From Roseibium aggregatum (GTDB taxonomy: Bacteria > Pseudomonadota > Alphaproteobacteria > Rhizobiales > Stappiaceae), in the NCBI RefSeq assembly GCF_014692675.1, contig NZ_JABFCZ010000010.1, positions 62,001-126,000 of the forward strand: a stretch of DNA of 64,000 bases, in the 5' to 3' direction. The position numbers were made by a program, and so were the translations under genes. Shown here piece by piece: positions 1 through 64,000 of this stretch. The first letter of the stretch is position 1, and every line of letters begins with the position of its first letter. The notes below the pieces were generated by a model that was not told where the DNA came from, did no database searches, and saw only the letters and a program-made list of their open reading frames with translations.

Positions 1-115
1 GTTCCGGCGCATCGCCCGAGGTCAACCCCATGTCAAACAGCGTCGTGCCCGTCGCACCATCGGCCAGAAGCGCACCTTTTTCAGCGAGGAGTTCTTCGAA
101 TCTCGACATGGACAT
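1..115 (-). CDS. Homocysteine S-methyltransferase family protein (partial, N-terminus only)
   Basis: Only the first 38 codons are in the window. The reverse strand reads MSMSRFEELLAEKGALLADG followed by ATGTTLFDMGL, which matches the conserved N-terminal strand of homocysteine S-methyltransferases (betaine-homocysteine methyltransferase and MetH N-domain type). Such enzymes move a methyl group from betaine or S-methylmethionine to homocysteine using zinc bound by C-terminal cysteines, which lie outside the window. The ATG overlaps the stop of the upstream dehydrogenase (TGATG), so translation is probably coupled. A second in-frame ATG at 109 is possible. Next to a dimethylglycine dehydrogenase-like gene, a betaine methyltransferase role is the best guess. 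The family is likely, the exact substrate is inferred. Confidence 0.8.
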   Translation of the reverse strand, partial: MSMSRFEELLAEKGALLADGATGTTLFDMGLTSGDAPE

Positions 116-2676
116 CAGGACCGCGGCTTCAGGTTTTCCGGGTCGTAGAGCGGCGTATAGCCGACGGCGACCACCTCGACCGGATAGGTCTCGGAGAAAT
201 ACTCGACATTCAGCTTGCGGCCGACCTGGCAATAGGCCTGCGGCAGGTAGGCGAGCGCGATGTTCTTGCCGACGGTCGGGCCATAGGCGACCGAAGTCGT
301 GTAGGACAGGCGGCCCAGCTCATCGACAAGCGTCTTGCCGGTATCCGGGTCCATGACCGGCATGGCGCCCACCGGATACCGCTTCACGCCGCTTGCGTCT
401 GTGTTTTCCGTCATCACCAGGGTGCAGAGCATGGCGGGCTGGTGTTCGCGCGCCTTGTACTCGACGTGCTTTGCCTTGCCGCGGAAGTCGGCTTCCTTGA
501 CTTTCGGACGGGCGAGATCGCATTCGATCAGATTGTACTGGGTCAAGAGGTCGGCGTTCTGCAAGCGCAGGGATTTTTCCATGCGGCGCGAGTTGGCGTA
601 GGTCTCGACGCCGACGGCCATGACACCGATTGCGCGCAGGGCATCCCAGACGGCAAGGCCGTCCTCGTATTTCATGTGCAGTTCCCAGCCCTGCTCGCCG
701 ACATAGGACAGGCGGAAGGCGGTCACGGTCTTGCCGGCGATCTCTATCTCTTTAATCGCGGCGAAGGGGAAATTTTCCGGATCGAGGCCGGCCGGGTCGG
801 CCACGACCTTCTTCAGATTTTCCCGGGCGTTCGGACCCCAGATGCCGATGGTCGTATATTGCTCGCTCACATCGGTGACGGTGACGTCGAAGCCCTTGTC
901 CTCGGCGATGCGCTTGACGTAGTGGTAGTCGCGCGGGCCGGCATCGGCGCCGTCGACCACGCGGCAGCGGTCGGCCATGCGGATCACCGTCAGGTCGGCG
1001 CGCACCATGCCCTCATCGTCGAGGAAGTGGGTGTAGATGCCCTTGCCGATGTTGTTGTCACCACCGATTTTTGCCGCGCACAGCCATTCCATCAGCGCCA
1101 CATGGTCCGGGCCTTCGACGTCAAACATGTAGAAGTGCGACAGGTTGATGATGCCGCAGTCCTCGCTCAATGCCAGGTGTTCGGCGTTGGACACGCGCCA
1201 GAAATGGCGGTTGTCCCATTCGTTCTCGCGAACCGGAACCTTGTCGCCGTATTTTTCCAGCAGATGCTCGTTGGCGGCATAGCCGTGGGCGCGCTCCCAG
1301 CCGCCGAGTTCCATGAAATACCCGCCGAGTTCGACTTCCCGCTCATAGAAGGGCGAACGCTTGACGTTCCTTCCCGTCGCATAGGGTTCACGCGGGTGGA
1401 TTGCCGGGAAGTAGATCTTCTGGGCGGCCTCGTAACAGCGTCCCTCGATGAACTTTTCTTCCAGCTGGTGCTGATAGAAGCGCGCATAGTCGATCGACGC
1501 GTGGTCGATTTCGGTCCGGCCGTCGGTGATCCAGTCGGCGATCAGTTTACCGTAGCCGGGGCCGTCCTTGACCCAGATCGCGACGCAGTACCAGAGGCCG
1601 CGCACCTTCTGGCTTTCACCGCAGGACGGTCCGCCGCCGGCGGACACCTGCAGCAGGCCGTTGAAGGAATGGCCTTCGTTGTAACCGAGTTCGCCCAGGA
1701 TCGGCGTGAGTTCCATGGCGCGTTCGAGCGGCTCGATCACCTGTTCCATCTCCAGGTCGCGCTGGGACGGCGACAGGCGCGCCACGTCCTTTTCCAGGAG
1801 ATCGCGCGGGTGGCACATGCGCGGATGGGTGGTCTCGTAATAGCCCCACTCGATCTGGCCGCCCTCTGTCGTCTTCGGATCGCCGGTGTCGCGCATATAG
1901 GCGGAATTGCCCTGGTCGCGCATCAGCGGGAAGCCGATTTCCTTGCCCGTGCCGGCGAACTCGTTATAGGGGCCGAAGAAGGTGAGCGGGTGATCGACCG
2001 GCATGACCGGCAGGTCCTCGCCGACCATTTCGGCAATCAGACGGCCCCAGAGACCGGCGCAGACGATGACATGATCGGCCATGATCGTGCCGCGATGGGT
2101 AACGACCCCGGTGATGCGGCCGTTCTCCACCAGAAGCGACTTGGCGGGCGTATTGGCGAAGACCTTCAGCTTGCCGCTTTGCTCGCCCGCGTCGACCAGT
2201 TTGCCGGCAACGGTCTGCGAACGCGGAACGACGAGGCCGGCGTCGGGATCGAACATGCCGCCCTGGACCATGTCCTCCTCGATCAGCGGAAACTTCTCCT
2301 TGATCTCGGCCGGGGTGACGAGACGGACATTGGTGCCGAAGGCCTTGCCCGAGGTCACCTTGCGCTTGATCTCTTCCATCCAGGCGTCGTCGCCGGTACG
2401 CGCCACTTCCAGGCCGCCGATCCGGGCGTAGTGGCCCATCTTCTCGAAGAAATCGATGGAATACTGGGTGGTCCAGACCGAGAGATAGTCGTGGCTGGTC
2501 GTGTAGCAGAAGTCGGAGGCGTGCGCGGTCGAGCCGATGTCTGTGGGAATGCCGGACTTGTCGATGCCGACGATGTCGGTCCAGCCGCGTTCGATGAGGT
2601 GATGCGCCACCGAAGCGCCGACAATGCCGCCCAGACCGACGATGACGACTTGTGCCTTGTCAGGAAATGCTGACAT
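115..2676 (-). CDS. Dimethylglycine/sarcosine dehydrogenase-like FAD oxidoreductase with GcvT domain
   Basis: An 853-residue two-part flavoenzyme. Residues about 8-400 form a DAO-type FAD domain with the dinucleotide motif GLGGIVGASVAHHL near the N-terminus. The GSTAHAS stretch follows, and its His52 is in the position where dimethylglycine and sarcosine dehydrogenases bind FAD covalently. A short FAO_M-type linker and a C-terminal GcvT (aminomethyltransferase, folate-binding) domain occupy residues about 430-850. The family demethylates N-methylated glycines and passes the one-carbon unit to tetrahydrofolate. The start is supported by a GAGGAA Shine-Dalgarno about 8 nt upstream. It overlaps the methyltransferase gene downstream and diverges from the mttB homologue. 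The exact substrate (dimethylglycine, sarcosine or another N-methyl amine) cannot be told from sequence. Confidence 0.88.
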   Translation of the reverse strand: MSAFPDKAQVVIVGLGGIVGASVAHHLIERGWTDIVGIDKSGIPTDIGSTAHASDFCYTTSHDYLSVWTTQYSIDFFEKMGHYARIGGLEVARTGDDAWMEEIKRKVTSGKAFGTNVRLVTPAEIKEKFPLIEEDMVQGGMFDPDAGLVVPRSQTVAGKLVDAGEQSGKLKVFANTPAKSLLVENGRITGVVTHRGTIMADHVIVCAGLWGRLIAEMVGEDLPVMPVDHPLTFFGPYNEFAGTGKEIGFPLMRDQGNSAYMRDTGDPKTTEGGQIEWGYYETTHPRMCHPRDLLEKDVARLSPSQRDLEMEQVIEPLERAMELTPILGELGYNEGHSFNGLLQVSAGGGPSCGESQKVRGLWYCVAIWVKDGPGYGKLIADWITDGRTEIDHASIDYARFYQHQLEEKFIEGRCYEAAQKIYFPAIHPREPYATGRNVKRSPFYEREVELGGYFMELGGWERAHGYAANEHLLEKYGDKVPVRENEWDNRHFWRVSNAEHLALSEDCGIINLSHFYMFDVEGPDHVALMEWLCAAKIGGDNNIGKGIYTHFLDDEGMVRADLTVIRMADRCRVVDGADAGPRDYHYVKRIAEDKGFDVTVTDVSEQYTTIGIWGPNARENLKKVVADPAGLDPENFPFAAIKEIEIAGKTVTAFRLSYVGEQGWELHMKYEDGLAVWDALRAIGVMAVGVETYANSRRMEKSLRLQNADLLTQYNLIECDLARPKVKEADFRGKAKHVEYKAREHQPAMLCTLVMTENTDASGVKRYPVGAMPVMDPDTGKTLVDELGRLSYTTSVAYGPTVGKNIALAYLPQAYCQVGRKLNVEYFSETYPVEVVAVGYTPLYDPENLKPRS

Positions 2677-3007
2677 TTCTCATTCCTCTTCAATAGACCG
2701 GACCCGAAGCGCCTTGCACACTGCCTTTGAGTCCAAGGACAGGAGCGTTAGGGTTCATCCTTCAGGCACCGCGAATCCGTGCGGCATCGTCTGCCGGCCA
2801 TTCCCGTTTGCGAGGAAGCCTAGGTTGGGTTTCCAAAGATCAGATGCGGCAAGCCGACATGCTCTGTCGTCAAGACGCCATTCGCCCTGACGCAGGACGG
2901 TCCGTGACGTTTTTAGAAAAGGCTGAGACGGATACGGACGGAGGTGTTAAACCGGTCTCGCGCACACTCGCACTCCCTCGTTCGAGTAGCCAGATGGAGG
3001 CTCAATC
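2677..3007. promoter_or_regulatory. Divergent intergenic region between dehydrogenase and mttB-like genes
   Basis: This 331-bp gap must hold promoters for both diverging transcription units. The only site I can point to with confidence is the GGAGG Shine-Dalgarno at 2996-3000, seven bases before the mttB-like ATG. Short ORFs run through it but none has a good ribosome binding site or recognisable protein. I looked for a glycine-type riboswitch and could not assemble its conserved core. Confidence 0.5.
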
Positions 3008-4549
3008 ATGTCCGATACCGCAGTATCCGCGGGACGCCGCGGGAGATCGGCCCGCCGAGAACGCCGCATGTCCGGATCAGGCGGTGTCGGCACGCCCTAT
3101 ATCAGCCGGAACATCCCGTTTTACGATGTCCTGAGCGACGAAGGCGCGGAGAAGATCGAGGCCAATGCCGACCGGATTCTGGCGGAAATCGGCCTGGAAT
3201 TCCGGGAAGACCCGGAAGTCCTCAGCATCTGGAAGGCAGCCGGCGCAGAAGTCGACGGGGAGCGGGTCCGCTTTCCCAAGGGCATGCTGCAGGAGCTCGT
3301 CAAGACGGCGCCCGCCCAGTTCACCCAGCATGCGCGCAATCCCGCCCGGAGCGTGGAAATCGGCGGCAACAACCTGGTGTTCGCCCCCGTCTACGGCCCA
3401 CCCTTCGTGACGGATCTCGACAATGGCCGACGCTACGGCACGATCGAGGATTTCCGCAATTTCGTGAAACTGGCCTACATGTCGCCGTGGATGCACCACT
3501 CCGGCGGCACCGTCTGCGAACCGGTCGACCTGCCGGTGAACAAGCGCCATTTCGATATGGTCTATTCCCATATCAAGTATTCCGACAAGCCGTTCATGGG
3601 CTCCGTGACGGCGCCGGAACGGGCGGAAGATTCGGTGAAGATGGCGCGAATTGTGTTCGGCGAGGAATTCGTCGACCAGAATTGCGTCATGATCCAGCTG
3701 ATCAACGCCAATTCCCCGCTGGTTTTCGACGCCACCATGCTCGGCGCGCTCAAGGTCTATGCCCGCGCCAACCAGGCCTGCATCGTGTCGCCGTTCATTC
3801 TCGCCGGCGCCATGAGCCCGGTCACGGTCGCCGGCACCCTGGCGCAGGTTCTGGCCGAAGCTTTGGCCGGATGCGCGCTGACCCAGCTCCTGCGGCCGGG
3901 AGCACCGGTCGTCTTCGGCGCCTTCGTCAGTTCCATTTCCATGCAATCCGGTGCACCGACCTTCGGCAGCCCGGAAGGCACACTGCTTTTGAACGGGGCG
4001 TCAAAGCTTGCCCGAAGGCTCAATCTGCCGTTCCGTTCCGGAGGCTCGTTCACGGCCTCCAAAGTGCCCGATGCCCAGTCGGCGCAGGAATCGGCCCACA
4101 CGATTACCGCAACTGTGCAATCCGGCGTCAATTTCGCGCTTCATGCGGCCGGTTGGCTCGAAGGCGGCCTGTGCTCCTCCTATGAGAAGTTCATCCTGGA
4201 TGCCGACCAGCTCGGCATGATGCATGTGCTGGCGAGGGGAATCGATCTTTCCGACGAGGCAATGGCCATGGACGCGCTTCAGGAAGTCGGACCGGGCGGT
4301 CACTTCCTCGGAGCGGCTCATACACAGCGCAATTTCGAAAGCGCGTTCTTCCGCTCCTCGATCGCCGACAACAACTCCTATGAGCAATGGCTGGCGGATG
4401 GCGAACTGGATGCAGCCCGGCGCGCCAACCGAATCTGGAAGGAACAACTGGCGGCTTACGGCGGTCCGGAACTCGATCCGGCAATCGATGAAGCCCTGCA
4501 GGATTTTATGGAAAATCGAAAAGCTTCTTTCCCGGACAGCAACGTTTAG
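3008..4549 (+). CDS. MttB-family (trimethylamine methyltransferase-like) protein, non-pyrrolysine type
   Basis: A 513-residue protein whose full length matches the trimethylamine methyltransferase (MttB) family, a TIM barrel that transfers a methyl group from a quaternary or tertiary amine to a corrinoid protein. The reading frame is open throughout, so it has no in-frame amber codon and cannot contain pyrrolysine. Characterised non-pyrrolysine homologues include glycine betaine methyltransferase (MtgB). Recognisable stretches include PVYGPPFVTD near residue 130 and GGSFTASKVPDAQSAQESA near residue 346. Neighbouring dehydrogenase and homocysteine methyltransferase genes support betaine-type demethylation. 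No corrinoid protein is seen in the window. The stop codon lies inside the left end of an inverted-repeat element. Confidence 0.88.
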   Translation: MSDTAVSAGRRGRSARRERRMSGSGGVGTPYISRNIPFYDVLSDEGAEKIEANADRILAEIGLEFREDPEVLSIWKAAGAEVDGERVRFPKGMLQELVKTAPAQFTQHARNPARSVEIGGNNLVFAPVYGPPFVTDLDNGRRYGTIEDFRNFVKLAYMSPWMHHSGGTVCEPVDLPVNKRHFDMVYSHIKYSDKPFMGSVTAPERAEDSVKMARIVFGEEFVDQNCVMIQLINANSPLVFDATMLGALKVYARANQACIVSPFILAGAMSPVTVAGTLAQVLAEALAGCALTQLLRPGAPVVFGAFVSSISMQSGAPTFGSPEGTLLLNGASKLARRLNLPFRSGGSFTASKVPDAQSAQESAHTITATVQSGVNFALHAAGWLEGGLCSSYEKFILDADQLGMMHVLARGIDLSDEAMAMDALQEVGPGGHFLGAAHTQRNFESAFFRSSIADNNSYEQWLADGELDAARRANRIWKEQLAAYGGPELDPAIDEALQDFMENRKASFPDSNV

Positions 4550-4817
4550 GGTCAGAACCCATTAATTTTACACATTCTGCGGGAGTGGCTTTGTTTGCTG
4601 ACAAGGCAGAGATCCACAGGAAACCATTCGGTTTTCAAGGGTCTCTAACGCCGTCAGGAGGCAAAGACGCCCCGCCCTTCGGGTTTAACACGGAAGGCCG
4701 TCCTGACCGCAAAATCGAGCTTGGATAGGAAAACCCTGTCCCGCGCTCGCTCTTACGCTCATTCCAACCTTCCCTGACAAACAGAATGAGCAAAATTAAT
4801 AGGTCCTGACCCTAAAC
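4544..4817. repeat. MITE-like intergenic element A (274 bp) with 26-bp terminal inverted repeats
   Basis: The left end (4544-4569) begins GTTTAGGGTCAGAACCCATT and the right end (4792-4817) is its reverse complement with two mismatches. The last codon and TAG stop of the mttB-like gene (GTT TAG) are part of the left end. The interior carries no convincing ORF. It contains CAGGAAACCATTCGG-TTTTCAA near 4617-4638, shared with element C except for one base, and CATTCTGC-GGAG at the left shoulder, shared with element B. No clear target-site duplication is visible. It probably is a non-autonomous mobile or mosaic repeat. A structured untranslated region is the alternative. Confidence 0.75.
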
Positions 4818-5119
4818 ACCCTTTCCGAGTATTTCAGAGCCGTTGCCTGGACACCTGACAGTTCCAGGCAACGGCCGTCCTCCACAATGGCGCCGTCTAG
4901 GCAGTGGAAACTCTTGCAAGTCTCCGCTAGGCTTATTAAACACCGCCGGTATGCCTGCGGTGCAGCATTGGCCGTGAGCCATTAATCGAGAGGCGAGTGC
5001 CCTAAGGGCAACTCATGGAGGGTGGTTAATAAAAATGCATAGCGCGCGCCGCGTTCCACTCACCTTATTCGTATTCCCATCGATCGCTGGTTACGGCGAA
5101 ATACGCTGAAGGTTGCTCA
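4818..5119. promoter_or_regulatory. Leader region of the polyketide synthase gene with strong hairpin
   Basis: This 300-bp stretch holds a perfect 12-bp stem: GCCGTTGCCTGG at 4839-4850 pairs with CCAGGCAACGGC at 4864-4875 around a 13-nt loop. There is no U-tract after it, so it is not a standard terminator. A second small hairpin, GAGTGCCC-TAA-GGGCAACTC, lies at about 4995-5014. The synthase Shine-Dalgarno GAAGG is at 5108-5112. No ORF of note is present. The promoter for the capsule lipid genes must lie here, but I cannot place its -35 and -10. Confidence 0.5.
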
Positions 5120-8100
5120 GTGGCTTCTTTACATTCCAATATCGATATCGTCGGTTATGCGAGCCGGTTGCCCGGCGCAAACACTTCGGAAGATTTCTGG
5201 GCGCTTCTGCGCGATGGAAAATGCGCAGTAACATCGGTTTCCAATGACAGATGGCCGCTGGCCCGTTTCGGGCATCCGGACAAGTCCGTTTCGGGCAAGA
5301 CCTACACCTGGGCTGCCGGCCAGCTGGATGATGTCTGGGGTTTCGATCCGTCCTTTTTCGGCATTTCTCCGCGCGAAGCCCTCCAGATAGATCCCCAGCA
5401 GCGCCTCTTGCTGCAACTGGTCTGGGAAGCCCTCGAACACGCCAATATCCCGCCGAGCGAACTGGCCGGTACGACAACCGGCGTTTATGTCGGCGCCTCC
5501 TCGCTTGACTATCACCACCGGTTCATCGGCGACCCGGCAACCGCCGACATGCAGTTCATGACCGGTAACACGCTGTCGATCGTTTCGAACCGCATTTCCT
5601 ATATCTACGACCTGCGCGGCCCGAGTTTCACGGTCGACACCGCCTGCTCCTCGTCCCTCGTCGCCCTGCATGAGGCGATTTCCGCCATCGAGAGCGGCCA
5701 GATCGACACGGCCATCGTTTGCGGCGTCAGCCTGCTTCTGAGCCCGTTCGCCTTCATCGGCTTCTCGCGGGCGACCATGCTGTCGCCGACGGGCCTCTGC
5801 CAGGCCTTCGACGCCAATGGCGACGGTTACGTGCGTTCCGAAGGCGGCGTTGCGATCGTGCTGCGTTCAAAGCGGGCAAAGGTGCTCAACGGGGCCCGGA
5901 GCCATGCAAAAATCCTGGCCTCGGGCATCAATGCCGACGGCCGCACGGTCGGCCTGTCCCTGCCGTCTCCTTACGCCCAGGCGGACCTGCTGCGCGAAAT
6001 GTACGATGGCCTCGGAATCGACCCGAACGCGCTCGCCTTTGTCGAAGCGCACGGCACCGGAACCCGCGTCGGCGATCCGGCGGAAGCCGACGCCCTGGGC
6101 AAGGTCATCGGCCAGAAACGCTCCGAAGTCCTGCCGATCGGATCGGTCAAAACCAACGTCGGTCACCTGGAGCCGGTGTCCGGCCTCGTCGGACTGGTCA
6201 AGTCGCTTCTGGCGCTCAAGCATGACACGCTGCCGAAATCACTGCACTTCAACGCGCCCAACCCGGACATTCCGTTTGAGGAGCTGAACCTCAAGGTCGC
6301 AAGCGAACAGGTCGCGCTTGCCCGCTCCGACAAGCCGCGCCTTGCCGGCATCAACTCGTTCGGCTTCGGCGGCACAAATGCGCATACGGTGATCGCGGAC
6401 GGCGACCCAGAACCGGTGGCGGACGACGCTGTTTCGCCTGGCGCACCGCTGGTCCTGTCCGCACGGTCCAAGGATGCGCTGAAGGAACTGGCGACGCGCT
6501 ATCGCGACCGGCTGAAGGATGCGGATAGTGAAGACGCGGCCCGGGTAACGGTTTCCGCCGCCCACGCGCGGGATCTCCTGGCACAGCGCCTGGTTATCTG
6601 CGGCGACAGCCCGGAAAGCCGGCTTGCGTCCCTGGAGGCCTTTATCGCCGAAGAGGATACGCCCGAGGCGATCGCCGGCGAGGCCCTCAAGCCGAAGGAA
6701 AAGATCGGCTTTGTCTTCTCCGGCAACGGCTCGCAATGGGCCGGCATGGGACAGGAAGCCTACCAGAAGGACGAGACCTTCCGGCTCGCCTTCGAACGGG
6801 TCGACAAGATCTTCATGGGCATCGGCGGCTGGTCGCTTCTGACCACGCTGTTCGCCGAAGACCTGGAAAACGATATCGAGCGCGCGGAAATCTCGCAGCC
6901 GCTGCTGTTTGCCATTCAGGTCGCGCTTGTCGAAGCGTTGCGAAGCCGCGGCATCGAGGCCGAAGGCGCCTGCGGCCACAGTGTCGGCGAAGTCGCTGCC
7001 GCGTGGTGTTGCGGCGCGCTGACCCTGGAACAGGCGGTCAAGGTCATTCACGCCCGCTCCAGCGAACAGGAAGTGGTCCGCGACCTCGGCTCCATGGCGG
7101 CGCTTCTGCTGCCGGCCGACAAGGCACTGGCGGCCATGGAGGAAAGCGGCCTGCCGCGGCTTGAACTGGCCGCGATCAACAGCCCGCGCAGTGTCACCAT
7201 TTCAGGTGACACCGAAAGCCTGGACGCCTTCGCGAAATTCGCCCGCAAGAAGAAGTGGGCCCTGCGCCGTCTGAACCTGGCCTATCCGTTCCACAGCGCG
7301 CTGGTGGACCCGATCCGGGAGCCGCTTCTGACGGCGCTCACCGGCATTACGCCGCAGGAACCGGCCCTGCCCTTCTACTCGACCGTCGAGCCGGAGGCGC
7401 AAGGCCTGACGCTGGACAGCGACTACTGGTGGCGCAACGTCCGCCAGCCGGTGAAATTCGCCGACGCCATCTCGAAGATGAGCGAAGACGGTTTCGGCGT
7501 TCTGGTGGAAATCGGCCCGAAGGCGGTGCTCGGCACCTATATGAACGACGTCCTGCGCAGCGACGGCAAGAAGGCGACGGTGCTTGCGAGCCTCGAACAG
7601 CCGGGCAAGAACAGCGCGCCGGTGCAGAACCCGGTCGCCAAGGTGGCGAGCGGTGTCGTTGCCCATGGCGGCAAGGTGGATCTCTCCCGGTTCGTTGCCC
7701 CGCGGCCGGATGCGTTGACCGCACTTCCCGGATATCCCTGGCAGAATTCGCCCTATATGCCCGACCCCACGTCGGAACGGGTCGACTTCATGTTCGGCCG
7801 GACCTGGCCCCTGCTCGGCTATCGCCTGCGACAGGACGTGGCGGAGTGGTTCAACCATGTGGACGCGGTCGCCATTCCCTGGCTGGCGGATCACAAGGTG
7901 GAGGAATCGGTCGTTTTCCCGGCCGCCGGCTACACGGAAATGGTGCTCAGGGCCGCCCTGAACTGGACCAAGAGCGATACGGTCGAAATTCGCGACCTGG
8001 ACATCCTGCGTCCGCTGGTCATTGACAGCGGCGAGACCTGGGAAACGGAAGTCCGGATCTCGCCGGACGACCGGGTCGTGGAAATCTATTCCAGACCGCG

Positions 8101-11100
8101 TCTGCAGGACAGCGACTGGTCGCTGAATGCCCGCGGTCATTTCGTGACACCGTCGGAGACCGACCATACGCCCTGGCTGCCGGCAGGCGAACAGGAAACC
8201 TCCCGGCTGGATCACGACGCGCTTTACACGATCACCCGGTCCTTCGGCCTGGAATACGGCCCGGTTTTCCGGCGCGCCGACCATGTTATTACCCATGACG
8301 AACGCTCCGCGACCGTCTACCTGCGCCCGCAGGACGACTGCCTTGCGCAGACCGAGTTGTCCCTTTGCCCGACGCTGGTGGATTCCGGCTTCCACGGCCT
8401 TTTCGCCCTGCTGCAATCGGTTTCCGGCGTTCCGGAAAAGACCAGCTTCCTGCCGATCCGCATCGGCAGCCTGCGGCTTTTGCAGCCGGAAGTGAAGCCG
8501 GAAGCGGTCCGCATCAAGGTGACCAAGGCCTCGCCGCGCTCCATCGAGGCGACCTTCGAATATATCGACGCCAACGACGAAGTGATCGCCCGCCTGGCTC
8601 GAACCCGGTTCCGCGCCGTCAAGCTCGGCCGGGAAACGCGCCCGAACGAACTCATTTACAGGCAGCTTGCCACGCTGCTGCCGGATGCCGATCGCAAGGC
8701 CCCGACCGAAGCCGTTCTCCCGAACGGGTTCGCGGCCTTTGCCGGCGATATCGGCGTCGCGGCCGACGAAGCGCCGGAACTGGAAGATTCCGTGCTTCTC
8801 ATCGAGGCCATGGGGCGGACGATTGCCCATGAGACGCTTTGGAACTTCGCAGAAAACGGCAAGTTCGACCTGACGGCCCTGATCGGGACGGACAAGATCC
8901 ACGAGACGGCGCGCCCGCTCGTTCATTCCCTGCTGGGCTGGCTTGAGGAAAGCGGACTTGCCGGAGAAGCCGAGGGCGGCTGGCAGTTGTCTGACCCGGC
9001 AGATGGACCGGATACGTCCCTGCTGATGCAGACGATCGCGCTGGAAGGCGCGCGCCATATTGCCGAAGCATCGCTTCTCGCACGCCTCTACACCGGGCTT
9101 GCCGATGTCCTTCGGGACGGTCTGCCCGCTTCGGCCGGGGATCTTTATGCCGGCGGGCTTTACGACGCCTATCTGACCGCCTCCCCGGCGGCAACGGCCA
9201 TTTCCGGCGCCCTGAAGGCCGCAATCCTGGGACTGGTGGCCAACTGGCCGGAAGACCGGGCCCTGCGCTGCCTCGTCGTCGGCGCCTCCGCGCACGACGT
9301 CATCCAGTCGCTCGATCGCCAGCTCGATCCGCGCCGGATGTCCGTCGCGGTTACGGATCCGTCGGACAGTCATCTCGGCCGTGCAGCACGGCTTTGGACC
9401 GGAAGCACGTCGACACAGTTCCACGAATTCGAAGACGACACGCTTGCAAAGCAGGCGCCGTTCGACCTCATCGTCTTCGGCGCATCTATGGCCGAACTGC
9501 GGGAAGGCCAGCTTTCGAAGATCGCCGACATGGCGGTGGAAGACGCCCTGCTTGTGGCTGCCGAACATCTTGCCGCTCCGCTTACGGATCTGATCCGCGG
9601 CATCGGGCAGGACTGGTGGCAGGACGGAGACAGCGACATTGCGCTGTCGCGCCTGAACGAGGACTGGAGCGAAATCCTCACTCAGGCCGGTTTCGGACAG
9701 ATCGAAACGGCAACGCTGAACAGCACCGTTGCCGAAGGCGATCTGATTGCCGCCCGTGCCGGCGCCAAGGCGGAGCAGGCTGCAGAAGAAGCAGACGGCG
9801 AAGAAGCACCGGTTGCTGTCGAAACCCGGCATTTCCTTCTGTTCACGGATGAGGAAGGCCCTGCCCGCAAGCTGGCAGACGGCCTGTCCGTCTGCCTCAA
9901 CCGGGACCAGGTCGCAACCACCCTGCTGATCGCCGGCCAGGAAACGAAAGAGGTTTCCGAAGGCATCTGGATGATCGATGTCGATGGCGAGAGCGGCGTC
10001 CTGAAGCAGCTGCTTGGCAAGGCAAGCGGGCGTCTGGTTCATCTTCAGGGCGGATATGCCGACAAGGCGGATGCCCTCAATGTCGTCGACAAGCGCACAT
10101 GGTCGCTGACGCGGATCCTGAATACGCTCGGCGCCGATGACGGTGAGATCGTCATCGTTGCCCCCGGTGGCGCACAGGACCTCGCAGGCGGCGTCGCCCA
10201 TTGCCCGGATCAGGCCGGAACCTGGGCCTATGGCCGTGTGGCGATGAATGAGTTCCCCCAGGCGAATGTCCGCCTGATCGACCTGTCGCCGACGCTGGAA
10301 CCGGGCATTGCCGCATCACGGCTTGCCGAGGAACTGCTGCGCGACGGCGAAGAGCGGGAAGTCGTTCTGGACGGCCGGAACCGGTCCGGCCTCAGGATCC
10401 TTCAGGGCGGCGTGCTTCCCGAACAGACGGTTTCCGGCGGCGCCCGCCCCGGAATGCGGCTGGAAATCCTGCGCCAGGGCGCACTGGACCAGTTGTCATG
10501 GCAGGCGCTCGACCGGGCCGACCCTCAAGGATCGGACGTCGAGATCGCCGTTGAAGCCAGCGGCCTGAATTTCCGCGATGTGATGTGGGCCCTCGGCCTG
10601 TTGCCGGAAGAGGCGCTGGAAGACGGTTTTGCCGGACCGACGCTCGGCATGGAATGCTGCGGCACCGTCGTTGCCTGCGGCCCGGGTGTGACCCGCTTCC
10701 GTCCCGGCGACCGGGTCATCACGTTCGCGCCGGCCTGTTTCGCAAGCCATGTGACGGTGGACGAAAGCGGCTGCGCACCGATGCCGTCCACGGTCTCTCC
10801 TGAGGAAGCGGCAACCATCCCGGTGACCTTCCTCACCGCCTATTACGCCCTGGTCCATCTGGCCCGTCTCGCTGAAGGCGAAACGGTCCTGATCCACGGC
10901 GGCGCCGGCGGTGTCGGCCTGGCCGCTCTGCAGATCGCGAAGTGGCGCGGGGCGAGGATCATCACCACCGCCGGCTCTCCGGAAAAGCGCAACGTCCTGA
11001 AGCTGCTCGGGGCCGATGTCGTGCTCGATTCTCGCAGCCTCTCCTTCGTCGACGCGGTCATGAAGGAAACCGACGGTGAAGGCGTCGATGTGGTCCTGAA

Positions 11101-12712
11101 CTCGCTCTTCGGCGAGGCCATGGAACGCAGCATCGACGTGTTGAAGCCCTTCGGCCGGTTCCTGGAACTGGGCAAGCGGGATTATTACGGCAACACGCGG
11201 ATCGGTCTCCGGCCGTTCCGCCAGAACCTGACCTATTTCGGCATTGACGCCGACCAGCTTCTGACCCGCCAGCCGCAGCTCGCAGTCGAGCTGTTCACCA
11301 AGCTGGTAGAGCTATTCGAGAGCCGGACGCTTTCGCCCCTGCCCTACCGGGTGTTCGAGGCGGACCAGGTGGTCGACGCCTTCCGCCTGATGCAGCAGGC
11401 CGGCCATATCGGCAAGATCGTCCTGCGGCCGCCGGAAGTGCCTGAAAACCTGCCGGAAACGCCGCATCTGACCTTCAAGGACGGCGCGGTCTACGTGATT
11501 GCCGGCGGCTTCGGCGGCTTCGGCGTGGAACTGCTCAACCGGCTTGCCGACAAGGGCGCGAAGCACCTGGCGGTGCTCAGCCGCCGCGGCGGCGACTCCG
11601 ACGATGCGCGGCAGGCCATCGAGGTGCTTGAGAAGCGGGGCGTTTCGGTTTCCGCCCATGCCTGCGACATCACCGATGAAGCGACTATGGAATCGGCGCT
11701 GGAAGAGATCCGTTCTTCCGGACATCCGATCTGCGGCGTGTTCCATACGGCAATGGTGCTGAACGACGTCCTGATCGCAAATCTGGAGCATGACGGACTG
11801 ACCCGCGTGCTCGCGCCCAAGGTCCGTGGCGCGGAACTGCTGGACCGGCTGACCAAGGACGATCCGCTCGACCACTTCGTGCTCTATTCGTCTGCGACGA
11901 CCCTGGTCGGCAACCCGGGACAGGCCAACTATGTGGCGGCCAACGGCTACCTGGAAGCGCTTGCGCGCAAGCGCCGCGCGGAAGGCCGCCCTGCCCTCAC
12001 GGTTGCCTGGGGCGCCATCTCCGATGCGGGCTATCTCGCCCGCAACGAGGACGTCAACGAGATGCTCTCGCGCAAACTCGGCCGCCATGCCCTGACCGCC
12101 CGCGAAGCGCTCGACGGCCTGATGTCGCTGATGGCCCTGCCCCAGCAGGACCTGGAAACCGCAGCGGTCGGCTATGCCCGCATCGACTGGCAGTCGGCCC
12201 GCAAGGACCTTGCCCTGCTCGGCACCCCGCTGATCCAGCTTCTGGGTCTTGGCGACGGAGATGACGGCAGTGGCGCGGAAGGCGCCATCGATCTGCATGC
12301 CCTGCTCGACGGCATGGACAAGACGACGGCAGCCCAGACCGTTGCCAAGCTGCTCGCAGCGGAAATCGGCAAGATCCTCAGGATTTCGCCGGATGAAATC
12401 GATGCGCACAAGCCGCTGTCGGATATCGGCATGGATTCGCTGATGGCGCTGGAATTGCGCATGAGCGCGGAACGCCAGCTTGGCATCGACATTCCGCTGA
12501 TGTCGCTTGCCAACGGCGCAACGCTGATCGATCTTTCCAGCCGCGTTGCCAACCGTGTGCTGGGCGAGGAAGGCGACGACCGCTACTCCGCGGACTCCCA
12601 GCAGCTTGCGAGCCAGCACATGACCGACAACGAACGCACGGAAACGGAAGACCTTTCGGACGTCGCAGCGCAACTGGAAAACAAGAGCCGCGAACTGGGA
12701 TCATTCCTATGA
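5120..12712 (+). CDS. rkpA: Iterative reducing type I polyketide/fatty acid synthase, RkpA-like (capsule locus)
   Basis: A 2,530-residue single-module megasynthase starting at GTG behind GAAGG. Domains in order are: ketosynthase (residues ~5-430; active Cys ~175 in DTACSSS, His ~310 in EAHGTGT, His ~347 in NVGHLEP); acyltransferase (~510-830; Ser ~620 in GHSVGE, YPFHS resembling the malonyl-type motif); dehydratase (~870-1170; His ~924, Asp ~1086). A degenerate methyltransferase-like region (~1330-1540) has no SAM glycine motif and is followed by a structural reductase half. Then come enoyl reductase (~1780-2110; GGAGGVG), ketoreductase (~2123-2320; GGFGGFG, catalytic YxxxN in NYVAANG) and carrier protein (Ser ~2438 in GMDSLMAL). 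There is no thioesterase. RkpA of Sinorhizobium meliloti, needed for K-antigen capsule, is the closest family I know. It overlaps the downstream oxoamine synthase by 4 nt (ATGA). Confidence 0.9.
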   Translation: MASLHSNIDIVGYASRLPGANTSEDFWALLRDGKCAVTSVSNDRWPLARFGHPDKSVSGKTYTWAAGQLDDVWGFDPSFFGISPREALQIDPQQRLLLQLVWEALEHANIPPSELAGTTTGVYVGASSLDYHHRFIGDPATADMQFMTGNTLSIVSNRISYIYDLRGPSFTVDTACSSSLVALHEAISAIESGQIDTAIVCGVSLLLSPFAFIGFSRATMLSPTGLCQAFDANGDGYVRSEGGVAIVLRSKRAKVLNGARSHAKILASGINADGRTVGLSLPSPYAQADLLREMYDGLGIDPNALAFVEAHGTGTRVGDPAEADALGKVIGQKRSEVLPIGSVKTNVGHLEPVSGLVGLVKSLLALKHDTLPKSLHFNAPNPDIPFEELNLKVASEQVALARSDKPRLAGINSFGFGGTNAHTVIADGDPEPVADDAVSPGAPLVLSARSKDALKELATRYRDRLKDADSEDAARVTVSAAHARDLLAQRLVICGDSPESRLASLEAFIAEEDTPEAIAGEALKPKEKIGFVFSGNGSQWAGMGQEAYQKDETFRLAFERVDKIFMGIGGWSLLTTLFAEDLENDIERAEISQPLLFAIQVALVEALRSRGIEAEGACGHSVGEVAAAWCCGALTLEQAVKVIHARSSEQEVVRDLGSMAALLLPADKALAAMEESGLPRLELAAINSPRSVTISGDTESLDAFAKFARKKKWALRRLNLAYPFHSALVDPIREPLLTALTGITPQEPALPFYSTVEPEAQGLTLDSDYWWRNVRQPVKFADAISKMSEDGFGVLVEIGPKAVLGTYMNDVLRSDGKKATVLASLEQPGKNSAPVQNPVAKVASGVVAHGGKVDLSRFVAPRPDALTALPGYPWQNSPYMPDPTSERVDFMFGRTWPLLGYRLRQDVAEWFNHVDAVAIPWLADHKVEESVVFPAAGYTEMVLRAALNWTKSDTVEIRDLDILRPLVIDSGETWETEVRISPDDRVVEIYSRPRLQDSDWSLNARGHFVTPSETDHTPWLPAGEQETSRLDHDALYTITRSFGLEYGPVFRRADHVITHDERSATVYLRPQDDCLAQTELSLCPTLVDSGFHGLFALLQSVSGVPEKTSFLPIRIGSLRLLQPEVKPEAVRIKVTKASPRSIEATFEYIDANDEVIARLARTRFRAVKLGRETRPNELIYRQLATLLPDADRKAPTEAVLPNGFAAFAGDIGVAADEAPELEDSVLLIEAMGRTIAHETLWNFAENGKFDLTALIGTDKIHETARPLVHSLLGWLEESGLAGEAEGGWQLSDPADGPDTSLLMQTIALEGARHIAEASLLARLYTGLADVLRDGLPASAGDLYAGGLYDAYLTASPAATAISGALKAAILGLVANWPEDRALRCLVVGASAHDVIQSLDRQLDPRRMSVAVTDPSDSHLGRAARLWTGSTSTQFHEFEDDTLAKQAPFDLIVFGASMAELREGQLSKIADMAVEDALLVAAEHLAAPLTDLIRGIGQDWWQDGDSDIALSRLNEDWSEILTQAGFGQIETATLNSTVAEGDLIAARAGAKAEQAAEEADGEEAPVAVETRHFLLFTDEEGPARKLADGLSVCLNRDQVATTLLIAGQETKEVSEGIWMIDVDGESGVLKQLLGKASGRLVHLQGGYADKADALNVVDKRTWSLTRILNTLGADDGEIVIVAPGGAQDLAGGVAHCPDQAGTWAYGRVAMNEFPQANVRLIDLSPTLEPGIAASRLAEELLRDGEEREVVLDGRNRSGLRILQGGVLPEQTVSGGARPGMRLEILRQGALDQLSWQALDRADPQGSDVEIAVEASGLNFRDVMWALGLLPEEALEDGFAGPTLGMECCGTVVACGPGVTRFRPGDRVITFAPACFASHVTVDESGCAPMPSTVSPEEAATIPVTFLTAYYALVHLARLAEGETVLIHGGAGGVGLAALQIAKWRGARIITTAGSPEKRNVLKLLGADVVLDSRSLSFVDAVMKETDGEGVDVVLNSLFGEAMERSIDVLKPFGRFLELGKRDYYGNTRIGLRPFRQNLTYFGIDADQLLTRQPQLAVELFTKLVELFESRTLSPLPYRVFEADQVVDAFRLMQQAGHIGKIVLRPPEVPENLPETPHLTFKDGAVYVIAGGFGGFGVELLNRLADKGAKHLAVLSRRGGDSDDARQAIEVLEKRGVSVSAHACDITDEATMESALEEIRSSGHPICGVFHTAMVLNDVLIANLEHDGLTRVLAPKVRGAELLDRLTKDDPLDHFVLYSSATTLVGNPGQANYVAANGYLEALARKRRAEGRPALTVAWGAISDAGYLARNEDVNEMLSRKLGRHALTAREALDGLMSLMALPQQDLETAAVGYARIDWQSARKDLALLGTPLIQLLGLGDGDDGSGAEGAIDLHALLDGMDKTTAAQTVAKLLAAEIGKILRISPDEIDAHKPLSDIGMDSLMALELRMSAERQLGIDIPLMSLANGATLIDLSSRVANRVLGEEGDDRYSADSQQLASQHMTDNERTETEDLSDVAAQLENKSRELGSFL

Positions 12713-14082
12713 CCGGACCAAAGGGATTGGGCGCGGATGAGCGCGCCAAACTGATGGACAGCGTCCGTGCCGGGCGCCGCTCGGTACGTGACAAGCGGCC
12801 CTCGTCGACCTCGGAGAAACCCGAAGCGCCGAAGAGAAAAGCTTTCGATTTCAAGACCCTGCCGCAGATCAAGCAGTTGCAGATGCAGCGTGCGGCGGCC
12901 GACATGATGGGGATCGAAAACCCCTTCTTCCGGCCGCATGACGGGCTGGCGACGGGCACGACGGAAATCGGCGGCAAGACCCACGACAATTTCGCTTCCT
13001 ACAACTATCTCGGCCTCAACGGCCACAGGGAAGTCAACCAGGCCGCCAAGGAGGCGATCGACACCTTCGGCACCAGCGTTTCGGCAAGCCGCATCGTTGC
13101 CGGGGAGCGTCCGCTGCATGGCGAGCTGGAGCAGGCGCTTGCGCGCGTGCACGGCGTTGAATCCTCCATCGTCATGGTGAGCGGCCATGCGACCAACGTG
13201 ACCACCATCGGCCATCTGATGCACAAGGGCGATCTCATCCTGACGGATTCCCTGGTGCATAATTCGATTGCCGAAGGTGCAAGGCTGTCCGGGGCGACCC
13301 GGATCAACTTCCCTCATGACGATCTGAACGCACTGGAAAAGCTGCTTTCTGAAAACCGGCACAAGTTCGACAATGTGCTGATCATCGTCGAAGGCCTCTA
13401 TTCCATGGACGGGGATTTCCCGGACCTGAAGCGGCTTGTCGCCCTCAAGCAGTCCTATGACGCCTGGCTGATGGTCGACGAAGCCCATTCCATCGGCGTC
13501 CTCGGCAAGACCGGTCACGGCATTGCCGAACACTTCGGCATCGACCCCAGAGAAGTCGAAATGTGGATGGGGACGCTGTCAAAGACGTTCTCCTCCTGCG
13601 GCGGCTACATCGCCGGCTCCAAGGCCCTGTGCGATTACCTCAAGGTGTCCGCGCCGGGCTTCGTCTTTTCCGTCGGCCTGTCGCCCGCACTGACTGCATC
13701 GGCGATCGCCTCCATCCAGGTCATGGAACGGGAGCCGGAACGGGTCGGAAAGCTTCAGGAAAACGGCCAATACTTCCTGAAAAAGGCACGCGAAGCCGGC
13801 CTCGATACCGGGCCGAGCGCCGGTTATTCGGTGGTGCCGGTCATTGTCGGCGATTCCGTCGGCGCCGCGGTCCTGTCGAACCGGCTTCTGGAACGTGGCG
13901 TCAACGCACTCCCGATCATCTTCCCCGCGGTTCCGGAAAAATCGGCCCGCATCCGCTTCTTCATCACCAGCGAGCACACGAAAGAGCAGATCGACCGCGC
14001 CATCGAGATCACGGTCGAGGAGCTTGCCAGGCTGAAGAATGACGGTTCGGCGGTCGACCGGCTGATCAAGGCAACGCGATAG
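12709..14082 (+). CDS. rkpG: Alpha-oxoamine synthase (KBL/AONS/SPT fold), RkpG-like
   Basis: A 457-residue PLP enzyme of the alpha-oxoamine synthase family, which condenses an acyl thioester with an amino acid under decarboxylation to give an alpha-amino ketone. Visible marks are SASRIVAGERPLHGELE, the aspartate in MVDEAHSIGVLG, and the PLP lysine in GTLSKTFSSCGGYI. It has an N-terminal extension of about 60 charged residues not present in the shorter biotin enzyme BioF. Its ATG overlaps the polyketide synthase stop by 4 nt, and that synthase lacks a thioesterase. The enzyme probably releases the finished acyl chain from the carrier protein, as fungal Fum8-type and bacterial PKS-linked homologues do. 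Which amino acid it uses (serine, glycine or alanine) cannot be read from sequence. It matches RkpG of rhizobial capsule loci. Confidence 0.88.
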   Translation: MTGPKGLGADERAKLMDSVRAGRRSVRDKRPSSTSEKPEAPKRKAFDFKTLPQIKQLQMQRAAADMMGIENPFFRPHDGLATGTTEIGGKTHDNFASYNYLGLNGHREVNQAAKEAIDTFGTSVSASRIVAGERPLHGELEQALARVHGVESSIVMVSGHATNVTTIGHLMHKGDLILTDSLVHNSIAEGARLSGATRINFPHDDLNALEKLLSENRHKFDNVLIIVEGLYSMDGDFPDLKRLVALKQSYDAWLMVDEAHSIGVLGKTGHGIAEHFGIDPREVEMWMGTLSKTFSSCGGYIAGSKALCDYLKVSAPGFVFSVGLSPALTASAIASIQVMEREPERVGKLQENGQYFLKKAREAGLDTGPSAGYSVVPVIVGDSVGAAVLSNRLLERGVNALPIIFPAVPEKSARIRFFITSEHTKEQIDRAIEITVEELARLKNDGSAVDRLIKATR

Positions 14083-14099
14083 GGTCCACTGGCCGAAGG

Positions 14100-14915
14100 T
14101 CAGCCGCCGTCTTTCCCGTTGCCGGAATACCTCGGATCTTCCTCGATATCGGCGGCAAAGCCACCCATGAAGAGATCGGAAATCCGTGCCGGCAGCAGGT
14201 TCTGCAGCCGGATGCCCGTCGCCAGGATGAAGGGGAAGGCATAGAAAGCTTTTCGCTTCTCGATCGCCCGACGCATCTTGATCGCCGCCTTTTCCGCCGG
14301 CATCTCGAATGGTTTGGAGCCTTTGTGCCGGGCCGACATGGGCGACGTGACAAACCCCGGACAAATGATCGTCACGTCGACGCCGAAGGGCGCAAGCCAG
14401 CCGCGCAGGGAATGGCCATAGGCGATAACGGCGGCCTTTGTTGCACTGTAGCTCGGCATGTCGGGCAAGGCGCGCATGCCGGCAAGCGAGGCGACAAGAA
14501 CGATCTGTCCCCGCCCGCGCAGGCGCATCGGTTCCACGACGCCGGTCACCGTATTGACCGCGCCGCGGTAATTGATGTCGATCTGCCGGTCGGCCGCATG
14601 ATCGGCTTCCCGGCTGCGGCCCGGCCCCAGTCCCGCCGTCACGCCGGCGTTGGCGATCAGAAGGTCGACCGGATGCCTTCGATCCAGATCCTCCAGAAAC
14701 GCATGAAGGGCATCCCGGTCGCGGATATCGAGTGCGGCCGTTTCCGCCTCTGCCCCCCGCCCCCGAACCTCTTCGGCGAGCGCCTCAAGCTTCTCCCTGT
14801 CCCGCGCAATCAATGCCAACCGGCGCCCCGGGCGCGCCAGCTCTCGGGCAAGGGCCGTTCCGATGCCTCCGCTCGCACCGGTCAGGACAATCACTTCGGG
14901 ATCTCGCGCAGCCAT
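14100..14915 (-). CDS. rkpH: Short-chain dehydrogenase, RkpH / 3-ketosphinganine reductase-like
   Basis: A classical SDR with TGASGGIG for NAD(P)H near the N-terminus, NAG at the fourth strand, and the catalytic serine and YxxxK in SLAG...SYSATKAA. The C-terminal 50 residues are hydrophobic and aromatic (FYAFPFILATGIRLQNLLP), as in membrane-associated lipid ketoreductases such as 3-ketodihydrosphingosine reductase. I place the start at ATG 14915. A TTG six codons upstream is the alternative. It converges on the oxoamine synthase gene with 17 nt between the two stops. In context it should reduce the alpha-amino ketone made by that enzyme to an amino alcohol. That step is inference, the SDR fold is certain. 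Confidence 0.82.
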   Translation of the reverse strand: MAARDPEVIVLTGASGGIGTALARELARPGRRLALIARDREKLEALAEEVRGRGAEAETAALDIRDRDALHAFLEDLDRRHPVDLLIANAGVTAGLGPGRSREADHAADRQIDINYRGAVNTVTGVVEPMRLRGRGQIVLVASLAGMRALPDMPSYSATKAAVIAYGHSLRGWLAPFGVDVTIICPGFVTSPMSARHKGSKPFEMPAEKAAIKMRRAIEKRKAFYAFPFILATGIRLQNLLPARISDLFMGGFAADIEEDPRYSGNGKDGG

Positions 14916-14975
14916 GGTGGTCTTTTCTTTCAAGGGTCGTGCCGATGTTCCGGATAAAACACCGGATAGCAGGAA

Positions 14976-16688
14976 CTACAAGCCCAGTTTACGGCCAAGC
15001 CAGGACATCGGGTTCAGCATAGGCGAACGCGCAGGCCGCTGCATCTCCTGTTGCCGGGCGACAGCCCTGTCGATCAGGACTTCCGGCGGACACGGCAACA
15101 GGCTCACCGGATCGGTACAGCGGGCGTAAACGGCCAGGGCCAGGTAGACGAGTTCGGCAAGGGTTCTACGGGTCGTGCGTCTCGGAAAAACCGATAGATC
15201 CTCGGTCAGGCCCCAACCGGCGTAAAACGGCAGGCCATGGACGGTGACAGGCACGCCCAGCAAAAGCGCGGCAAATCCCGTCGGCGCCGAAAATGTCTCC
15301 ACCGCATCACACTGCGCGACCAGGTCGGAGATATCGGCCTTTTTTTCAACGAGATCGGCGTAACGGCGCGCTTCCCGGGTTGAGGCCCGGTCTGCTTCCA
15401 GGTCGGTGTGCGGCTTGAAGATGATAAAGGCATCCGGGTTTCTTTCCCGAGCTCGCCGCAACAAATGCAGATTGCGTTCCGAGGTGGCGGCGGCGGCCTC
15501 ATCAACCCGTCCGGCTTCGCCGGGCACCAATACTGTTTGCCGGCCTTTCGGGATTGCGATCGCCCGTGATTTATCCGGACCGTCTTTCAAATCGTGGACC
15601 CGGGCGAGCCTGTCGAGAAGAGCAATCCCGCGGCTCATTTCCTCGGCGCTCAGTTCATAATTCTGAAGCAGCGCCTCCAGTCGGCTCGAACCAGCCGCAT
15701 CGTCATGCGGCCCCAGATCATCGGCCGTGAGCATGGCAGCCGGTGGGAGCACTGCCTCAAGACCGGTAAAGCACAGGAAGTCGTCATCCATGTGCAGCAG
15801 GTCGACACCTCTGTCGCGGCAGGCTTGCTCCAGTGAGCCCGCGCCCAGCCCGCCGGCAGACAGGATAACGCCGCCCTGCCGGGCCGCGGCGGCCAGAGCT
15901 TCGGCATCGTTGTCGTGCCAGGTCACCGGTCCACCGTCTCCGGCAAATGCAGCGGAGATAATCGGACGGCCGCCTGGTGCCACCCCGAAACAATGGACAG
16001 GCCGGTTGTTCTCCGCCCTGCGCGTTTCAATGAGACGCAAGATTTCCAACGCGCCAGACGCATCGATCACGCTCTGGCGGTAAGGCTCGAACCAGGCGGT
16101 GTTTTTCTGCAGGAGCGGACCGATCACACGGTCAAGCTCCAGTTGCGATCCGGCACAGGCCTCGGCGAGGACGCGCCAGAACCCATCCGGTTCGGCATCG
16201 GGAAGTCCGCCGGTCTCCATGAGGATCTGCAGCGCCCGGTTTTCGATGTCGGCTTCCTGTCGCCGCGGGCTGCGCCCATCGGCTGGCGGCAGGGCGCGCC
16301 ATTGCCCGAGGACCGACGTGTCTACGGTCCGCCCGGCCTGAAGGGCATCGGCGAGCAATGCCCGGATCGCCGCTTCGTCGGCGTGCCCGTAGCGTGACAG
16401 GATCGTCGCCTTGAGCATGACATAGGAAAACGAGGACGGTGTCGTCTTCGAATGGAACGGCAACGGACCCGGTATGACCAGGCAGAGAGACTTGCCGTTG
16501 GCCAACGCCTCGCGCCGCGCCGTGTCGAAAGCCTCCTGATTCAGGCCGGAGATCACGAAATCGGCCTCCCCGGCTGTCTTGGCCGGCGATACGCCCAGGC
16601 CCTCGGCAATCCGGCTGTCGAAGTCAGGACGTTCTCCGGAGACGATCAGGCCGTGCAAGGTCTGCTCCGCCGCCGTCTGCGCGTTCAA
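14976..16688 (-). CDS. Capsular polysaccharide glycosyltransferase, KpsC/RkpJ-like (mostly single module)
   Basis: A 570-residue protein whose C-terminal half matches the KpsC/KpsS/LipA-type capsule biosynthesis family of beta-Kdo transferases. Characteristic segments are FIIFKPHTDLE near residue 428 and PTGFAALLLGVPVTVHGLPF-YAGWGLTED near residues 470-500, the nucleotide-sugar site of this family. Typical KpsC proteins are about 670 residues and carry two such modules. Here the N-terminal 250 residues are only weakly similar, so one module looks complete and the other eroded or replaced. The gene overlaps the KpsS-like gene upstream by 4 nt. RkpJ of S. meliloti is the likely rhizobial counterpart. 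The protein should act at the inner face of the cytoplasmic membrane, building the linker between lipid anchor and capsule polymer. Confidence 0.82.
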   Translation of the reverse strand: MNAQTAAEQTLHGLIVSGERPDFDSRIAEGLGVSPAKTAGEADFVISGLNQEAFDTARREALANGKSLCLVIPGPLPFHSKTTPSSFSYVMLKATILSRYGHADEAAIRALLADALQAGRTVDTSVLGQWRALPPADGRSPRRQEADIENRALQILMETGGLPDAEPDGFWRVLAEACAGSQLELDRVIGPLLQKNTAWFEPYRQSVIDASGALEILRLIETRRAENNRPVHCFGVAPGGRPIISAAFAGDGGPVTWHDNDAEALAAAARQGGVILSAGGLGAGSLEQACRDRGVDLLHMDDDFLCFTGLEAVLPPAAMLTADDLGPHDDAAGSSRLEALLQNYELSAEEMSRGIALLDRLARVHDLKDGPDKSRAIAIPKGRQTVLVPGEAGRVDEAAAATSERNLHLLRRARERNPDAFIIFKPHTDLEADRASTREARRYADLVEKKADISDLVAQCDAVETFSAPTGFAALLLGVPVTVHGLPFYAGWGLTEDLSVFPRRTTRRTLAELVYLALAVYARCTDPVSLLPCPPEVLIDRAVARQQEMQRPARSPMLNPMSWLGRKLGL

Positions 16689-17989
16689 AGCGGCACCCCG
16701 AGCGCCCGAGCGCGCTCAAGGCGCGGCGGCGGGTCGACGCAGGCGTCCGGTTCATTCAGGCTGTGATTCAGGATCCGTCGCGCGATGTTGTCTGCGGCAA
16801 CCGGCACGCCCTGCCGATTGTGGATCGAGCCGCGCACCTGGATCGTCCCGGCAATCGCACGCAGAAATGCCTCGAGCAACTCCGGGTCCGGCTTTTCCGG
16901 CCTCGTCCAAAAGGCTTCCAGCGGCGCGCGGGATGTCAGACCGGCGATATCGTAATGGGCGGGAACCAGTGTCTTCACCGGCAAGCCCGCCTGCAGCGCC
17001 TCAAGGCCTGCCGTGGAATTCAATGTCACCATGCCGCTTGCGTGCTTGAACAAGGCACCGAGATTGCCGCCATCGAAGAAGTGAACCCGGCCTTCAAGCC
17101 GATGGCGTTCGGCGGCCTCACCGATCACCTTCGGCCAGTTTTCATAGCCCACGTCCAGGGGATGGCTTTTCAGAACAAGGTGTGCGGCCGTCGGCGCCGC
17201 TTCTGCGAAAGAGCTCAGCACCAGGTCTATGACGTCCGCGAAGCTGGCGTAGGGCGAATGGCGGCGCAGCTGGAAATCGCCTTCCAGCTGGAGCGGCAGG
17301 ATAAAGAACGGCGTGCCGTTCTCGACCAGCCCGGCCAGAGCCGTGTCCGCTTGCCTGTTGCGCCTCTTCTCGCCCAGGAGCCGGATCGCCCCGCGCAGGT
17401 ATTCGGGAACCGGGTGGTAGATCGTATGGCGCTCATAGTGCGGATAAAGCGGCTTCAAAATGACATTCGCCAGATTGTAGATCACGTCGGGAACAGTCTG
17501 CAGATAGAAGGAGCCTGGGAACATCGGCGTGAAATCGACGTCGCCGACCGCGTTCGCGATCCGCCTGACATGCACCGGATCGTCGGGGAAATGGCTCAGC
17601 GTCGACAAACCGTTCTTCTCCAGGGTCATCCAGCCGGGACGCAGGTAACCGAGTTCGGTCACGGCGATCTGAATGCCCTGTTGTTTGGCGCACTTTATGG
17701 CGAGACGATGGTAGACGCGCTGATCGCCGTGGAGAACCAGATCGGTGATCCGGTTCTCTTCCAGAAACCGGTCGATAAATTCCGGCCAATCCGACGGCCG
17801 CCCGCGAAAGGACGAACATTCCGGGCCGTGCCAGTGCAGCCAGTCTCCGGCGCACAGATTGATACGGAACACGTCGTGACCGGCTTCGCGGATGCGGTTT
17901 CCCGTCAGGCGGAAGAGCGGCGACAGCGGCCCCTGCAGGAACAGGACTCTGCGGCGGTCCGGCTCTTTCCGGTCATTCACGCCAGGCAT
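16685..17989 (-). CDS. KpsS-like capsule glycosyltransferase, copy 1
   Basis: A 434-residue member of the capsule biosynthesis KpsS-type family. It shows VLFLQGPLSPLF at the N-terminus, the INLCAGDWLHWHG block near residue 45, and LVLKSHPLDVGYENW near residue 265, followed by LNSTAGLEALQAGLPVKTL, the sugar-nucleotide region. KpsS in E. coli adds the first beta-Kdo to a lyso-phosphatidylglycerol anchor. Here the acceptor may differ because of the neighbouring polyketide/oxoamine synthase genes. The coding sequence overlaps the next gene upstream by 17 nt and the KpsC-like gene downstream by 4 nt, so the three are surely one operon. It is clearly paralogous to the 17973-19331 gene. Confidence 0.82.
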   Translation of the reverse strand: MPGVNDRKEPDRRRVLFLQGPLSPLFRLTGNRIREAGHDVFRINLCAGDWLHWHGPECSSFRGRPSDWPEFIDRFLEENRITDLVLHGDQRVYHRLAIKCAKQQGIQIAVTELGYLRPGWMTLEKNGLSTLSHFPDDPVHVRRIANAVGDVDFTPMFPGSFYLQTVPDVIYNLANVILKPLYPHYERHTIYHPVPEYLRGAIRLLGEKRRNRQADTALAGLVENGTPFFILPLQLEGDFQLRRHSPYASFADVIDLVLSSFAEAAPTAAHLVLKSHPLDVGYENWPKVIGEAAERHRLEGRVHFFDGGNLGALFKHASGMVTLNSTAGLEALQAGLPVKTLVPAHYDIAGLTSRAPLEAFWTRPEKPDPELLEAFLRAIAGTIQVRGSIHNRQGVPVAADNIARRILNHSLNEPDACVDPPPRLERARALGVPL

Positions 17990-19331
17990 AGGACCACAAT
18001 TCGGTTTTCGAGCGGTTGGCCATCTGCTCGGCGAACGTGGTGGCTATCCCCATCTGCCGGGCCTTTTCAAGGCGCGGCGGGGCCTCGCAGAGCGCGCCGG
18101 GAAGGTTGACCGAGCCTTCGACCAGCTTGCGGGCCATGTCCCTCGCCCCGGCCCTTCGTCCCCTGTCGGTATAAAAGCACCCCTTGACCTGAATGGTTCT
18201 GGCGAGCAGGCGTTCCAGGTCTTCCACCAGGGTCCTGTCCGGCCGGGTTCCATCCTTCCAGAAATCATCCAGCGGCTTCTGGCAGGTGAGCCCGGGAATA
18301 TCATAGAGCGCGATGCCCAGAACCTTCGTCGGGCATTTGGCGCGTAACGCGTGAATGCCGGTGGTGCTGTTGATGGTCAGCGCACCGGCGGCATTGCGCA
18401 GCAGGCGATCCAGATTGCCGCCGTCGATGACATAGACGCGTTTCTTGACACCGTATTTCCGTGCGAGCTTGCGCAGGATCTTCCGCCAGGGCTCGATCCC
18501 GTTATCAAGCGGATGCAGCTTGAACACGAGATGGGCGGCGACGGGCGCCACCTTGGCGAAGGACCGGATGACCTCCTCCGCCGCCTCGGCAATATGATCG
18601 TAAGGGGAATTGTAGCGCAGCTGATAATCGCTCTGCAGCTGAAGCGGAAACACGAAATAGGGACAGCCGGCCGCAATCACATCGTCGATCAGATGGGCCG
18701 CATTCCGGTTGCGCCGTTTCGCCAGGAGAAGTCTTGGAATGTTGCTGAGGTAGTCGGGCAGCGGGTGGTAGAGTTTGTCGCGCACGAAGTTCGGATAAAG
18801 CAGCTTTAACAGGACGTTCGACATGTTGAACGTCACCTCGTTCACGGCTTCGGCGTAGAACGGATAGGTGTAGAGGTGACGCCGGTCGGGCTCCGGCAGG
18901 CCTTCGGCCGCAGCCCGGATCCGGTCGGGATCGTTGGGAAACAGCGAATGCGCGGACATCCCGTTTCGCTCCAGCGTGATCCAGTCCGGCCGCAGATATC
19001 CGAATTCATAGGCTGTGCAGGTCAGGCCGAGGTCCGCCCCGACTTCGGCTGCGGCCACGTGATAGGGCATCCGGTCCGCATAGTAGACGATATCGGTAAC
19101 GCCGTTTTCAAGGCAGAACGCCTTGAGCCAGCCCTGCCAGTCCTCCAGCGAGCCACGGTAGGAGGCACAGCGGCGGTCGTGCCAGAAGAACCAGTCTCCG
19201 GGGCACAGGTTGATGCGCAGCGTGCGGCAGCCGAGAAGTTCCAGCTCGTCTGCAACAGTCCGGGCGAAGATCCCAGGCGGCCCCTGAAGGAACAGGAATA
19301 CCTTTGAAGCCGGCTGTCCGTTCGCTAACAC
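17973..19331 (-). CDS. KpsS-like capsule glycosyltransferase, copy 2
   Basis: A 452-residue paralogue of the preceding gene, with VFLFLQGPPGIF, RINLCPGDWFFWHD and LVFKLHPLDNGIEPW in the same order and spacing. The terminal SNSTTG-type motif reads LTINSTTGIHALRAKCPTKV. The start is GTG at 19331 preceded by AGG. Two adjacent KpsS-like genes are unusual for a group-2-type capsule locus, which normally has one KpsS and one KpsC. The pair may add successive linker sugars, or the second copy may do work that the N-terminal KpsC module does elsewhere. This is inference. The gene heads the three-gene glycosyltransferase operon. Confidence 0.82.
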   Translation of the reverse strand: MLANGQPASKVFLFLQGPPGIFARTVADELELLGCRTLRINLCPGDWFFWHDRRCASYRGSLEDWQGWLKAFCLENGVTDIVYYADRMPYHVAAAEVGADLGLTCTAYEFGYLRPDWITLERNGMSAHSLFPNDPDRIRAAAEGLPEPDRRHLYTYPFYAEAVNEVTFNMSNVLLKLLYPNFVRDKLYHPLPDYLSNIPRLLLAKRRNRNAAHLIDDVIAAGCPYFVFPLQLQSDYQLRYNSPYDHIAEAAEEVIRSFAKVAPVAAHLVFKLHPLDNGIEPWRKILRKLARKYGVKKRVYVIDGGNLDRLLRNAAGALTINSTTGIHALRAKCPTKVLGIALYDIPGLTCQKPLDDFWKDGTRPDRTLVEDLERLLARTIQVKGCFYTDRGRRAGARDMARKLVEGSVNLPGALCEAPPRLEKARQMGIATTFAEQMANRSKTELWSYAWRE

Positions 19332-19390
19332 CTTACACCTGTTTTTCCGACTGCCGTCCCCTCTCTTGTCGAAGCGTTCGCGGCTCTGCC

Positions 19391-20527
19391 TTAGAAATTG
19401 TTACCGATACTCTGGACGCTCGAGACGTTGCTGATCAACGGCGCGATGATCTGCAGGAACTTGCCGAACTCAGCAGTCGGATGGTTCGCGACGTACAGGA
19501 TGTCCTTGTCCCGCATCTCGAAGAAACGGGCCAGGAAGAACCCTTTCGCATCCAGCAGGCTCAGCCTGTAGACAACCGGCACGCTGCTCTCGTTGCCCAG
19601 CTTGTTTGCGATCTCGGGACGCAGTTCGCGCACGAGATCGGTGTCTTCAAACCGGAAGAGGAAGATGCCGGCCGCATCGGCACGATAGTCGTTCAGGCCG
19701 CCAACGGTTGCAAGGGCTTCGGCAAGGGTCACGCTCTTGGTCTTGAACGGGACGAGCTGGTTCGCCTTCACGGCTCCGAAAGCAGAGAAGGTCCGCGGTC
19801 GGTGCGACAACAGGATTGTGTCGTTCGGCGAGACCAGAACGTTGTTTTCCGGATAGTCGATCAGATGTTCCAGGCGGGTGGTGCCTGCCCGGTTGCCCCG
19901 CTTCAGGGTGACGACCGTTTCATAGGTCGCCTCACGGGAGCCGCCGGCCGTGGCCACAAGGTCCAGAAGACGGGTATTTCTGAGCGGCAACGGATAGACG
20001 CCGGGCGAGCCGACATCGCCGACGACAACGGCGGTCGCGCTGAGCTTGTCTTTCAGGGTGACCAGCACCTGAGGTTCGACTGCCTTGCCGACCAGCTTTT
20101 TCTGGATCGACTGGCGCAATCCCTCGACGCTGAGACCCGCAGCCCGGACCCGTCCCGCATAGGGGATGAAGATATAACCGGATTCATCGATAACGACCGG
20201 GATGGTGCTGTTTGCGCTGTCACTGCTGGCAAACAGGCCGTCCTTGGACGCTTCCCAGATACCGACCTCGAGAGTGTCGCCCACACCGAGCAGGTAACTC
20301 TTGTTGCCCTGGCCGACACCATGGAATTCATTTGCAAATGCCAGAGGACGGTAACGCTTGATTATATCGATGTTCGACGGATCGATCGAAATGATCGAAT
20401 AGGCACCTTCCTGAGAATTGGATTCGATATCCTGCGACGTAATATTCATCGCCGCGGGACCTTCTGACGGCAGTGCTCCGCACCCCGCCAGAGCCGCCCC
20501 CAAAATCAAAACTGCGGAAAATCTCAT
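19391..20527 (-). CDS. Outer-membrane polysaccharide export lipoprotein (OPX, Wza/KpsD type)
   Basis: A 378-residue lipoprotein. The signal peptide ends in the lipobox LAGC at residues 13-16. The poly-export domain begins around YLLGVGDTLEVGIW near residue 80 and is followed by SLBB-like beta-grasp repeats, for example GDVGSPGVYPLP near residue 167. Proteins of this family form the outer-membrane channel through which capsule or exopolysaccharide leaves the cell. It lies 59 nt upstream of the KpsS-like operon in the same direction, so it is probably co-transcribed. The inner-membrane exporter (KpsMT or Wzx/Wzy with KpsE) is not in the window. Confidence 0.87.
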   Translation of the reverse strand: MRFSAVLILGAALAGCGALPSEGPAAMNITSQDIESNSQEGAYSIISIDPSNIDIIKRYRPLAFANEFHGVGQGNKSYLLGVGDTLEVGIWEASKDGLFASSDSANSTIPVVIDESGYIFIPYAGRVRAAGLSVEGLRQSIQKKLVGKAVEPQVLVTLKDKLSATAVVVGDVGSPGVYPLPLRNTRLLDLVATAGGSREATYETVVTLKRGNRAGTTRLEHLIDYPENNVLVSPNDTILLSHRPRTFSAFGAVKANQLVPFKTKSVTLAEALATVGGLNDYRADAAGIFLFRFEDTDLVRELRPEIANKLGNESSVPVVYRLSLLDAKGFFLARFFEMRDKDILYVANHPTAEFGKFLQIIAPLISNVSSVQSIGNNF

Positions 20528-20804
20528 ACTTATTCCGTTCCACCCGATCCTTTAGCGGTGTCGTAGCATGTCGAGTATTCACCTGTCCAAGAATGCTCGC
20601 CCCAAGTCCCCTGAGGAATTCCTGCTGTTGTTCTTCGGCAACAGTGAACCCGGTATTCCTTAATGTTTTGAGTCGCTTTTGTTTTTTAATTCCGGAGCAT
20701 TCCGTTCCAGAACGACATTTTTTCAATCCTACGATAAGAATCACTCGTTTTCTGCATTATTCAGACATCGGCCGCAGCAAATGAAAACCGGGAGCCAGCC
20801 AACC

Positions 20805-21986
20805 ATGTCGCCGACCCAAGAAACGCTCGAAAATGACATTCGAACAGCGGCAAACCGGCTTTCTGACTGGATTGTCGATTCGGCATTTCCCCGCTGGCAT
20901 TCCGGCGGCTACGATTCGGAAAGCGGGGCCTTTTTCGAAACCATCGACATCGTCTCCGGAAAAGGAACGGATGCGCCCGTCCGCACCCGCGTGCCTGCAC
21001 GCCAGATCTATTGTTTCGCGCAGGCGGGAACCCTCGGCTGGCAAGGTCCCTGGCGGGAGGTCGTCGCGCACGGCCTGAACTGGTACCTGGAGCATTGCAG
21101 AATCCCCGACACGAGCTTTGCGGCGGTGGTCGCAACCGACGGCACCCATCTCGATTCCGATTTTGACCTTTATAATCAGGCCTTTGCCCTTCTGGCTTTT
21201 GCCCATGCGGGCCATGTCCTCACCGAACGGCGGACCGACCTGTTCGCGGATGCCGCCGGTCTGCTGACCCTTCTACGGGAATACTACGGGCATCCGGCCG
21301 CCGGCTTCCGGGAGGCCAATCCGGATCGCCTGCCGCTATGCTCCAACCCGCATATGCACCTGTTTGAAGCCGCCCTCGCGCTGGAAGAAGTCGGCGCAGG
21401 CAGCATCTGGAGTGACCTCGCCGACGAGATCGCCCGTCTGGCCATGGACAAGTTCATCGATCCCGTCTCCGGGGGTTTGCGCGAATTCTTCAACCTCGAC
21501 TGGTCGCCTTTTGCCGGAGAGCAGGGCCGCATCATGGAACCCGGCCACCAGTTCGAATGGAGCTGGCTGCTGACCAGATGGGGCAAGGCCCGAAACGACT
21601 TCGAAGCCCTGGCGAAAGCACGCCGCCTCTACCAGATCGGCATCTCCCATGGCGTTGATCCCGAACGCCAGGTCGCAATCATGACACTCCATGATGATTT
21701 TTCCGTCTTTAATCCGATGGCCCGCTTGTGGGGGCAAACCGAATGGCTGAAGGCAGCCGTCTCGATGGCCGGTGTTTCCATCGGCTGCGAACGCGACGCC
21801 TATCTGGCCGACGTTCTTCGCGCCATGAAAGCGCTCGAAACCTATTTCGAGGACGTACCCGATGGTCTTTGGAAAGACAAATTCGATAAAATGTATACAT
21901 TCAAGACAGAGCCAGCTCCAGCCAGCTCTTTCTACCACATTGTCTGCGCCGCCCTTGAGCTGTCTGACTTTTGTAGTCAAATTTGA
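20805..21986 (+). CDS. AGE-family epimerase/isomerase (N-acylglucosamine 2-epimerase or mannose-6-phosphate isomerase-like)
   Basis: An (alpha/alpha)6-barrel protein of about 393 residues. Conserved family stretches are CSNPHMHLFEAALAL and EPGHQFEWSWLLTRWG, containing the catalytic histidines of AGE-type sugar isomerases. The frame is open further upstream to 20679, but that extension is low-complexity and unlike the family. ATG 20805 follows GGGAG and gives the usual length. An ATG at 20781 is possible. Members interconvert N-acetylglucosamine/N-acetylmannosamine, cellobiose, or mannose and fructose (6-phosphate). The divergent orientation from the capsule export gene fits supply of a capsule sugar, but this is inference. 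The exact sugar cannot be told. Confidence 0.85.
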   Translation: MSPTQETLENDIRTAANRLSDWIVDSAFPRWHSGGYDSESGAFFETIDIVSGKGTDAPVRTRVPARQIYCFAQAGTLGWQGPWREVVAHGLNWYLEHCRIPDTSFAAVVATDGTHLDSDFDLYNQAFALLAFAHAGHVLTERRTDLFADAAGLLTLLREYYGHPAAGFREANPDRLPLCSNPHMHLFEAALALEEVGAGSIWSDLADEIARLAMDKFIDPVSGGLREFFNLDWSPFAGEQGRIMEPGHQFEWSWLLTRWGKARNDFEALAKARRLYQIGISHGVDPERQVAIMTLHDDFSVFNPMARLWGQTEWLKAAVSMAGVSIGCERDAYLADVLRAMKALETYFEDVPDGLWKDKFDKMYTFKTEPAPASSFYHIVCAALELSDFCSQI

Positions 21987-22151
21987 TTTTTCCCGATGAA
22001 TTGGATCACTACGCCAACACCATCTCCGGCAAGTCCTCCAACGCCCACCAATAAAATATGTATACACCCTTCCACGAAAGCCAATTTCTTTCTATAGAGG
22101 TGGGCACGTGGTTCACGAAATGACCGGTCCGGTCTCCCAGGGAGGAAAATC

Positions 22152-23063
22152 ATGTCTCCGGCACGCATCATCGACGGCAAGGCTGTTGCCGAATCCGTCC
22201 GCGAGGAAATCACCCGCCGCGCAGCAGCCCTTGTGGAGGCGAAAGGCGTCCGCCCCGGTCTCGCCGTCGTTCTTGTCGGCGAGGACCCTGCAAGTCAGGT
22301 CTATGTCCGCAACAAGGACAGAACGGCCGAGGCCTGCGGTTTTCATTCCGTGAAACATACCCTGGCCGCCGACACGCCGGAGACGGACGTCCTTGCCCTT
22401 GTCGACAGGCTGAACCAGGATCCTGCAATCCACGGCATTCTGGTCCAGCTCCCGCTTCCCGGACACATCGACGAAAGCAAGGTGCTGCGCCTGATCAAGC
22501 CGGAAAAGGACGTCGACGGCTTCCACCCCATCAATGTGGGTCTGCTGACCACGGGCGAACGGGACCATGCTCTGGTTCCCTGTACGCCGGCAGGCTGCCT
22601 GGTATTGCTGAAACGCACCCTGGGCGGAAATCTCTCAGGGCTGTCCGCCGTCGTTATCGGACGGTCGAATATCGTCGGCAAGCCGATGGCCAACCTTCTG
22701 CTGCAGGAAAGCTGCACGGTCACGATTGCCCACAGCCGGACAAAGGATCTGCCTGCCGTCGTCAGGGAAGCGGATATCGTTGTGGCCGCCGTCGGACGCC
22801 CGGAGATGGTGCGCGGTGACTGGATCAAGCCGGGCGCCGCGGTCATTGACGTCGGCATCAATCGCATCCCCGCTCCGGAACGCGGCGAAGGCAAGACCCG
22901 GCTCGTCGGCGATGTGGCATTCGAAGAGGCCCTTCCCCATGCCGGAGCCATCACACCGGTGCCCGGCGGCGTCGGACCGATGACCATTGCCATGCTGATG
23001 GCCAATACGCTCACCGCAGCCCGCCGGCAGCTTGGCCTCCCCGAGGAAGAGCCGCTGTTCTGA
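22152..23063 (+). CDS. folD: Bifunctional methylenetetrahydrofolate dehydrogenase / methenyltetrahydrofolate cyclohydrolase
   Basis: FolD of 303 residues, normal length. It carries the catalytic Tyr and Lys in YVRNK, the folate site in [10 protein letters not shown], and the NADP-binding [14 protein letters not shown]. The C-terminus has [11 protein letters not shown], a signature of the family. It interconverts methylene-, methenyl- and formyl-tetrahydrofolate in the cytoplasm. The start at ATG 22152 follows GGGAGG. It is a single gene with its own upstream region. The one-carbon route to formate links it loosely with the demethylation genes at the start of the window and the formate dehydrogenase further on. 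Confidence 0.97.
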
Positions 23064-23224
23064 TCTCCACCGTAACATGAGGCCGAACACCGGATTCCCG
23101 GCGAATAACCGTCGGGAACCGTAACAGGTGCGACATTGTTCCGACTGCGGTTGCAGAAGACCCGCAGATCATGTCAGGCTTGGGTCCTTATCCAAGGATA
23201 TAAGAATTTTTCAGGGAGCCGGTC

Positions 23225-23617
23225 ATGGCAATCGGATCAATTTCGCAGCCCGGCAAGGACGGGGCAGATTCCAGTACCGACTACACGCTGGGTGAACGGA
23301 TCTGCAAGGCACGGGATGCCGTCGGCCTTTCCACCGCGCAGCTTGCCAGACGCCTCGGCATCAAGACCTCCACCCTGCAAGGCTGGGAAAGCGACCGTTC
23401 CGAACCGCGTTCCAACAAACTCGTCCTGCTCGCCGGCCTCCTGAACGTCAGCCCGACATGGCTTCTGGTCGGACGGGGCTCGGCTCCGATCCAAGATGAC
23501 GACGATGCCCAACTGGATAACGTGCGGCTCGCGCTCGACCGGATCCACAACCAGGCAATGGCCCTGGTGGAGGACATCGAACGGCTGAAACAACGGATCG
23601 ACGGCGATATCAGCTAG
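23225..23617 (+). CDS. XRE-family helix-turn-helix regulator
   Basis: A 130-residue regulator with an HTH_3 DNA-binding domain at about residues 22-77 (LGERICKARDAVGLSTAQLA...LQGWESDRSEPR). The C-terminal tail (about 90-130) is predicted to be helical and charged, probably for dimerisation. The start follows GGGAG. It is convergent with the malate/lactate dehydrogenase gene, and the element between them supplies part of its stop codon: the TAG at 23615-23617 overlaps the terminal repeat. The target genes are unknown. Adjacent folD upstream is separated by 160 nt, so co-transcription is uncertain. Confidence 0.85.
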   Translation: MAIGSISQPGKDGADSSTDYTLGERICKARDAVGLSTAQLARRLGIKTSTLQGWESDRSEPRSNKLVLLAGLLNVSPTWLLVGRGSAPIQDDDDAQLDNVRLALDRIHNQAMALVEDIERLKQRIDGDIS

Positions 23618-23885
23618 AGCCTTTCCCGGTTAGATTGAAGCATTCTGCCGGAGGCGGTTTGGTTCAAGGCCGAGGGATTTGACGAAGGCCGTGCTGGCTG
23701 CACGGTCGAGGCGAAGCCCGACGGCATTGGACCAAACCGGCCCGGCCCATTCGGGTTTGTGTCCGGCGGACGCCTGCTTTGTCGGGCCGCTTGCCCATAG
23801 CCCCGCTATGGGCTTCACGCCCCTCCGCGCAGATCGCCTCGCCGGACGGCAAACAGAATGCTTCAATCTAACCGGGAAAGGCTCT
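23616..23885. repeat. MITE-like intergenic element B (270 bp) with perfect 32-bp terminal inverted repeats
   Basis: The left end 23616-23647 begins AGAGCCTTTCCCGGTTAGAT. Positions 23854-23885 are its exact reverse complement over all 32 bases. The interior is GC-rich and has no gene with a ribosome binding site. The left end overlaps the stop of the XRE gene. The right end encodes the last residues (SLSRLD) and the stop of the dehydrogenase read on the minus strand. The left shoulder CATTCTGCCGGAGGCGGTTT resembles the same position in element A. No target-site duplication is seen. It may also act as a long bidirectional terminator hairpin between the two convergent genes. Confidence 0.8.
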
Positions 23886-24894
23886 GCCCCCCCGCCAGCT
23901 TGCGCACTTCGTCGAGAATGAGACGGGGAACTTCCATACCCTCACGCTCGGCTTTCAGACGCGCCCCGATGCGGCGGCTGCCCGGCAGGCGTGCACCTTC
24001 CGCACCGGCCATGGCTGTCATCAGCGCCGCGATGCGCTCGCCATAAGTTCCGCCCGACGAAAGGCCGGGATCGATTGCAATGATCGTCTGGCCGAGATTT
24101 GGCGGGTCTCCCTCCCCCGAAAAAAGACCCGAGGCCTCAAAGCCGAAACTGGAGCCGACAAGAGCCGCCGCCATCACCTCCACCATCATGGCGAGCGCGG
24201 CCCCCTTTGCGTCGCCGATCGGCAGCATTGTCCCCTCCATGGCGGCGGCGGCATCGGTGGTCGGGTTACCGTCCCTGTCCAGGGCCCAGCCCTCCGGGAT
24301 CGGCCGCCCCGCTTTTTCCGCCGCCATGATCTTGCCCTTGGCGACCCGGGAGACCGCCAGATCGATCACCAGGGAAGCGGAACCGGGCACCGGAGCCGCA
24401 AAGGCGATCGGGTTGGTGCCGAAGAGCGGCTCCTTAGCCCCCCAGGGAGCGATCGATTTCGGCGCATTGCCGAAAACAAGCGCGACCAGCCCCTGATCGG
24501 CCAGGCGTTCGCAATGCAGCCCGCCCTGACCGAAATGATGGGAACGCCGGACCGCGGCCATGGCAATGCCGTTTCCGCGCGCCATCTCCGGCAGGGCATC
24601 GAGGGCCAGATCCAGTGCCGGGTAGGCAAAGCCGAAGGCGCCGTCGACCCGAACCAGAGATCCGGTGACCCGCTCCAGTGACGGCCGGGCAAAACCGTCC
24701 ACCTTTCCCGACTGCGCCTGCGCCGAATAGGACGGAACGCGCGACAGGCCGTGGCCCGGCTGGCCGGCTGCTTCGGAAGCCACGAGCGCGCTGGCGACCC
24801 TTGCGGCGATGTCGGGCGCGGTCCTGTTGGCAATCAGGGCCGCGGTTGCAAGCTGCTGCGCGGCGTCAATCGAAATCACGTCTGTCTCGGCCAT
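23863..24894 (-). CDS. Ldh2-family malate/L-lactate dehydrogenase-like oxidoreductase
   Basis: A 343-residue NAD(P)-dependent dehydrogenase of the type-2 malate/lactate/ureidoglycolate family, which is unrelated to Rossmann-fold malate dehydrogenase. Marks are GHGLSRVPSY near residue 48, the catalytic histidine region RRSHHFGQGGLHCE near residue 115, and GTNPIAFAAPVPG near residue 157. Substrates in the family range over malate, lactate, ureidoglycolate and 3-dehydro-L-gulonate, so the reaction here is open. The last seven codons and the stop come from the terminal repeat of element B. The native C-terminus was therefore probably altered by the insertion. It is divergent from gabD. Confidence 0.87.
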   Translation of the reverse strand: MAETDVISIDAAQQLATAALIANRTAPDIAARVASALVASEAAGQPGHGLSRVPSYSAQAQSGKVDGFARPSLERVTGSLVRVDGAFGFAYPALDLALDALPEMARGNGIAMAAVRRSHHFGQGGLHCERLADQGLVALVFGNAPKSIAPWGAKEPLFGTNPIAFAAPVPGSASLVIDLAVSRVAKGKIMAAEKAGRPIPEGWALDRDGNPTTDAAAAMEGTMLPIGDAKGAALAMMVEVMAAALVGSSFGFEASGLFSGEGDPPNLGQTIIAIDPGLSSGGTYGERIAALMTAMAGAEGARLPGSRRIGARLKAEREGMEVPRLILDEVRKLAGGQSLSRLD

Positions 24895-25123
24895 GGGGTC
24901 CCGGTAACTGCAGAGGGAGTAGGTGAAGGGATTTTCCCTCTATCACGACTTGAACCCGCCTGCGACGGCTTTAGAACGGGCCGCCTTGCTCCAGGTGTAC
25001 TGCTTCCCGCGAATCCGGCTTGCATGGCGAAGGCCCCTCCCTCTATCAAGTGGCCACCAGGGTCCTGCAGCCGCATGGCCCTTCATCAGCACAAGGGCGC
25101 CGTCGCGCCGAAGGGAGCAAGGG

Positions 25124-26581
25124 ATGAATTTTGATCCGTCCTTGAAAAAGGAAGCTGTGTTCATCGCCGGCAAATGGGCAGGCGCAGATAGCGGAGAGAC
25201 CATCGAGGTCACCAATCCGGCGACCGGCGAGATCATCGGAACGGTACCGAATTGCGGCCGCGCCGAGACCGCGCGCGCCATCGAAGCGGCCTATCAGGCC
25301 CTCGGCTCCTGGAAAAAAATGACCGCGGAAGCCCGGGCCGGGCTGATGCAGAAGCTTTGCGACGAAATCATGGCCAATATCGACGATCTGGCCGGATTGC
25401 TGACGACCGAAATGGGCAAGCCGCTCGCCGAAGCCAGGGGCGAGATCGCCGGCGGCGTGAAATACATCCGTTTCTTCGCCGAGGAAGCCAAGCGCGTCTA
25501 CGGCGATGTCATCCCCTCCCCTTGGGGCGACCGGCGCATTCTGGTGACCAAGGAGCCGGTCGGCGTTGCAGGCGCAATCACGCCGTGGAACTTCCCGAAT
25601 TCGATGATCGCGCGCAAGCTGGGCGCGGCCCTTGCCGCCGGCTGCACCATCGTGATCAAGCCGTCGGAATTCACCCCCTACTCCGCACTCATCTACGGCA
25701 TCATGGCCGAAAAGGCCGGCATTCCGGCCGGCGTGATCAACATCCTCACCGGAAATGCCGCCGAAATCGGCGCGGAAATGTGCGAAAACCCGCACCTGCG
25801 CAAGATCACCTTCACCGGCTCCACCCGCGTCGGCAAGCTGCTGGCCTCCAACGCGGGCAAGCACATGAAGAAAATTTCCATGGAACTGGGCGGCAACGCG
25901 CCGTTCATCGTCTTCGACGATGCCGATCTCGACCGGGCGGTCGAGGGCGCCATCGCCTGCAAGTTCCGCAATTCCGGCCAGACCTGTGTCTGCGCCAACC
26001 GCCTCTATGTGCAGGCCGGCGTCTACGATGCCTTCGCCGCCAAACTGAAGGCGGCCATCGAAGCCGAACTCAAGCCGGGCAACGGCCTGGAAGCGGGCGT
26101 TACCCAGGGCCCGCTCATCAACGAGGCGGCCCTTGCCAAGGTCGATGCCCATGTGAGCGACGCCGTTGCCAAGGGCGGCACGGTCGCCACCGGCGGCAAG
26201 CGTTTCGGCAATGTCGGCACGTTCTTCGAGCCGACGCTGGTGACCGGCGCGACCGCGGACATGAAGGTCGCCCGGGAGGAAACCTTCGGACCGCTCGCCG
26301 CGCTGTTCAAATTCGAAACGGAAGAAGAAGCGATTGAACGGGCCAACGACACCGAATACGGGCTTGCCTGCTATTTCTACAGCCAGGATCTCGGCCGCGT
26401 CTTCCGGGTCATCGAAGGGCTTGAATACGGTCTCGTCGGCGTCAATGAAGGCGTCATCACCACCGAGGTCGCGCCCTTCGGCGGCGTCAAGGAAAGCGGT
26501 ATCGGCAACGAAGGCTCCAAATACGGCCTCGATGACTACCTGAACGTCAAATATTCCTGCATCGGCGGTCTCGGCCTCTGA
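25124..26581 (+). CDS. gabD: NAD(P)-dependent succinate-semialdehyde dehydrogenase
   Basis: An aldehyde dehydrogenase of 485 residues, typical GabD length. It has the catalytic glutamate in MELGGNAPF (~253) and cysteine in GQTCVC (~288), ITPWNFP for cofactor binding, and the C-terminal GVKESGIGNEGSKYG signature of succinate-semialdehyde dehydrogenases. It oxidises succinate semialdehyde to succinate in 4-aminobutyrate breakdown. Although the frame is open to 24923, ATG 25124 follows AGGGAG and matches the family start. It ends at a strong bidirectional terminator. No GABA transaminase is adjacent. Confidence 0.93.
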   Translation: MNFDPSLKKEAVFIAGKWAGADSGETIEVTNPATGEIIGTVPNCGRAETARAIEAAYQALGSWKKMTAEARAGLMQKLCDEIMANIDDLAGLLTTEMGKPLAEARGEIAGGVKYIRFFAEEAKRVYGDVIPSPWGDRRILVTKEPVGVAGAITPWNFPNSMIARKLGAALAAGCTIVIKPSEFTPYSALIYGIMAEKAGIPAGVINILTGNAAEIGAEMCENPHLRKITFTGSTRVGKLLASNAGKHMKKISMELGGNAPFIVFDDADLDRAVEGAIACKFRNSGQTCVCANRLYVQAGVYDAFAAKLKAAIEAELKPGNGLEAGVTQGPLINEAALAKVDAHVSDAVAKGGTVATGGKRFGNVGTFFEPTLVTGATADMKVAREETFGPLAALFKFETEEEAIERANDTEYGLACYFYSQDLGRVFRVIEGLEYGLVGVNEGVITTEVAPFGGVKESGIGNEGSKYGLDDYLNVKYSCIGGLGL

Positions 26582-26600
26582 GGCAAAGCTCACTCAACTG

Positions 26601-26634
26601 AAAAAGGCCGGGCAATTCGTCCGGCCTTTTGTTT
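26601..26634. terminator. Bidirectional rho-independent terminator between gabD and CHASE2 gene
   Basis: A 10-bp stem AAAAGGCCGG / CCGGCCTTTT (26602-26611 with 26621-26630) with a 9-nt loop, followed by TTTTGTTT on the plus strand and a T-run on the minus strand. It lies 20 nt after the gabD stop and 43 nt beyond the minus-strand CHASE2-EAL gene, so it serves both converging genes. Confidence 0.9.
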
Positions 26635-26642
26635 ATGCACCC

Positions 26643-26655
26643 AGGGTCAGAACCC
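26643..26655. repeat. Solo copy of element A end motif
   Basis: AGGGTCAGAACCC is identical to the outer end of element A (4548-4560), but no matching inverted copy or element body is present here. It lies between the gabD terminator and the stop of the CHASE2-EAL gene. It may be a relic of an excised or degraded element, or chance. Confidence 0.4.
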
Positions 26656-26676
26656 CGGTGATTTCGGTCTGGCCGG

Positions 26677-29490
26677 TTACGCCGCCATCTTCAGCAGGTT
26701 TGCGATCTCCGAGGCGGGGACCGGACGGCTGTAATAATAGCCCTGACCGACAGTGCAGCCGAGATCGAGCAGCATTTTCTGGTGTTCGATCGTTTCTATG
26801 CCTTCGGCAACGACCGTCATGCCAAAGGCCTCCGCCATGTCCACCACAGCCTTCACGATGGCGATATTCGCCCGATCCTTTTCCATATTCGCAACGAAGC
26901 TGCGGTCGATCTTGATCTTGGCAAACGGGAACCTGAGGATATAGCCGAGACCGGAATAGCCTGTTCCGAAGTCATCCATCGCCAGCGAGCAACCAAGCTT
27001 GCGCAGTTTGGCAATCGGCTTTTTCAGGTCGATGCTTTCATCAATGAAAAGCGACTCGGTGACTTCCAGATCAAGCCGGTCCGCGGCAAATCCCGTTTTC
27101 GTCAGCGCGGACTTCACGGCGGCCGGGAGGTCGCTTCGGGTCAACTGAACGGCGGAAACGTTGACGGCGAGCCGCAACGGCCGCGTCCACGTGGCTGCAT
27201 CCCGCATCGCCTGCTCCAGCACCCAGGCGCCCAGTTCGATAATGCGCCCGCTCTCCTCGGCAATACTGATGAATTCAATCGGCGAAATCATGCCGAGTTC
27301 GCTGTGCTTCCAACGCATCAACGCTTCGACGCCGATCATCTCTCCGGTCGCGAGATCGACCTGAGGCTGATAAAGCACATGCATTTCATTGCGTTCCAGC
27401 GCCCTGGCAAGCTCGACTTCCAGCTTCTGACGACGGTTGACCCCGTCTTCCATGTTCTTGTCGAACCCCACGATCTCGCTCGCCAGGCCGGTCTGCGCCC
27501 GCGACAAGGCATTTCGCGCCTGACGCAGCAATGTGTTGGGATCCTCGATTTCACCGATGGCAACCGTGTAACCGACGTTGACAGTCACCGGGATCCTGTT
27601 GCCGCCGATATCGTATCCGGTTGCGACGGCATCGCGCAGGCGGGCTGCAAATTCGCCGGGCGCTGCAGCCGTGTCATCGACCCAGGCCAGGCAGCCGAAA
27701 CTGTCATCCCCGATCGAGGCAGCAAGATCGTTCGCATTCAGGAAACCGGTCAACTGCCGGGCGATTTTTTTCCGGAGCCTGTCCGTATAGGAAAAGCCCA
27801 GAGACGCGGTGATCCTGTCCAGATCCCTGACGGAAAAGATCGCAAGGATGCAGGGCCTCTGCTGCAGGTTCATCGGCAGAAGATGTTCCGCAATCCCGTC
27901 GACAAAGCTGTTTCTGTTCAAAAGGCCCGTCAGAGGCTCGAATTTCGCCAGATAGGCCAGTTTTTCATTCGCGAGACGTTCTTCCGTGACATCCCGGCAA
28001 GTGAGAGAGGCCAGAGATACCGCGGACTGCTCACTGACGCCCTCGTCGGAGATGTCGAGGTGCGATGACCCCGTCGCGATGAATTCGATCATTCTCGGTT
28101 CACCGGACTTGTCGTTCAACCTGACGGTTTTCATTTCCGGCTTGGCCGCCGCCGGGCCTTTTTGATCCAGAACCGCAACGGCCCCTTCAACCATTTCCGC
28201 AGGCAGATAATCCGACGCCATGACCCCGGGCTTCAAGCCGGCAGGAAACATGCCGATCGCTGCCCGGCTTGCCGCAACGACTTCCCGGTGGGCATTCATC
28301 ACGACGATGGCATCGAAACTGTCATCGAAGACCTGTCCGAGCATGCGCCGGCTGTTTTGGGTCTGGGCGCGTGCAATCCTTAGAAGAAACTGGTGAAACC
28401 CGATTTGCTTGAGCACCAGATGCAATCCGGCGAGAATGAGCGCCACCTGGGCCGGCCCGGTTTGCAGAATGACCGGATAGCGGGACTGGATCATCAGACC
28501 GGCCAGTTCCAGGCCGGCGGAGATGGCGACGAGGCCCGCGAGGCGCTTTTTCCAGTTGGTGTCGATGGCAAAGATCAGCGGAAATGCCAGAACGAGAGCA
28601 AGGGCGAGAAGCAGATCCCTCCCCGTCATGGAAAGCGCCCTGTTCTGCAGGACGGACTCGCCGGCAATGGACTGGATGACACTTCCCGGAAGAATGCCGT
28701 AGACGGGTACCGGGAAAAGATCCCTCAATTCCTGCGCGCTCGCACCGACAACGACCTTCTTTCCCCGGAACGTGTCCTTCGGAAAGGTGCCATTGAGGAC
28801 GTCCGTAAAGGAAACCGTCGTGAGCCTGGACGGATCGATACTGTAATCTATCCAGAAATTGCCATCCGTCGGACCGGACGCATCACCCAGGAATGCGGAA
28901 AGGGAAAGCTCCGGAATCCCGTCGATCACCTCTCCCCAATAGTTGCGCCAGACCCTGCTGTCGGCCTCGATCGGAACGCTGACGACGACCGGCCAGGACA
29001 CGTCCAGGAAACGGTCGATCGGCCGATTGACCATCATCTCGCCGTCCCGGGCGGCGGACCGATGGGACTTCTGACGGAACATCGCCAGGCTGACGATCCC
29101 GTTGGCCCGTTCCATTGCGGAAGCGAAAGCCGCATCGTCTTCGGTTGTGCTGACAGTGCTGAAATCAATATCGAGGGCGATTTGTTCCGCCCCATCCTCA
29201 ACCAGCCGGTCGATCAGGTCCCCATACAGGCGGCGTGGCCATGGCCAGACTCCAACATCGGCAAGGCTTTGCGCGTCGATATCGACAATAACGATCTTTC
29301 CGGTCGGCTCGCGTTCCAGAAGTTCAAAGCGAGCACCGGTCAGCAACCGGGTCATCGCCGAGGGGACACCTGCGAAATCCAGCAGCAGGACAGTCAGGGC
29401 GATGCCGCATAAAACAGCCATCGCCGGAACCAGGTAGGCCTGGCGGCGGCCGGTAATCAGGGATGAAACGGACGCGAACAAAGATCTCAC
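26677..29490 (-). CDS. CHASE2-PAS-GGDEF-EAL cyclic di-GMP signalling protein
   Basis: A 937-residue membrane protein. An N-terminal helix (~20-40) is followed by a periplasmic CHASE2 sensor (about 45-280), then two or three further membrane helices (~290-365). After these come a PAS-like segment (~385-500), a GGDEF domain (~520-680) and an EAL domain (~690-930). The GGDEF active-site loop reads GDDSF, so cyclase activity is unlikely. The EAL domain keeps the catalytic set (EALMRW, NVSAVQL, DDFGTGYSGL, EGIET, QGYYYSRP), so it should hydrolyse cyclic di-GMP. It starts 6 nt after the FecR-domain gene, a known pairing of FecR and CHASE2 proteins in envelope sensing. The ligand is unknown. Confidence 0.9.
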   Translation of the reverse strand: MRSLFASVSSLITGRRQAYLVPAMAVLCGIALTVLLLDFAGVPSAMTRLLTGARFELLEREPTGKIVIVDIDAQSLADVGVWPWPRRLYGDLIDRLVEDGAEQIALDIDFSTVSTTEDDAAFASAMERANGIVSLAMFRQKSHRSAARDGEMMVNRPIDRFLDVSWPVVVSVPIEADSRVWRNYWGEVIDGIPELSLSAFLGDASGPTDGNFWIDYSIDPSRLTTVSFTDVLNGTFPKDTFRGKKVVVGASAQELRDLFPVPVYGILPGSVIQSIAGESVLQNRALSMTGRDLLLALALVLAFPLIFAIDTNWKKRLAGLVAISAGLELAGLMIQSRYPVILQTGPAQVALILAGLHLVLKQIGFHQFLLRIARAQTQNSRRMLGQVFDDSFDAIVVMNAHREVVAASRAAIGMFPAGLKPGVMASDYLPAEMVEGAVAVLDQKGPAAAKPEMKTVRLNDKSGEPRMIEFIATGSSHLDISDEGVSEQSAVSLASLTCRDVTEERLANEKLAYLAKFEPLTGLLNRNSFVDGIAEHLLPMNLQQRPCILAIFSVRDLDRITASLGFSYTDRLRKKIARQLTGFLNANDLAASIGDDSFGCLAWVDDTAAAPGEFAARLRDAVATGYDIGGNRIPVTVNVGYTVAIGEIEDPNTLLRQARNALSRAQTGLASEIVGFDKNMEDGVNRRQKLEVELARALERNEMHVLYQPQVDLATGEMIGVEALMRWKHSELGMISPIEFISIAEESGRIIELGAWVLEQAMRDAATWTRPLRLAVNVSAVQLTRSDLPAAVKSALTKTGFAADRLDLEVTESLFIDESIDLKKPIAKLRKLGCSLAMDDFGTGYSGLGYILRFPFAKIKIDRSFVANMEKDRANIAIVKAVVDMAEAFGMTVVAEGIETIEHQKMLLDLGCTVGQGYYYSRPVPASEIANLLKMAA

Positions 29491-29496
29491 CCCCTG

Positions 29497-30522
<1,026 letters not shown>

Positions 30523-30779
30523 AGCTGCCGCACCTTTTACAGGTATTAATTTGCAAAAACTCTAATGTTCACGACTTAACATCAGATGAAAATATTTCGA
30601 TAAAATTTTCAGGAATCCGGTAATGCGCCTGAGTAACCCTAGGTCTATACTCGCCATGGTTTTATTTATCAAATTATACGCGCGCTAAAATACCGCTTTT
30701 AAACTATTCTTAAGAAAACCCGCCGTACGCCGCCAGCCTATATTTACGCCAGTCGTCATTCGTTTATGACGCGGCCGCT

Positions 30780-31502
30780 TCAGGCCACCGCCGATCTCAG
30801 TTCCGCTTCGACTTCACGGAACAATTCCACCTCGTTGATGTTCATTTGCTCAACGCCACACTTGATCGCATCGGCAAAGACAGCGGGATCGTTGCCGTCA
30901 TAGAAAAACTGCGTCCGGATCCCCGAGGACTTGGCGGCAGCGACGCGTTCTGCCGTCAGGTTCTCGATGTGAAATTCGAGAATATGCGCGTCGAGCGCGA
31001 TCGCCCTCTCGACCGAACCGACATGGGAAAACAGCACCATCCTGCGGAAATCGGGAACCTTTGCGCGCGTCTCCGCCCGGATGGACTGTTCGAACGAGAA
31101 CGTCCAGGCCGTCTGCAACATGCCGCGGGCTGCGAGCATGTCCCTGACCCGTGCCGGATCCGCCATCTTGATTTCCGCATAAGTGGCAATCCGCCCGGCA
31201 CAGGTATCCAGGAAATCCGTCAGCCGGGGCACTGTCTGGCCGGCGAATTCCGGTGAAAACCAGCTGCCCGCATCGAGCTGATCGATCTGAAAGGACGTGA
31301 GATCGGCAATCCGCCCCGTGCCGTTCGTCGTGCGATCAACGGTTTCGTCATGGATCACGTAAAGCACATCGTCCTTGCTGGTGCGGATGTCGAATTCAAC
31401 CACGTCCGCCCCAAGTTCTATCGCGCCGTCCAAGGCGGCAATCGTATTTTCCGGCGCCTTGAGACAGGCGCCCCGGTGGCAAACGATGACGGCTTTTTTC
31501 AC
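30780..31502 (-). CDS. Glycerophosphodiester phosphodiesterase
   Basis: A GDPD-family TIM-barrel enzyme of 240 residues. It carries the catalytic HRG near the N-terminus (CHRGACLKAPENT), the metal site EFDIR, and the second histidine in VIHDETVDRTTNGTG. It splits glycerophosphodiesters into glycerol-3-phosphate and an alcohol. The frame is open to 31718, but GTG 31502 follows AGGAGA at seven bases and puts the barrel start at the family position. There is no signal peptide from this start, so it should be cytoplasmic. It stands alone, 257 bp from the FecR gene. Confidence 0.87.
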   Translation of the reverse strand: MKKAVIVCHRGACLKAPENTIAALDGAIELGADVVEFDIRTSKDDVLYVIHDETVDRTTNGTGRIADLTSFQIDQLDAGSWFSPEFAGQTVPRLTDFLDTCAGRIATYAEIKMADPARVRDMLAARGMLQTAWTFSFEQSIRAETRAKVPDFRRMVLFSHVGSVERAIALDAHILEFHIENLTAERVAAAKSSGIRTQFFYDGNDPAVFADAIKCGVEQMNINEVELFREVEAELRSAVA

Positions 31503-31904
31503 GTTGTGGTCTCCTGTCCCGCGTCGGGCGCGCAGGGTTTGAGTGAAGGGGCTGTGATGGGCGCAGCATCCGGAACGCGCTGCTTGAGTCGCTGCAAAGA
31601 AGATAGATTTGAGTGCCTGATTTTCTTGATGAATTAATGACAGGCAGCCGGATAATCGCAGATTTTCACCGACGGCTTTCCGATCTTCAAAACGCTGATC
31701 CATTTCGACGAACGTCACATTGAAGACAGATCAACCGCGATATCCGCAATTTTCCAGGCGTTCGCCTACCCAACGATTTTCCGTTTCTCGCTGTTTCCCA
31801 GCAGTGAACAGACAGTAAAATTGTTTCTTTCAGAGGACGGATTAATTAGCGAGTGAGCGCCCGTCTCCCCGGGCGTCATCGTCATCAGAACCAGAGGTTT
31901 GAAC
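31503..31904. promoter_or_regulatory. Divergent intergenic region between glycerophosphodiesterase and yceI
   Basis: A 400-bp gap with no supported gene. It contains the AGGAGA Shine-Dalgarno of the minus-strand gene and AGAGG for yceI. A small hairpin CGCCCG-TCTCCC-CGGGCG sits just ahead of yceI (about 31859-31876). AT-rich patches around 31820-31850 could hold the yceI promoter, but I cannot fix -35/-10 boxes. Confidence 0.4.
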
Positions 31905-32489
31905 ATGATCCGCCCTGCAAGCATTTTCGTAGCCCTCGTCGCACTGACGGGTACTGCGGTCGCCGAGCCGACCGAATACGCCTTCGACAAGTCCCACGCC
32001 AACCTGTCCTTTTCCTACAACCACCTGGGCTTCTCCACGACCGAAGGCCGTTTCGGCAACTGGGATGGAAAGCTGATCATCGACCAGGAGAATCCGTCGA
32101 ATTCCTCCATCCGGTTCGTGATCGACGTCGCCAGCCTCGACACATTCTTCGCGGACCGCGACAAGCACTTCCTCAGCGCGGATTTCTTCGATGTCGAAAA
32201 ATTCCCGCAGGCCACCTTCACAAGCACCAAGGTGGAAAAGGTCGGCGACAACAAGCTGAAGGTCACCGGCGACCTGACCATCAAGGACATCACCAAGCCG
32301 GTGACGCTTGATGTCGACGTCACCGCGCTCGGCGAACATCCGATGGCGAAGAAGCCGGGCGCCGGCTTTGCCGTGACCGCGACCGTGAAGCGCTCCGACT
32401 ACGGCATGGACATGTACGTGCCTTACGTGGGCGACGACGTCACCGTGACCTTCCACGGCGAGAGCCTGCAGGCGGCAGCGACCAACTGA
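31905..32489 (+). CDS. YceI-family periplasmic lipid-binding protein (first copy)
   Basis: A 194-residue exported protein. The signal peptide is MIRPASIFVALVALTGTAVA with cleavage before EPTEY. The mature part is a YceI-type lipocalin-like barrel (FDKSHANLSFSYNHLG...GRFGNWDGKLIID, LTIKDITKPVTLDVDV). The family binds isoprenoid quinone-like lipids in the periplasm. A TTG two codons upstream opens the frame, but ATG 31905 has AGAGG at seven bases. It is the first gene of a yceI-cytochrome b561-yceI set, a common arrangement that suggests a role in quinone or redox handling at the membrane. Confidence 0.9.
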   Translation: MIRPASIFVALVALTGTAVAEPTEYAFDKSHANLSFSYNHLGFSTTEGRFGNWDGKLIIDQENPSNSSIRFVIDVASLDTFFADRDKHFLSADFFDVEKFPQATFTSTKVEKVGDNKLKVTGDLTIKDITKPVTLDVDVTALGEHPMAKKPGAGFAVTATVKRSDYGMDMYVPYVGDDVTVTFHGESLQAAATN

Positions 32490-32502
32490 GGCGCAAGCAA
32501 TC

Positions 32503-32534
32503 CGGCCCCGACCTCCCCGGGGCCGGTCTTTTCC
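32503..32534 (+). terminator. Terminator-like hairpin after first yceI
   Basis: An 8-bp GC stem CCGGCCCC / GGGGCCGG (32503-32510 with 32520-32527) is followed by TCTTTTCC. It lies between yceI and the cytochrome b561 gene. It may end some transcripts and let others through, so the first yceI could be expressed at a higher level. Confidence 0.7.
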
Positions 32535-32569
32535 TTCCAAGGCCAGTCTCTTCCTCCAAGGAGTCCGCA

Positions 32570-33154
32570 ATGATCCGCAATACGCCTGGCGGGTACGGCC
32601 GTGTGGCCATCGCCTTTCACTGGTCCATGGCCGTCCTGATCGTGTTCATGCTGGTTCTCGGCCTCTACATGCACGAACTGCCGCAAACGGATCCGGCGAC
32701 ATTCCGCCTCTACCAGTTGCACAAGTCCGTCGGTTTCGTTGTACTGGCGCTTGCCGTCCTTCGCCTTTTCTGGCGGTTCCTGAACCCTGCACCGAAACTT
32801 CCCGACACAATGAAGCCCTGGGAACGTCTCGCCGCCCATGCCGGCCATATCGGGCTCTATGCGCTGATGTTTGCCCTGCCGCTGTCCGGCTGGCTGATGG
32901 TGTCCGCATCGCCCTGGAACATTCCCACGGTCCTGTTCGATGTGCTGCCGGTGCCGCACCTGCCCGTGCCGGAAGCGCTCGGGCAGAAGGCGGAGGCCGA
33001 AGCCACGCTCAAGACCGTTCACGCGCTTGCCGCCTATACCCTGGTCGGGCTGCTCGTCGCCCATATCGGCGCGGCCCTGAAACATCATTTCATTGCGCGC
33101 GACGAAACCCTGCGCCGGATGGTCTCCACCGCCCCGGCCAAAAGCGCAGCGTGA
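32570..33154 (+). CDS. Cytochrome b561-family membrane protein
   Basis: A 194-residue four-helix integral membrane protein of the bacterial cytochrome b561 (CybB) family. Histidines for two haems are visible in FHWSMAVLI (helix 1), LYQLHKSVGF (helix 2), and in the last helices (KTVHALAAYT, LLVAHIGAALKHH). E. coli CybB passes electrons from superoxide to ubiquinone. AGGAG precedes the ATG. It is sandwiched between two yceI genes, and the following one starts 21 nt after its stop. Confidence 0.9.
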   Translation: MIRNTPGGYGRVAIAFHWSMAVLIVFMLVLGLYMHELPQTDPATFRLYQLHKSVGFVVLALAVLRLFWRFLNPAPKLPDTMKPWERLAAHAGHIGLYALMFALPLSGWLMVSASPWNIPTVLFDVLPVPHLPVPEALGQKAEAEATLKTVHALAAYTLVGLLVAHIGAALKHHFIARDETLRRMVSTAPAKSAA

Positions 33155-33175
33155 TCCCAATCAAGGATTAATCCC

Positions 33176-33733
33176 ATGCATCTGAAACATCACGCGATCG
33201 CGGCGCTGACATTGCTCGCAACGGTCTTCGCCCATCCCGCCTTCGCCGACACCTGGACCGTCGACAGGGACAAGAGCAGCCTTTCCTTTGAAGTGGTTCA
33301 GGGAGAAGGGACCGTGAGCGGTTCGTTCTCTTCCTGGGATGCCGTCATCGATTTCGACCCGGCAGCTCCGGAACAGGCGAAGATCAAGGCCACAATCGAC
33401 ACGGCAAGTGCCGCCACCGGCAGCGCCCAGTTCGACGGTATGCTGCCCGGGCCCGATTTCTTCGATGCGCCCGGTTTTCCGCAGGCCGTGTTCGAATCGG
33501 ACAAGGTGACGGCGCTCGGCGGCGACGCCTATCGCGCGGAAGGCACACTGACCATCCGCGACATCAGCCAGCCGGTCACCCTCGATTTCACCCTGACGAT
33601 CACCGGCGACACGGCGGTTGCCGATGGAACGGCGACGGTCAGCCGCACGGCGCACAAGGTCGGAGCGAGCGTTGCGACCGACACACTCGCCGATGCGGTC
33701 AAGGTCAAACTCGACCTGAAGGCGACGCGCTGA
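33176..33733 (+). CDS. YceI-family periplasmic lipid-binding protein (second copy)
   Basis: A 185-residue YceI protein with a signal peptide ending in AHPAFA before DTWTV. The barrel motifs are VDRDKSSLSFEVVQGEGTVSG and LTIRDISQPVTLDFTL. It is diverged from the first copy: the characteristic asparagine/histidine-rich strand after SLSF is replaced by VVQGEG, and the C-terminus is shorter. The two may bind different lipids. It lies 21 nt downstream of the cytochrome b561 gene and ends at a good terminator, so the three genes form one operon. Confidence 0.88.
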   Translation: MHLKHHAIAALTLLATVFAHPAFADTWTVDRDKSSLSFEVVQGEGTVSGSFSSWDAVIDFDPAAPEQAKIKATIDTASAATGSAQFDGMLPGPDFFDAPGFPQAVFESDKVTALGGDAYRAEGTLTIRDISQPVTLDFTLTITGDTAVADGTATVSRTAHKVGASVATDTLADAVKVKLDLKATR

Positions 33734-33762
33734 ACGCTTGTCCGACATTTCAACCAAGGTTG

Positions 33763-33795
33763 ACGACCGGAGCGCTTGGCGTTTCCGGTCGTTTT
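33763..33795 (+). terminator. Rho-independent terminator after second yceI
   Basis: A 9-bp stem ACGACCGGA / TCCGGTCGT (33763-33771 with 33784-33792) with a 12-nt loop runs into TTTT. It lies 30 nt after the stop of the second yceI. Confidence 0.8.
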
Positions 33796-33877
33796 GCGTA
33801 AAAGACCTCGACACTGATCCAGCCCCGGTCGACGCTTCCCTGCGCCGGACGCCAGAGCCAGAAAGACCTTGAGACCC

Positions 33878-35515
<1,638 letters not shown>

Positions 35516-35537
35516 GCAGGCCCGTTCCGAAAGACCG

Positions 35538-35566
35538 AAGGCCCGCATTTCGCGGGCCTTTGCATT
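35538..35566 (+). terminator. Rho-independent terminator after fumarase
   Basis: A 9-bp stem AAGGCCCGC / GCGGGCCTT with a 5-nt loop, followed by TTGCATTT. It begins 22 nt after the fumarase stop. Confidence 0.9.
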
Positions 35567-35841
35567 TCGGATAGAAGATCTCCCAATCGCCTTTTGAAGA
35601 GCGAGATGGACGCCTGAAGCGCGCGCACTTCTTACGTAGCGTAAAAATCCAGTTCAACCACAGGATGAATTTCGTTGCCCTGCGGCAACACATCGCTTCT
35701 ATGAAGCCCGAGGAATGGTCGCCAAGCCTTGATTTTGTTATACTGCCGCCATCATTGTTAATAACCCGGCAAGGATAGATTTGTAGCTTTGCCTAGAGTT
35801 TTCAGTGTGATTCCTCATCTTCGGGATTTCGGGGGTTATTT

Positions 35842-36438
35842 ATGCGCAAGCTGGTACTGGCAGTCCTCGGGCTGTGTTTCGCAATAGCAAGCGGTCAGGC
35901 GCTCGCCTTCGGTGGCGGCACCTATTTCGACCTGCAGAAAAGAGAGTGGGTTACCTATGGCCCGGGCGGTTACGGCGGCAAGTCGCCGGTTCACCGCAAG
36001 CGGATCCGTTACAACGGACCTGAACAGCCGGGCACGATCATCATCGATACCAAGGAACGCCGCCTCTATCACATCCTGGATAACGGCCGGGCCATGAAAT
36101 ACGGCATCGGCGTCGGCCGGGAAGGCTTCCAGTGGTCCGGCGTGCACCGCATCACCCGCAAGGCCGAATGGCCGGGCTGGACCCCGCCGCCGGAAATGCG
36201 CGTTCGCGAACGGCGTAACGGCCGCATCCTGCCGGCGCACATGCCCGGCGGCCCGAACAATCCGCTCGGCGCGCGCGCCCTTTATATCGGCAACACGCTC
36301 TATCGCATCCACGGCACCAATCAGCCCTGGACCATCGGCAGCGCCGTTTCTTCCGGCTGCATCAGGCTGGCCAATGAAGATGTGATCCATCTTTACAAGT
36401 CGGTCGATGTCGGCGCGAAGGTCATCGTCAAGCGCTGA
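35842..36438 (+). CDS. L,D-transpeptidase (YkuD domain)
   Basis: A 198-residue exported enzyme. The signal peptide is MRKLVLAVLGLCFAIASGQA plus LA, with the mature part starting around FGGG. The YkuD catalytic domain spans about 65-198, with the histidine in YRIHGTNQPW and the nucleophile cysteine in SSGCIRLANEDV. Such enzymes make 3-3 cross-links in peptidoglycan or attach outer-membrane proteins to it, in the periplasm. It stands alone, with a 276-bp upstream region containing AT-rich promoter-like sequence, and ends at a terminator. Confidence 0.93.
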   Translation: MRKLVLAVLGLCFAIASGQALAFGGGTYFDLQKREWVTYGPGGYGGKSPVHRKRIRYNGPEQPGTIIIDTKERRLYHILDNGRAMKYGIGVGREGFQWSGVHRITRKAEWPGWTPPPEMRVRERRNGRILPAHMPGGPNNPLGARALYIGNTLYRIHGTNQPWTIGSAVSSGCIRLANEDVIHLYKSVDVGAKVIVKR

Positions 36439-36462
36439 CACCCGTTCCGAGTGAAAAACAGG

Positions 36463-36493
36463 AAAGCCGGCCTCGAGCCGGCTTTTCTTTTTT
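36463..36493 (+). terminator. Rho-independent terminator after L,D-transpeptidase
   Basis: A 9-bp stem AAAGCCGGC / GCCGGCTTT with a 5-nt loop, followed by TCTTTTTT. It lies 25 nt after the stop. Confidence 0.93.
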
Positions 36494-36565
36494 CCGCTGT
36501 CCCATCGGCTCTGGCTTCCATTGCCAATCCTGGCTTAAGATCAGAAAAAACAAAAGGAGAGCCCG

Positions 36566-37012
36566 ATGCCCGCGAGGAGGACGCGGCGACGTCAGCCATC
36601 CCGCCTGAACCCGGTTCTGGCCCTTGTCTTTATCGGCGGCATGATCGCGTGCGGCGGGTCCGCTGCCGCTGCAGAAACCGGCCTGATACAAAAGGGGCTC
36701 GACCTTTCGAAACGCCATTGCGCCCGCTGCCACATTGTCAGCGACAAGGACCGCTTCACCGGCATCTCCTCAACCCCGTCGTTCAAGATCATGATCGAGG
36801 TTCTCAAGGACTGGCAGGACCGGTTCCAGACCTTCATGGCCCGCAATCCCCACCCTGCGCATATCCGGCTGGAGACCGACGATCCCCGGCCGGAAAACCT
36901 GCCGGTCACGACCTATGAGGTCATTCTGAGCCATGACGATATCGAGGCGATTCTCGCCTATGTGAATTCCATGGCCGAAAGGCTGGGCAAGACGGATAAC
37001 CAGGGGAACTAG
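36566..37012 (+). CDS. Small exported c-type cytochrome
   Basis: A 148-residue protein. An arginine-rich start and hydrophobic segment (LNPVLALVFIGGMIACGGSAAA) act as a signal peptide or anchor. One haem-binding site CARCH lies near residue 52. The axial methionine is not obvious from motif alone; MIEVLKDW or the C-terminal region may supply it. AGGAG precedes the ATG. It overlaps the convergent DUF971 gene by 4 bases, and the two share one CTAG as stop. The partner is unknown. Confidence 0.82.
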   Translation: MPARRTRRRQPSRLNPVLALVFIGGMIACGGSAAAAETGLIQKGLDLSKRHCARCHIVSDKDRFTGISSTPSFKIMIEVLKDWQDRFQTFMARNPHPAHIRLETDDPRPENLPVTTYEVILSHDDIEAILAYVNSMAERLGKTDNQGN

Positions 37013-37377
37013 CGTTCGCGGGTTAGGCCCTTGCCTTCCAGCTCTTTCAGGTAGCCGCCCCAGTGTTTCTCGCGATCGTTGGCGAGTTCCAGGAAATAGT
37101 CCCAGGTGAAGATGCCCGTGTTGTGCAGATCGTCGAAATGGATCCGGACCGCATAATTGCCGACCGGCTCGATCTTCATGATGCCGACATCGATCTTGCC
37201 CGGAACGGTCTTTTTCTGGGACGGCCCGTGTCCCTGCACTTCGGCGGAGGGCGAGCACACCCGGAGGTATTCGGCGCTATAGTCGTGGACCTCGCCATTG
37301 TCGAAGGAGATGACAAGCGTCTTCTTGTCGTCCTTCAACCGGATCTCGGTCGGCCAGGCCTTTGTTTCGTTGGTCAC
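37009..37377 (-). CDS. DUF971-domain protein
   Basis: A 122-residue protein of the DUF971 / gamma-butyrobetaine-hydroxylase N-terminal-like family (TEIRLKDDKKTLVISFDNGEVHDYSAEYLRV...VGNYAVRIHFDDLHNTGIFTWDYF). The frame is open far upstream, but GTG 37377 follows GGGAGA at six bases and gives the family length. DUF971 proteins are often encoded near Mrp/ApbC or iron-sulfur genes and are suspected to help cluster assembly, but that is not shown here. Its stop overlaps that of the cytochrome c gene. Confidence 0.85.
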   Translation of the reverse strand: MTNETKAWPTEIRLKDDKKTLVISFDNGEVHDYSAEYLRVCSPSAEVQGHGPSQKKTVPGKIDVGIMKIEPVGNYAVRIHFDDLHNTGIFTWDYFLELANDREKHWGGYLKELEGKGLTRER

Positions 37378-37426
37378 GTCATGTCTCCCGCATTTGCCGC
37401 GGACGATAAGCTGCTTTGGAGAAAGA

Positions 37427-38851
37427 TCAAGCGTCGTTCCCGTTTGCCCGTCTGACCTCCTCATATCCTTCAAGCGCCGCCTTGCGGGCGGCCGCATGGT
37501 CGACGATCGGCTTCGGATAGGTCTTCCCAAGGGTCACGCCCGCCCTGGCCAGCGCGTCATCCGGCGCCAGGAAGGGCGCATGGATATGGGCCGTTTCCAG
37601 CGCTTCAAGCTCCGGACACCATTGGCGCACATAGGCGCCTTCGGGATCGAATTTCGCCCCCTGGCTCATGGGGTTGAAAACCCGGAAATAAGGGGCCGCA
37701 TCCGCGCCGCTGCCGGCCACCCACTGCCAGCCTGCGGAATTGTTCGCCAGATCCGCATCGACAAGCGTGTCGCGGAACCAGGCTTCGCCGTGATGCCAGT
37801 GAAGGCGCAGGTGCTTGACCAGAAAGCTCGCCGCGATCATGCGCACGCGGTTGTGCATGTAGCCGGTTTGCCAAAGTTCGCGCATGCCGGCATCGACGAT
37901 CGGATATCCGGTTTTTCCCCTTTGCCAGGCCTTGAGGTCCTCCGGGCTGTCCCGCCAGGGATAGGCATCGAAGTCCGGCTTCCAGTTCTTCGAAGGCATG
38001 GCCGGAAAATGATAGAGAAGATGGTAGGAAAACTCCCGCCAGGCGATCTCGCTCAGGAATTTTCCGGCATCGGCGGGATACCGGTCCAGCCGTTTCGTCT
38101 TGTGCCAGATCTGGCGCGGCGAAATCTCACCGAAGTGCAGATGCGGTGACAGGCGCGACACGTTCTGCAGGTCCGGCCGATCGCGCAAAATCCCATAATC
38201 TTCAAGTCCTTCCGTCAGAAAGCTCTCAAGGCGATTCATTGCGCCGCGTTCGCCGGGCTGCCAGACATCGGCAAAGGACCGCGCCCAGTTCGGTCCGGAA
38301 GGCAGCAGCCCCCAATCGGCGATATTTTCCCCGGTATGGCCGCTTGCCAGCTCAAGCCGCTCAGGCGCGCCAAGCGGTTCGGTGACGGATTTCTCCTGCA
38401 GGGCCCGCCAGAAGGGAGAATAGACCTTGAACGGCCCACCGGCCTTGGTTTCGACTTCCCAGGGCTCGAACAGGAGGGAAGCCTTGAAACTCCTGACATC
38501 GATGCCGTCCGCCTTGAGATCGGCCTTGATCGTGCTGTCGCGTTCGATTGCCTGGGGTTCATAGCATCGGTTCCAGTAGACGGCCGTTGCCCCGGTGTCC
38601 CGGACCAGAGACGGCAGGACCACCCGCGCATCGCCGCGCAGGCACATCAGGCCGCCGAGATCGCGGCGCAGGGCTTCAAGACTGTGATGCAGCCACCACC
38701 GGCTCGCGCCGCCAAGAGGATGGGCATCGCCGACGCGGTCTGCATCTTCCAGGATGTAGACGGGGAGCACCTTCCCTGCGCGTGCGGCTTCATGGAGAGC
38801 GGGATTGTCGGCGATGCGAAGATCCTGGCGGAACCAGACGATTGCGGTCAT
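37427..38851 (-). CDS. phrB: Deoxyribodipyrimidine photo-lyase (class I CPD photolyase)
   Basis: A 474-residue photolyase. The N-terminal antenna domain begins IVWFRQDLRIADNPAL, and the C-terminal FAD domain has GEISPRQIWH, EIAWREFSYHLL, GYPIVDAGMRELWQTGYMHN-RVRM and WQWVAGSGADAAPYFRVFNP. It repairs cyclobutane pyrimidine dimers using blue light. Length and motifs are canonical. It lies 49 nt upstream of the DUF971 gene in the same direction. Confidence 0.95.
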   Translation of the reverse strand: MTAIVWFRQDLRIADNPALHEAARAGKVLPVYILEDADRVGDAHPLGGASRWWLHHSLEALRRDLGGLMCLRGDARVVLPSLVRDTGATAVYWNRCYEPQAIERDSTIKADLKADGIDVRSFKASLLFEPWEVETKAGGPFKVYSPFWRALQEKSVTEPLGAPERLELASGHTGENIADWGLLPSGPNWARSFADVWQPGERGAMNRLESFLTEGLEDYGILRDRPDLQNVSRLSPHLHFGEISPRQIWHKTKRLDRYPADAGKFLSEIAWREFSYHLLYHFPAMPSKNWKPDFDAYPWRDSPEDLKAWQRGKTGYPIVDAGMRELWQTGYMHNRVRMIAASFLVKHLRLHWHHGEAWFRDTLVDADLANNSAGWQWVAGSGADAAPYFRVFNPMSQGAKFDPEGAYVRQWCPELEALETAHIHAPFLAPDDALARAGVTLGKTYPKPIVDHAAARKAALEGYEEVRRANGNDA

Positions 38852-39147
38852 TCGGATATCTGCGGGTTGGCGTGCACTTTTAAATTTTCAGGCGAAAACC
38901 GACCGGGTTCGAGACTGTCCCATAACCGCAGCCGGCTTCGACCTGTTTGGACGAAGTTATAGGGCCGAATTCGGCGCCGGAAACCGGGATCCGTTTTTTC
39001 CCGAAACGCTGACGGGCAAAATCCATTCCCAATCCTGCAAAACCATCAATATTCTTTGTCCTCACGGGATATTGCGTCGATCTGAAATTGCACTAGGTTA
39101 GGTGGAAAATATCCGGCCCGGATGCCGGACATGCGAGGGAGACCTGA

Positions 39148-40206
39148 ATGACGGGCGGAACGATGGACAAGCCGCTGTCCTCAAACACATCGCTATCAGG
39201 CCAGGGAACGGCGCCGATGATCGATCCCTTCGGCCGTGCGGTCACCTATCTGCGTGTTTCCGTGACCGACCGCTGCGACTTCCGCTGCGTCTATTGCATG
39301 GCGGAGAACATGACGTTCCTGCCCAAGCGCGAAGTCCTCACGCTGGAGGAACTCGACCGGCTGTGCTCGGCCTTCATCGGCAAGGGCGTGAAGAAGCTGC
39401 GCCTGACCGGCGGCGAGCCCTTGGTGCGCAAGAACATCATGAGCCTGATCCGCAATCTTTCCCGTCATCTGGAAACAGGCGCGCTTGAGGAACTGACGGT
39501 GACCACCAACGGTTCCCAGCTGAGCAAGCTGTCGTCGGAACTCTATGACTGCGGCATCCGCCGCCTCAACGTGTCCCTCGACACGCTCGACGCCGACCGT
39601 TTCAAGGCGATCACCCGCTGGGGCGAACTCGACAAGGTCATGGAAGGCATTCAGACGGCCACCGACGCGGGGCTGAAGATCAAGATCAATATGGTCGCGC
39701 TGAAGGGCGTGAACGAGCACGAGATCATTCCGATGATGGAATGGGCGCATGCCCACGGTCACGACATGACGCTGATCGAAACCATGCCGCTCGGCGAGAT
39801 CGACGGCGACCGCACCGATCAGTATCTGCCGCTGTCTCTGGTCCGCAGCCGGATCGGGGAACAGTTTTCCATGGAGGACATTCCCTACAAGACCGGCGGC
39901 CCCGCCCGTTATGTGGAAGTCAAGGAAACCGGCGGGCGGCTCGGTTTCATCACGCCGATGACCCATAATTTCTGCGAGAGCTGCAACCGGGTCCGCATCA
40001 CCTGCACCGGCCAGCTCTACATGTGCCTCGGCCAGGACGACATGGCGGATCTCAGGGCTCCCTTGCGCGCGTCTGAAGGCAACGACCTTTTGAATGCGGC
40101 GATTGACGAGGCCATCGGGCGCAAGCCGAAAGGCCATGATTTCGTCATCGACCGGCGCACCCGGCAGCCCGCGGTCTCCCGGCACATGAGCGTTACCGGG
40201 GGATAA
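39148..40206 (+). CDS. moaA: GTP 3',8-cyclase (molybdenum cofactor biosynthesis protein A)
   Basis: A 352-residue radical SAM enzyme. The N-terminal cluster site is CDFRCVYC, and the C-terminal cluster cysteines are in [14 protein letters not shown]. The protein ends in VTGG, the conserved double-glycine tail required by MoaA. It converts GTP to the 3',8-cyclo intermediate in the first step of molybdopterin synthesis. GGGAG precedes ATG 39148. It begins the molybdenum-related half of the window and is followed after 4 nt by a small membrane protein gene. Confidence 0.97.
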
Positions 40207-40210
40207 GACC

Positions 40211-40531
40211 ATGAGCGCACAAAGCCGGACATCGTCACTGGATTCCGCCGCCGCGCGGATCGCGGCCCTGGCGATTGCCCTGTGTGCGCTTGCCCTCATG
40301 GTCTGGATCGGCCGCAATGACATGCCGGTTATCCGCGGCCTGATGGTCACTGTTTCCGGGACAGGGCCAGTTGAGGAAAGCACGGGTAATCCCGAGCTGG
40401 ATGCCTGTCTGAAAGACCGGTCTGGCGCCGTCGACAAGATGCGCAAGGAAGGCATCATCAACGCCGCCCAGTACAACGAGTTCCACCAACGCGCCGTTGA
40501 CTATTGCGAAGCGCAGTTTCCGCGCAACTGA
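40211..40531 (+). CDS. Hypothetical single-pass membrane protein
   Basis: A 106-residue protein with one hydrophobic helix at about 15-34 (RIAALAIALCALALMVWIG). The following soluble part has a pair of cysteines (DACLKDRSGAVDKM...AVDYCEAQF). I do not recognise the family. It starts 4 nt after moaA, so it is probably co-transcribed. The cysteine pair facing the periplasm could form a disulfide. Confidence 0.7.
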   Translation: MSAQSRTSSLDSAAARIAALAIALCALALMVWIGRNDMPVIRGLMVTVSGTGPVEESTGNPELDACLKDRSGAVDKMRKEGIINAAQYNEFHQRAVDYCEAQFPRN

Positions 40532-40629
40532 TCCGCCAAGGCTGCGCCGCGTCCTTTCCCGACAGGGCCGGGAATTGAAAACGGCGAAGACTGCACCCTG
40601 TGGTTTTCCACGATGCTGTGCGCTATAGT

Positions 40630-40650
40630 CGGTCGACATTCAGTCGACCG
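40630..40650. promoter_or_regulatory. Perfect palindrome upstream of the 2OG-oxygenase gene
   Basis: CGGTCGAC-ATTCA-GTCGACCG: 8-bp arms and a 5-nt centre, ending 9 nt before the ATG at 40660. A TATAGT hexamer lies immediately upstream (40624-40629). The spacing fits an operator just downstream of a -10 box, or a hairpin over the ribosome binding site. Confidence 0.55.
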
Positions 40651-40659
40651 GGGGCGGCC

Positions 40660-41287
40660 ATGGAATTCGAAATTCTCCAGCCGGAAGCCATACGTAGCAG
40701 CAATTATTCGCAAGACCCTTATCCGCACTTCCTCGGCTCAAACTTCATCCGGGAAGACAAGATCGACGCAATGCGGCGCGATTTCCCCGGTCAGCAAGCC
40801 CGGCTTTCTGACAGTCGGCGACATCACCCTTGCCGACAGTTTCACGCAGCTGATCGAGGAAATCGAAAGCCCGGAACTGACCGAGGTCCTGTCGGACCGC
40901 TTCGGGCTCGATCTCACGCCGTTTCCGAGACTGACCACCATTCGCCGCCTGTCGCAATTGAAAGACGGACGCATCCACACAGATGGCCAAAGCAAGGTGA
41001 TGACCATGCTCGTCTATCTGAACGACACATGGGATGCCGAGAGCGCCGGCCGTTTGCGCGTGCTCTACGACGGCGAGCACTTCGAACCCTACGCCTGCGA
41101 GGTGCCGCCGGTCATGGGCACGGTGTTCGGCTTTCTGCGCTCCGACCATTCCTGGCACGGTCATCCGCCCTTTGCCGGCGAACGGCGGGTCGTTCAGACG
41201 GCCTGGATCCGGGATGCGGCCGAACTGGAGCGCAAGAAAAAGCGCAACACATTCGCCAAGGTCCTCAAAGGCATATTCGGCCGCTAG
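40660..41287 (+). pseudogene. 2-oxoglutarate/Fe(II) oxygenase, frameshifted
   Basis: The N-terminus (MEFEILQPEAIRSSNYSQDP...AMRRDFPG) reads in one frame from ATG 40660. The rest (SKPGFLTVGDITLADSFTQL...to KGIFGR) reads in the next frame, and both parts join logically at about 40791-40793. One extra or two missing bases explain the break. The second part carries the metal-binding HxD (IHTDGQSK), the distal histidine (SWHGHPP) and the 2-oxoglutarate arginine (ERRVVQTAW) of the prolyl-hydroxylase-like 2OG-Fe(II) family. Repaired, it would be about 208 residues. It may be a real pseudogene or a sequencing error. Confidence 0.8.
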
Positions 41288-41298
41288 AGCCAGAACCC
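41286..41298. repeat. Solo end-like motif of the intergenic element family
   Basis: AGAGCCAGAACCC begins on the TAG stop of the oxygenase gene, exactly as elements A and B begin on theirs, and differs from the element A end (AGGGTCAGAACCC) at two bases. There is no inverted partner or element body before the convergent DUF3306 gene 20 nt away. It could be a relic or insertion-site sequence. Confidence 0.4.
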
Positions 41299-41307
41299 AA
41301 ACAGGCT

Positions 41308-42006
41308 TTACCCGTCACCCTCGAAACTCATACGCCGTCGGATAGATACCTTTTTGACGGCGTCGCCGGTTCTGACGTCCGCATAGTCGGACTTTTCGCC
41401 GGCGTCCGTGTCGGCTTCCGGCTGTTCCGTTTCACAAGCCTCTGCTGCTTCGTCCGGCTCCTCTGTTTCCAGTTCCGGCCGGGTTTCAATTGCAGAAGCT
41501 TCGGCAATGCCAACGTCTTCGGAAGGTTCGGTTCCGGCCAACCGGGCCTCCATTTCCGCCTTCACCTCTTCAGCCTTGTCGGCATAGCCGCGTCCGACCT
41601 TCCAGGCAGACTGGAAGCCTTCCATCGCCGTTTCAGCGGTGCGGAAGTCCGTGTCGTAGTCGTTGAGCCCGTCGAGCACCGCCAGATCCGGATTGCTGCG
41701 CCAGAGTTTTCTCAGCGCCGCGTTCTTCAGGGCATCCGGCACCCCCCGCTTCATGAACACGGTGAAATCGGATTCGTAGGTGAGACTTTCCAGATCGACC
41801 GCTTCGGCTGCCTCGCGGTTGGCGACAAGCTCCGGATCCTCGGAGGGACCAGCCTGATCTTCCGGCAGAACGCATTCCGGCTCCGCAACCGCATCGGCCG
41901 GGGTCAGGACGGCGTCTTCGACGTCCTCCGGTGCATGGTGGCGCTCGCGCTTGCGCCGCGACCAGCGCGTCAGGAAGCCTTCGCCGTCTTGCGGGTTCCG
42001 GCTCAT
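41308..42006 (-). CDS. DUF3306-domain protein (formate dehydrogenase accessory locus)
   Basis: A 232-residue soluble protein matching DUF3306: basic start GFLTRWSRRKRE, acidic linker, then conserved core LTYESDFTVFMKRGVPDALK-NAALRKLWRSNPDLAVLDGLNDYDTDF. The C-terminal 80 residues are acidic and low complexity (Glu/Ala/Asp), ending in a basic tail. The function is unknown. The family occurs next to DUF3305 and formate dehydrogenase genes in many proteobacteria. Its ATG overlaps the DUF3305 stop by 4 nt. Confidence 0.85.
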   Translation of the reverse strand: MSRNPQDGEGFLTRWSRRKRERHHAPEDVEDAVLTPADAVAEPECVLPEDQAGPSEDPELVANREAAEAVDLESLTYESDFTVFMKRGVPDALKNAALRKLWRSNPDLAVLDGLNDYDTDFRTAETAMEGFQSAWKVGRGYADKAEEVKAEMEARLAGTEPSEDVGIAEASAIETRPELETEEPDEAAEACETEQPEADTDAGEKSDYADVRTGDAVKKVSIRRRMSFEGDG

Positions 42007-42536
42007 TGGTCCTGACCTCCGGGGCGGCGCCGTTGTTCGAAGATCGGCTCCTTGCCGAATTGCGGTTCCTCCACCGTGGCGGCGGTCCGCTTGCGTTTCC
42101 GGAACTTTTCCGGCTCCGGCATCTGTTTCAGGTAATCGGCCATCCAGCGCACCAGCTCGGCCGGCATAGGCACCCGCTCGACGAGACCTTCACCCGAATC
42201 GAGCACGCCCATGGCTTCATACGGATCGGCGGTCACGCCGCGGACCGTGTAGGGAACCGGCTCGGTATCGGCATCGTCGAGCAGGATCCACAAGGACGGC
42301 GCTTCGGTTTCCACATTGGCGTCATAGGCTTCGCCCAGCTTGCGATGGAGGGTCACCCGCACCGGCGCATAATGATAGCTGACGACCCCCTCGCCCTGCT
42401 GCAGCAACTGCCAGCCGTCCGTCGGCGGTGCGTCGGGAACCACGGCCGGAGCGGTCCAGACATGGTCCACCCATTTGCTGGCGCTCTCACGCCGCTCAAC
42501 GATGATCCCGACCGATGTGGTGATTTCCCGTTTCAC
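42003..42536 (-). CDS. DUF3305-domain protein (formate dehydrogenase accessory locus)
   Basis: A 177-residue soluble protein matching DUF3305 (VGIIVERRESASKWVDHVWTA near the N-terminus, LHRKLGEAYDANVETEAPSLW in the middle). Function unknown. It is consistently encoded with DUF3306 and formate dehydrogenase. It starts the two-gene minus-strand unit and is divergent from the multi-cluster ferredoxin gene, with 187 bp between them for both promoters. Confidence 0.85.
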   Translation of the reverse strand: MKREITTSVGIIVERRESASKWVDHVWTAPAVVPDAPPTDGWQLLQQGEGVVSYHYAPVRVTLHRKLGEAYDANVETEAPSLWILLDDADTEPVPYTVRGVTADPYEAMGVLDSGEGLVERVPMPAELVRWMADYLKQMPEPEKFRKRKRTAATVEEPQFGKEPIFEQRRRPGGQDQ

Positions 42537-42723
42537 CTGCGTCCTCCCTTTCTTTTGACTTCTATTCTAGGCGATGAAGCGCCCTAGGCAAACAATTGAA
42601 ACTACGCGTTTACCCCGGCGCCAGGACAACACCTTTGCCTTTCCCCGCGCTTGAAAACACGCCTGCAAACGCTAGACTTCAGAAAACAAAAATCCGGGGT
42701 CGGTCCCCATCCGGAGGAAGTAG

Positions 42724-44775
42724 ATGTCAGCCAGTTCCAGCCGCATCCTGCTCTGCAATTGCTACAAGACCATGGAGCTTGAAAAAGCCGCCCAGGGCCT
42801 GTCCGACCAGCTTCAGGCGCCGGTCTGCACGGAGCTTTGCCGGGGAGAGCTCTCCGTCTTCGAGAGCGCCATCAATTCCGGCGAACCGCTGCTGGTCGCC
42901 TGCACCCAGGAAGCTCCGCTGTTTCTGGAGATCGCAGAGGAAGCCGACGCGGACGACCTGGTTCATTTCACCAACATCCGCGAGACGGCCGGCTGGACGA
43001 AAAAGGGCACGGCGGCGACCGCGAAGATTCTCGCGCTTCTGGAAGACGCAAGCCTTCAGGAGCAGGCCCAGCCCACACCGGTCAAGCCGATCGAATCCGA
43101 TGGACTGTGCCTTGTCTACGGAGCCGGACAGGCAGCCCTGGATGCGGCCCTGCAGCTGGAAGAAACCCTGTCGGTCACCCTCGTCCTGAGTTCCGCCCAC
43201 GACATCGTTCTTCCTTCAGTGCTGCCGTTTCCGATCTTTCAGGGCAAGCTGAAGATGCTGACCGGCTCGCTGGGCGGGTTCCAGGTCACGCTGGACAATT
43301 ACGCGCCGATGCTGCCGTCCTCGCGCGGCAAACCGGAATTCCTCATGCCCCGGGACGGTGCGCGTTCCACCTGCAGCCTCGTCGTGGATCTCAGCGGAGA
43401 CACACCGCCGCTGACGGCGCCGCACCGGCGCGACGGATATTTCCGTGCGGACTCCTCCGACCCGGTCCGGATCGCCGGCGTCCTGCGCGAAGCGTCCGAA
43501 ATGGTCGGCGAGTTCGAAAAACCGCTCTACGTTTCCTACCGGGAAGACATCTGCGCCCACGGCCATGCGGGCAAGACGGGCTGTTCGAAGTGTCTCGACG
43601 CCTGCCCGGCGGGCGCAATCACCTCCACCGGTGAAAAGGTAGCCATCGATGCGGGCATCTGCGGCGGCTGCGGCAGCTGCGCCGCCAATTGTCCGACCGG
43701 CGCGATCACCTATCAATATCCCTACCGGGCCGACCTTCTGAACCGGATCCAGACGCTGCTCGCCACCTATGGCGCCGCCGGCGGCAAGGCTCCGGTTCTG
43801 CTGGTGCATTCAGCCGATCACGGCGGTGCGGTGATCAATGCGCTTGCGCGGTTCGGCGACGGCCTGCCCGCCAATGTCCTGCCGCTGTCGCTCCATGCGG
43901 TTACGGCTCTCGGACACGACGCCATGGTGACCGCGTTCAATTCCGGCGCGCTGCGGATCGTCGTTCTCTGCGACCCGGAACACCGCGACGAACTGGCGCC
44001 GCTCGAGGTCGAAGCCGATCTCACCCGCGCCCTGCTTGCCGGTATGGGACACGAAAGCGACGGCCGGATCGAGATCCTCACCGACAGCGACCCGGATGCA
44101 TTGGCCGCCGCGGTCGGTGCCGCAACCGGCGCCCGAATCGTGTCCGAGGTGCACCGGTTCTCGCCGGTGGGCGGCAAGCGCGACGTGGCGCGCATGGCGA
44201 TATCCGCGCTCCATGCGGCCAGCCCCCGCGCCCCGGAGATCGTGCCGCTTCCCGAAAACGCCCCTTACGGCCGCATCACGGTCGCCAGCGACGGCTGCAC
44301 CCTGTGCCTGTCGTGCGTTTCCGCCTGCCCGGCCGGCGCGCTCAGCGACAACCCGGACCGGCCGCAGGTCAGCTTCATCGAAACGGCCTGCGTCCAGTGC
44401 GGCCTGTGCCAGACCACCTGCCCGGAAAGGGTGATCACGCTGGAGCCGCGCTTCAACACGGCTGAAACCGCCATGCGCCCGGTGATCCTGCACGAGGAGG
44501 AACCGGCAACCTGTGTCTCGTGCGGCAAGCCGTTCGGTACGCGCTCGACCATCGAGCGGATCAAGTCGCGGCTCGGCGGCCAGCATCACATGTTCAAATC
44601 GGAAGCCCAGATCCGCCTGATCGAGATGTGCGACGACTGCCGCATCAATGCCCAGTGGAACATGGACGACAGCCTGCTGAGAAGCGGCAGCCGCCCGCGC
44701 ATCCGCACGACCGAAGACTACCGCAACGCCGACAAGCAGGGACTTTCGGTGGATGACTTCCTGAAGGAAGACTAG
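42724..44775 (+). CDS. Multi-cluster 4Fe-4S ferredoxin-like protein (formate dehydrogenase locus)
   Basis: A 683-residue soluble iron-sulfur protein. The N-terminus has cysteines in LCNCYKTME and CTELCRG. A Rossmann-like stretch follows (~128-160). Two ferredoxin cluster motifs lie near 285-330 (CSKCLDACPAGA, CGGCGSCAANCPTGA), with a central alpha/beta region (~345-490). A second ferredoxin pair is at ~525-575 (CTLCLSCVSACPAGA, CVQCGLCQTTCPE). C-terminal cysteines CVSCGKPFG and CDDCR may bind zinc or another cluster. A spacing of four 4Fe-4S sites suggests electron transfer. Proteins of this shape accompany DUF3305/3306 and formate dehydrogenase. The role is unproven. GGAGG precedes the start, and the stop TAG merges with element C. 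Confidence 0.87.
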   Translation: MSASSSRILLCNCYKTMELEKAAQGLSDQLQAPVCTELCRGELSVFESAINSGEPLLVACTQEAPLFLEIAEEADADDLVHFTNIRETAGWTKKGTAATAKILALLEDASLQEQAQPTPVKPIESDGLCLVYGAGQAALDAALQLEETLSVTLVLSSAHDIVLPSVLPFPIFQGKLKMLTGSLGGFQVTLDNYAPMLPSSRGKPEFLMPRDGARSTCSLVVDLSGDTPPLTAPHRRDGYFRADSSDPVRIAGVLREASEMVGEFEKPLYVSYREDICAHGHAGKTGCSKCLDACPAGAITSTGEKVAIDAGICGGCGSCAANCPTGAITYQYPYRADLLNRIQTLLATYGAAGGKAPVLLVHSADHGGAVINALARFGDGLPANVLPLSLHAVTALGHDAMVTAFNSGALRIVVLCDPEHRDELAPLEVEADLTRALLAGMGHESDGRIEILTDSDPDALAAAVGAATGARIVSEVHRFSPVGGKRDVARMAISALHAASPRAPEIVPLPENAPYGRITVASDGCTLCLSCVSACPAGALSDNPDRPQVSFIETACVQCGLCQTTCPERVITLEPRFNTAETAMRPVILHEEEPATCVSCGKPFGTRSTIERIKSRLGGQHHMFKSEAQIRLIEMCDDCRINAQWNMDDSLLRSGSRPRIRTTEDYRNADKQGLSVDDFLKED

Positions 44776-45035
44776 CCATACCCTCATAAAATAGGCTTAA
44801 ATGGTAGGGATGAATTTGTTCGGATACGAGGTGCAAAGCTGCAGGAAACCACTCGGTTTTCAAAGTTTTGCAACGATGTAGCCGGTCAAATTCACCCTAT
44901 CCTGAAGGGACGCAAAAACGGCTTCGATCTGCTGCGTCTAACCGCTCAACCGGGCAGAAGCCCGCTTTTCACGCTTTTCCTTGCAGCTCATTGCCGTTTG
45001 CCGCGCCATTTCAGTCTATTTTACGAGGGTATGGC
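44775..45035. repeat. MITE-like intergenic element C (261 bp) with 30-bp terminal inverted repeats
   Basis: The left end 44775-44804 starts GCCATACCCTCATAAAATAG. The right end 45006-45035 is its reverse complement at 27 of 30 positions. Its first base is the G of the ferredoxin gene stop TAG. The interior has no supported ORF. It contains CAGGAAACCACTCGG-TTTTCAA near 44840-44861, matching element A at 21 of 22 bases. The outer ends differ from those of A and B, so the family is mosaic. It separates two convergent genes. Confidence 0.75.
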
Positions 45036-45048
45036 CTGGCGCGGGCGT

Positions 45049-46296
45049 TCAGACGCTCTCGCGTTCCTCGAACACCTTGATGGCGACGACACTCACCAGG
45101 GTCGCGATGACGCAGACGATCATCGCGCCCACCATCGGCCAGGCGGTCGTCGGCCACATGGTGTCGGACAGCATCCAGGCAACCAGGGCGCTGGTAATGG
45201 CGCCGGAGCCGATCTGTATCGAGCCGGCAAGGCCCGATGCCGCACCGGCCAGGTCCGCCTTCGCGCTGACGGCGCCTGACACGGCGCTTGGCAGACAGAT
45301 CCCGTTCCCCAGCCCGACGAAGAACATCGGCACGAACAGGGCAAGGGGATGGCCGATATCCAGGATCAGGACCAGGCTGACGGCGGCGACCGCAATGGTC
45401 GGCAGGACGGAGCCGAAAACGATCATTGGATACACGCCGATCCGTTCCGCGATCCGGCCGGATATGAAGTTGCCGATGATGTAACCCACGGCGATAAAGG
45501 TGAAATAGAAGCCCATTTCGCTGGGCGGCATGCCGAGGATATTGCCGGCGATGAAAGGCGCACCGCCAAGGAAGGCGAAATAGACCGAGGACGTGAAACC
45601 GACGACCAGGGAAAAGGCCCAGAACACGGGGAGGCGCATCACCGTGCGCATGTTCCGCCACAGGGTTCCGAGACCGGCCCCTTCGGAGCGCTTGAAGTTG
45701 GTTTCGTGCAGGTTGAACCAGGCGATCCCGAGAACGGCAATGCCGAGCACCAGCATGGTGTAGAAACCGCCGCGCCAGCCGTAGAACTGGTCCAGAAGGC
45801 CGCCGATCACGGGCGCCAGCATCGGGCCGATCGCCATGCCCATGGTGACGTAGCCGATCATGCTGGCCGCCTTGTCGCGCTCGTAAAGGTCACGGACGAT
45901 CGCCCGGCTCAAAACAATGCCGGTGCAGCCCCCGAGCGCCTGAAGGACGCGGGCCGCGATCAGGGCTTCGATGGTCGGCGCCAGCAGGCACAGAACGCTG
46001 GAGACCACGTAGAGCGCCATGCCCCACAGAACCACGGGGCGGCGGCCGAACCGGTCCGACAGCGGCCCCAGAACGATGGTCGAAACCGCAATCGACACCA
46101 GAAACAGCGACATGGTGAGCTGAACCATTCCGGTGGTCGTATCGAAGGCTGTGACCATGCCCGCCATGGACGGCAGGTAAATGTTCATGGACAGCGGACT
46201 GATCGTCGAAATGGCGATCAGGATCCACAGGGACGGCGGCCTTGCCGGTCTCTGCCGAGTTGCGGTAGTCACCTCGGATTGAAATTCAGCGGTCAT
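45049..46296 (-). CDS. Bcr/CflA-family multidrug MFS transporter
   Basis: A 415-residue, 12-helix major facilitator of the drug:H+ antiporter (Bcr/CflA) type. The motif between helices 2 and 3 reads GPLSDRFGRRPVVLWG, and the family mark MNIYLPSMAGM lies in helix 1. Helix 5 has APVIGGLLDQFYGWRGGF. Substrates in the family include bicyclomycin and chloramphenicol, but the substrate here is unknown. It lies 84 nt downstream of an EamA transporter gene on the same strand. These transporters sit inside an otherwise formate-dehydrogenase region. Confidence 0.9.
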   Translation of the reverse strand: MTAEFQSEVTTATRQRPARPPSLWILIAISTISPLSMNIYLPSMAGMVTAFDTTTGMVQLTMSLFLVSIAVSTIVLGPLSDRFGRRPVVLWGMALYVVSSVLCLLAPTIEALIAARVLQALGGCTGIVLSRAIVRDLYERDKAASMIGYVTMGMAIGPMLAPVIGGLLDQFYGWRGGFYTMLVLGIAVLGIAWFNLHETNFKRSEGAGLGTLWRNMRTVMRLPVFWAFSLVVGFTSSVYFAFLGGAPFIAGNILGMPPSEMGFYFTFIAVGYIIGNFISGRIAERIGVYPMIVFGSVLPTIAVAAVSLVLILDIGHPLALFVPMFFVGLGNGICLPSAVSGAVSAKADLAGAASGLAGSIQIGSGAITSALVAWMLSDTMWPTTAWPMVGAMIVCVIATLVSVVAIKVFEERESV

Positions 46297-46379
46297 TAAA
46301 ACTCAAACGATCCGTTTCGTGGTCTGGTTGTAGAGACTGATGGAGCATACTGCCCGAACAACCCTTAATAGAAAAGTTT

Positions 46380-47270
46380 TCAACTTCGCCTTACAGCTGG
46401 TCGGCTGAGCCGCTGTTCCCGGAAGAACGTATAGATGCCCGTCGAGATGATGATCAAGATCCCGATCACCGTCAGCAGATCGGGCAGATCGCCCCAGATC
46501 AGATATCCCGTCAGCAGCGCCCACAAGACCGCTGCATAGCGGAACGGGGCGACGACGGAGATCTCTCCGATGCGCATGGCCATGATCAGCGAGACATATC
46601 CGATCACGATCAGCGTCGCCGCACCGGCCAGATAAATGTAGACCTTCAGCTCCATCGGATGCCAGCCCTCGCTGACATTGAAACCGATACCGAGGATGGT
46701 CACCGCTGTGATCGACGCCAGTGCAACTCCGAAGGTGGAGACCTCCCGGGGCATCCGCTGGGTCGCGAGATCCCGGACCGCCATGCACATGACGCCGGCA
46801 AGGGCGCTCAACGACCAGATGTTGAACCCGGCCAGGCCGGGCTTGACGATCAACAGCACCCCGATAAAGCCGATCCCGATCGCCGTCCAGCGGCGCCAGC
46901 CGACCGGCGCCTTCAGAAAGATCGCCGCACCGGCGGTCACCAGCAGCGGCATGGCCTGGAGGATCGCCGTCGAGTTGCCGATCGGCATGTGGAACAGGGC
47001 CGTCAGATAAAACAGGGTCGCCAGGGTCTCGGCCAGGGTCCGGATTGCCACCGCCGGGTGCAGCAGGCTGCGGGCATAGCGGTGGCCGCCGGTCGCAATG
47101 AACGCGATGAGCATCAGGACGATGCTGAAGCCGCCGCGCACGATCAGGATCTGGCCGAACGGCAGATCGTCCGCGGACAGTTTGACCAGCGTATCGTTGA
47201 AAATGAATCCGGCCGTAGACAGCGTCATCGCTGCAATCGCGCGGCCATTGTCGCGAAAGTCCAAGCTCAT
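46380..47270 (-). CDS. EamA-family (DMT superfamily) transporter
   Basis: A 10-helix transporter of about 296 residues made of two EamA repeats (AAMTLSTAGFIFNDTLVKLS... and AGVMCMAVRDLATQRMP...). Typical segments are RGGFSIVLML and APFRYAAVLWALLTGYLIWGDLP. The frame opens at 47375, but the added 35 residues are charged and unlike the family, so I take ATG 47270. Its Shine-Dalgarno is poorly placed, so the start is uncertain. The family exports metabolites, and the substrate is unknown. Confidence 0.85.
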   Translation of the reverse strand: MSLDFRDNGRAIAAMTLSTAGFIFNDTLVKLSADDLPFGQILIVRGGFSIVLMLIAFIATGGHRYARSLLHPAVAIRTLAETLATLFYLTALFHMPIGNSTAILQAMPLLVTAGAAIFLKAPVGWRRWTAIGIGFIGVLLIVKPGLAGFNIWSLSALAGVMCMAVRDLATQRMPREVSTFGVALASITAVTILGIGFNVSEGWHPMELKVYIYLAGAATLIVIGYVSLIMAMRIGEISVVAPFRYAAVLWALLTGYLIWGDLPDLLTVIGILIIISTGIYTFFREQRLSRPAVRRS

Positions 47271-47472
47271 CTCCAGGGGAAGCGGGCACCGAGATTTAAT
47301 TAGTTCGCTTTCCTTATCATATGAAGCATTCCGCTTGGAAGCGCCGTCTTGTGGTGCGGTGCGATGGCATTGCATTTAAAGATGGAATCCGGACAGAATA
47401 CCCAAGTTGTAACTCTCGTTTGGCCGCTACTGCGGAGAGCAACAGTCACGCCATGCGTAGGGGAGACCTGCC

Positions 47473-47853
47473 TTGTCGAGAACGGAATATTCTTATCGAT
47501 TTAGAGAGAGAGCCCCTCTTCTCAATGAAGAAGAGTGGCGGAAGGTCGAGAAGGTAATTGAGAAAGATTGGCGATCCAATCTCAGGCGAATTAGGATAAA
47601 CAAGTATCTCGCCAGATTTACAGGGTTTCGCCTACCTCGGCGCTACAAAGCCCTCGACCTTTACGGGAAAATGACAGGTTTTCCGCTCTATAATCCAAAT
47701 GCCATTTACTGCGTCCGCATGGCGAACTACGGCTCCTTGTGTCCGAACTGCCAGAAGCCGTTCAGAACGCCGCGCGCGAAACTATGCGCCGAGTGCGGCT
47801 ACACCTTGCCGGAAGGAACGCTTGCCGGGCCGCTCAAAGAACGGGACGATTGA
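47473..47853 (+). CDS. Hypothetical small zinc-ribbon-like protein
   Basis: A 126-residue basic protein. The N-terminal two thirds are rich in Arg/Lys and aromatic residues (EEEWRKVEKVIEKDWRSNLR). The C-terminus has CPNCQKPFRTPRAKLCAECG, two CxxC pairs that fit a zinc ribbon. The start is TTG 47473 behind GGGGAG. I do not recognise the family. It lies between two transporters and another orphan gene, in DNA slightly richer in A+T than the surroundings. Confidence 0.65.
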   Translation: MSRTEYSYRFRERAPLLNEEEWRKVEKVIEKDWRSNLRRIRINKYLARFTGFRLPRRYKALDLYGKMTGFPLYNPNAIYCVRMANYGSLCPNCQKPFRTPRAKLCAECGYTLPEGTLAGPLKERDD

Positions 47854-47955
47854 ACAAGCCGTCCATGTCAGCGATCATCTATCCCATGTCCGGAAGATTC
47901 GCCCGGGTGCAGCGCCCGGTTTCCGGATCTCTCGGAGATCTCATGGGAGCGCGGC

Positions 47956-48414
47956 ATGAAGTACGTCACCCGATACGCCGAAGACACTCTGAGCCGGATG
48001 TTTTCCCTTCCCGCCACCGGACAGGAGCAGGATTGGGAGGTCGAGCTTGCAGACGATGACCGGACCGAGGAATTTCTCGCCGGCTATCCGGAGATCAAGG
48101 ACGACGATGAACTGGCCTTCGGCCTGGTTTGGCTGATCGTCGCATCGTTTGATTTTCGGATCTGGGACCGGATGTCGGATATCGAGCTGGATTTCTACGA
48201 CATCATGGAAAACTGCGGTTTCGACGTAACGAAGGCCTACACGAGCGAAGAACTACGGCTATGGGAAGAGGTTTCCGCCCTCCTTATAGAGAGGAAAGAC
48301 TTCTTCAAAGAGATCATCGAATATTTTTCGATCAATCACGTCGAACGAACGGCCTTCCCGAGCGGCCTGTTGTTCGGACAGACCTTTCATTGGGAACTAG
48401 ATGAAAAAAGCTGA
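47956..48414 (+). CDS. Hypothetical acidic protein
   Basis: A 152-residue acidic protein with aromatic-rich helices (FGLVWLIVASFDFRIWDRMSD...DFYDIMENCGFDVT). GGGAG precedes the ATG. There is no signal peptide. It has the size and charge of immunity- or antitoxin-like proteins, but no motif supports that. It follows the zinc-ribbon gene by about 100 nt on the same strand and converges on the DUF6352 gene. Confidence 0.65.
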   Translation: MKYVTRYAEDTLSRMFSLPATGQEQDWEVELADDDRTEEFLAGYPEIKDDDELAFGLVWLIVASFDFRIWDRMSDIELDFYDIMENCGFDVTKAYTSEELRLWEEVSALLIERKDFFKEIIEYFSINHVERTAFPSGLLFGQTFHWELDEKS

Positions 48415-48443
48415 CGAGTCGCAGATACTAAACTCGCGCCTCT

Positions 48444-49460
48444 TCAACTCTCCGAAGCCAGCGGCAGGTTGACCAGCAGGTTCTGCGGTTTCATGCGGAT
48501 CTTGTAGTCGGGCGACATGGCAAGGCCGAGCCAGACCGGTTTGCCGCGCAGGTCGGCGCGCATGTCGGAGCGGTTTTCGAAATCCAGGCGGAACAGGCCG
48601 AGGATGCGCAGGTTGTCGGCTTCCGACAGCGGTTCCTCGTTGAAGAGCGCGTTCAGGATCGCGGTCGCGTCTGCGTCGAGGCCGATGTGCCAGGACCAGT
48701 GCTCGTCGCGGATCTGCTGGACCGGCTGGATGCGGACCTGAACCTGATGGAAATGGCGGATCCAGGCTTCCAGCACCCGGGCAAAGGCGTCCGGGCCGGG
48801 CTGGGTGAAGCGGAAATCGAGCGCGGTGTCGAAGCGGTCCGAGCGGTCCCAGTAGATCTCCGCATTTTCCTCGCTTAAGACATCGAGCGCGACCTCGCGC
48901 ATGGGCGTGCCGGATTCCATCAAGAGCGCGCCGAGACCGCCGAGGCCGCCGGTTTCCGACATCATCTCGACGATCTCCGCATCGGCGATGGTGACCGTTC
49001 CCTCATTCAGGGTGACCACCTGTTCGCGGAAGAACAGTTCGGCCGCGCGCAGGCGCATCGGGTCCTGGCAGTTGCGCAGGATGTTGCGCAGGATCAGGTG
49101 AACCAACTGGTCGAGAAACACCGGCGGAACCGAGATGGTGCCTTCGCGAAACAGGGCCGAATAGGCGCCTTCCACCGTCTTGTTTTTCACCAGGTGATCG
49201 CGAAAGGCGAGCACCACGCTGTAATTGTCCGCCGTGTCCCGGTCCTGGATTTCCTGCAGCTCGCTCTCGCTCACCGACGCGAAGGGATCGTCCATCAGGC
49301 GTTCGAACAATCGGTGTTCGGCCGGGCAGGATTCCTCGACCGGATGGATTTCGGGCCGGGTGAGATAAGCGCGCAGCAGATCCGGCGTCACGAGCAGCCA
49401 GCCGTTCTTTTCACGTTCGACCAGATGATAACCGGCGGATTTCCAGAAAGGGGGCATCAA
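48444..49460 (-). CDS. DUF6352-family protein (formate dehydrogenase operon)
   Basis: A 338-residue soluble protein. The start PPFWKSAGYHLVEREKNGWL and TPDLLRAYLTRPEIHPVEES are typical of the family annotated DUF6352, found almost only next to FDH3-type formate dehydrogenase genes. No known catalytic motif is visible. Its ATG overlaps the DUF6505 stop by 4 nt, so it is the last gene of the minus-strand operon. The role is unknown; assembly or maturation is a reasonable guess from context. Confidence 0.85.
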   Translation of the reverse strand: MMPPFWKSAGYHLVEREKNGWLLVTPDLLRAYLTRPEIHPVEESCPAEHRLFERLMDDPFASVSESELQEIQDRDTADNYSVVLAFRDHLVKNKTVEGAYSALFREGTISVPPVFLDQLVHLILRNILRNCQDPMRLRAAELFFREQVVTLNEGTVTIADAEIVEMMSETGGLGGLGALLMESGTPMREVALDVLSEENAEIYWDRSDRFDTALDFRFTQPGPDAFARVLEAWIRHFHQVQVRIQPVQQIRDEHWSWHIGLDADATAILNALFNEEPLSEADNLRILGLFRLDFENRSDMRADLRGKPVWLGLAMSPDYKIRMKPQNLLVNLPLASES

Positions 49461-49951
49461 GGCTCCTCTACCACATCCCAGATCCGCGCATGGGGCTTCT
49501 CTCCGGGGGGCGTCACGATATGAAAACTTTCGCGGATCCGGCCGTCTTCGCCGATCTCGCGCTTCAGGGCGAGCAATGTATTCAACTCAAGCCCATCCGC
49601 CAACTCGCGGCCAAAGCCGATTTCGGCTTCGGCCGCTTCCCGGGCGGCCCGCTCGGAGGGAGCGCCGTAATGATCCAGGAGATGGCCGGTCAGCTGCTCG
49701 GTGCAGGCATCGATATCTTCCTCGCCGGCATCCGCCACGCTGACGAGCGTGGAAAAGCCGAAAGACCCGAGCGCCAGAAAGCCGCTGACGAAGGCCTGCC
49801 GCTCCTTGCCCGTCAGGTCTGCCGGATCGCCGAACTGGCCATGGGCGAAAACGAAACTGCCGGGAATGGCCCAGTCGTTCTCGCCCGCAGCGCGTGGAAA
49901 GACATGGGCATCCGACTGGTCAAAGCGGATAGCTCTGAGGAAACGCGCCAC
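49457..49951 (-). CDS. DUF6505-family protein (formate dehydrogenase operon)
   Basis: A 164-residue soluble protein (VARFLRAIRFDQSDAHVFPR, ENDWAIPGSFVFAH) of the family annotated DUF6505. The frame is open to 50017, but GTG 49951 has GGAGC at six bases and lies 1 nt past the stop of the upstream gene, a typical coupled arrangement. Function unknown. It is encoded between the ligase-like gene and DUF6352 gene. Confidence 0.82.
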   Translation of the reverse strand: MARFLRAIRFDQSDAHVFPRAAGENDWAIPGSFVFAHGQFGDPADLTGKERQAFVSGFLALGSFGFSTLVSVADAGEEDIDACTEQLTGHLLDHYGAPSERAAREAAEAEIGFGRELADGLELNTLLALKREIGEDGRIRESFHIVTPPGEKPHARIWDVVEEP

Positions 49952-49952
49952 G

Positions 49953-50738
49953 TCAGCGCTCCGTGACCGAGGCAAGCGGCCTGGCGACCCGGTCGTCGCC
50001 GAGGTGCTCGGCAACATTCAGGATCTTCACCGGTCCGCCCTCCCCGCCTTCGCTCAGGAGAAGGTTGCCGCTCTCGTCCAGTCCGGTGAAGGTTCCCTGC
50101 ACGACGCCCTCGGCTGTGGCAACGGCGACCTCCTCCCGGTAGCCGTCGCAGCGGAACAGCCATGCCTCGTGCACCGGTTTGAAACCGTCCACTTCCCAGC
50201 GATGGACCCAGGTCAGGAAATGGCGGGAGAGAGACTCCAACGCCGGAAGGGCTTCCAGTTCCACAGCGCCTTCGTCCCACAAGGTCGTGCGGTCCGGGGT
50301 CCGACCCGGCTCGCTGGTGTCCGTCGGTGTCAGTGCCAGCTTGAGCGCGACCGCCATCCACAGCGGTGAGCCGTCCTCATCGTCGTCTTCGCTGACCACC
50401 ATGCGGGCCTGGCCGAGACCGGCGCCGTTGGCATAGACGACATGCGGCCAACGCCAGGTGATGCCCAGTTCCGGAGGACAGAGCGCGCCGATGGCGTCGG
50501 CCATGGCGGTCATGGCGACAAACAGCATTTCCTGCGCGCGTGCTCTCGGAACATCCGGCTCGAGAAAAACCGCACAGGAGATCTCGGACGTGTCGCACGA
50601 CCAGAACACGTCACCGGCTTCCGCCGCGCCGCGGTTTGCGGCATCCACGGCGGCCGCCAGCGGATCGATGGGCGGCACCACCGGACGGCTTGTCAAAAGC
50701 GGCGGAAAAGATGGATCGAAACTCAATGCGACGGTCAT
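49953..50738 (-). CDS. Biotin/lipoate ligase-like protein (formate dehydrogenase operon)
   Basis: A 261-residue protein with the fold-family marks of biotin/lipoate protein ligases (DUF4444-type C-terminus). The segment where BirA has KWPND reads RWPHVVYANG here, so the usual lysine and aspartate are missing. The glycine-rich GRGRxG-type loop is also not evident. It therefore probably binds rather than activates a cofactor, or uses another chemistry. It is always found with DUF6494/6505/6352 in this type of operon. Its substrate is unknown. It lies 9 nt after the DUF6494 gene. Confidence 0.8.
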   Translation of the reverse strand: MTVALSFDPSFPPLLTSRPVVPPIDPLAAAVDAANRGAAEAGDVFWSCDTSEISCAVFLEPDVPRARAQEMLFVAMTAMADAIGALCPPELGITWRWPHVVYANGAGLGQARMVVSEDDDEDGSPLWMAVALKLALTPTDTSEPGRTPDRTTLWDEGAVELEALPALESLSRHFLTWVHRWEVDGFKPVHEAWLFRCDGYREEVAVATAEGVVQGTFTGLDESGNLLLSEGGEGGPVKILNVAEHLGDDRVARPLASVTER

Positions 50739-50747
50739 GAGGCGGGT

Positions 50748-50939
50748 CTAATCCAGCTCTATCCGTCCCTTGACCTCGTGGACGACGCCCGCGCCCTCGA
50801 TGGTCAGCGTCATCTTCGCCTCGAGTTGACCGCTTGTCAGTCCCGCCTTGCGCACGTGTTCCTCGATGGCCTGCTGCGATGTCACGCCGACCTGCTTCAG
50901 GAACTTGCGCATGGACATGTTGAAATTGTCATTGTTCAT
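50748..50939 (-). CDS. DUF6494-family small protein (formate dehydrogenase operon)
   Basis: A 63-residue protein MNNDNFNMSMRKFLKQVGVT followed by SQQAIEEHVRKAGLTSG, the family annotated DUF6494. ATG 50939 follows GGGAGGG at ten bases, better than the upstream ATG at 50981. Function unknown. It follows a 135-bp gap that contains three 21-nt-spaced direct repeats, so it may be the first gene of a second transcription unit. Confidence 0.82.
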   Translation of the reverse strand: MNNDNFNMSMRKFLKQVGVTSQQAIEEHVRKAGLTSGQLEAKMTLTIEGAGVVHEVKGRIELD

Positions 50940-50983
50940 TTTATCGATTCCCTCCCAAATCCAACCCGTCCTTTCTGACAAAG

Positions 50984-51032
50984 TGATTCAGGTTGTTGAG
51001 GCACTGATTCAAGCACCTTCGGAGCTGATTCA
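50984..51032. promoter_or_regulatory. Three TGATTCA direct repeats with exact 21-nt period
   Basis: TGATTCA occurs at 50984-50990, 51005-51011 and 51026-51032 (TGAATCA on the minus strand). The period is 21 nt, two helical turns, so all three lie on one face of the DNA. They sit 45-95 bp upstream of the DUF6494 start and downstream of the small membrane protein gene, in the only sizeable gap in the lower part of the operon. This looks like binding sites for a regulator acting cooperatively. Confidence 0.65.
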
Positions 51033-51074
51033 CAAAGGCGCTATAATCCATTGAATATAATACTATTTTCCGGC

Positions 51075-51242
51075 TCACATGTGTTCGCCCGGCCGTTGTC
51101 CCATGCCGGGATCAAGCCGGACTGCATCATGACCGGTCGTGTAGACGGCCATGGAGGAATAATCGAGCTGTCTCGTCAAAACGTACCAGGCCGCCACGCC
51201 GATCACGGCCATGGCACAGATCCCTGAGATGAAGGCTTTCAT
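51075..51242 (-). CDS. 55-residue membrane protein of the formate dehydrogenase operon
   Basis: Begins MKAFISGICAMAVIGVAAWYVLT, a single membrane helix, followed by a 32-residue periplasmic tail (DYSSMAVYTTGHDAVRLD...). Its ATG overlaps the stop of the WD40-cytochrome c gene as ATGA, strong evidence that it is translated. I do not recognise a family. The position suggests a small subunit or anchor of the cytochrome. It is too short to be called by length filters. Confidence 0.75.
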   Translation of the reverse strand: MKAFISGICAMAVIGVAAWYVLTRQLDYSSMAVYTTGHDAVRLDPGMGQRPGEHM

Positions 51243-52624
51243 TTGGCGGTTCCTCCGGATTGGGTTTTCGGGCCGTTCGGGTCGGTGGCCCTTTTCAGGA
51301 AGGCGATGAGCGCGTCCCGATCCTCGACAGTCTTCAGCCGCTGCAGCGGCATCTTCGATCCGGGTGTCACCACGTCCGGACCGTGATCGAAAAGATCGGA
51401 AATCGTTTTTTCGTTCCAGACGAAGTCCGCGTCCAGAAGCGCCTTCGAATAGGGGTAGCCGGGAAGCGTGCCGACCTTGCGCCCGAAGACGCCATAGAGC
51501 GTCGGACCTGCCCGGTTGCCGCCGTCCGGCGTCAGCGTATGGCACACGGAGCACTTGCGCGCGAACTGAAGCTCGCCCGGATCGTCCGTATTGGTCACCT
51601 GGAACCGGCGGGGATAATCCACATCGACCGGTTCGAACGGCTTGCGCGGCGTGATCTGCCAGACATGGATCTGGTCATCGAGACCGGCGTAAAAGAGCTT
51701 CTTGCCGTCGGCGGTAAAGTCCAGCCCCCAGACCGGGCCGTAGGGATTCTCGAATTCCTCGATCAGTTCGAAGCTTGTCAGATCGTAGACGCGGATCACA
51801 CCGTCTCCGCCGCCGCTCGCCGCCCGCTTGCCGTCATGGGAAACCGCCAGGGACAAGACCGGCCGCTGGTGCGGCGGCAGGACCTTCACCTCTTCACCGG
51901 TCGCAATGTCCATAACGCCGACCTTGCCGTCAGTCACGCCGAACAGCAGCGTCTTGCCGTCGGGCAGCGCCTTCAGCGTGTTCACGCCCCAGCCGAAATT
52001 GTAAAGTTCGCGTTCCAGGGCGCCCGTTTCCAGTTCGAACTGCCGGATGCCGCCGTCGTAGGAAGCGGTATAGAGCTTGGCTCCATCCCGCGAGAACGCA
52101 ACGGCGTTGACGTTGCCGCGATGTCCGGTCAGGGCAAAGGCCTGGCGCGGCGGATCGGCGGCAATGTCGTAGACCCGCGCCTCGTTCTCCCAGGAGGCGA
52201 CGGCGACGTAGCGCTCGTCCGGCGACACGTCGAGGCTCAGGACCTTCTCGCCCTTTCCCGAAAATCGGGAGAGCACCGACTTGGTCGTCAGGTCCCAGAG
52301 GATCATGTCGCTGTCGTCCGACACGGTCACGGCGCGATTGCCGCTCAGGAAGCGGCCGTCGTTGACCGCCGCGTTATGGCCGATCAGCCGTTCGAGCGTC
52401 GGCTCCCCTTCCCCTTCAGGCAAGGTCCACACGATCGCCGAATAGTCGAATGACGTCGACAGCAAGCGCTTGCCCGACGGGTCCAGGCTGACGGATTTGA
52501 CCGGACCGCCATGGCCTGCCAGCCGCTCCGGCCAGCCGGCGAACGCTTTACAGGAAAGCATCACCGGCACGACCAGGGCAACCATGACGGCCGCAACGGG
52601 CCAGAGCCGTGGCGCCTTTGCCAT
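51239..52624 (-). CDS. WD40-repeat / cytochrome c fusion protein (formate dehydrogenase operon)
   Basis: A 461-residue exported protein. The signal peptide (~1-30, AVMVALVVPVMLSCKAFA) is followed by a seven-bladed-looking WD40 propeller at ~35-330 (GHGGPVKSVSLDPSGKRLLS, GHNAAVNDGRFLSG, GHRGNVNAVAFSRDGAKLYT). A C-terminal cytochrome c domain spans ~350-450, with haem site CSVCH and axial methionine in GSKMPLQRL. It lies 9 nt downstream of the gamma subunit gene. It probably takes electrons from, or docks on, the membrane-bound dehydrogenase in the periplasm. That role is inferred from context. Confidence 0.87.
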   Translation of the reverse strand: MAKAPRLWPVAAVMVALVVPVMLSCKAFAGWPERLAGHGGPVKSVSLDPSGKRLLSTSFDYSAIVWTLPEGEGEPTLERLIGHNAAVNDGRFLSGNRAVTVSDDSDMILWDLTTKSVLSRFSGKGEKVLSLDVSPDERYVAVASWENEARVYDIAADPPRQAFALTGHRGNVNAVAFSRDGAKLYTASYDGGIRQFELETGALERELYNFGWGVNTLKALPDGKTLLFGVTDGKVGVMDIATGEEVKVLPPHQRPVLSLAVSHDGKRAASGGGDGVIRVYDLTSFELIEEFENPYGPVWGLDFTADGKKLFYAGLDDQIHVWQITPRKPFEPVDVDYPRRFQVTNTDDPGELQFARKCSVCHTLTPDGGNRAGPTLYGVFGRKVGTLPGYPYSKALLDADFVWNEKTISDLFDHGPDVVTPGSKMPLQRLKTVEDRDALIAFLKRATDPNGPKTQSGGTAK

Positions 52625-52633
52625 GACACAGTC

Positions 52634-53779
52634 CTACTCGGCCGGCTGCGGGGCGCCTCCGGAGCCGGAGGCCTTGTGGATGTCGGCAAGGTGTTCTTCC
52701 ACCCAGATCGAGTGGTGTTCCTTCGCCCAGTTCAGGTCGACCTCGCCGGAGCCCATGGCGTCGAACGCGCCTTCCATGCCGATGGAGCCGATGTAGATAT
52801 GGGCGAGGATCACGCACATCATGAACACCGCCATGATCGAATGCCACAGCGAGTTGAGTTGCTGCTCCTGCAGCGCGGTCAGCGCCGTCGGCAGGTCGGT
52901 GCCGAAGATCAGGTTGACCTTGGCAAAGGTGCCGGCAAAGAAGTGGGTGGTGAACGGAAACAGCAGCGCCCAGCCGGAGAGCGACAGCGACACGCCGCCG
53001 ATGATCACCAGCCAGAAGATCACCTTCTGGCCGGCGTTGAACTTCTTCGCCGGCGGATGCAGCTTTTTGGAGAAGATGCCGCCGCCCTGCAGAATCCACT
53101 TGATGTCGGTCCGGTCCGGCAGGTTGTGGCGCACCCACATGATGAAGATCATCGCCAGACCCGCCATGAAGGCAAAGGCGAGATAATTGTGCAGGTATTT
53201 GCCCATCTGGGAGATGAAGCCGAAGATGCTGTCGCTGAGGATGGGCTTCAGCACGTAACGGCCGTAGAGGACGTTCAGCCCGGTCAGGCCCAGGATGACG
53301 AACGAGACAGCGGTCATCCAGTGGCCGAAACGCTCCACCGCCTTGAAGCGGGTGATGGTCTCATCGGACTTGCCGTGCTCGATCCGGATGCGGCCGCGGA
53401 CGGCGTAGAACAGGCCGAGGAGAACAATGGTGCCGAGCAGCGCCCAGCTGGCATAGAGCTCCAGCGGTCCGTTGCGGAACGAACGCCAGGCCTCGCCTTC
53501 TGACTGGACCAGGGTCCCAGCCTTCTTGTCGGGAATGGAGACGTTGCCCTCCAAACCGTGGCGCACCGCGCGCCAGTACTCGGAATCCGAGGTGGTGCCC
53601 AGGGTGTCGCCCGGAACCGCACCGCCAACGGGATTTTCTGTCGGAGCCGCGCTCGGGGCGAGCGAATTCTGGGCCGCGGCCGGTTGGCCGGCGAGCGCGA
53701 AGACGACCATCGCAAGAGCCAGGAGCGGCGTCAAACCGCGCAAGCCGAACATTTTTATGGTTTTCCGGTTACAGATCAT
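52634..53779 (-). CDS. fdh3C: Formate dehydrogenase gamma subunit (cytochrome b556)
   Basis: A 381-residue membrane subunit. The signal peptide is near MFGLRGLTPLLALAMVVFAL. A periplasmic N-terminal segment of about 80 residues precedes four helices of the FdnI/FdoI-type cytochrome b. Haem histidines fit RFGHWMTAVSF, KYLHNYLAF and SLWHSIMAV/ILAHIYIGS. It moves electrons from the iron-sulfur subunit to quinone. AGGAGG lies five bases before ATG 53779. E. coli FdnI is about 217 residues; the extra length here is mostly the N-terminal region and is typical of FDH3-type alphaproteobacterial proteins. Confidence 0.92.
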   Translation of the reverse strand: MICNRKTIKMFGLRGLTPLLALAMVVFALAGQPAAAQNSLAPSAAPTENPVGGAVPGDTLGTTSDSEYWRAVRHGLEGNVSIPDKKAGTLVQSEGEAWRSFRNGPLELYASWALLGTIVLLGLFYAVRGRIRIEHGKSDETITRFKAVERFGHWMTAVSFVILGLTGLNVLYGRYVLKPILSDSIFGFISQMGKYLHNYLAFAFMAGLAMIFIMWVRHNLPDRTDIKWILQGGGIFSKKLHPPAKKFNAGQKVIFWLVIIGGVSLSLSGWALLFPFTTHFFAGTFAKVNLIFGTDLPTALTALQEQQLNSLWHSIMAVFMMCVILAHIYIGSIGMEGAFDAMGSGEVDLNWAKEHHSIWVEEHLADIHKASGSGGAPQPAE

Positions 53780-53857
53780 CTGGTCCTCCTGATGTCCCCT
53801 TTGCGCCCGGTTTTCCGTCCTCCGGCCGCCCTTGGGGCTCGCTAGCCTCTACGCCAA

Positions 53858-54064
53858 TCAGAACTTCTGCCGTTCGCCACGGAAGCGCAATTCACGGCGC
53901 TGCCCGTCTGTCAGCTCGGTATCCTTCTTGCCTTCATACTGGCCCTTTTCCAGCTTGATCGGCCTATTTTCGTCCTGTTCACGGCAGCCGGCAAGTCCCG
54001 TCAGGGCGAGCAGCGTGCCCGCCAGGAACAAACGCCCTGCCGTTTTGATGGATTTGGAGTTCAT
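53858..54064 (-). CDS. Small lipoprotein of the formate dehydrogenase operon
   Basis: A 68-residue lipoprotein: helix LFLAGTLLALTGLAGC with the lipobox cysteine at residue 27, then a charged tail (REQDENRPIKLEKGQYEGKK) . It lies between the beta and gamma subunit genes. The tail is reminiscent of small FDH-linked lipoproteins in related genomes. Function unknown. Confidence 0.75.
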   Translation of the reverse strand: MNSKSIKTAGRLFLAGTLLALTGLAGCREQDENRPIKLEKGQYEGKKDTELTDGQRRELRFRGERQKF

Positions 54065-54180
54065 CGACCTGATTTCCTGACTGCAGTCCGCGGTTCCGTT
54101 GCTATCAAGGCAGAGAACGGAGACGACTGGTCAGCCGCCTCCGTCCTGTTGTCGTTCAAGCCATCCCTCAAGGGACGCTT

Positions 54181-54780
54181 TTAGAAGTTACCGGCCTTCT
54201 GGCTGTAGGCGGTGCCCCAGCCCCAGGCGCCGGAGCCGAAGCCACGGGCAACCACGCGCTCGCGATAGATCGCGGAGACCACGTCGCCGTCACCGGCGAG
54301 CAGGGCCTTGGTGGAGCACATTTCCGCACACAGAGGCAGTTTGCCTTCGGCGAGGCGGTTACGGCCGTATTTCTGGAATTCGGCCGCGGAGTTGTCTTCT
54401 TCCGGACCGCCGTTGCAGAAGGTGCACTTGTCCATCTTGCCGCGCGAACCGAAGTTGCCGGCCTGCGGATACTGCGGCGCGCCGAACGGGCAGGCATAGA
54501 AGCAGTAGCCGCAGCCGATGCACAGGTCCTTGGAATGCAGCACCACGCCTTCGTCGGTGTGATAGAAGCAGTCCACCGGACACACAGCCGTGCACGGCGC
54601 GTCGGAGCAGTGCATGCAGGCCACCGAAATGGACCGCTCGCCCGGCTTGCCGTCGTTGATGGTGACCACCCTGCGGCGGTTGATGCCCCAAGGCACCTCG
54701 TTTTCGTTCTTACAGGCCGTGACGCAGGCGTTGCACTCGATGCAGCGTTCGGCGTCACAGAGGAATTTCATTCGTGCCAT
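54181..54780 (-). CDS. fdh3B: Formate dehydrogenase beta subunit, FDH3 type
   Basis: A 199-residue iron-sulfur subunit with sixteen cysteines for four 4Fe-4S clusters: CIECNACVTAC (~13), CMHCSDAPCTAVCP (~55), CIGCGYCFYACP (~87), and KCTFC with CAEMC (~118, ~151). It passes electrons from the catalytic subunit to the membrane cytochrome b. There is no C-terminal membrane helix as in E. coli FdnH. It lies 14 nt after the alpha subunit gene. Confidence 0.95.
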   Translation of the reverse strand: MARMKFLCDAERCIECNACVTACKNENEVPWGINRRRVVTINDGKPGERSISVACMHCSDAPCTAVCPVDCFYHTDEGVVLHSKDLCIGCGYCFYACPFGAPQYPQAGNFGSRGKMDKCTFCNGGPEEDNSAAEFQKYGRNRLAEGKLPLCAEMCSTKALLAGDGDVVSAIYRERVVARGFGSGAWGWGTAYSQKAGNF

Positions 54781-54794
54781 GAGTTCTCCCTCCC

Positions 54795-57692
54795 TTAAGC
54801 CGCGCGCTCAATGCGGCACAATGTTGCTTTTGTTTCCTGCATCTGGGTGACGCTGTCGTAACCGTAGGTCTGAGCCGTGTTGGACGATTCACCCAGGACG
54901 TAGGGATCGGCACCGGACGGGTACTTGCTTCTCAGGTCCTCGCCCTGGTAGTGACCGCCGAAGTGGAACGGCATGAAGGCCACGCCCTTGCCGACACGCT
55001 CGGTCACCATGGCCATCACCTTGACCTTGCCGCCTTCCGGACCGTGGACCCAGACCATCTCCCCGTCCCGAATGCCAAGATCGTTGGCATCGGTCGTGTT
55101 GATTTCCACGAACATGTCCTGCTGCAGTTCGGCGAGCCACGGGTTCGACCGGGTCTCGTCGCCGCCGCCTTCGTATTCGACGAGGCGACCGGACGTCAGG
55201 ATCATCGGGAAGTCCTTGGAGAAGTCCTTCTCCTGGATCGACTTGTACATGGTCGGCACGCGCCAGAAGGTCTTGTCTTCATAGGTCGCGTATTTGTCCA
55301 GGAGATCCCGGCGGTTGGTGTAGAGCGGCTCGCGGTGCAGCGGGACCGGATCCGGGAAGGTCCAGACCACCGCACGGGCCTTGGCGTTGCCGAACGGCGC
55401 GCAGCCGTGCTTGATCGCCACCCGCTGGATGCCGCCGGACAGGTCGGTTTTCCAGTTGGTCTTGTCACCGGCAACGGCTTCGATGGAAGCGCGTTCCTCT
55501 TCCGTCAGGTCGCCGTCCCAACCGAGGCTCTTCAGCATCGCCATGGTGAATTCCGGATAGCCGTCCTTGATTTCCGAGCCGACCGGCCAGGAATCCTCGG
55601 CCAGAAGGTTGTCGCCGTTGCGCTCCACCCCGAAGCGGGCGCGGAAGCACAGGCCGCCTTCGGCAACCGGGATCGACGGATCGTAGAGGTTCGCCGTACC
55701 CGGATGGCCCATTTCCGCGGTTCCCCAGCACGGCCAGGGCATACCGTAGAAATCGCCGTCGCACGGACCGCCGTTCGCCCGGAGGCTGGTGCGGTCGAAG
55801 GTGTGCTGGTTCGCCATGTGCAGCTTCAGCCGCTCCGGCGACTGGCCGGTGTAGCCGATCGTCCACATGCCCTTGTTGATTTCGCGGGTCACGTCTTCGA
55901 TCAGCGGCTCCTCGCCGTTGACCTCGATGTTCTTGAACATCTCGTCCGCAAAGCCGAGCTTTTTGGCGAGCTTGTACATGATCACGTGGTCAGGCAGGGA
56001 TTCAAACAGAGGCTCGACCACCTTGTCGCGCCACTGGATGGAGCGGTTGGAGGCCGTCACCGATCCGTAGGTCTCGAACTGGGTCGAGGCCGGCAGCAGA
56101 TAGACGCCGTCCTTGCGGTCGGACAGGATCGCGGACACGGTCGGATAAGGATCGATCACGACGAGCGTTTCGAGCTTTTCCATCGCCACTTTCATGTCCG
56201 GCAGACGGGTCTGGGAGTTCGGCGCATGGCCCCAGAACACCATCACCTTGGTGTTGTGCGGCTGCTGCAGCTTGTCCTCGTCCTCCAGGACGCCGTCGAA
56301 CCAGCGGGACACCGGAATGCCCTTCTCGTTGATCATGGCGACGTCCTTGCCGTCCGCCCCCTTCATGGTGGCGAAGCGGCCGCGGATGTAGTCGATATCA
56401 ACATCCCAGACGCGGGCCCAGTGAGCCCAGGACCCGTCGGCCAGACCGTAGTAACCCGGCAGGGTGTCGGCCAGAACGCCAAGGTCGGTTGCGCCCTGAA
56501 CGTTGTCATGGCCGCGGAAGATGTTGGTGCCGCCGCCGGCCTTGCCCATGTTGCCGAGCGCAAGCTGCAGGATGCAGTAGGCGCGCGTGTTGTTGTTGCC
56601 GTTGGTGTGCTGGGTGCCGCCCATGCACCAGATCACGGTGCCCGGCCGGTTGTTGGCCAGCGTCCTGGCGACGCGCTTGAGCTGCGAGCCGGGCACGCCG
56701 GTGACACGCTCGGTCTCTTCCGGCGTCCACTTGGCGACTTCGGTCTTGACCTCATCCATGCCCCAGACGCGCTGGCGGATGAATTCCTTGTCTTCCCAGC
56801 CGTTGTCGAAGATGTGCCACAGGATACCCCAGACGAGGGCGACGTCCGTTCCCGGACGGAAGCGGACATATTCGGAGGCGTGGGCCGCTGTTCGCGTGAA
56901 CCGAGGATCACAGACGATCAGCGGCGCGTTGTTTTCTTCCTTCGCCTTCAACACATGCAGCAGTGATACCGGATGCGCCTCGGCAGGATTGCCGCCGATG
57001 ATGAAGATGGCGCGCGAATTGTGGATGTCGTTGTAGGAGTTTGTCATCGCGCCGTAGCCCCAGGTGTTGGCAACACCTGCGACCGTGGTCGAGTGACAGA
57101 TACGCGCCTGGTGGTCGACGTTGTTCGTGCCGAAGAAGGCCGCGAACTTGCGGACCAGATAGGCCTGTTCGTTGCTGTGCTTGGCGGATCCGAGCCAGTA
57201 AACGCTGTCCGGGCCGTCCTTTTCACGCACGTCGAGGATCTTGTTGCCGAGTTCCTCGATGGCCTGATCCCAGGAGATGCGCTCCCATTTGCCGTTGACC
57301 AGCTTGGTCGGATATTTCAGCCGGCGTTCGCCATGGGCATGCTCGCGCACCGATGCGCCCTTGGCGCAGTGGGAGCCGAGATTGAACGGGCTGTCGAAAC
57401 CGGGTTCCTGACCGATCCAGACGCCGTCCTTGACCTCGGCCAGAACCGTGCAGCCGACGGAACAATGAGTGCAGACCGATTTCTTGATATCGACCTTGCC
57501 GGCGGTCGCCGCCTGGGCCTGGGCTTTCTGCACCATGCCGCCCGAAGCCGCCGAAAGGGCGGCAATGCTGCCGGCAGCAACACCGGAGCGCCGGAGGAAT
57601 GTCCGGCGATCCATGGTGGTCGCGCCAAAATCAGCAAGGGCAGATGAGAGCCGGCCACGCCGCGCCACACCGCTTGTCTTTTTTCTGAGCAT
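54795..57692 (-). CDS. fdh3A: Formate dehydrogenase alpha (catalytic) subunit, cysteine type
   Basis: A 965-residue molybdopterin oxidoreductase. A twin-arginine signal RRTFLRRSGVAAGS lies near residue 30, so it is exported folded. The N-terminal 4Fe-4S cluster uses CTHCSVGC...HCAKGA. The metal ligand is Cys199 in QARICHSTTVAG, with the neighbouring conserved histidine; the codon is TGT, so it is not a selenoprotein. Domains continue to the C-terminal molydopterin-binding part (HFGGHYQGEDLRSKYPSGAD). It oxidises formate to CO2 at the periplasmic side. ATG 57692 follows GAGGGAGA; the upstream ATG at 57740 would add 16 residues ahead of the signal. Confidence 0.95.
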   Translation of the reverse strand: MLRKKTSGVARRGRLSSALADFGATTMDRRTFLRRSGVAAGSIAALSAASGGMVQKAQAQAATAGKVDIKKSVCTHCSVGCTVLAEVKDGVWIGQEPGFDSPFNLGSHCAKGASVREHAHGERRLKYPTKLVNGKWERISWDQAIEELGNKILDVREKDGPDSVYWLGSAKHSNEQAYLVRKFAAFFGTNNVDHQARICHSTTVAGVANTWGYGAMTNSYNDIHNSRAIFIIGGNPAEAHPVSLLHVLKAKEENNAPLIVCDPRFTRTAAHASEYVRFRPGTDVALVWGILWHIFDNGWEDKEFIRQRVWGMDEVKTEVAKWTPEETERVTGVPGSQLKRVARTLANNRPGTVIWCMGGTQHTNGNNNTRAYCILQLALGNMGKAGGGTNIFRGHDNVQGATDLGVLADTLPGYYGLADGSWAHWARVWDVDIDYIRGRFATMKGADGKDVAMINEKGIPVSRWFDGVLEDEDKLQQPHNTKVMVFWGHAPNSQTRLPDMKVAMEKLETLVVIDPYPTVSAILSDRKDGVYLLPASTQFETYGSVTASNRSIQWRDKVVEPLFESLPDHVIMYKLAKKLGFADEMFKNIEVNGEEPLIEDVTREINKGMWTIGYTGQSPERLKLHMANQHTFDRTSLRANGGPCDGDFYGMPWPCWGTAEMGHPGTANLYDPSIPVAEGGLCFRARFGVERNGDNLLAEDSWPVGSEIKDGYPEFTMAMLKSLGWDGDLTEEERASIEAVAGDKTNWKTDLSGGIQRVAIKHGCAPFGNAKARAVVWTFPDPVPLHREPLYTNRRDLLDKYATYEDKTFWRVPTMYKSIQEKDFSKDFPMILTSGRLVEYEGGGDETRSNPWLAELQQDMFVEINTTDANDLGIRDGEMVWVHGPEGGKVKVMAMVTERVGKGVAFMPFHFGGHYQGEDLRSKYPSGADPYVLGESSNTAQTYGYDSVTQMQETKATLCRIERAA

Positions 57693-57781
57693 TCTTGTCT
57701 CTCCCTCGATCGGAACCGTGAAGGACGGCCGTCCAGCCAATTCCCCAAACCGATCCGCTGCGCCGCAGACCGGTTAATTGT

Positions 57782-57973
57782 TCAAAACCGTGCGGTTTCG
57801 TAAGCTTTCTTGACGTGATCGGTTTCCCGATAACCACTGCCGTTCTGCTCGACTGCCTCGGCAGCCTCGGCGGAACCGGCCACGACCGTCGCGCCGCTTG
57901 CCAGAGCGCCAAGACCGGCGAGTTTCAAAAAGTCACGCCGTCCGGCGGTGTCCTGCTCTTTCCTGTCCTTCAT
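57782..57973 (-). CDS. Small twin-arginine signal protein of formate dehydrogenase
   Basis: A 63-residue protein with the signal GRRDFLKLAGLGALASG and a 25-residue tail (GSGYRETDHVKKAYETARF). It matches the family known as formate dehydrogenase region TAT target, always encoded just upstream of the alpha subunit. It may be a small structural subunit or a carrier for export. It is located 89 nt upstream of the alpha subunit start. Confidence 0.85.
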   Translation of the reverse strand: MKDRKEQDTAGRRDFLKLAGLGALASGATVVAGSAEAAEAVEQNGSGYRETDHVKKAYETARF

Positions 57974-58073
57974 TCTTCCTCTCCAGCTCCGTCTCTTGAC
58001 GCCGCATCAGACCCGAAGGCCTTTCCTGCGGCAGTTACTCATCCAATGACAATTTCCAGCCTCTGGCGCCTGC

Positions 58074-58682
58074 CTATTGCGCCATGCCGAAAGCCTCTTC
58101 CTCGACTTCAACCAAAACCCCGCCGAGCACGCCGACGGCGGCATAGAATGCATTCGTCTGCGTGGCCGCGAGATCCTTGAAGAAATGCGCCGCCCATGAA
58201 CCGATATGCCCCTGGAAAAACGCCTTTTGCTCGGAAAGCGTCGACGGCTCTCCGAACTCGCCCAGGATCAACCCTTCCATCATCTGCATCAAAGCCGCGA
58301 TATGGTCTTCCGGCTCGCTCACGCCTTCGGCGCGCTCAATGCCGAGCGCCGCCATGCTCGCCCTGAGGTCGGCAAGCGGCTTCTCATGGAGAAATCCGGT
58401 CAGGTAATAGGATGCATAGGGAACGAATTCACCGCGCCCGAGACCGATAAAGAGGTCATGATAGGCGCGTCTGAGGCTTTCCGTGCTCTCGGCCCGGGCG
58501 GCCTCCGCAAGACGGCCGATGGCCTGCCCGACCGGAGTGTCATCGGCCGCAAGCGCACGAATGGCGACAATTTCCGCGTCCGTAGGCGCCGCCTGCAACA
58601 GACGGCCCACAAAACCATATAGGACGGCCCGGTCTGTATCTTCCGGGGCAATCGATAATTCCTGCGACGTCATTTGCGACAT
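58074..58682 (-). CDS. TorD/DmsD-family chaperone for formate dehydrogenase
   Basis: A 202-residue all-helical cytoplasmic chaperone of the TorD family. The signature YASYYLTGFLHEKPLADLR and EPEDHIAALMQMMEGL (~105-150) binds twin-arginine signals. It checks cofactor insertion before export. ATG 58682 follows GAGGGAGAA; the longer frame to 58745 has no such site. It is the first gene of the long operon, with a 600-bp upstream region. Confidence 0.88.
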   Translation of the reverse strand: MSQMTSQELSIAPEDTDRAVLYGFVGRLLQAAPTDAEIVAIRALAADDTPVGQAIGRLAEAARAESTESLRRAYHDLFIGLGRGEFVPYASYYLTGFLHEKPLADLRASMAALGIERAEGVSEPEDHIAALMQMMEGLILGEFGEPSTLSEQKAFFQGHIGSWAAHFFKDLAATQTNAFYAAVGVLGGVLVEVEEEAFGMAQ

Positions 58683-59201
58683 CAATGCGTTCTCCCTCAG
58701 ACCGAAATAATCGCCCTGAACCTGACGAGCCGCAAATGAAATCAATACTGCGCCGCAATACCGAACGGCTTAAACTTGCATTTGTTTTGGCTTTCTTACT
58801 TATTTTGAAAATTTTACATCATAACAACACAAAACAACATTTTCTGTTGCGTCGCAAAATACGGAACCGCAAACAGCACCATGGCCGGAAACGCCACTCC
58901 CGCATCGGCCCGGACCAGAATCTGCCGTCCTCGAACCACTGGATTCAGTTTTGCTCAGCTTTAACATATTCAAGTTTTTGAATTTGTTTTCGCACAATAA
59001 TCCATAATCAAATTATTTTTCAATAAGTTATAAAATACCCCGAGTGGATTACAACTTCACGACCGAACTTGACAAAAACTACACATCGCGTGGCTCTGCA
59101 GCCCGTCATCGCAGGAACGCACCGGCAAATTGTGCAGTGCAAAATAACAAATCGAAAAACACCTTTTCACTCAGAAAAAAGCTGCATCGGATCGTCAAGT
59201 T
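58683..59201. promoter_or_regulatory. AT-rich upstream region of the formate dehydrogenase operon
   Basis: About 520 bp without a supported gene, much richer in A+T than the rest of the window (58750-59200). It must contain the minus-strand promoter for the torD-like gene. A small palindrome TTGCG-T-CGCAA at about 58847-58857 is a candidate regulator site. I could not recognise sigma54, FNR or NtrC-type boxes. An open frame at 59044-59340 runs across the mrp terminator and is not credible. Confidence 0.5.
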
Positions 59202-59230
59202 AAAAGAGCCGCCTCAAGTTGAAGCGGCTC
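59202..59230 (-). terminator. Rho-independent terminator after mrp
   Basis: On the minus strand, GAGCCGC and GCGGCTC (59206-59212 with 59224-59230) form a stem extended by TTCAA/TTGAG pairs and followed by TCTTTTAACTT. It lies 62 nt past the stop of mrp. Confidence 0.85.
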
Positions 59231-59291
59231 CTTACGCTTGGATAGAAGACGGGCACGGACAACCGGAAGGTTCCGGTTGCGCCGGAACGGA

Positions 59292-60476
59292 TTATTCGAT
59301 CACGATCTTCGGGGCGGTCCGCTGTTCATCCCCCTCGTAGCGGGCAATCTCGGCCATGACCTTTGACGCAATGTCCCTGTAGATCTTCGCATGCGGACCG
59401 TCCGGATCGGACACGACGACCGGGGCGCCGGCATCCGACGTCTCGCGGATCTGCATGTCGAGCGGCACTTCGCCCAGGAACGGCACGCCGAGCTTTTCCG
59501 CTTCGGCCCTGGCGCCGCCGTGACCGAAGATATCATGCCGGCCGCCGCAGTCGGGGCACAGGAAATAGCTCATGTTTTCAATGATGCCGAGGACGGGAAC
59601 ATCGACGCGGCGGAACATGTTAAGCCCCTTGCGCGCATCGATCAGCGCCAGGTCCTGAGGCGTGGAGACGATGACGGCACCGGCCAGCGGCACCTGCTGG
59701 GCCATGGTCAGCTGGGCATCGCCTGTTCCCGGCGGCATGTCGACCACGAGCACATCGAGGTCGCCCCAGGCGACTTCGCGCAGCATCTGGGTCAGCGCCG
59801 AAATGACCATCGGGCCGCGCCAGATCATCGGCGTGTCTTCCTCGACCATGAAGCCCATGGACATGACCTTCACGCCGTAGCCTTCCAGCGGCTTCAGGAT
59901 CCGTCCCGAAACCGGCTCCGGTCGCCCGGTTACCCGAAAGAGCCGGGGAACGGACGGACCGTAGATGTCGGCATCGAGCACCCCGACCTTGAGACCGTTG
60001 GCCTGAAGCGCCAGCGCCAGGTTGGCGGTGGTCGTCGACTTGCCGACGCCGCCCTTGCCCGATGCAACCGCGATGATGTGCTTGACGCCCGGAACGCCCG
60101 GCTTTTGAACCGGCTGTTCCGGAGCCGCCTGTTGTCTGGCGCTCGCCTGCATGGGCGGCGGCACGCTGCCCACCTGCGCTTTTGACGGCGCCGGACGCAC
60201 CGGTGCCGGACCCGAACTGCCCGCTGCCTTTTCCGCCGTCAGGGCGACCATGGCGGTCTCCACGCCCGGGATTTCCTTGACCACCTTCTCCGCCGCCTGG
60301 CGCAAGGGTTCAAGCGCCTGGGCCCGATCGGCCGGCACGGTGATGGAAAAGGCGACACGTCCGTCGGAAACGAAGATCTCCGACAGGAGACCCAACGAGA
60401 CCAGGTCTCCTTCCAGATCCGGCCCCTTGACCTTCGACAGCCGTTCCAGCACGGCCTTTTTTATTTCTTCGCTCAT
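59292..60476 (-). CDS. mrp: Mrp/ApbC-family iron-sulfur cluster carrier ATPase
   Basis: A 394-residue P-loop protein. The N-terminal DUF59-type domain (~1-90) is followed by a proline/alanine linker and the Mrp/NBP35 ATPase with deviant Walker A GKGGVGKSTTTANLALAL (~140). The carrier CxxC is in YFLCPDCGGRHDIFG (~308). It delivers 4Fe-4S clusters to target proteins in the cytoplasm. Formate dehydrogenase and the ferredoxin nearby are likely clients, but this is inference. It is separated from that operon by the AT-rich gap and its own terminator. Confidence 0.93.
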   Translation of the reverse strand: MSEEIKKAVLERLSKVKGPDLEGDLVSLGLLSEIFVSDGRVAFSITVPADRAQALEPLRQAAEKVVKEIPGVETAMVALTAEKAAGSSGPAPVRPAPSKAQVGSVPPPMQASARQQAAPEQPVQKPGVPGVKHIIAVASGKGGVGKSTTTANLALALQANGLKVGVLDADIYGPSVPRLFRVTGRPEPVSGRILKPLEGYGVKVMSMGFMVEEDTPMIWRGPMVISALTQMLREVAWGDLDVLVVDMPPGTGDAQLTMAQQVPLAGAVIVSTPQDLALIDARKGLNMFRRVDVPVLGIIENMSYFLCPDCGGRHDIFGHGGARAEAEKLGVPFLGEVPLDMQIRETSDAGAPVVVSDPDGPHAKIYRDIASKVMAEIARYEGDEQRTAPKIVIE

Positions 60477-60687
60477 TCCGTTGCCCCGGTTTGCGTCCCT
60501 GTTCCGATGGCCGGCATTCGGCCCTCACATGTGCGCATAACGTAGTCACGCATCATGGGGCGTCAATGGAAACCGGAAAGGCAAGTGCCTGCCTGCAGGC
60601 AAATCGCTCCGCCCGGGTAGCCAGCACCGGAGAATCGCAGCATGACTGTTTCCTCTCCGGAACCCATTCCCGACTGCGAGAGGTCCC

Positions 60688-61368
60688 ATGACCACAATCC
60701 TCATCACAGGCGCCAATCGCGGCATCGGCCTTGCCCTTGCCAGAACGGCTCTCGAAAAGGGCTGGACCGTCTATGGCTCTGCCCGCACGCAGGCCCAGGC
60801 GGATGAAACCGCCACACGGCTCGGCCCGGCCTTCCACCCCCTCGCCTTCGACGTCACCGATCATGCGGCCGTCCGGCGGGCCTCAGGCAAAATCGAAGGG
60901 CCTGTCGACATCCTGATCAACAACGCCGGCATCATCGGGCCCGACCGGCAGTCCACGCTGGATATGGATTTTGCCGGCTTCGCTCAAACACTCAGCGTCA
61001 ACACCCTGGCGCCGCTCGCCGTCGCCCAGGCCTTCCTGCCGCAATTGCGCAAAGCGGAGCACGGCCGGATCCTGACCGTTTCCAGCCAGATGGCCTGGAT
61101 GGGTTACGGGAAATCGGACCGGATCGCCTACCGGGCGTCGAAAGCAGCGGTCAACAAGGTGATGCAGGGCCTAGCCACGGACCTGGCGCCGGAGGAGATC
61201 GCCGTCGCACTGATCGATCCGGGCTGGGTACGCACCGACATGGGCGGAGCGGGCGCCGATCACGAGGCATCAGATGTCGCTGCCGGCATCATCCGCATCG
61301 CCGACCGCCTGTCCATGGAAGACACCGGCAAATTCTTCAAATGGTCGGGGGAAGAACGGCCGTTTTAG
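60688..61368 (+). CDS. Short-chain dehydrogenase/reductase
   Basis: A 226-residue SDR with TGANRGIG for the cofactor, NNAG, the catalytic serine in TVSSQMAWMG, and YRASK (YxxxK). C-terminal SIDE: the last residues KWSGEERPF are typical of the C-factor/sniffer-like SDR group, whose substrates are mostly unknown. GAGAGG precedes the ATG. There is no operon partner. The catalytic function is certain only at family level. Confidence 0.87.
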   Translation: MTTILITGANRGIGLALARTALEKGWTVYGSARTQAQADETATRLGPAFHPLAFDVTDHAAVRRASGKIEGPVDILINNAGIIGPDRQSTLDMDFAGFAQTLSVNTLAPLAVAQAFLPQLRKAEHGRILTVSSQMAWMGYGKSDRIAYRASKAAVNKVMQGLATDLAPEEIAVALIDPGWVRTDMGGAGADHEASDVAAGIIRIADRLSMEDTGKFFKWSGEERPF

Positions 61369-61459
61369 GCCATCACAACCAGCAAGATCACAGCTCCTGA
61401 AAACAAGCATTCGGGGAAAACGGTAACCTTTCGGCAATCCTGCCGTAAGGTTAGACACA

Positions 61460-61465
61460 TATAAT
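61460..61465 (+). promoter_or_regulatory. Candidate -10 box upstream of BLUF gene
   Basis: TATAAT in CACATATAATGTC lies 99 nt upstream of the BLUF gene start, in an AT-rich gap. A good -35 is not visible at 17 nt upstream, so the promoter is a weak prediction. A small CGGCA-ATCC-TGCCG hairpin precedes it. Confidence 0.35.
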
Positions 61466-61563
61466 GTCTTCCCTTGCGTGGAATTCACTCGAATTTTTAT
61501 AAAATTTGAACGAATTGCGGCGCAGGCTCGAATCATCGGGACGTCGATGGGAAGAGACGAGCC

Positions 61564-62022
61564 ATGCAGCTATACCGTGTTTGCTACCGGTGCCGGATCG
61601 ACTGGACGCACATGTCGCGGCCGCTTTCGGCAGAAATCGAACAAAGCCTGTCGCGTGCTCGGCGCATCAACCGACGATCCGGCGTGACCGGCGCCCTGTT
61701 CCTGGCCGACCAGCATATCGTTCAGGTTCTCGAGGGCGACCCCGGACCCGTGCTCGACACGGTCTATTGCGTCCTCACCGATCCACGGCTGAACACGCTG
61801 GAAGCCATCTTCCAGGAACCGGCCGAAGAACGGCTCTTTCCCAACTGCCTGATGTTTTTCCGGGATCTGACCGATGGCGTCGATGCAGCGCTTCACCCGG
61901 TTCTGAAGCCCTTGCTGGAAAACACGTCCGAGCTTTCGCGCGCTTCGGCCCTTCAAGCGGTCGAGCATTATTCGTCGGAATTGCTCGAAGGCCGCCTGAC
62001 CAACACGATGCTGATGATCTGA
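61564..62022 (+). CDS. BLUF-domain blue-light photoreceptor (short)
   Basis: A 152-residue protein in which residues 1-95 match the BLUF flavin-binding domain. The photoactive tyrosine corresponds to Tyr8 (CYRCR), the asparagine to RRINRRSGVTGAL, and the glutamine to IVQVLEG. The C-terminal 50 residues form a short helical cap with no output domain, so it must signal by contact with a partner. It shares the window with a photolyase. Its start follows GGGAAGAGACGAGCC and is plausible. The partner is not visible nearby. Confidence 0.85.
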   Translation: MQLYRVCYRCRIDWTHMSRPLSAEIEQSLSRARRINRRSGVTGALFLADQHIVQVLEGDPGPVLDTVYCVLTDPRLNTLEAIFQEPAEERLFPNCLMFFRDLTDGVDAALHPVLKPLLENTSELSRASALQAVEHYSSELLEGRLTNTMLMI

Positions 62023-62176
62023 GGCCCACCGCCTCGAGCATGCTCCGGCCCGCCCGGGTCGGCTTTCAAGCATTCCGCGTTCAATGTTTTTTTAGCGTGG
62101 CATTCGTGCTCGCGTCCGCTAAGGATGGGTCTTCTCTTCCGTCCTCCCCCCTTCGTTCACCCTTCCATTTCCCGTC

Positions 62177-63349
62177 ATGACGCTCTCGCCTCCGTCGCTG
62201 CAATCCGTTTCCGCCGGGCTTCTGGCCTCCATCGTCGGCACCGCCAGTTCCTTTGCGGTGGTCGTCCAGGGTCTGCTCGCGGTCGGTGCTAGTTCCGACC
62301 AGGCGGCGAGCGGCCTGATGGCGCTTTCCATTGCCATGGGTCTTTGCGCGATCGTGGCGGCTCTTGCCACGCGCATGCCGATCAGCATCGCCTGGTCGAC
62401 CCCGGGCGCTGCCCTGCTTGCCACCGGCGGTGCGGTCGAGGGCGGCTTTCCGGCGGCGGTCGGCGCTTTTCTCCTGTGCGCCGTTCTCATCATTGCGGCC
62501 GGCCTGTTCCGGCCGCTGGGACGCGCCGTGGCCGCAATCCCCATGCCGCTTGCCAATGCCATGCTGGCCGGTGTGCTGTTCGGCCTGTGCCTCGCCCCGG
62601 CCCGCGCCATCGGCGAATTCCCGGCAGAGGCCCTGACCATCATCGTCGTCTGGGCGCTCGCCTTCCGCTTCCGGCGCCTCTACGCCGTGCCGCTGGCCGT
62701 ACTGACGACCGCGATCCTGATCTATACCACCAGCGATCCGGCTCAGTTCGGCGGATTGAGCGTGCTGACCCGCCCGATGCTGGTCATGCCGGAATTTACC
62801 CTGGGCGCAGCAATCGGGATCGGCCTGCCGCTGTTCATCGTCACCATGGCATCGCAGAACATCCCCGGAATGGCCGTGCTTTCGGCCAACAACTACTATC
62901 CGGACGGCGGCCGGCTGTTCAGCCTGACCGGCGTCTTCTGCCTGCTTGCGGCTCCCTTCGGCGGACATGCGGTCAATCTCGCTGCCATCACGGCTGCCAT
63001 GTGCGCCGGCGAGGATGCCGACCCGGATCCCAAGCGCCGCTACTGGGCGGCGGCGTCCAGCGGCTTTTTCTATATCCTGTTCGGCCTCGTGGCGGCCGCG
63101 GCAACCACGTTCATCGCGGCAGCCCCTCCGGTCCTGATCGAAGCCGTGGCCGGCCTTGCCCTGATCGGGGCGTTCGCCAATTCGCTCATGGCCGCCACAC
63201 GGGATGCGGAAACGCGGGAAGCGGCCGTCCTCACCTTTCTCGTGACCGCTTCGGGCCTGAGCTTTTTCGGTGTCTCCGGCGCATTCTGGGGATTGATCGC
63301 GGGCGGGGCCTTCATGGCGCTGATGCGGTTCAGGCGCAACACGCCGTAA
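62177..63349 (+). CDS. benE: Benzoate/H+ symporter BenE family transporter
   Basis: A 390-residue integral membrane protein with about 12 helices matching the BenE family (VVVQGLLAVGASSDQAASGL, ISIAWSTPGAALLATGG, PLFIVTMASQNIPGMAVL, APFGGHAVNLAAITAAMCAG). It is annotated as a benzoate importer, but many members have unknown substrates. No benzoate degradation genes are nearby. It lies between the BLUF and fdhD genes in the same direction. Confidence 0.9.
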   Translation: MTLSPPSLQSVSAGLLASIVGTASSFAVVVQGLLAVGASSDQAASGLMALSIAMGLCAIVAALATRMPISIAWSTPGAALLATGGAVEGGFPAAVGAFLLCAVLIIAAGLFRPLGRAVAAIPMPLANAMLAGVLFGLCLAPARAIGEFPAEALTIIVVWALAFRFRRLYAVPLAVLTTAILIYTTSDPAQFGGLSVLTRPMLVMPEFTLGAAIGIGLPLFIVTMASQNIPGMAVLSANNYYPDGGRLFSLTGVFCLLAAPFGGHAVNLAAITAAMCAGEDADPDPKRRYWAAASSGFFYILFGLVAAAATTFIAAAPPVLIEAVAGLALIGAFANSLMAATRDAETREAAVLTFLVTASGLSFFGVSGAFWGLIAGGAFMALMRFRRNTP

Positions 63350-63390
63350 TCATCTTGCTCAAGACGGACACTCTGCCTACTCTTTCCAGA

Positions 63391-64000
63391 ATGAGCGACG
63401 AACCCTCTTTAAAAGACAGCTATCTCCTGCGCCCCGATCCGACAGATTCGCGTCTGTCGACGACGGTGAGCGGAATCGATCAGAACGGCCGGCCGGTCGA
63501 CACCCAGGTGGTGACGGAAAAGGCCCTGACGCTTTATCTGAATTCCCAGGAAGTGGTCACCATGATGACCATCGGCGACCATCCGGACTTGCTCGCCGTC
63601 GGCTATCTGAAAAACCAGAACATGCTGCGCGCCGACGACGTCATCACCGGCATCGACTACGACGACGATCTGGAAGTGGTCGTGGTGCGCACGGAGCGGG
63701 AAACGAATTACGAGGAAAAGCTGAAGAAGAAGGTGCGCACCTCCGGCTGCGCCCAGGGCACGGTCTTCGGCGATGTCATGGAGAGTTTCGACGAGATCCG
63801 GCTGACCTCCGACGCCCGCCTGAAAACCTCCTGGCTCTACAAACTCACGAAGACGATCAACACCACGCCGTCGCTCTATCTGGAGGCCGGTGCGATCCAC
63901 GGCTGCGTGCTGTGCCAGGAAGACAAGGCACTGGTCTACATGGAAGATGTCGGACGGCACAATGCGGTCGACAAGATCGCAGGCTGGATGACCCTCAACA
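63391..64000 (+). CDS. fdhD: Formate dehydrogenase sulfurtransferase FdhD (partial, C-terminus cut)
   Basis: The reading frame from ATG 63391 is open to the window end (203 codons). MTIGDHPDLLAVGYLKNQN, RTSGCAQGTVFG and VLCQEDKALVYMEDVGRHNA are conserved blocks of FdhD, which transfers sulfur from the cysteine desulfurase to the molybdenum cofactor and is needed for formate dehydrogenase activity. The E. coli catalytic pair is CxxC; here only one cysteine (SGCAQG) is seen at that place. The last 70-90 residues lie outside the window. Confidence 0.92.
   Translation, partial: MSDEPSLKDSYLLRPDPTDSRLSTTVSGIDQNGRPVDTQVVTEKALTLYLNSQEVVTMMTIGDHPDLLAVGYLKNQNMLRADDVITGIDYDDDLEVVVVRTERETNYEEKLKKKVRTSGCAQGTVFGDVMESFDEIRLTSDARLKTSWLYKLTKTINTTPSLYLEAGAIHGCVLCQEDKALVYMEDVGRHNAVDKIAGWMTLN

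Follow-up and report, generated by a model that had tools for sequence, protein, structure and literature searches.

The rkp-1 genes of rhizobia (rkpU, rkpA, rkpG, rkpH, rkpI and rkpJ) have been reported as necessary for the K antigen and as the source of a lipid carrier (PMC3557214, PMC4881576). The S. meliloti locus encodes an export protein, a polyketide synthase (PKS), an alpha-oxoamine synthase (AOS) whose gene overlaps that of the PKS by 4 nt, an SDR, the LtaS-like RkpI and the KpsS-like RkpJ. Homologues of RkpA and RkpG, named WcbR and WcbT, belong to a capsule cluster of Burkholderia (PMC3908369), to which we liken our locus by literature description only. Homologous enzymes have since been characterized in Pseudomonas. 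PfSgaA and PfSgaB of P. fluorescens MYb115 make C24-C28 sphinganines from L-serine, for which SgaB has a near-exclusive preference, and the products include a putative phosphoglycero-sphinganine (Peters et al. 2025, PMC12134224). The same authors find SgaAB homologues mostly in Burkholderia, report the products as free lipids and never mention capsule (PMC12134224). Their work makes the view of our first-pass annotation, that no report of such a product was known, out of date. In E. coli group 2 capsules, KpsS and KpsC act on (lyso)phosphatidylglycerol (PMC10148158), and the serine palmitoyltransferase (SPT) of Caulobacter works with AcpR (PMC9386255).

We analyzed a 64,000-nucleotide stretch, here called the window, of DNA from the marine alphaproteobacterium Roseibium aggregatum; it carries a related locus. 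The PKS gene (5120..12712, plus strand) runs from a GTG start at 5120 to a TGA stop ending at 12712 and encodes 2530 amino acids. Its Pfam domains, aligned active-site motifs and synteny mark it as an iterative type I synthase of the RkpA/WcbR/SgaA type, consisting of a single reducing module in the order KS-AT-DH-psiMT-ER-KR-ACP, where psiMT is a degenerate methyltransferase. Alignment with RkpA of S. meliloti and four further PKSs from capsule loci showed that the KS, AT, DH, ER, KR and ACP active-site motifs are all intact, and that the SAM motif is gone from the methyltransferase region. A Pfam domain search detected no thioesterase, reductase or condensation domain downstream of the ACP. 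The sponge symbiont PKS SwfA was also considered as the nearest kin and was dropped, as its source paper itself sets SwfA apart from RkpA/WcbR. The AOS gene (12709..14082, plus strand, 457 amino acids) begins at an ATG at position 12709 within 'cctATGAcc', and shares its first 4 nt, ATGA, with the end of the PKS gene. A thioesterase-less reducing PKS overlapping an AOS by 4 nt, as first described from the letters alone, is therefore confirmed. The AOS is assigned to the RkpG/SgaB type by its PF00155 domain, motifs, tree position and identity; it is 53.6% identical to the S. meliloti protein (RkpG), and the PLP lysine, His, Asp/His and Arg motifs are conserved.

The third gene of the trio (14100..14933, minus strand) encodes an SDR of 277 amino acids and is a putative 3-ketosphinganine reductase in the SgaC position, based on PF00106 and on identities. 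It is convergent with the AOS gene and thus lies outside the AOS operon. Earlier annotation had placed a 3-ketosphinganine-reductase-like SDR with a hydrophobic C-terminus beside the PKS and AOS. The placement holds, but the C-terminus is only moderately hydrophobic (best 19-residue Kyte-Doolittle mean 1.18; 1.0-1.6 in homologues), and the likeness to 3-ketosphinganine reductases does not emerge from sequence profiles or fold libraries, in which the protein scores like a general SDR. Its top PDB matches (HSD17B13, 11beta-HSD1, LigD and FabG-like chains) are nearly tied, and no ketosphinganine reductase is among the fold matches listed, which excludes nothing. Identity to RkpH is only 31%, compared with 42% to the SDRs of Pseudomonas, Caballeronia and Paraburkholderia loci. 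The Pseudomonas SDR occupies the corresponding place in its locus, and this 42% identity is the strongest support for the proposed ketosphinganine-reductase role.

Genes for capsule assembly follow on the minus strand. The first (14976..16688) encodes a KpsC-like protein of 570 amino acids with a weak PF05159 match in its C-terminal part only; it is degenerate in R. aggregatum, deviating at 40 of the 122 columns that are invariant in 12 relatives, the Pro of the HP motif among them. Two KpsS-like retaining beta-Kdo transferases (16685..17989 and 17973..19331; PF05159 at 251 and 246 bits, respectively) both keep the HP and other motifs. Next is an outer-membrane polysaccharide export (OPX) lipoprotein in the RkpU/KpsD role (19391..20527), recognized by its Poly_export and SLBB domains and synteny, with a lipobox-like N-terminus (...LILGAALAGC). 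These assignments agree with the original description of KpsC/KpsS-like genes and an OPX lipoprotein near the trio. An N-acylglucosamine 2-epimerase family gene (20811..21986, plus strand; PF07221, synteny) is a conserved neighbor in most Roseibium-type loci. KpsM, KpsT and two KpsE-like genes are found on another contig (C74), the KpsE-like proteins falling short of the curated cut-off at 217 and 192 bits.

The window and rkp-1 share a PKS, an overlapping AOS, an SDR, a KpsS-like protein and an OPX protein and, judged from sequence, the PKS/AOS/SDR trio is the RkpA/RkpG/RkpH module of the rhizobial K antigen. Unlike rkp-1, the window has no RkpI, carries a second KpsS and a KpsC-like gene, and has its SDR on the other strand. 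The absence of the LtaS-like RkpI makes the window a variant rather than an rkp-1 locus proper. With PfSgaA, PfSgaB and PfSgaC it shares an iterative single-module PKS, an AOS and an SDR; SgaABC, however, was published as a free-lipid pathway, and the orthology of the window to SgaB is drawn via a related Pseudomonas plasmid locus only. The window resembles E. coli group 2 in its HP-motif KpsS-type beta-Kdo transferases, ABC transporter and OPX export, but no PKS, AOS or SDR figures in the published E. coli pathway, which draws its lipid from phospholipid (PMC10148158). Canonical bacterial SPT likewise performs AOS chemistry on acyl-ACP to give 3-oxo-sphinganine, although in Caulobacter a discrete ACP and an acyl-ACP synthetase serve where the window has a PKS (PMC9386255).

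Within the family Stappiaceae, about 20 named genomes preserve the synteny of the whole PKS-AOS-SDR-KpsC-KpsS-KpsS-OPX block and the AOS occurs in 51 of 61, indicating that the block is more than a chance arrangement. Synteny comparison showed that Hongsoonwoonella and Stappia stellulata have no SDR beside the cluster. None of the 61 genomes gave a strong match to an LtaS/GacH-like transferase. Searches of the R. aggregatum genome with PF00884, RkpI and a six-sequence profile likewise found no LtaS-like gene; its only two PF00884 genes both carry the CxPxR sulfatase motif.

In other Pseudomonadota, PKS-linked AOS genes adjoin KpsS/KpsC far above chance. Within the stretch examined, KpsS/KpsC genes accompany 12 of 26 such loci and capsule genes of any kind 16 of 26, versus 0 of 7 AOS loci that have no such PKS. 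This gene-neighbor survey, of a kind that the first-pass annotation had proposed as a check, backs the capsule link. A third partner, an LtaS/GacH-like phosphoglycerol transferase, is found in related loci such as that of S. meliloti (rkpI). All 14 Rhizobiales genomes with a strong LtaS-like match possess the AOS, even where the two are unlinked, compared with 1 of 23 controls (Fisher p 2e-9; 4e-4 by family), and KpsS/KpsC adjoin the LtaS-like gene in 12 of the 12 LtaS loci examined. Plasmid loci of Caballeronia and Paraburkholderia have added LpxC-like, GNAT and LtaS-like genes.

The other ten of the 26 PKS-AOS loci have no capsule gene in the stretch examined. Together with the free sphinganines and phosphoglycero-sphingolipids described by Peters et al., in whose report capsule is undiscussed (PMC12134224), they would suit a trio that makes free sphingolipids, as membrane lipids or secondary metabolites, with capsule adjacency a mere co-location of envelope genes. 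We regard this as unlikely, since KpsS/KpsC linkage recurs in several classes, LtaS and AOS occur together even where their genes are apart, KpsS/KpsC adjoin LtaS every time, and capsule genetics in rhizobia implicate the same set (PMC3557214, PMC4881576). Moreover, the MYb115 locus tags (PKS RS19805, AOS RS19800, SDR RS19775) leave a gap. In a related Pseudomonas plasmid locus (L074), PhyH, KpsC, GNAT and LTA synthase genes fill exactly this gap, so that MYb115 may itself carry a capsule locus.

On balance, we predict with moderate confidence that the product of the R. aggregatum locus is a sphinganine-type lipid serving a beta-Kdo-linked capsule whose export is ABC-transporter-dependent. The PKS, whose domains are evident, would use its own ACP to build up a long saturated acyl chain. 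By analogy with SgaB biochemistry and from orthology, the co-translated AOS would take the chain straight from the ACP, condense it with L-serine and set free a 3-keto-sphinganine, the ketone of which the SDR would reduce to give sphinganine. In Sinorhizobium, Methylobacterium, Pseudomonas and Burkholderiaceae, the LtaS/GacH-like RkpI might then add glycerol phosphate, yielding a mimic of lyso-phosphatidylglycerol. KpsS would place the first beta-Kdo on the lipid, the polymer would grow in the cytosol, and KpsM/KpsT/KpsE with the OPX protein would export it. A sphinganine mimic of lyso-phosphatidylglycerol is the likely anchor in loci with an LtaS-like partner, and Stappiaceae, which have no such transferase, would have to use free sphinganine or another head group. 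The amino-alcohol capsule lipid first proposed for this locus is thus partly supported: an Rkp/Sga-type trio with a sphinganine-type product is backed by PMC12134224 and the AOS tree, its link to capsule by gene neighborhoods, and an anchor role is predicted. The first pass also had this lipid replace lyso-phosphatidylglycerol, whereas the phosphoglycerol-transferase gene that accompanies the set in many relatives, though not in Stappiaceae, suggests that sphinganine is there made into a look-alike of it.

Several points count against this pathway. LtaS-family enzymes act outside the inner membrane and KpsS acts in the cytosol, which would require flipping the lipid back. The ten loci with no capsule gene in the stretch examined and the Stappiaceae with no SDR beside the cluster also weigh against it. 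Weighing most heavily is the report of a 'phospholipid anchor' on S. meliloti 1021 poly-Kdo (Fraysse 2005), even though rkp-1 is needed for export. As rkp-1 is described as needed for secretion and E. coli KpsS and KpsC use (lyso)PG (PMC10148158), the lipid could be a transport or priming cofactor, with ordinary lyso-phosphatidylglycerol as the anchor, as in E. coli group 2. This too seems improbable to us: the E. coli pathway as described needs neither PKS nor AOS, a 2530-amino-acid PKS would be uneconomical for a catalytic lipid cofactor, and a phosphoglycerol transferase partner would account for a phospholipid-like anchor.

Our AOS tree, made without the SgaB sequence, places the window AOS and S. 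meliloti RkpG in a 46-row clade (support 99/95) that pairs with human SPTLC2 (95/88), apart from BioF, KBL and ALAS. Sphingobacterium SPT, the sole canonical bacterial SPT in the tree, forms a separate lineage. A structural model of the AOS (pLDDT 84.8) matched SPT with L-serine at Z 49.9, tied with ThAOS (a promiscuous AOS) and KBL structures, so the fold cannot tell amino-acid specificity. Members of the AOS family vary in their amino acid, motifs and fold do not discriminate among them, and the AOS reaches no NCBIfam equivalog cut-off. An AOS that takes alanine or glycine instead, so that the capsule would receive a 1-deoxy-sphinganine or an amino-ketone lipid, is nevertheless rather improbable, given the near-exclusive use of L-serine by SgaB (PMC12134224) and the union of the clade with SPTLC2. 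We therefore favor condensation with L-serine, a specificity that would follow by analogy. A biotin- or threonine-pathway enzyme lying by chance beside the PKS is extremely improbable: although BioF is the best NCBIfam profile (353 bits against a cut-off of 426), the 4-nt PKS overlap is kept in S. meliloti, synteny and tree position disagree, and the biotin reading, which the first pass had named as a possible refutation, fails because a profile search of the genome found neither BioF nor a BioB over the curated cut-off.

What is new here is the joining of the 2025 sphinganine result with capsule genetics; our literature search, which covered papers other than the original rkpGHIJ and poly-Kdo ones, found none that joins sphinganine to KpsS/KpsC or to capsule. 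More broadly, we propose, only tentatively, that sphingolipid anchors could define a widespread class of Gram-negative capsules, made via very-long-chain sphinganine from PKS/AOS/SDR, a phosphoglycerol step by an LtaS-like enzyme (RkpI) and priming by KpsS, with Stappiaceae skipping the phosphoglycerol step. If the two lines of work do join, thousands of 'unexpected' sphingolipid clusters, mostly in Burkholderia, would be capsule-anchor loci, capsule genes could predict sphingolipid production, and RkpI-type proteins would gain a testable activity. Since the 1990s it has been asked which lipid rkp-1 provides for the K antigen of rhizobia, and a sphinganine anchor, if true, would answer the question. 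Sphinganine is otherwise typical of animals and fungi. Finding its enzyme set among capsule genes suggests that in many bacteria a sphingolipid holds the sugar coat in place; if true, this would also indicate where bacterial synthesis of eukaryote-like long-chain bases takes place at the interface with hosts.

Our analysis of this locus, which comes from a 5.66 Mb draft genome (130 contigs) of a Stappiaceae alphaproteobacterium whose nearest relatives with a name belong to Roseibium and Labrenzia, bore out the gene arrangement described in the first-pass annotation, namely a thioesterase-less reducing polyketide synthase (PKS) overlapping an alpha-oxoamine synthase (AOS) beside capsule-type genes. 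The PKS (5120-12712, plus strand) carries KS, AT, DH, ER, KR and ACP domains; by domain annotation its 3′ terminus is the ACP, with no thioesterase. The active-site motifs of these domains are all intact and line up with those of S. meliloti RkpA; upstream of the ER domain, a methyltransferase-like region no longer has its motif. The AOS (12709-14082, plus strand) starts within the PKS stop codon (ATGA). Annotated next to them, all on the minus strand, are a short-chain-type reductase (SDR; 14100-14933), a KpsC-like gene (14976-16688), two KpsS-like genes (16685-19331) and, beside these, an outer-membrane polysaccharide export (OPX) lipoprotein gene. Capsule ABC transporter genes (two KpsE-like, KpsM and KpsT) lie on another contig, C74. 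When eight window proteins were compared with 31 related loci by tblastn, the block proved common to approximately 20 named Stappiaceae; the SDR was absent from the block in Hongsoonwoonella and Stappia stellulata, and lay 9 kb away in Chthonobacter. The AOS is present in 51 of 61 Stappiaceae genomes, as the family was sampled.

The two KpsS paralogues share 42% identity, and both are kept across most Stappiaceae loci. The KpsC-like open reading frame is intact, yet 40 of the 122 residues that are invariant in 12 Stappiaceae relatives have been lost, among them the Pro of the HP motif; the other sequences lost 0 to 13. Its dN against Roseibium polysiphoniae is 0.64, compared with 0.12 to 0.34 for adjoining genes, and in this species the gene seems to have decayed or to have been repurposed. 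Elsewhere in the window, an MttB-family methyltransferase (3008-4549) adjoins a dimethylglycine-dehydrogenase-like protein (115-2676), a pair that belongs to ordinary methylamine or betaine metabolism and is unconnected with the capsule lipid. A bacterial WD40 beta-propeller protein (51239-52624) adjoins a cytochrome b561-type gene, with a molybdopterin oxidoreductase (54795-57740) nearby.

The locus resembles the rkp-1 K-antigen region of S. meliloti, where the order is export protein, PKS, AOS, SDR, an unannotated gene and a KpsS-like protein (rkpU-A-G-H-I-J). There the PKS and AOS also overlap by 4 nt, and the AOS, RkpG, is 53.6% identical to that of the window. A capsule-lipid role for rkp-1 type genes is an old idea (PMC4881576); the missing part was the chemistry. 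The first-pass annotation knew of no report of the product. However, the homologous pair PfSgaA/PfSgaB of Pseudomonas fluorescens MYb115 has been found to make C24, C26 and C28 sphinganines (Peters et al. 2025, PMC12134224). According to the same paper, the purified SgaB enzyme has serine palmitoyltransferase activity and a near-exclusive preference for L-serine, SgaC (an SDR) is the proposed 3-ketosphinganine reductase, compounds heavier by 154 Da are most likely phosphoglycero-sphingolipids, and 6101 homologous clusters exist, Burkholderia holding most. The words "capsule" and "polysaccharide" are absent from its text, and our literature search found no paper connecting sphinganine with KpsS, KpsC or capsule. 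A Pseudomonas plasmid locus (L074) runs PKS, AOS, PhyH, KpsC, GNAT, LTA synthase, SDR, KpsS, KpsC, followed by a phosphotransferase, KpsF, KdsB and KdsA. The MYb115 locus tags (PKS RS19805, AOS RS19800, SDR RS19775) leave four tags between AOS and SDR, matching L074; from this spacing, we predict that the MYb115 cluster is arranged like that capsule locus.

A tree of 58 AOS sequences placed the window AOS, RkpG and the Pseudomonas, Burkholderiaceae and other PKS-linked enzymes in one clade (99/95), which joined human SPTLC2 (95/88). E. coli BioF and KBL, the window genome's ALAS and Sphingobacterium SPT fell outside this group. Because the SPTLC2 branch is long, this grouping supports a serine-type enzyme rather than proving it. 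The structure search did not discriminate between AOS types: the best match to the AlphaFold2 model was SPT with bound L-serine (Z 49.9, 392 residues, 1.8 Å), yet ThAOS and KBL tied with it. A role in biotin synthesis was ruled out, since ALAS was the only other AOS found in the window genome and no BioB exceeded the cut-off there.

The capsule context held up in a gene-neighbour survey of 33 loci, each covering up to 20 kb on either side of an AOS relative; the genomes had been sampled evenly across the class and phylum. A KpsS/KpsC-type gene was present in 12 of the 26 loci where an RkpA-type PKS adjoins the AOS (one of them, G080, truncated at a contig end) and some capsule gene in 16, versus 0/7 for loci without such a PKS; family-level counts are safer, since the genomes are partly clustered by genus. 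By chance, KpsS/KpsC would be expected in an estimated 1 to 2% of random 40 kb stretches, as PF05159 genes in the window genome are confined to the window cluster.

Several plasmid loci depart from this layout. An Acidisoma capsule locus (L078, 13022-28539) has SDR, AOS, KpsS/KpsC, LtaS-like and KpsMTE genes, but a PKS is missing from the 29 kb stretch, and the AOS there probably works on ordinary acyl-ACP or acyl-CoA. An LpxC-like deacetylase gene lies between PKS and AOS in capsule loci of Caballeronia (L075, 13033-13959) and Paraburkholderia (L076, 12935-13849), the latter with a GNAT gene downstream of the AOS; extra acylation or deacylation of the amino lipid is possible. In Planktothrix agardhii (L080, 7587-15185), one CDS joins a type I PKS and an AOS domain beside GT39-type glycosyltransferases, with no capsule genes. 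Streptomyces anthocyanicus (L079, 10371-15194) has a 4.8 kb CDS whose final part is a sister-clade AOS; an MMPL transporter and an LCP protein are encoded close by.

A third partner emerged from the plasmid loci of Pseudomonas, Caballeronia, Paraburkholderia, Shinella and Acidisoma, where a gene annotated as "LTA synthase" or "alkaline phosphatase family" accompanies the AOS. S. meliloti RkpI belongs to the same Pfam group (PF00884); its nearest solved structures are the GacH phosphoglycerol transferase and Listeria LTA primase, and it retains the metal-site motifs as well as the Thr presumed to be the nucleophile. When a profile built from six sequences was searched against 249 genomes of the order, 14 matches were strong (over 330 bits) and another 17 were weaker. 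A window-type AOS occurred in 14/14 strong-match genomes, versus 0/14 tested weak-match and 1/9 no-match genomes (Fisher p = 2e-9; 4e-4 counted by family; 1e-7 without the four strong-match genomes already known to carry the AOS). The LtaS-like gene directly adjoined KpsS/KpsC in all 12 fetched loci; in several genomes it did so even though the AOS was far away or on a separate contig. This pattern connects PKS-AOS with KpsS by way of a gene from a glycerol-phosphate-moving family, and glycerol phosphate is also borne by the published lipid. The window locus is a variant without this partner. PF00884 is represented in its genome by two genes only, each a sulfatase carrying the CxPxR motif, and none of the 61 Stappiaceae genomes gave a strong match (best 86 bits), though 51 carry the AOS. 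Stappiaceae sphinganine would therefore be used as is or with another head group. An anchor linked through Kdo is nonetheless to be expected, because the HP and other motifs are preserved in both KpsS copies of the window.

Based on these observations, we propose that the PKS ACP would carry a growing saturated chain, which the AOS would free with L-serine as 3-keto-sphinganine; the SDR, the weakest assignment of the three, would then reduce it. Glycerol phosphate would be added in LtaS-positive bacteria, and KpsS would place the first Kdo. We are confident that the AOS releases the PKS chain, and serine is its likely amino acid. That the lipid anchors or primes capsule is slightly favoured, and for a phosphoglycerol step in the relatives the chances seem even. 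One difficulty for this scheme is that enzymes of the LtaS family have their catalytic domains outside the inner membrane while KpsS is cytosolic; either the phosphoglycerol form would need to be flipped inwards or its formation would follow at a later stage. Another is the title of Fraysse et al. 2005, as listed in PMC5539429, according to which poly-Kdo of S. meliloti 1021 has a phospholipid anchor; a phosphoglycerol-bearing sphinganine could have been mistaken for one.

In conclusion, the rkp-1 capsule lipid and sphinganine synthesis by PKS and AOS are already known or recent. As far as the literature examined goes, three points are new: the joining of the capsule lipid with sphinganine chemistry, the prediction that the LtaS-like partner, represented in rhizobia by RkpI, serves the anchor as a phosphoglycerol transferase, and the Stappiaceae variant that lacks this partner.

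Follow-up and report, generated by a model that had tools for sequence, protein, structure and literature searches.

Phased GANTC arrays on the terminus side of Hyphomicrobiales chromosomes, with a possible role in chromosome organisation

Inside a formate dehydrogenase (fdh) cluster of Roseibium aggregatum, three identical heptamers stand in strict register, and this raises the question of whether they switch the genes beside them or serve some other purpose. In the window (the whole stretch of 64,000 nt analysed here), TGATTCA was located on the plus strand at 50984-50990, 51005-51011 and 51026-51032, with start-to-start distances of 21 and 21 nt, which confirmed the spacing given by the original prediction. 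The array sits in a 135-nt gap running from a small ORF to the DUF6494 gene, both on the minus strand. Because this small ORF trails a WD40/cytochrome c gene, the predicted location, ahead of DUF6494 in a gap of the fdh cluster, was also correct. The features of the locus are as follows.

51026..51032, minus strand: array unit 1, TGAATCA, containing GANTC (window sequence; kept in relatives)
51005..51011, minus strand: array unit 2, TGAATCA (window sequence; kept in relatives)
50984..50990, minus strand: array unit 3, TGAATCA (window sequence; kept in relatives)
51012..51025, minus strand: spacer 1, resembling the second half of the 21-nt unit (RTTTSTSAAS) only weakly (column frequencies)
50991..51004, minus strand: spacer 2 (GTGCCTCAAC), partial second-half match (column frequencies)
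50970..50983, minus strand: right half after unit 3 (CTTTGTCAGAAAGG), good match to RTTTSTSAAS except for the first base
50946..50950, no strand: extra GANTC, 39 nt from unit 3, out of phase and near the DUF6494 start, not a unit
50748..50939, minus strand: DUF6494 protein, 63 aa (PF20104, from Pfam), downstream of the array
51075..51242, minus strand: small ORF, 55 aa, upstream of the array

A Pfam search with the small ORF gave no match. Its product has a hydrophobic stretch at the N-terminus and ends in ...AVYTTGHDAVRLDPGMG, an ending that is kept in relatives.

Taken singly, TGATTCA shows no enrichment in the window, with 5 matches where 7.07 would be expected. Triples of identical 7-mers at equal spacing with dissimilar spacers occurred 0.075 times per window in 40 dinucleotide shuffles, none of them AT-rich. 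Eight such triple rows are present in the real window: the array at 50984-51032 supplies one, and the other seven come from a hexanucleotide tract at 29.5-29.8 kb and from a second repeat at 46.9 kb. The hexanucleotide tract (29507-29772) consists of about 43 copies of CCGTTG with 74% matches. Across the genome (5.66 Mb), TGATTCA-N14-TGATTCA was found at three places, with none for the reversed control: the window itself (contig C11), a second triple at C64:134718-134766, and C97:91643-91670. When mismatches were allowed, the last of these became a triple (91622-91670) and more clusters appeared at C40, C60, C43 and C97:88652. The neighbours of the own-genome arrays, named from a reading of translations and not from database matches, are yjbQ-like and DUF465-like genes, a FemAB-like gene, a HIT gene, a ycjX GTPase gene, a hydroxybenzoate hydroxylase-like gene and an alpha/beta hydrolase. 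Sites before other molybdenum or formate genes, which the original prediction proposed to look for, were not found among the own-genome array sites read. The own-genome excess at distance 21, taken from an 874-kb sample, includes hand-picked stretches (the window and L007).

In related genomes the same exact pair was found 58 times, in 35 of 121 genomes, and the reversed control gave 0 in all 121. Because only 35 of these relatives hold the exact pair, many genomes must have few arrays or degenerate ones. A scan of spacings from 12 to 42 gave 54 distinct pairs at 21, 10 at 42 and a mean of 1.9 at the other 29 spacings, with 17 identical copies of one 36-mer in genome G054 counted once. This 36-mer, bounded by TGATTCA and lying in several cases at contig ends, is probably the end of an insertion element. 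The array is confirmed as real, well above chance and conserved. Chance is ruled out by the reversed controls, the spacing scan and the shuffles, and an ordinary tandem repeat by the differing spacers.

How far these arrays extend was assessed at several taxonomic levels. Of the 297 genomes searched from the order Hyphomicrobiales, 16 hold TGANTCA triples (control 0), and arrays range from two to eight units, the eight-unit array being held by G086. In a class sample of 190 genomes, the triple matched only in the own genome (G000) and in one 0.6-Mb genome, and a TGANTCA pair at 21 nt was found in 0 of 149 genomes of Caulobacteraceae, a family recognised via CtrA identity (87%). The named genome collection yielded at least 117 triple matches and viral sequences at least 32, most of them true minisatellites of other phyla. 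Among the matches listed, at least 38 triple loci were of low identity, and in 14 of these, from Hyphomicrobiales or a proteobacterial MAG (RHIZO2), the motif fits: Afipia (3), Bosea/Boseaceae (3), Cohaesibacter (2), Mesorhizobium, Nitratireductor, Xanthobacteraceae, Ancalomicrobiaceae, AFS057535 and RHIZO2. The other 24 listed loci (Bacteroidales, bacilli, Treponema, Gemmataceae, Lysobacteraceae and others) were judged by eye to be AT-rich coding sequence or imperfect repeats. In Bacteroidales MAGs (JAGNRX01, DUQY01; L136, L140, L160, L165, L212 and others), imperfect 21-nt TGATTCA arrays are numerous and spread over different contigs. No convincing array was found outside Hyphomicrobiales in the genomes searched, and a literature search for an already described array of this kind found none. 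In G113, G056, G064, G045, G043 and G038, TGATTCACGTGAAACA, which we take to be one letter off the usual parS sequence, has a further TGATTCA no more than 45 nt after it; this was regarded as coincidence.

Read on the minus strand, the unit is about TTGAATCARTTTSTSAAS (also given as about TTGAATCARTTTSTSAASNAS), and its core is GANTC, the CcrM methylation site, present in all units. Among 84 distinct units, N is A in 79, and letter preferences extend beyond TGAATCA into the columns that follow (R, T, (T), T, s, T, S, A, A/G, S, n, a, s, T), so that a second half, TTTSTSAA, is also conserved. Earlier column frequencies, with a similar result, drew on 52 of the 54 distinct pairs, two pairs from G018 being left out. 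At 220 phased flanking positions beside 55 distinct arrays, an intact GANTC occurred 12 times against 0.43 expected, whereas GAATC with one of its four fixed letters changed occurred 5 times against 2.7 expected; orthology among some of the arrays means that not all of these counts are independent. In the 874 kb sampled from the own genome, GANTC is depleted to about 0.3 of expectation (902 sites against 3050 by base composition), as is expected for a CcrM genome. A CcrM gene was not found in the sampled 15% of this genome.

Retention in place was followed at the DUF6494 gene. Among 30 DUF6494 loci read, eight (the own locus and those of seven relatives) have the same small ORF upstream, and seven of these eight have two or three GANTC sites spaced by exactly 21 nt, with differing spacers; in the eighth, L102, no GANTC pair at 21 nt was found. 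The original prediction would have been refuted by absence of the repeats from relatives with the same gene order, and six of the seven relatives keep at least two GANTC at this distance. In 22 DUF6494 loci with different neighbours, no such pair was found in the 230 nt read. Arrays also lie inside a FemAB-like gene, downstream of genes and in intergenic places, many being intergenic. In ycjX, an in-frame pair is present in 17 loci of families f1, f13 and f44, all selected for holding the pair, and the in-frame copies fall in variable loops of both ycjX and the FemAB-like protein. The serines of the ycjX arrays are encoded by TCA in 34 of 34 cases against a fraction of 0.127 elsewhere, a figure that carries no weight because the loci were picked by that very sequence. 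Heptad protein coding (LNQFxxx) as the cause of the period was ruled out, since the ycjX frame is GAA-TCA and intergenic copies exist.

Positions along the chromosome were measured from the gene for the DnaA C-terminal domain, with dnaA taken as a proxy for the origin. The 25 array positions from 11 genomes lie between 0.51 and 0.88 of the distance from dnaA to its antipode. Grouped by neighbouring genes, partly by reading, they form 12 independent loci, and all 12 are above 0.5, in the terminus-side half (0.5^12 = 0.0002; KS P = 0.002). Several relatives from the genus of the window (G044, G005, G034, G003, G017, G042, G026 and G009) have two or three strong DnaA C-terminal domain genes in long frames. 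The second locus of G044 would move to 0.15 if its other DnaA-like gene marked the origin, and G017 lies at 0.80 with gene 1186 taken as dnaA or at 0.86 with the best-scoring gene. Outside the 12 loci, the array of G100, whose contig is not closed, lies some 0.45 away from dnaA, and G062 (0.89) and G042 (0.85), also left out, fit the terminus side if their contigs are closed. The count also leaves out G490 and G018, because dnaA and two of three arrays (G490) or the arrays (G018) are on different contigs, and the one pair of G003. The window's own locus is placed through its G018 orthologue, at 0.63 or 0.90 depending on contig orientation. Wherever position could be measured well by this proxy, the arrays share a terminus-side place and not a pathway.

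Altogether, the arrays occur at unrelated genes, inside ORFs and on the terminus side, and the one in the fdh cluster is therefore not best read as an operator of the fdh accessory genes. We put at about an even chance that the arrays are cooperative binding sites of a chromosome-organising protein and not a switch for those genes. The window array is one member of a set confined to Hyphomicrobiales in the genomes searched, with two to eight units per array and a handful of arrays per genome. A spacing of two turns puts the same groove of each unit on one face of the helix, as for cooperative multimers, and the protein would bind the units side by side on that face. Once bound, it may act on the chromosome, for example by holding the terminus region at the division site, in the manner of MatP and Caulobacter ZapT. 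CcrM methylation of GANTC, which would change when the locus is replicated, might also gate binding, given that terminus-side GANTC sites are described as half methylated only for a short time (PMC3667746). MucR has been listed among proteins that shield GANTC sites from CcrM (PMC5172544).

As for the binder, the leading candidate, by analogy, would be the ihfA-linked MerR-family protein, a putative ZapT homologue. In the own genome, ihfA (L078:2216-2527) is followed by a MerR gene (PF13411, 1.3e-22; L078:2548-3180). ZapT of Caulobacter crescentus is described as an ihfA-linked MerR protein with 10 ChIP sites that are biased to the terminus and mostly within ORFs, and with low sequence specificity in vitro (PMC7188993). 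Like these sites, the arrays are few per genome and on the terminus side; the copies in ycjX and the FemAB-like gene lie in ORFs, and many others are intergenic. The account of the ZapT sites, in its passages on the ChIP peaks, gives no consensus (PMC7188993), whereas the arrays have a motif, one that is absent from the 149 Caulobacteraceae genomes, from which it follows that Caulobacter ZapT does not use it.

Several known systems resemble the arrays in part. In a comparison using the matS letters, the arrays did not class as matS. They are like matS sites bound by MatP in lying across the terminus side independently of gene function, a trait described for MatP/matS and ZapT peaks alike (PMC7188993, PMC7858052). 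However, matS sites are 13-mers, in contrast to tandem 21-nt direct repeats around GANTC, and MatP is described as confined to Enterobacteriaceae and Vibrionaceae (PMC7188993). The MerR-like BldC of Streptomyces binds direct repeats head to tail, a variable number of them being occupied cooperatively through a MerR-type domain, but the repeats occupied by its protomers measure 9 bp, lie a single helical turn apart and are found at promoters (PMC5859096), whereas the arrays have a 21-bp period and are chromosome-wide. CcrM-associated intergenic repeats (CIR elements) are alphaproteobacterial repeats with a conserved GANTC; they are about 110 bp long, with long inverted repeats, and are described as not intragenic (PMC2229807), in contrast to short direct repeats that also lie inside ycjX and the FemAB-like gene. 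SeqA-type clusters of Dam sites in E. coli are helically phased methylation sites that serve as a binding platform, but they depend on another methyltransferase, and the arrays have a second conserved half-site.

The nearest rival is the local one, in which a dedicated transcription factor on the three units upstream of DUF6494 controls this gene and those following it, with the other arrays as its regulon. Cooperative regulators typically have phased sites in tandem, the array lies 45 to 93 nt upstream of the start codon and is kept in six of the seven relatives with the same ORF, and some other arrays are also intergenic. Nevertheless, arrays inside the coding regions of ycjX and the FemAB-like gene and downstream of genes, the terminus-side clustering without a common pathway, and a gap in which a weak scan found no sigma70-like promoter speak against this reading, and we regard it as unlikely. 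From the original prediction, the two-turn spacing and the look of a cooperative DNA-binding array are retained, but not the role of a local regulator at this locus. The proposal of a separate promoter for the fdh accessory genes found no support, in view of the same arrays at unrelated loci and inside ORFs, the lack of an array in the 230 nt read at the 22 DUF6494 genes with other upstream neighbours, and the shared terminus-side place. A purely epigenetic role, in which methylation of a GANTC cluster sets GcrA-dependent transcription, would account for GANTC in every unit and for the intact GANTC kept at phased flanks, and GcrA binding is described as methylation-dependent, including that of Brucella and Sinorhizobium GcrA (PMC3667746). 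GcrA acts at promoters, however, and many arrays are within genes; moreover, plain methylation sites do not need the conserved second half TTTSTSAA, and N in the unit is almost always A. This reading is improbable.

Two further explanations are weaker still. A dispersed mini-repeat, a mobile element like Rickettsia RPE that is now functionless, would explain why one element recurs at unrelated loci, within genes as well as between them, and why copies stand in frame in variable loops, as 21 is a multiple of three and insertion would keep the frame. The copies, however, have in common only the periodic motif, with no surrounding backbone seen by eye, and at orthologous sites the spacers have diverged around a retained motif, the reverse of what neutral decay would give; this origin is slightly more improbable than the GcrA-dependent one. 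An identity as IHF sites is suggested by unit columns 3 to 8, where AATCAR resembles the opening half of WATCAR-N4-TTR, the IHF consensus, and by column 15, which reads A in 73 of the 84 units. The second half should be TTR, but only 8 of the 84 units have its middle T; moreover, with a footprint of about 35 bp, IHF could not occupy adjacent sites 21 bp apart at once, so that this reading is very improbable.

The preferred reading, cooperative sites of a chromosome-organising protein, can be given a more specific and tentative form, on balance doubtful though somewhat likelier than the local operator: a multimer of the ZapT-homologous MerR protein, seated on CcrM sites phased at two turns, might tie the terminus side to the division machinery, with replication and CcrM toggling the sites between half and full methylation. 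A literature search found no sequence-defined terminus-domain site outside Enterobacteriaceae and Vibrionaceae. If this form were true, the arrays would be the first sequence-defined terminus-domain sites of Hyphomicrobiales and would supply a ZapT protein's missing recognition sequence. A motif readable from sequence would open terminus organisation to direct tests in Cohaesibacter, Bosea, Mesorhizobium, Afipia and the genus of the window, and it could link the organisation of the terminus in Hyphomicrobiales to CcrM methylation.
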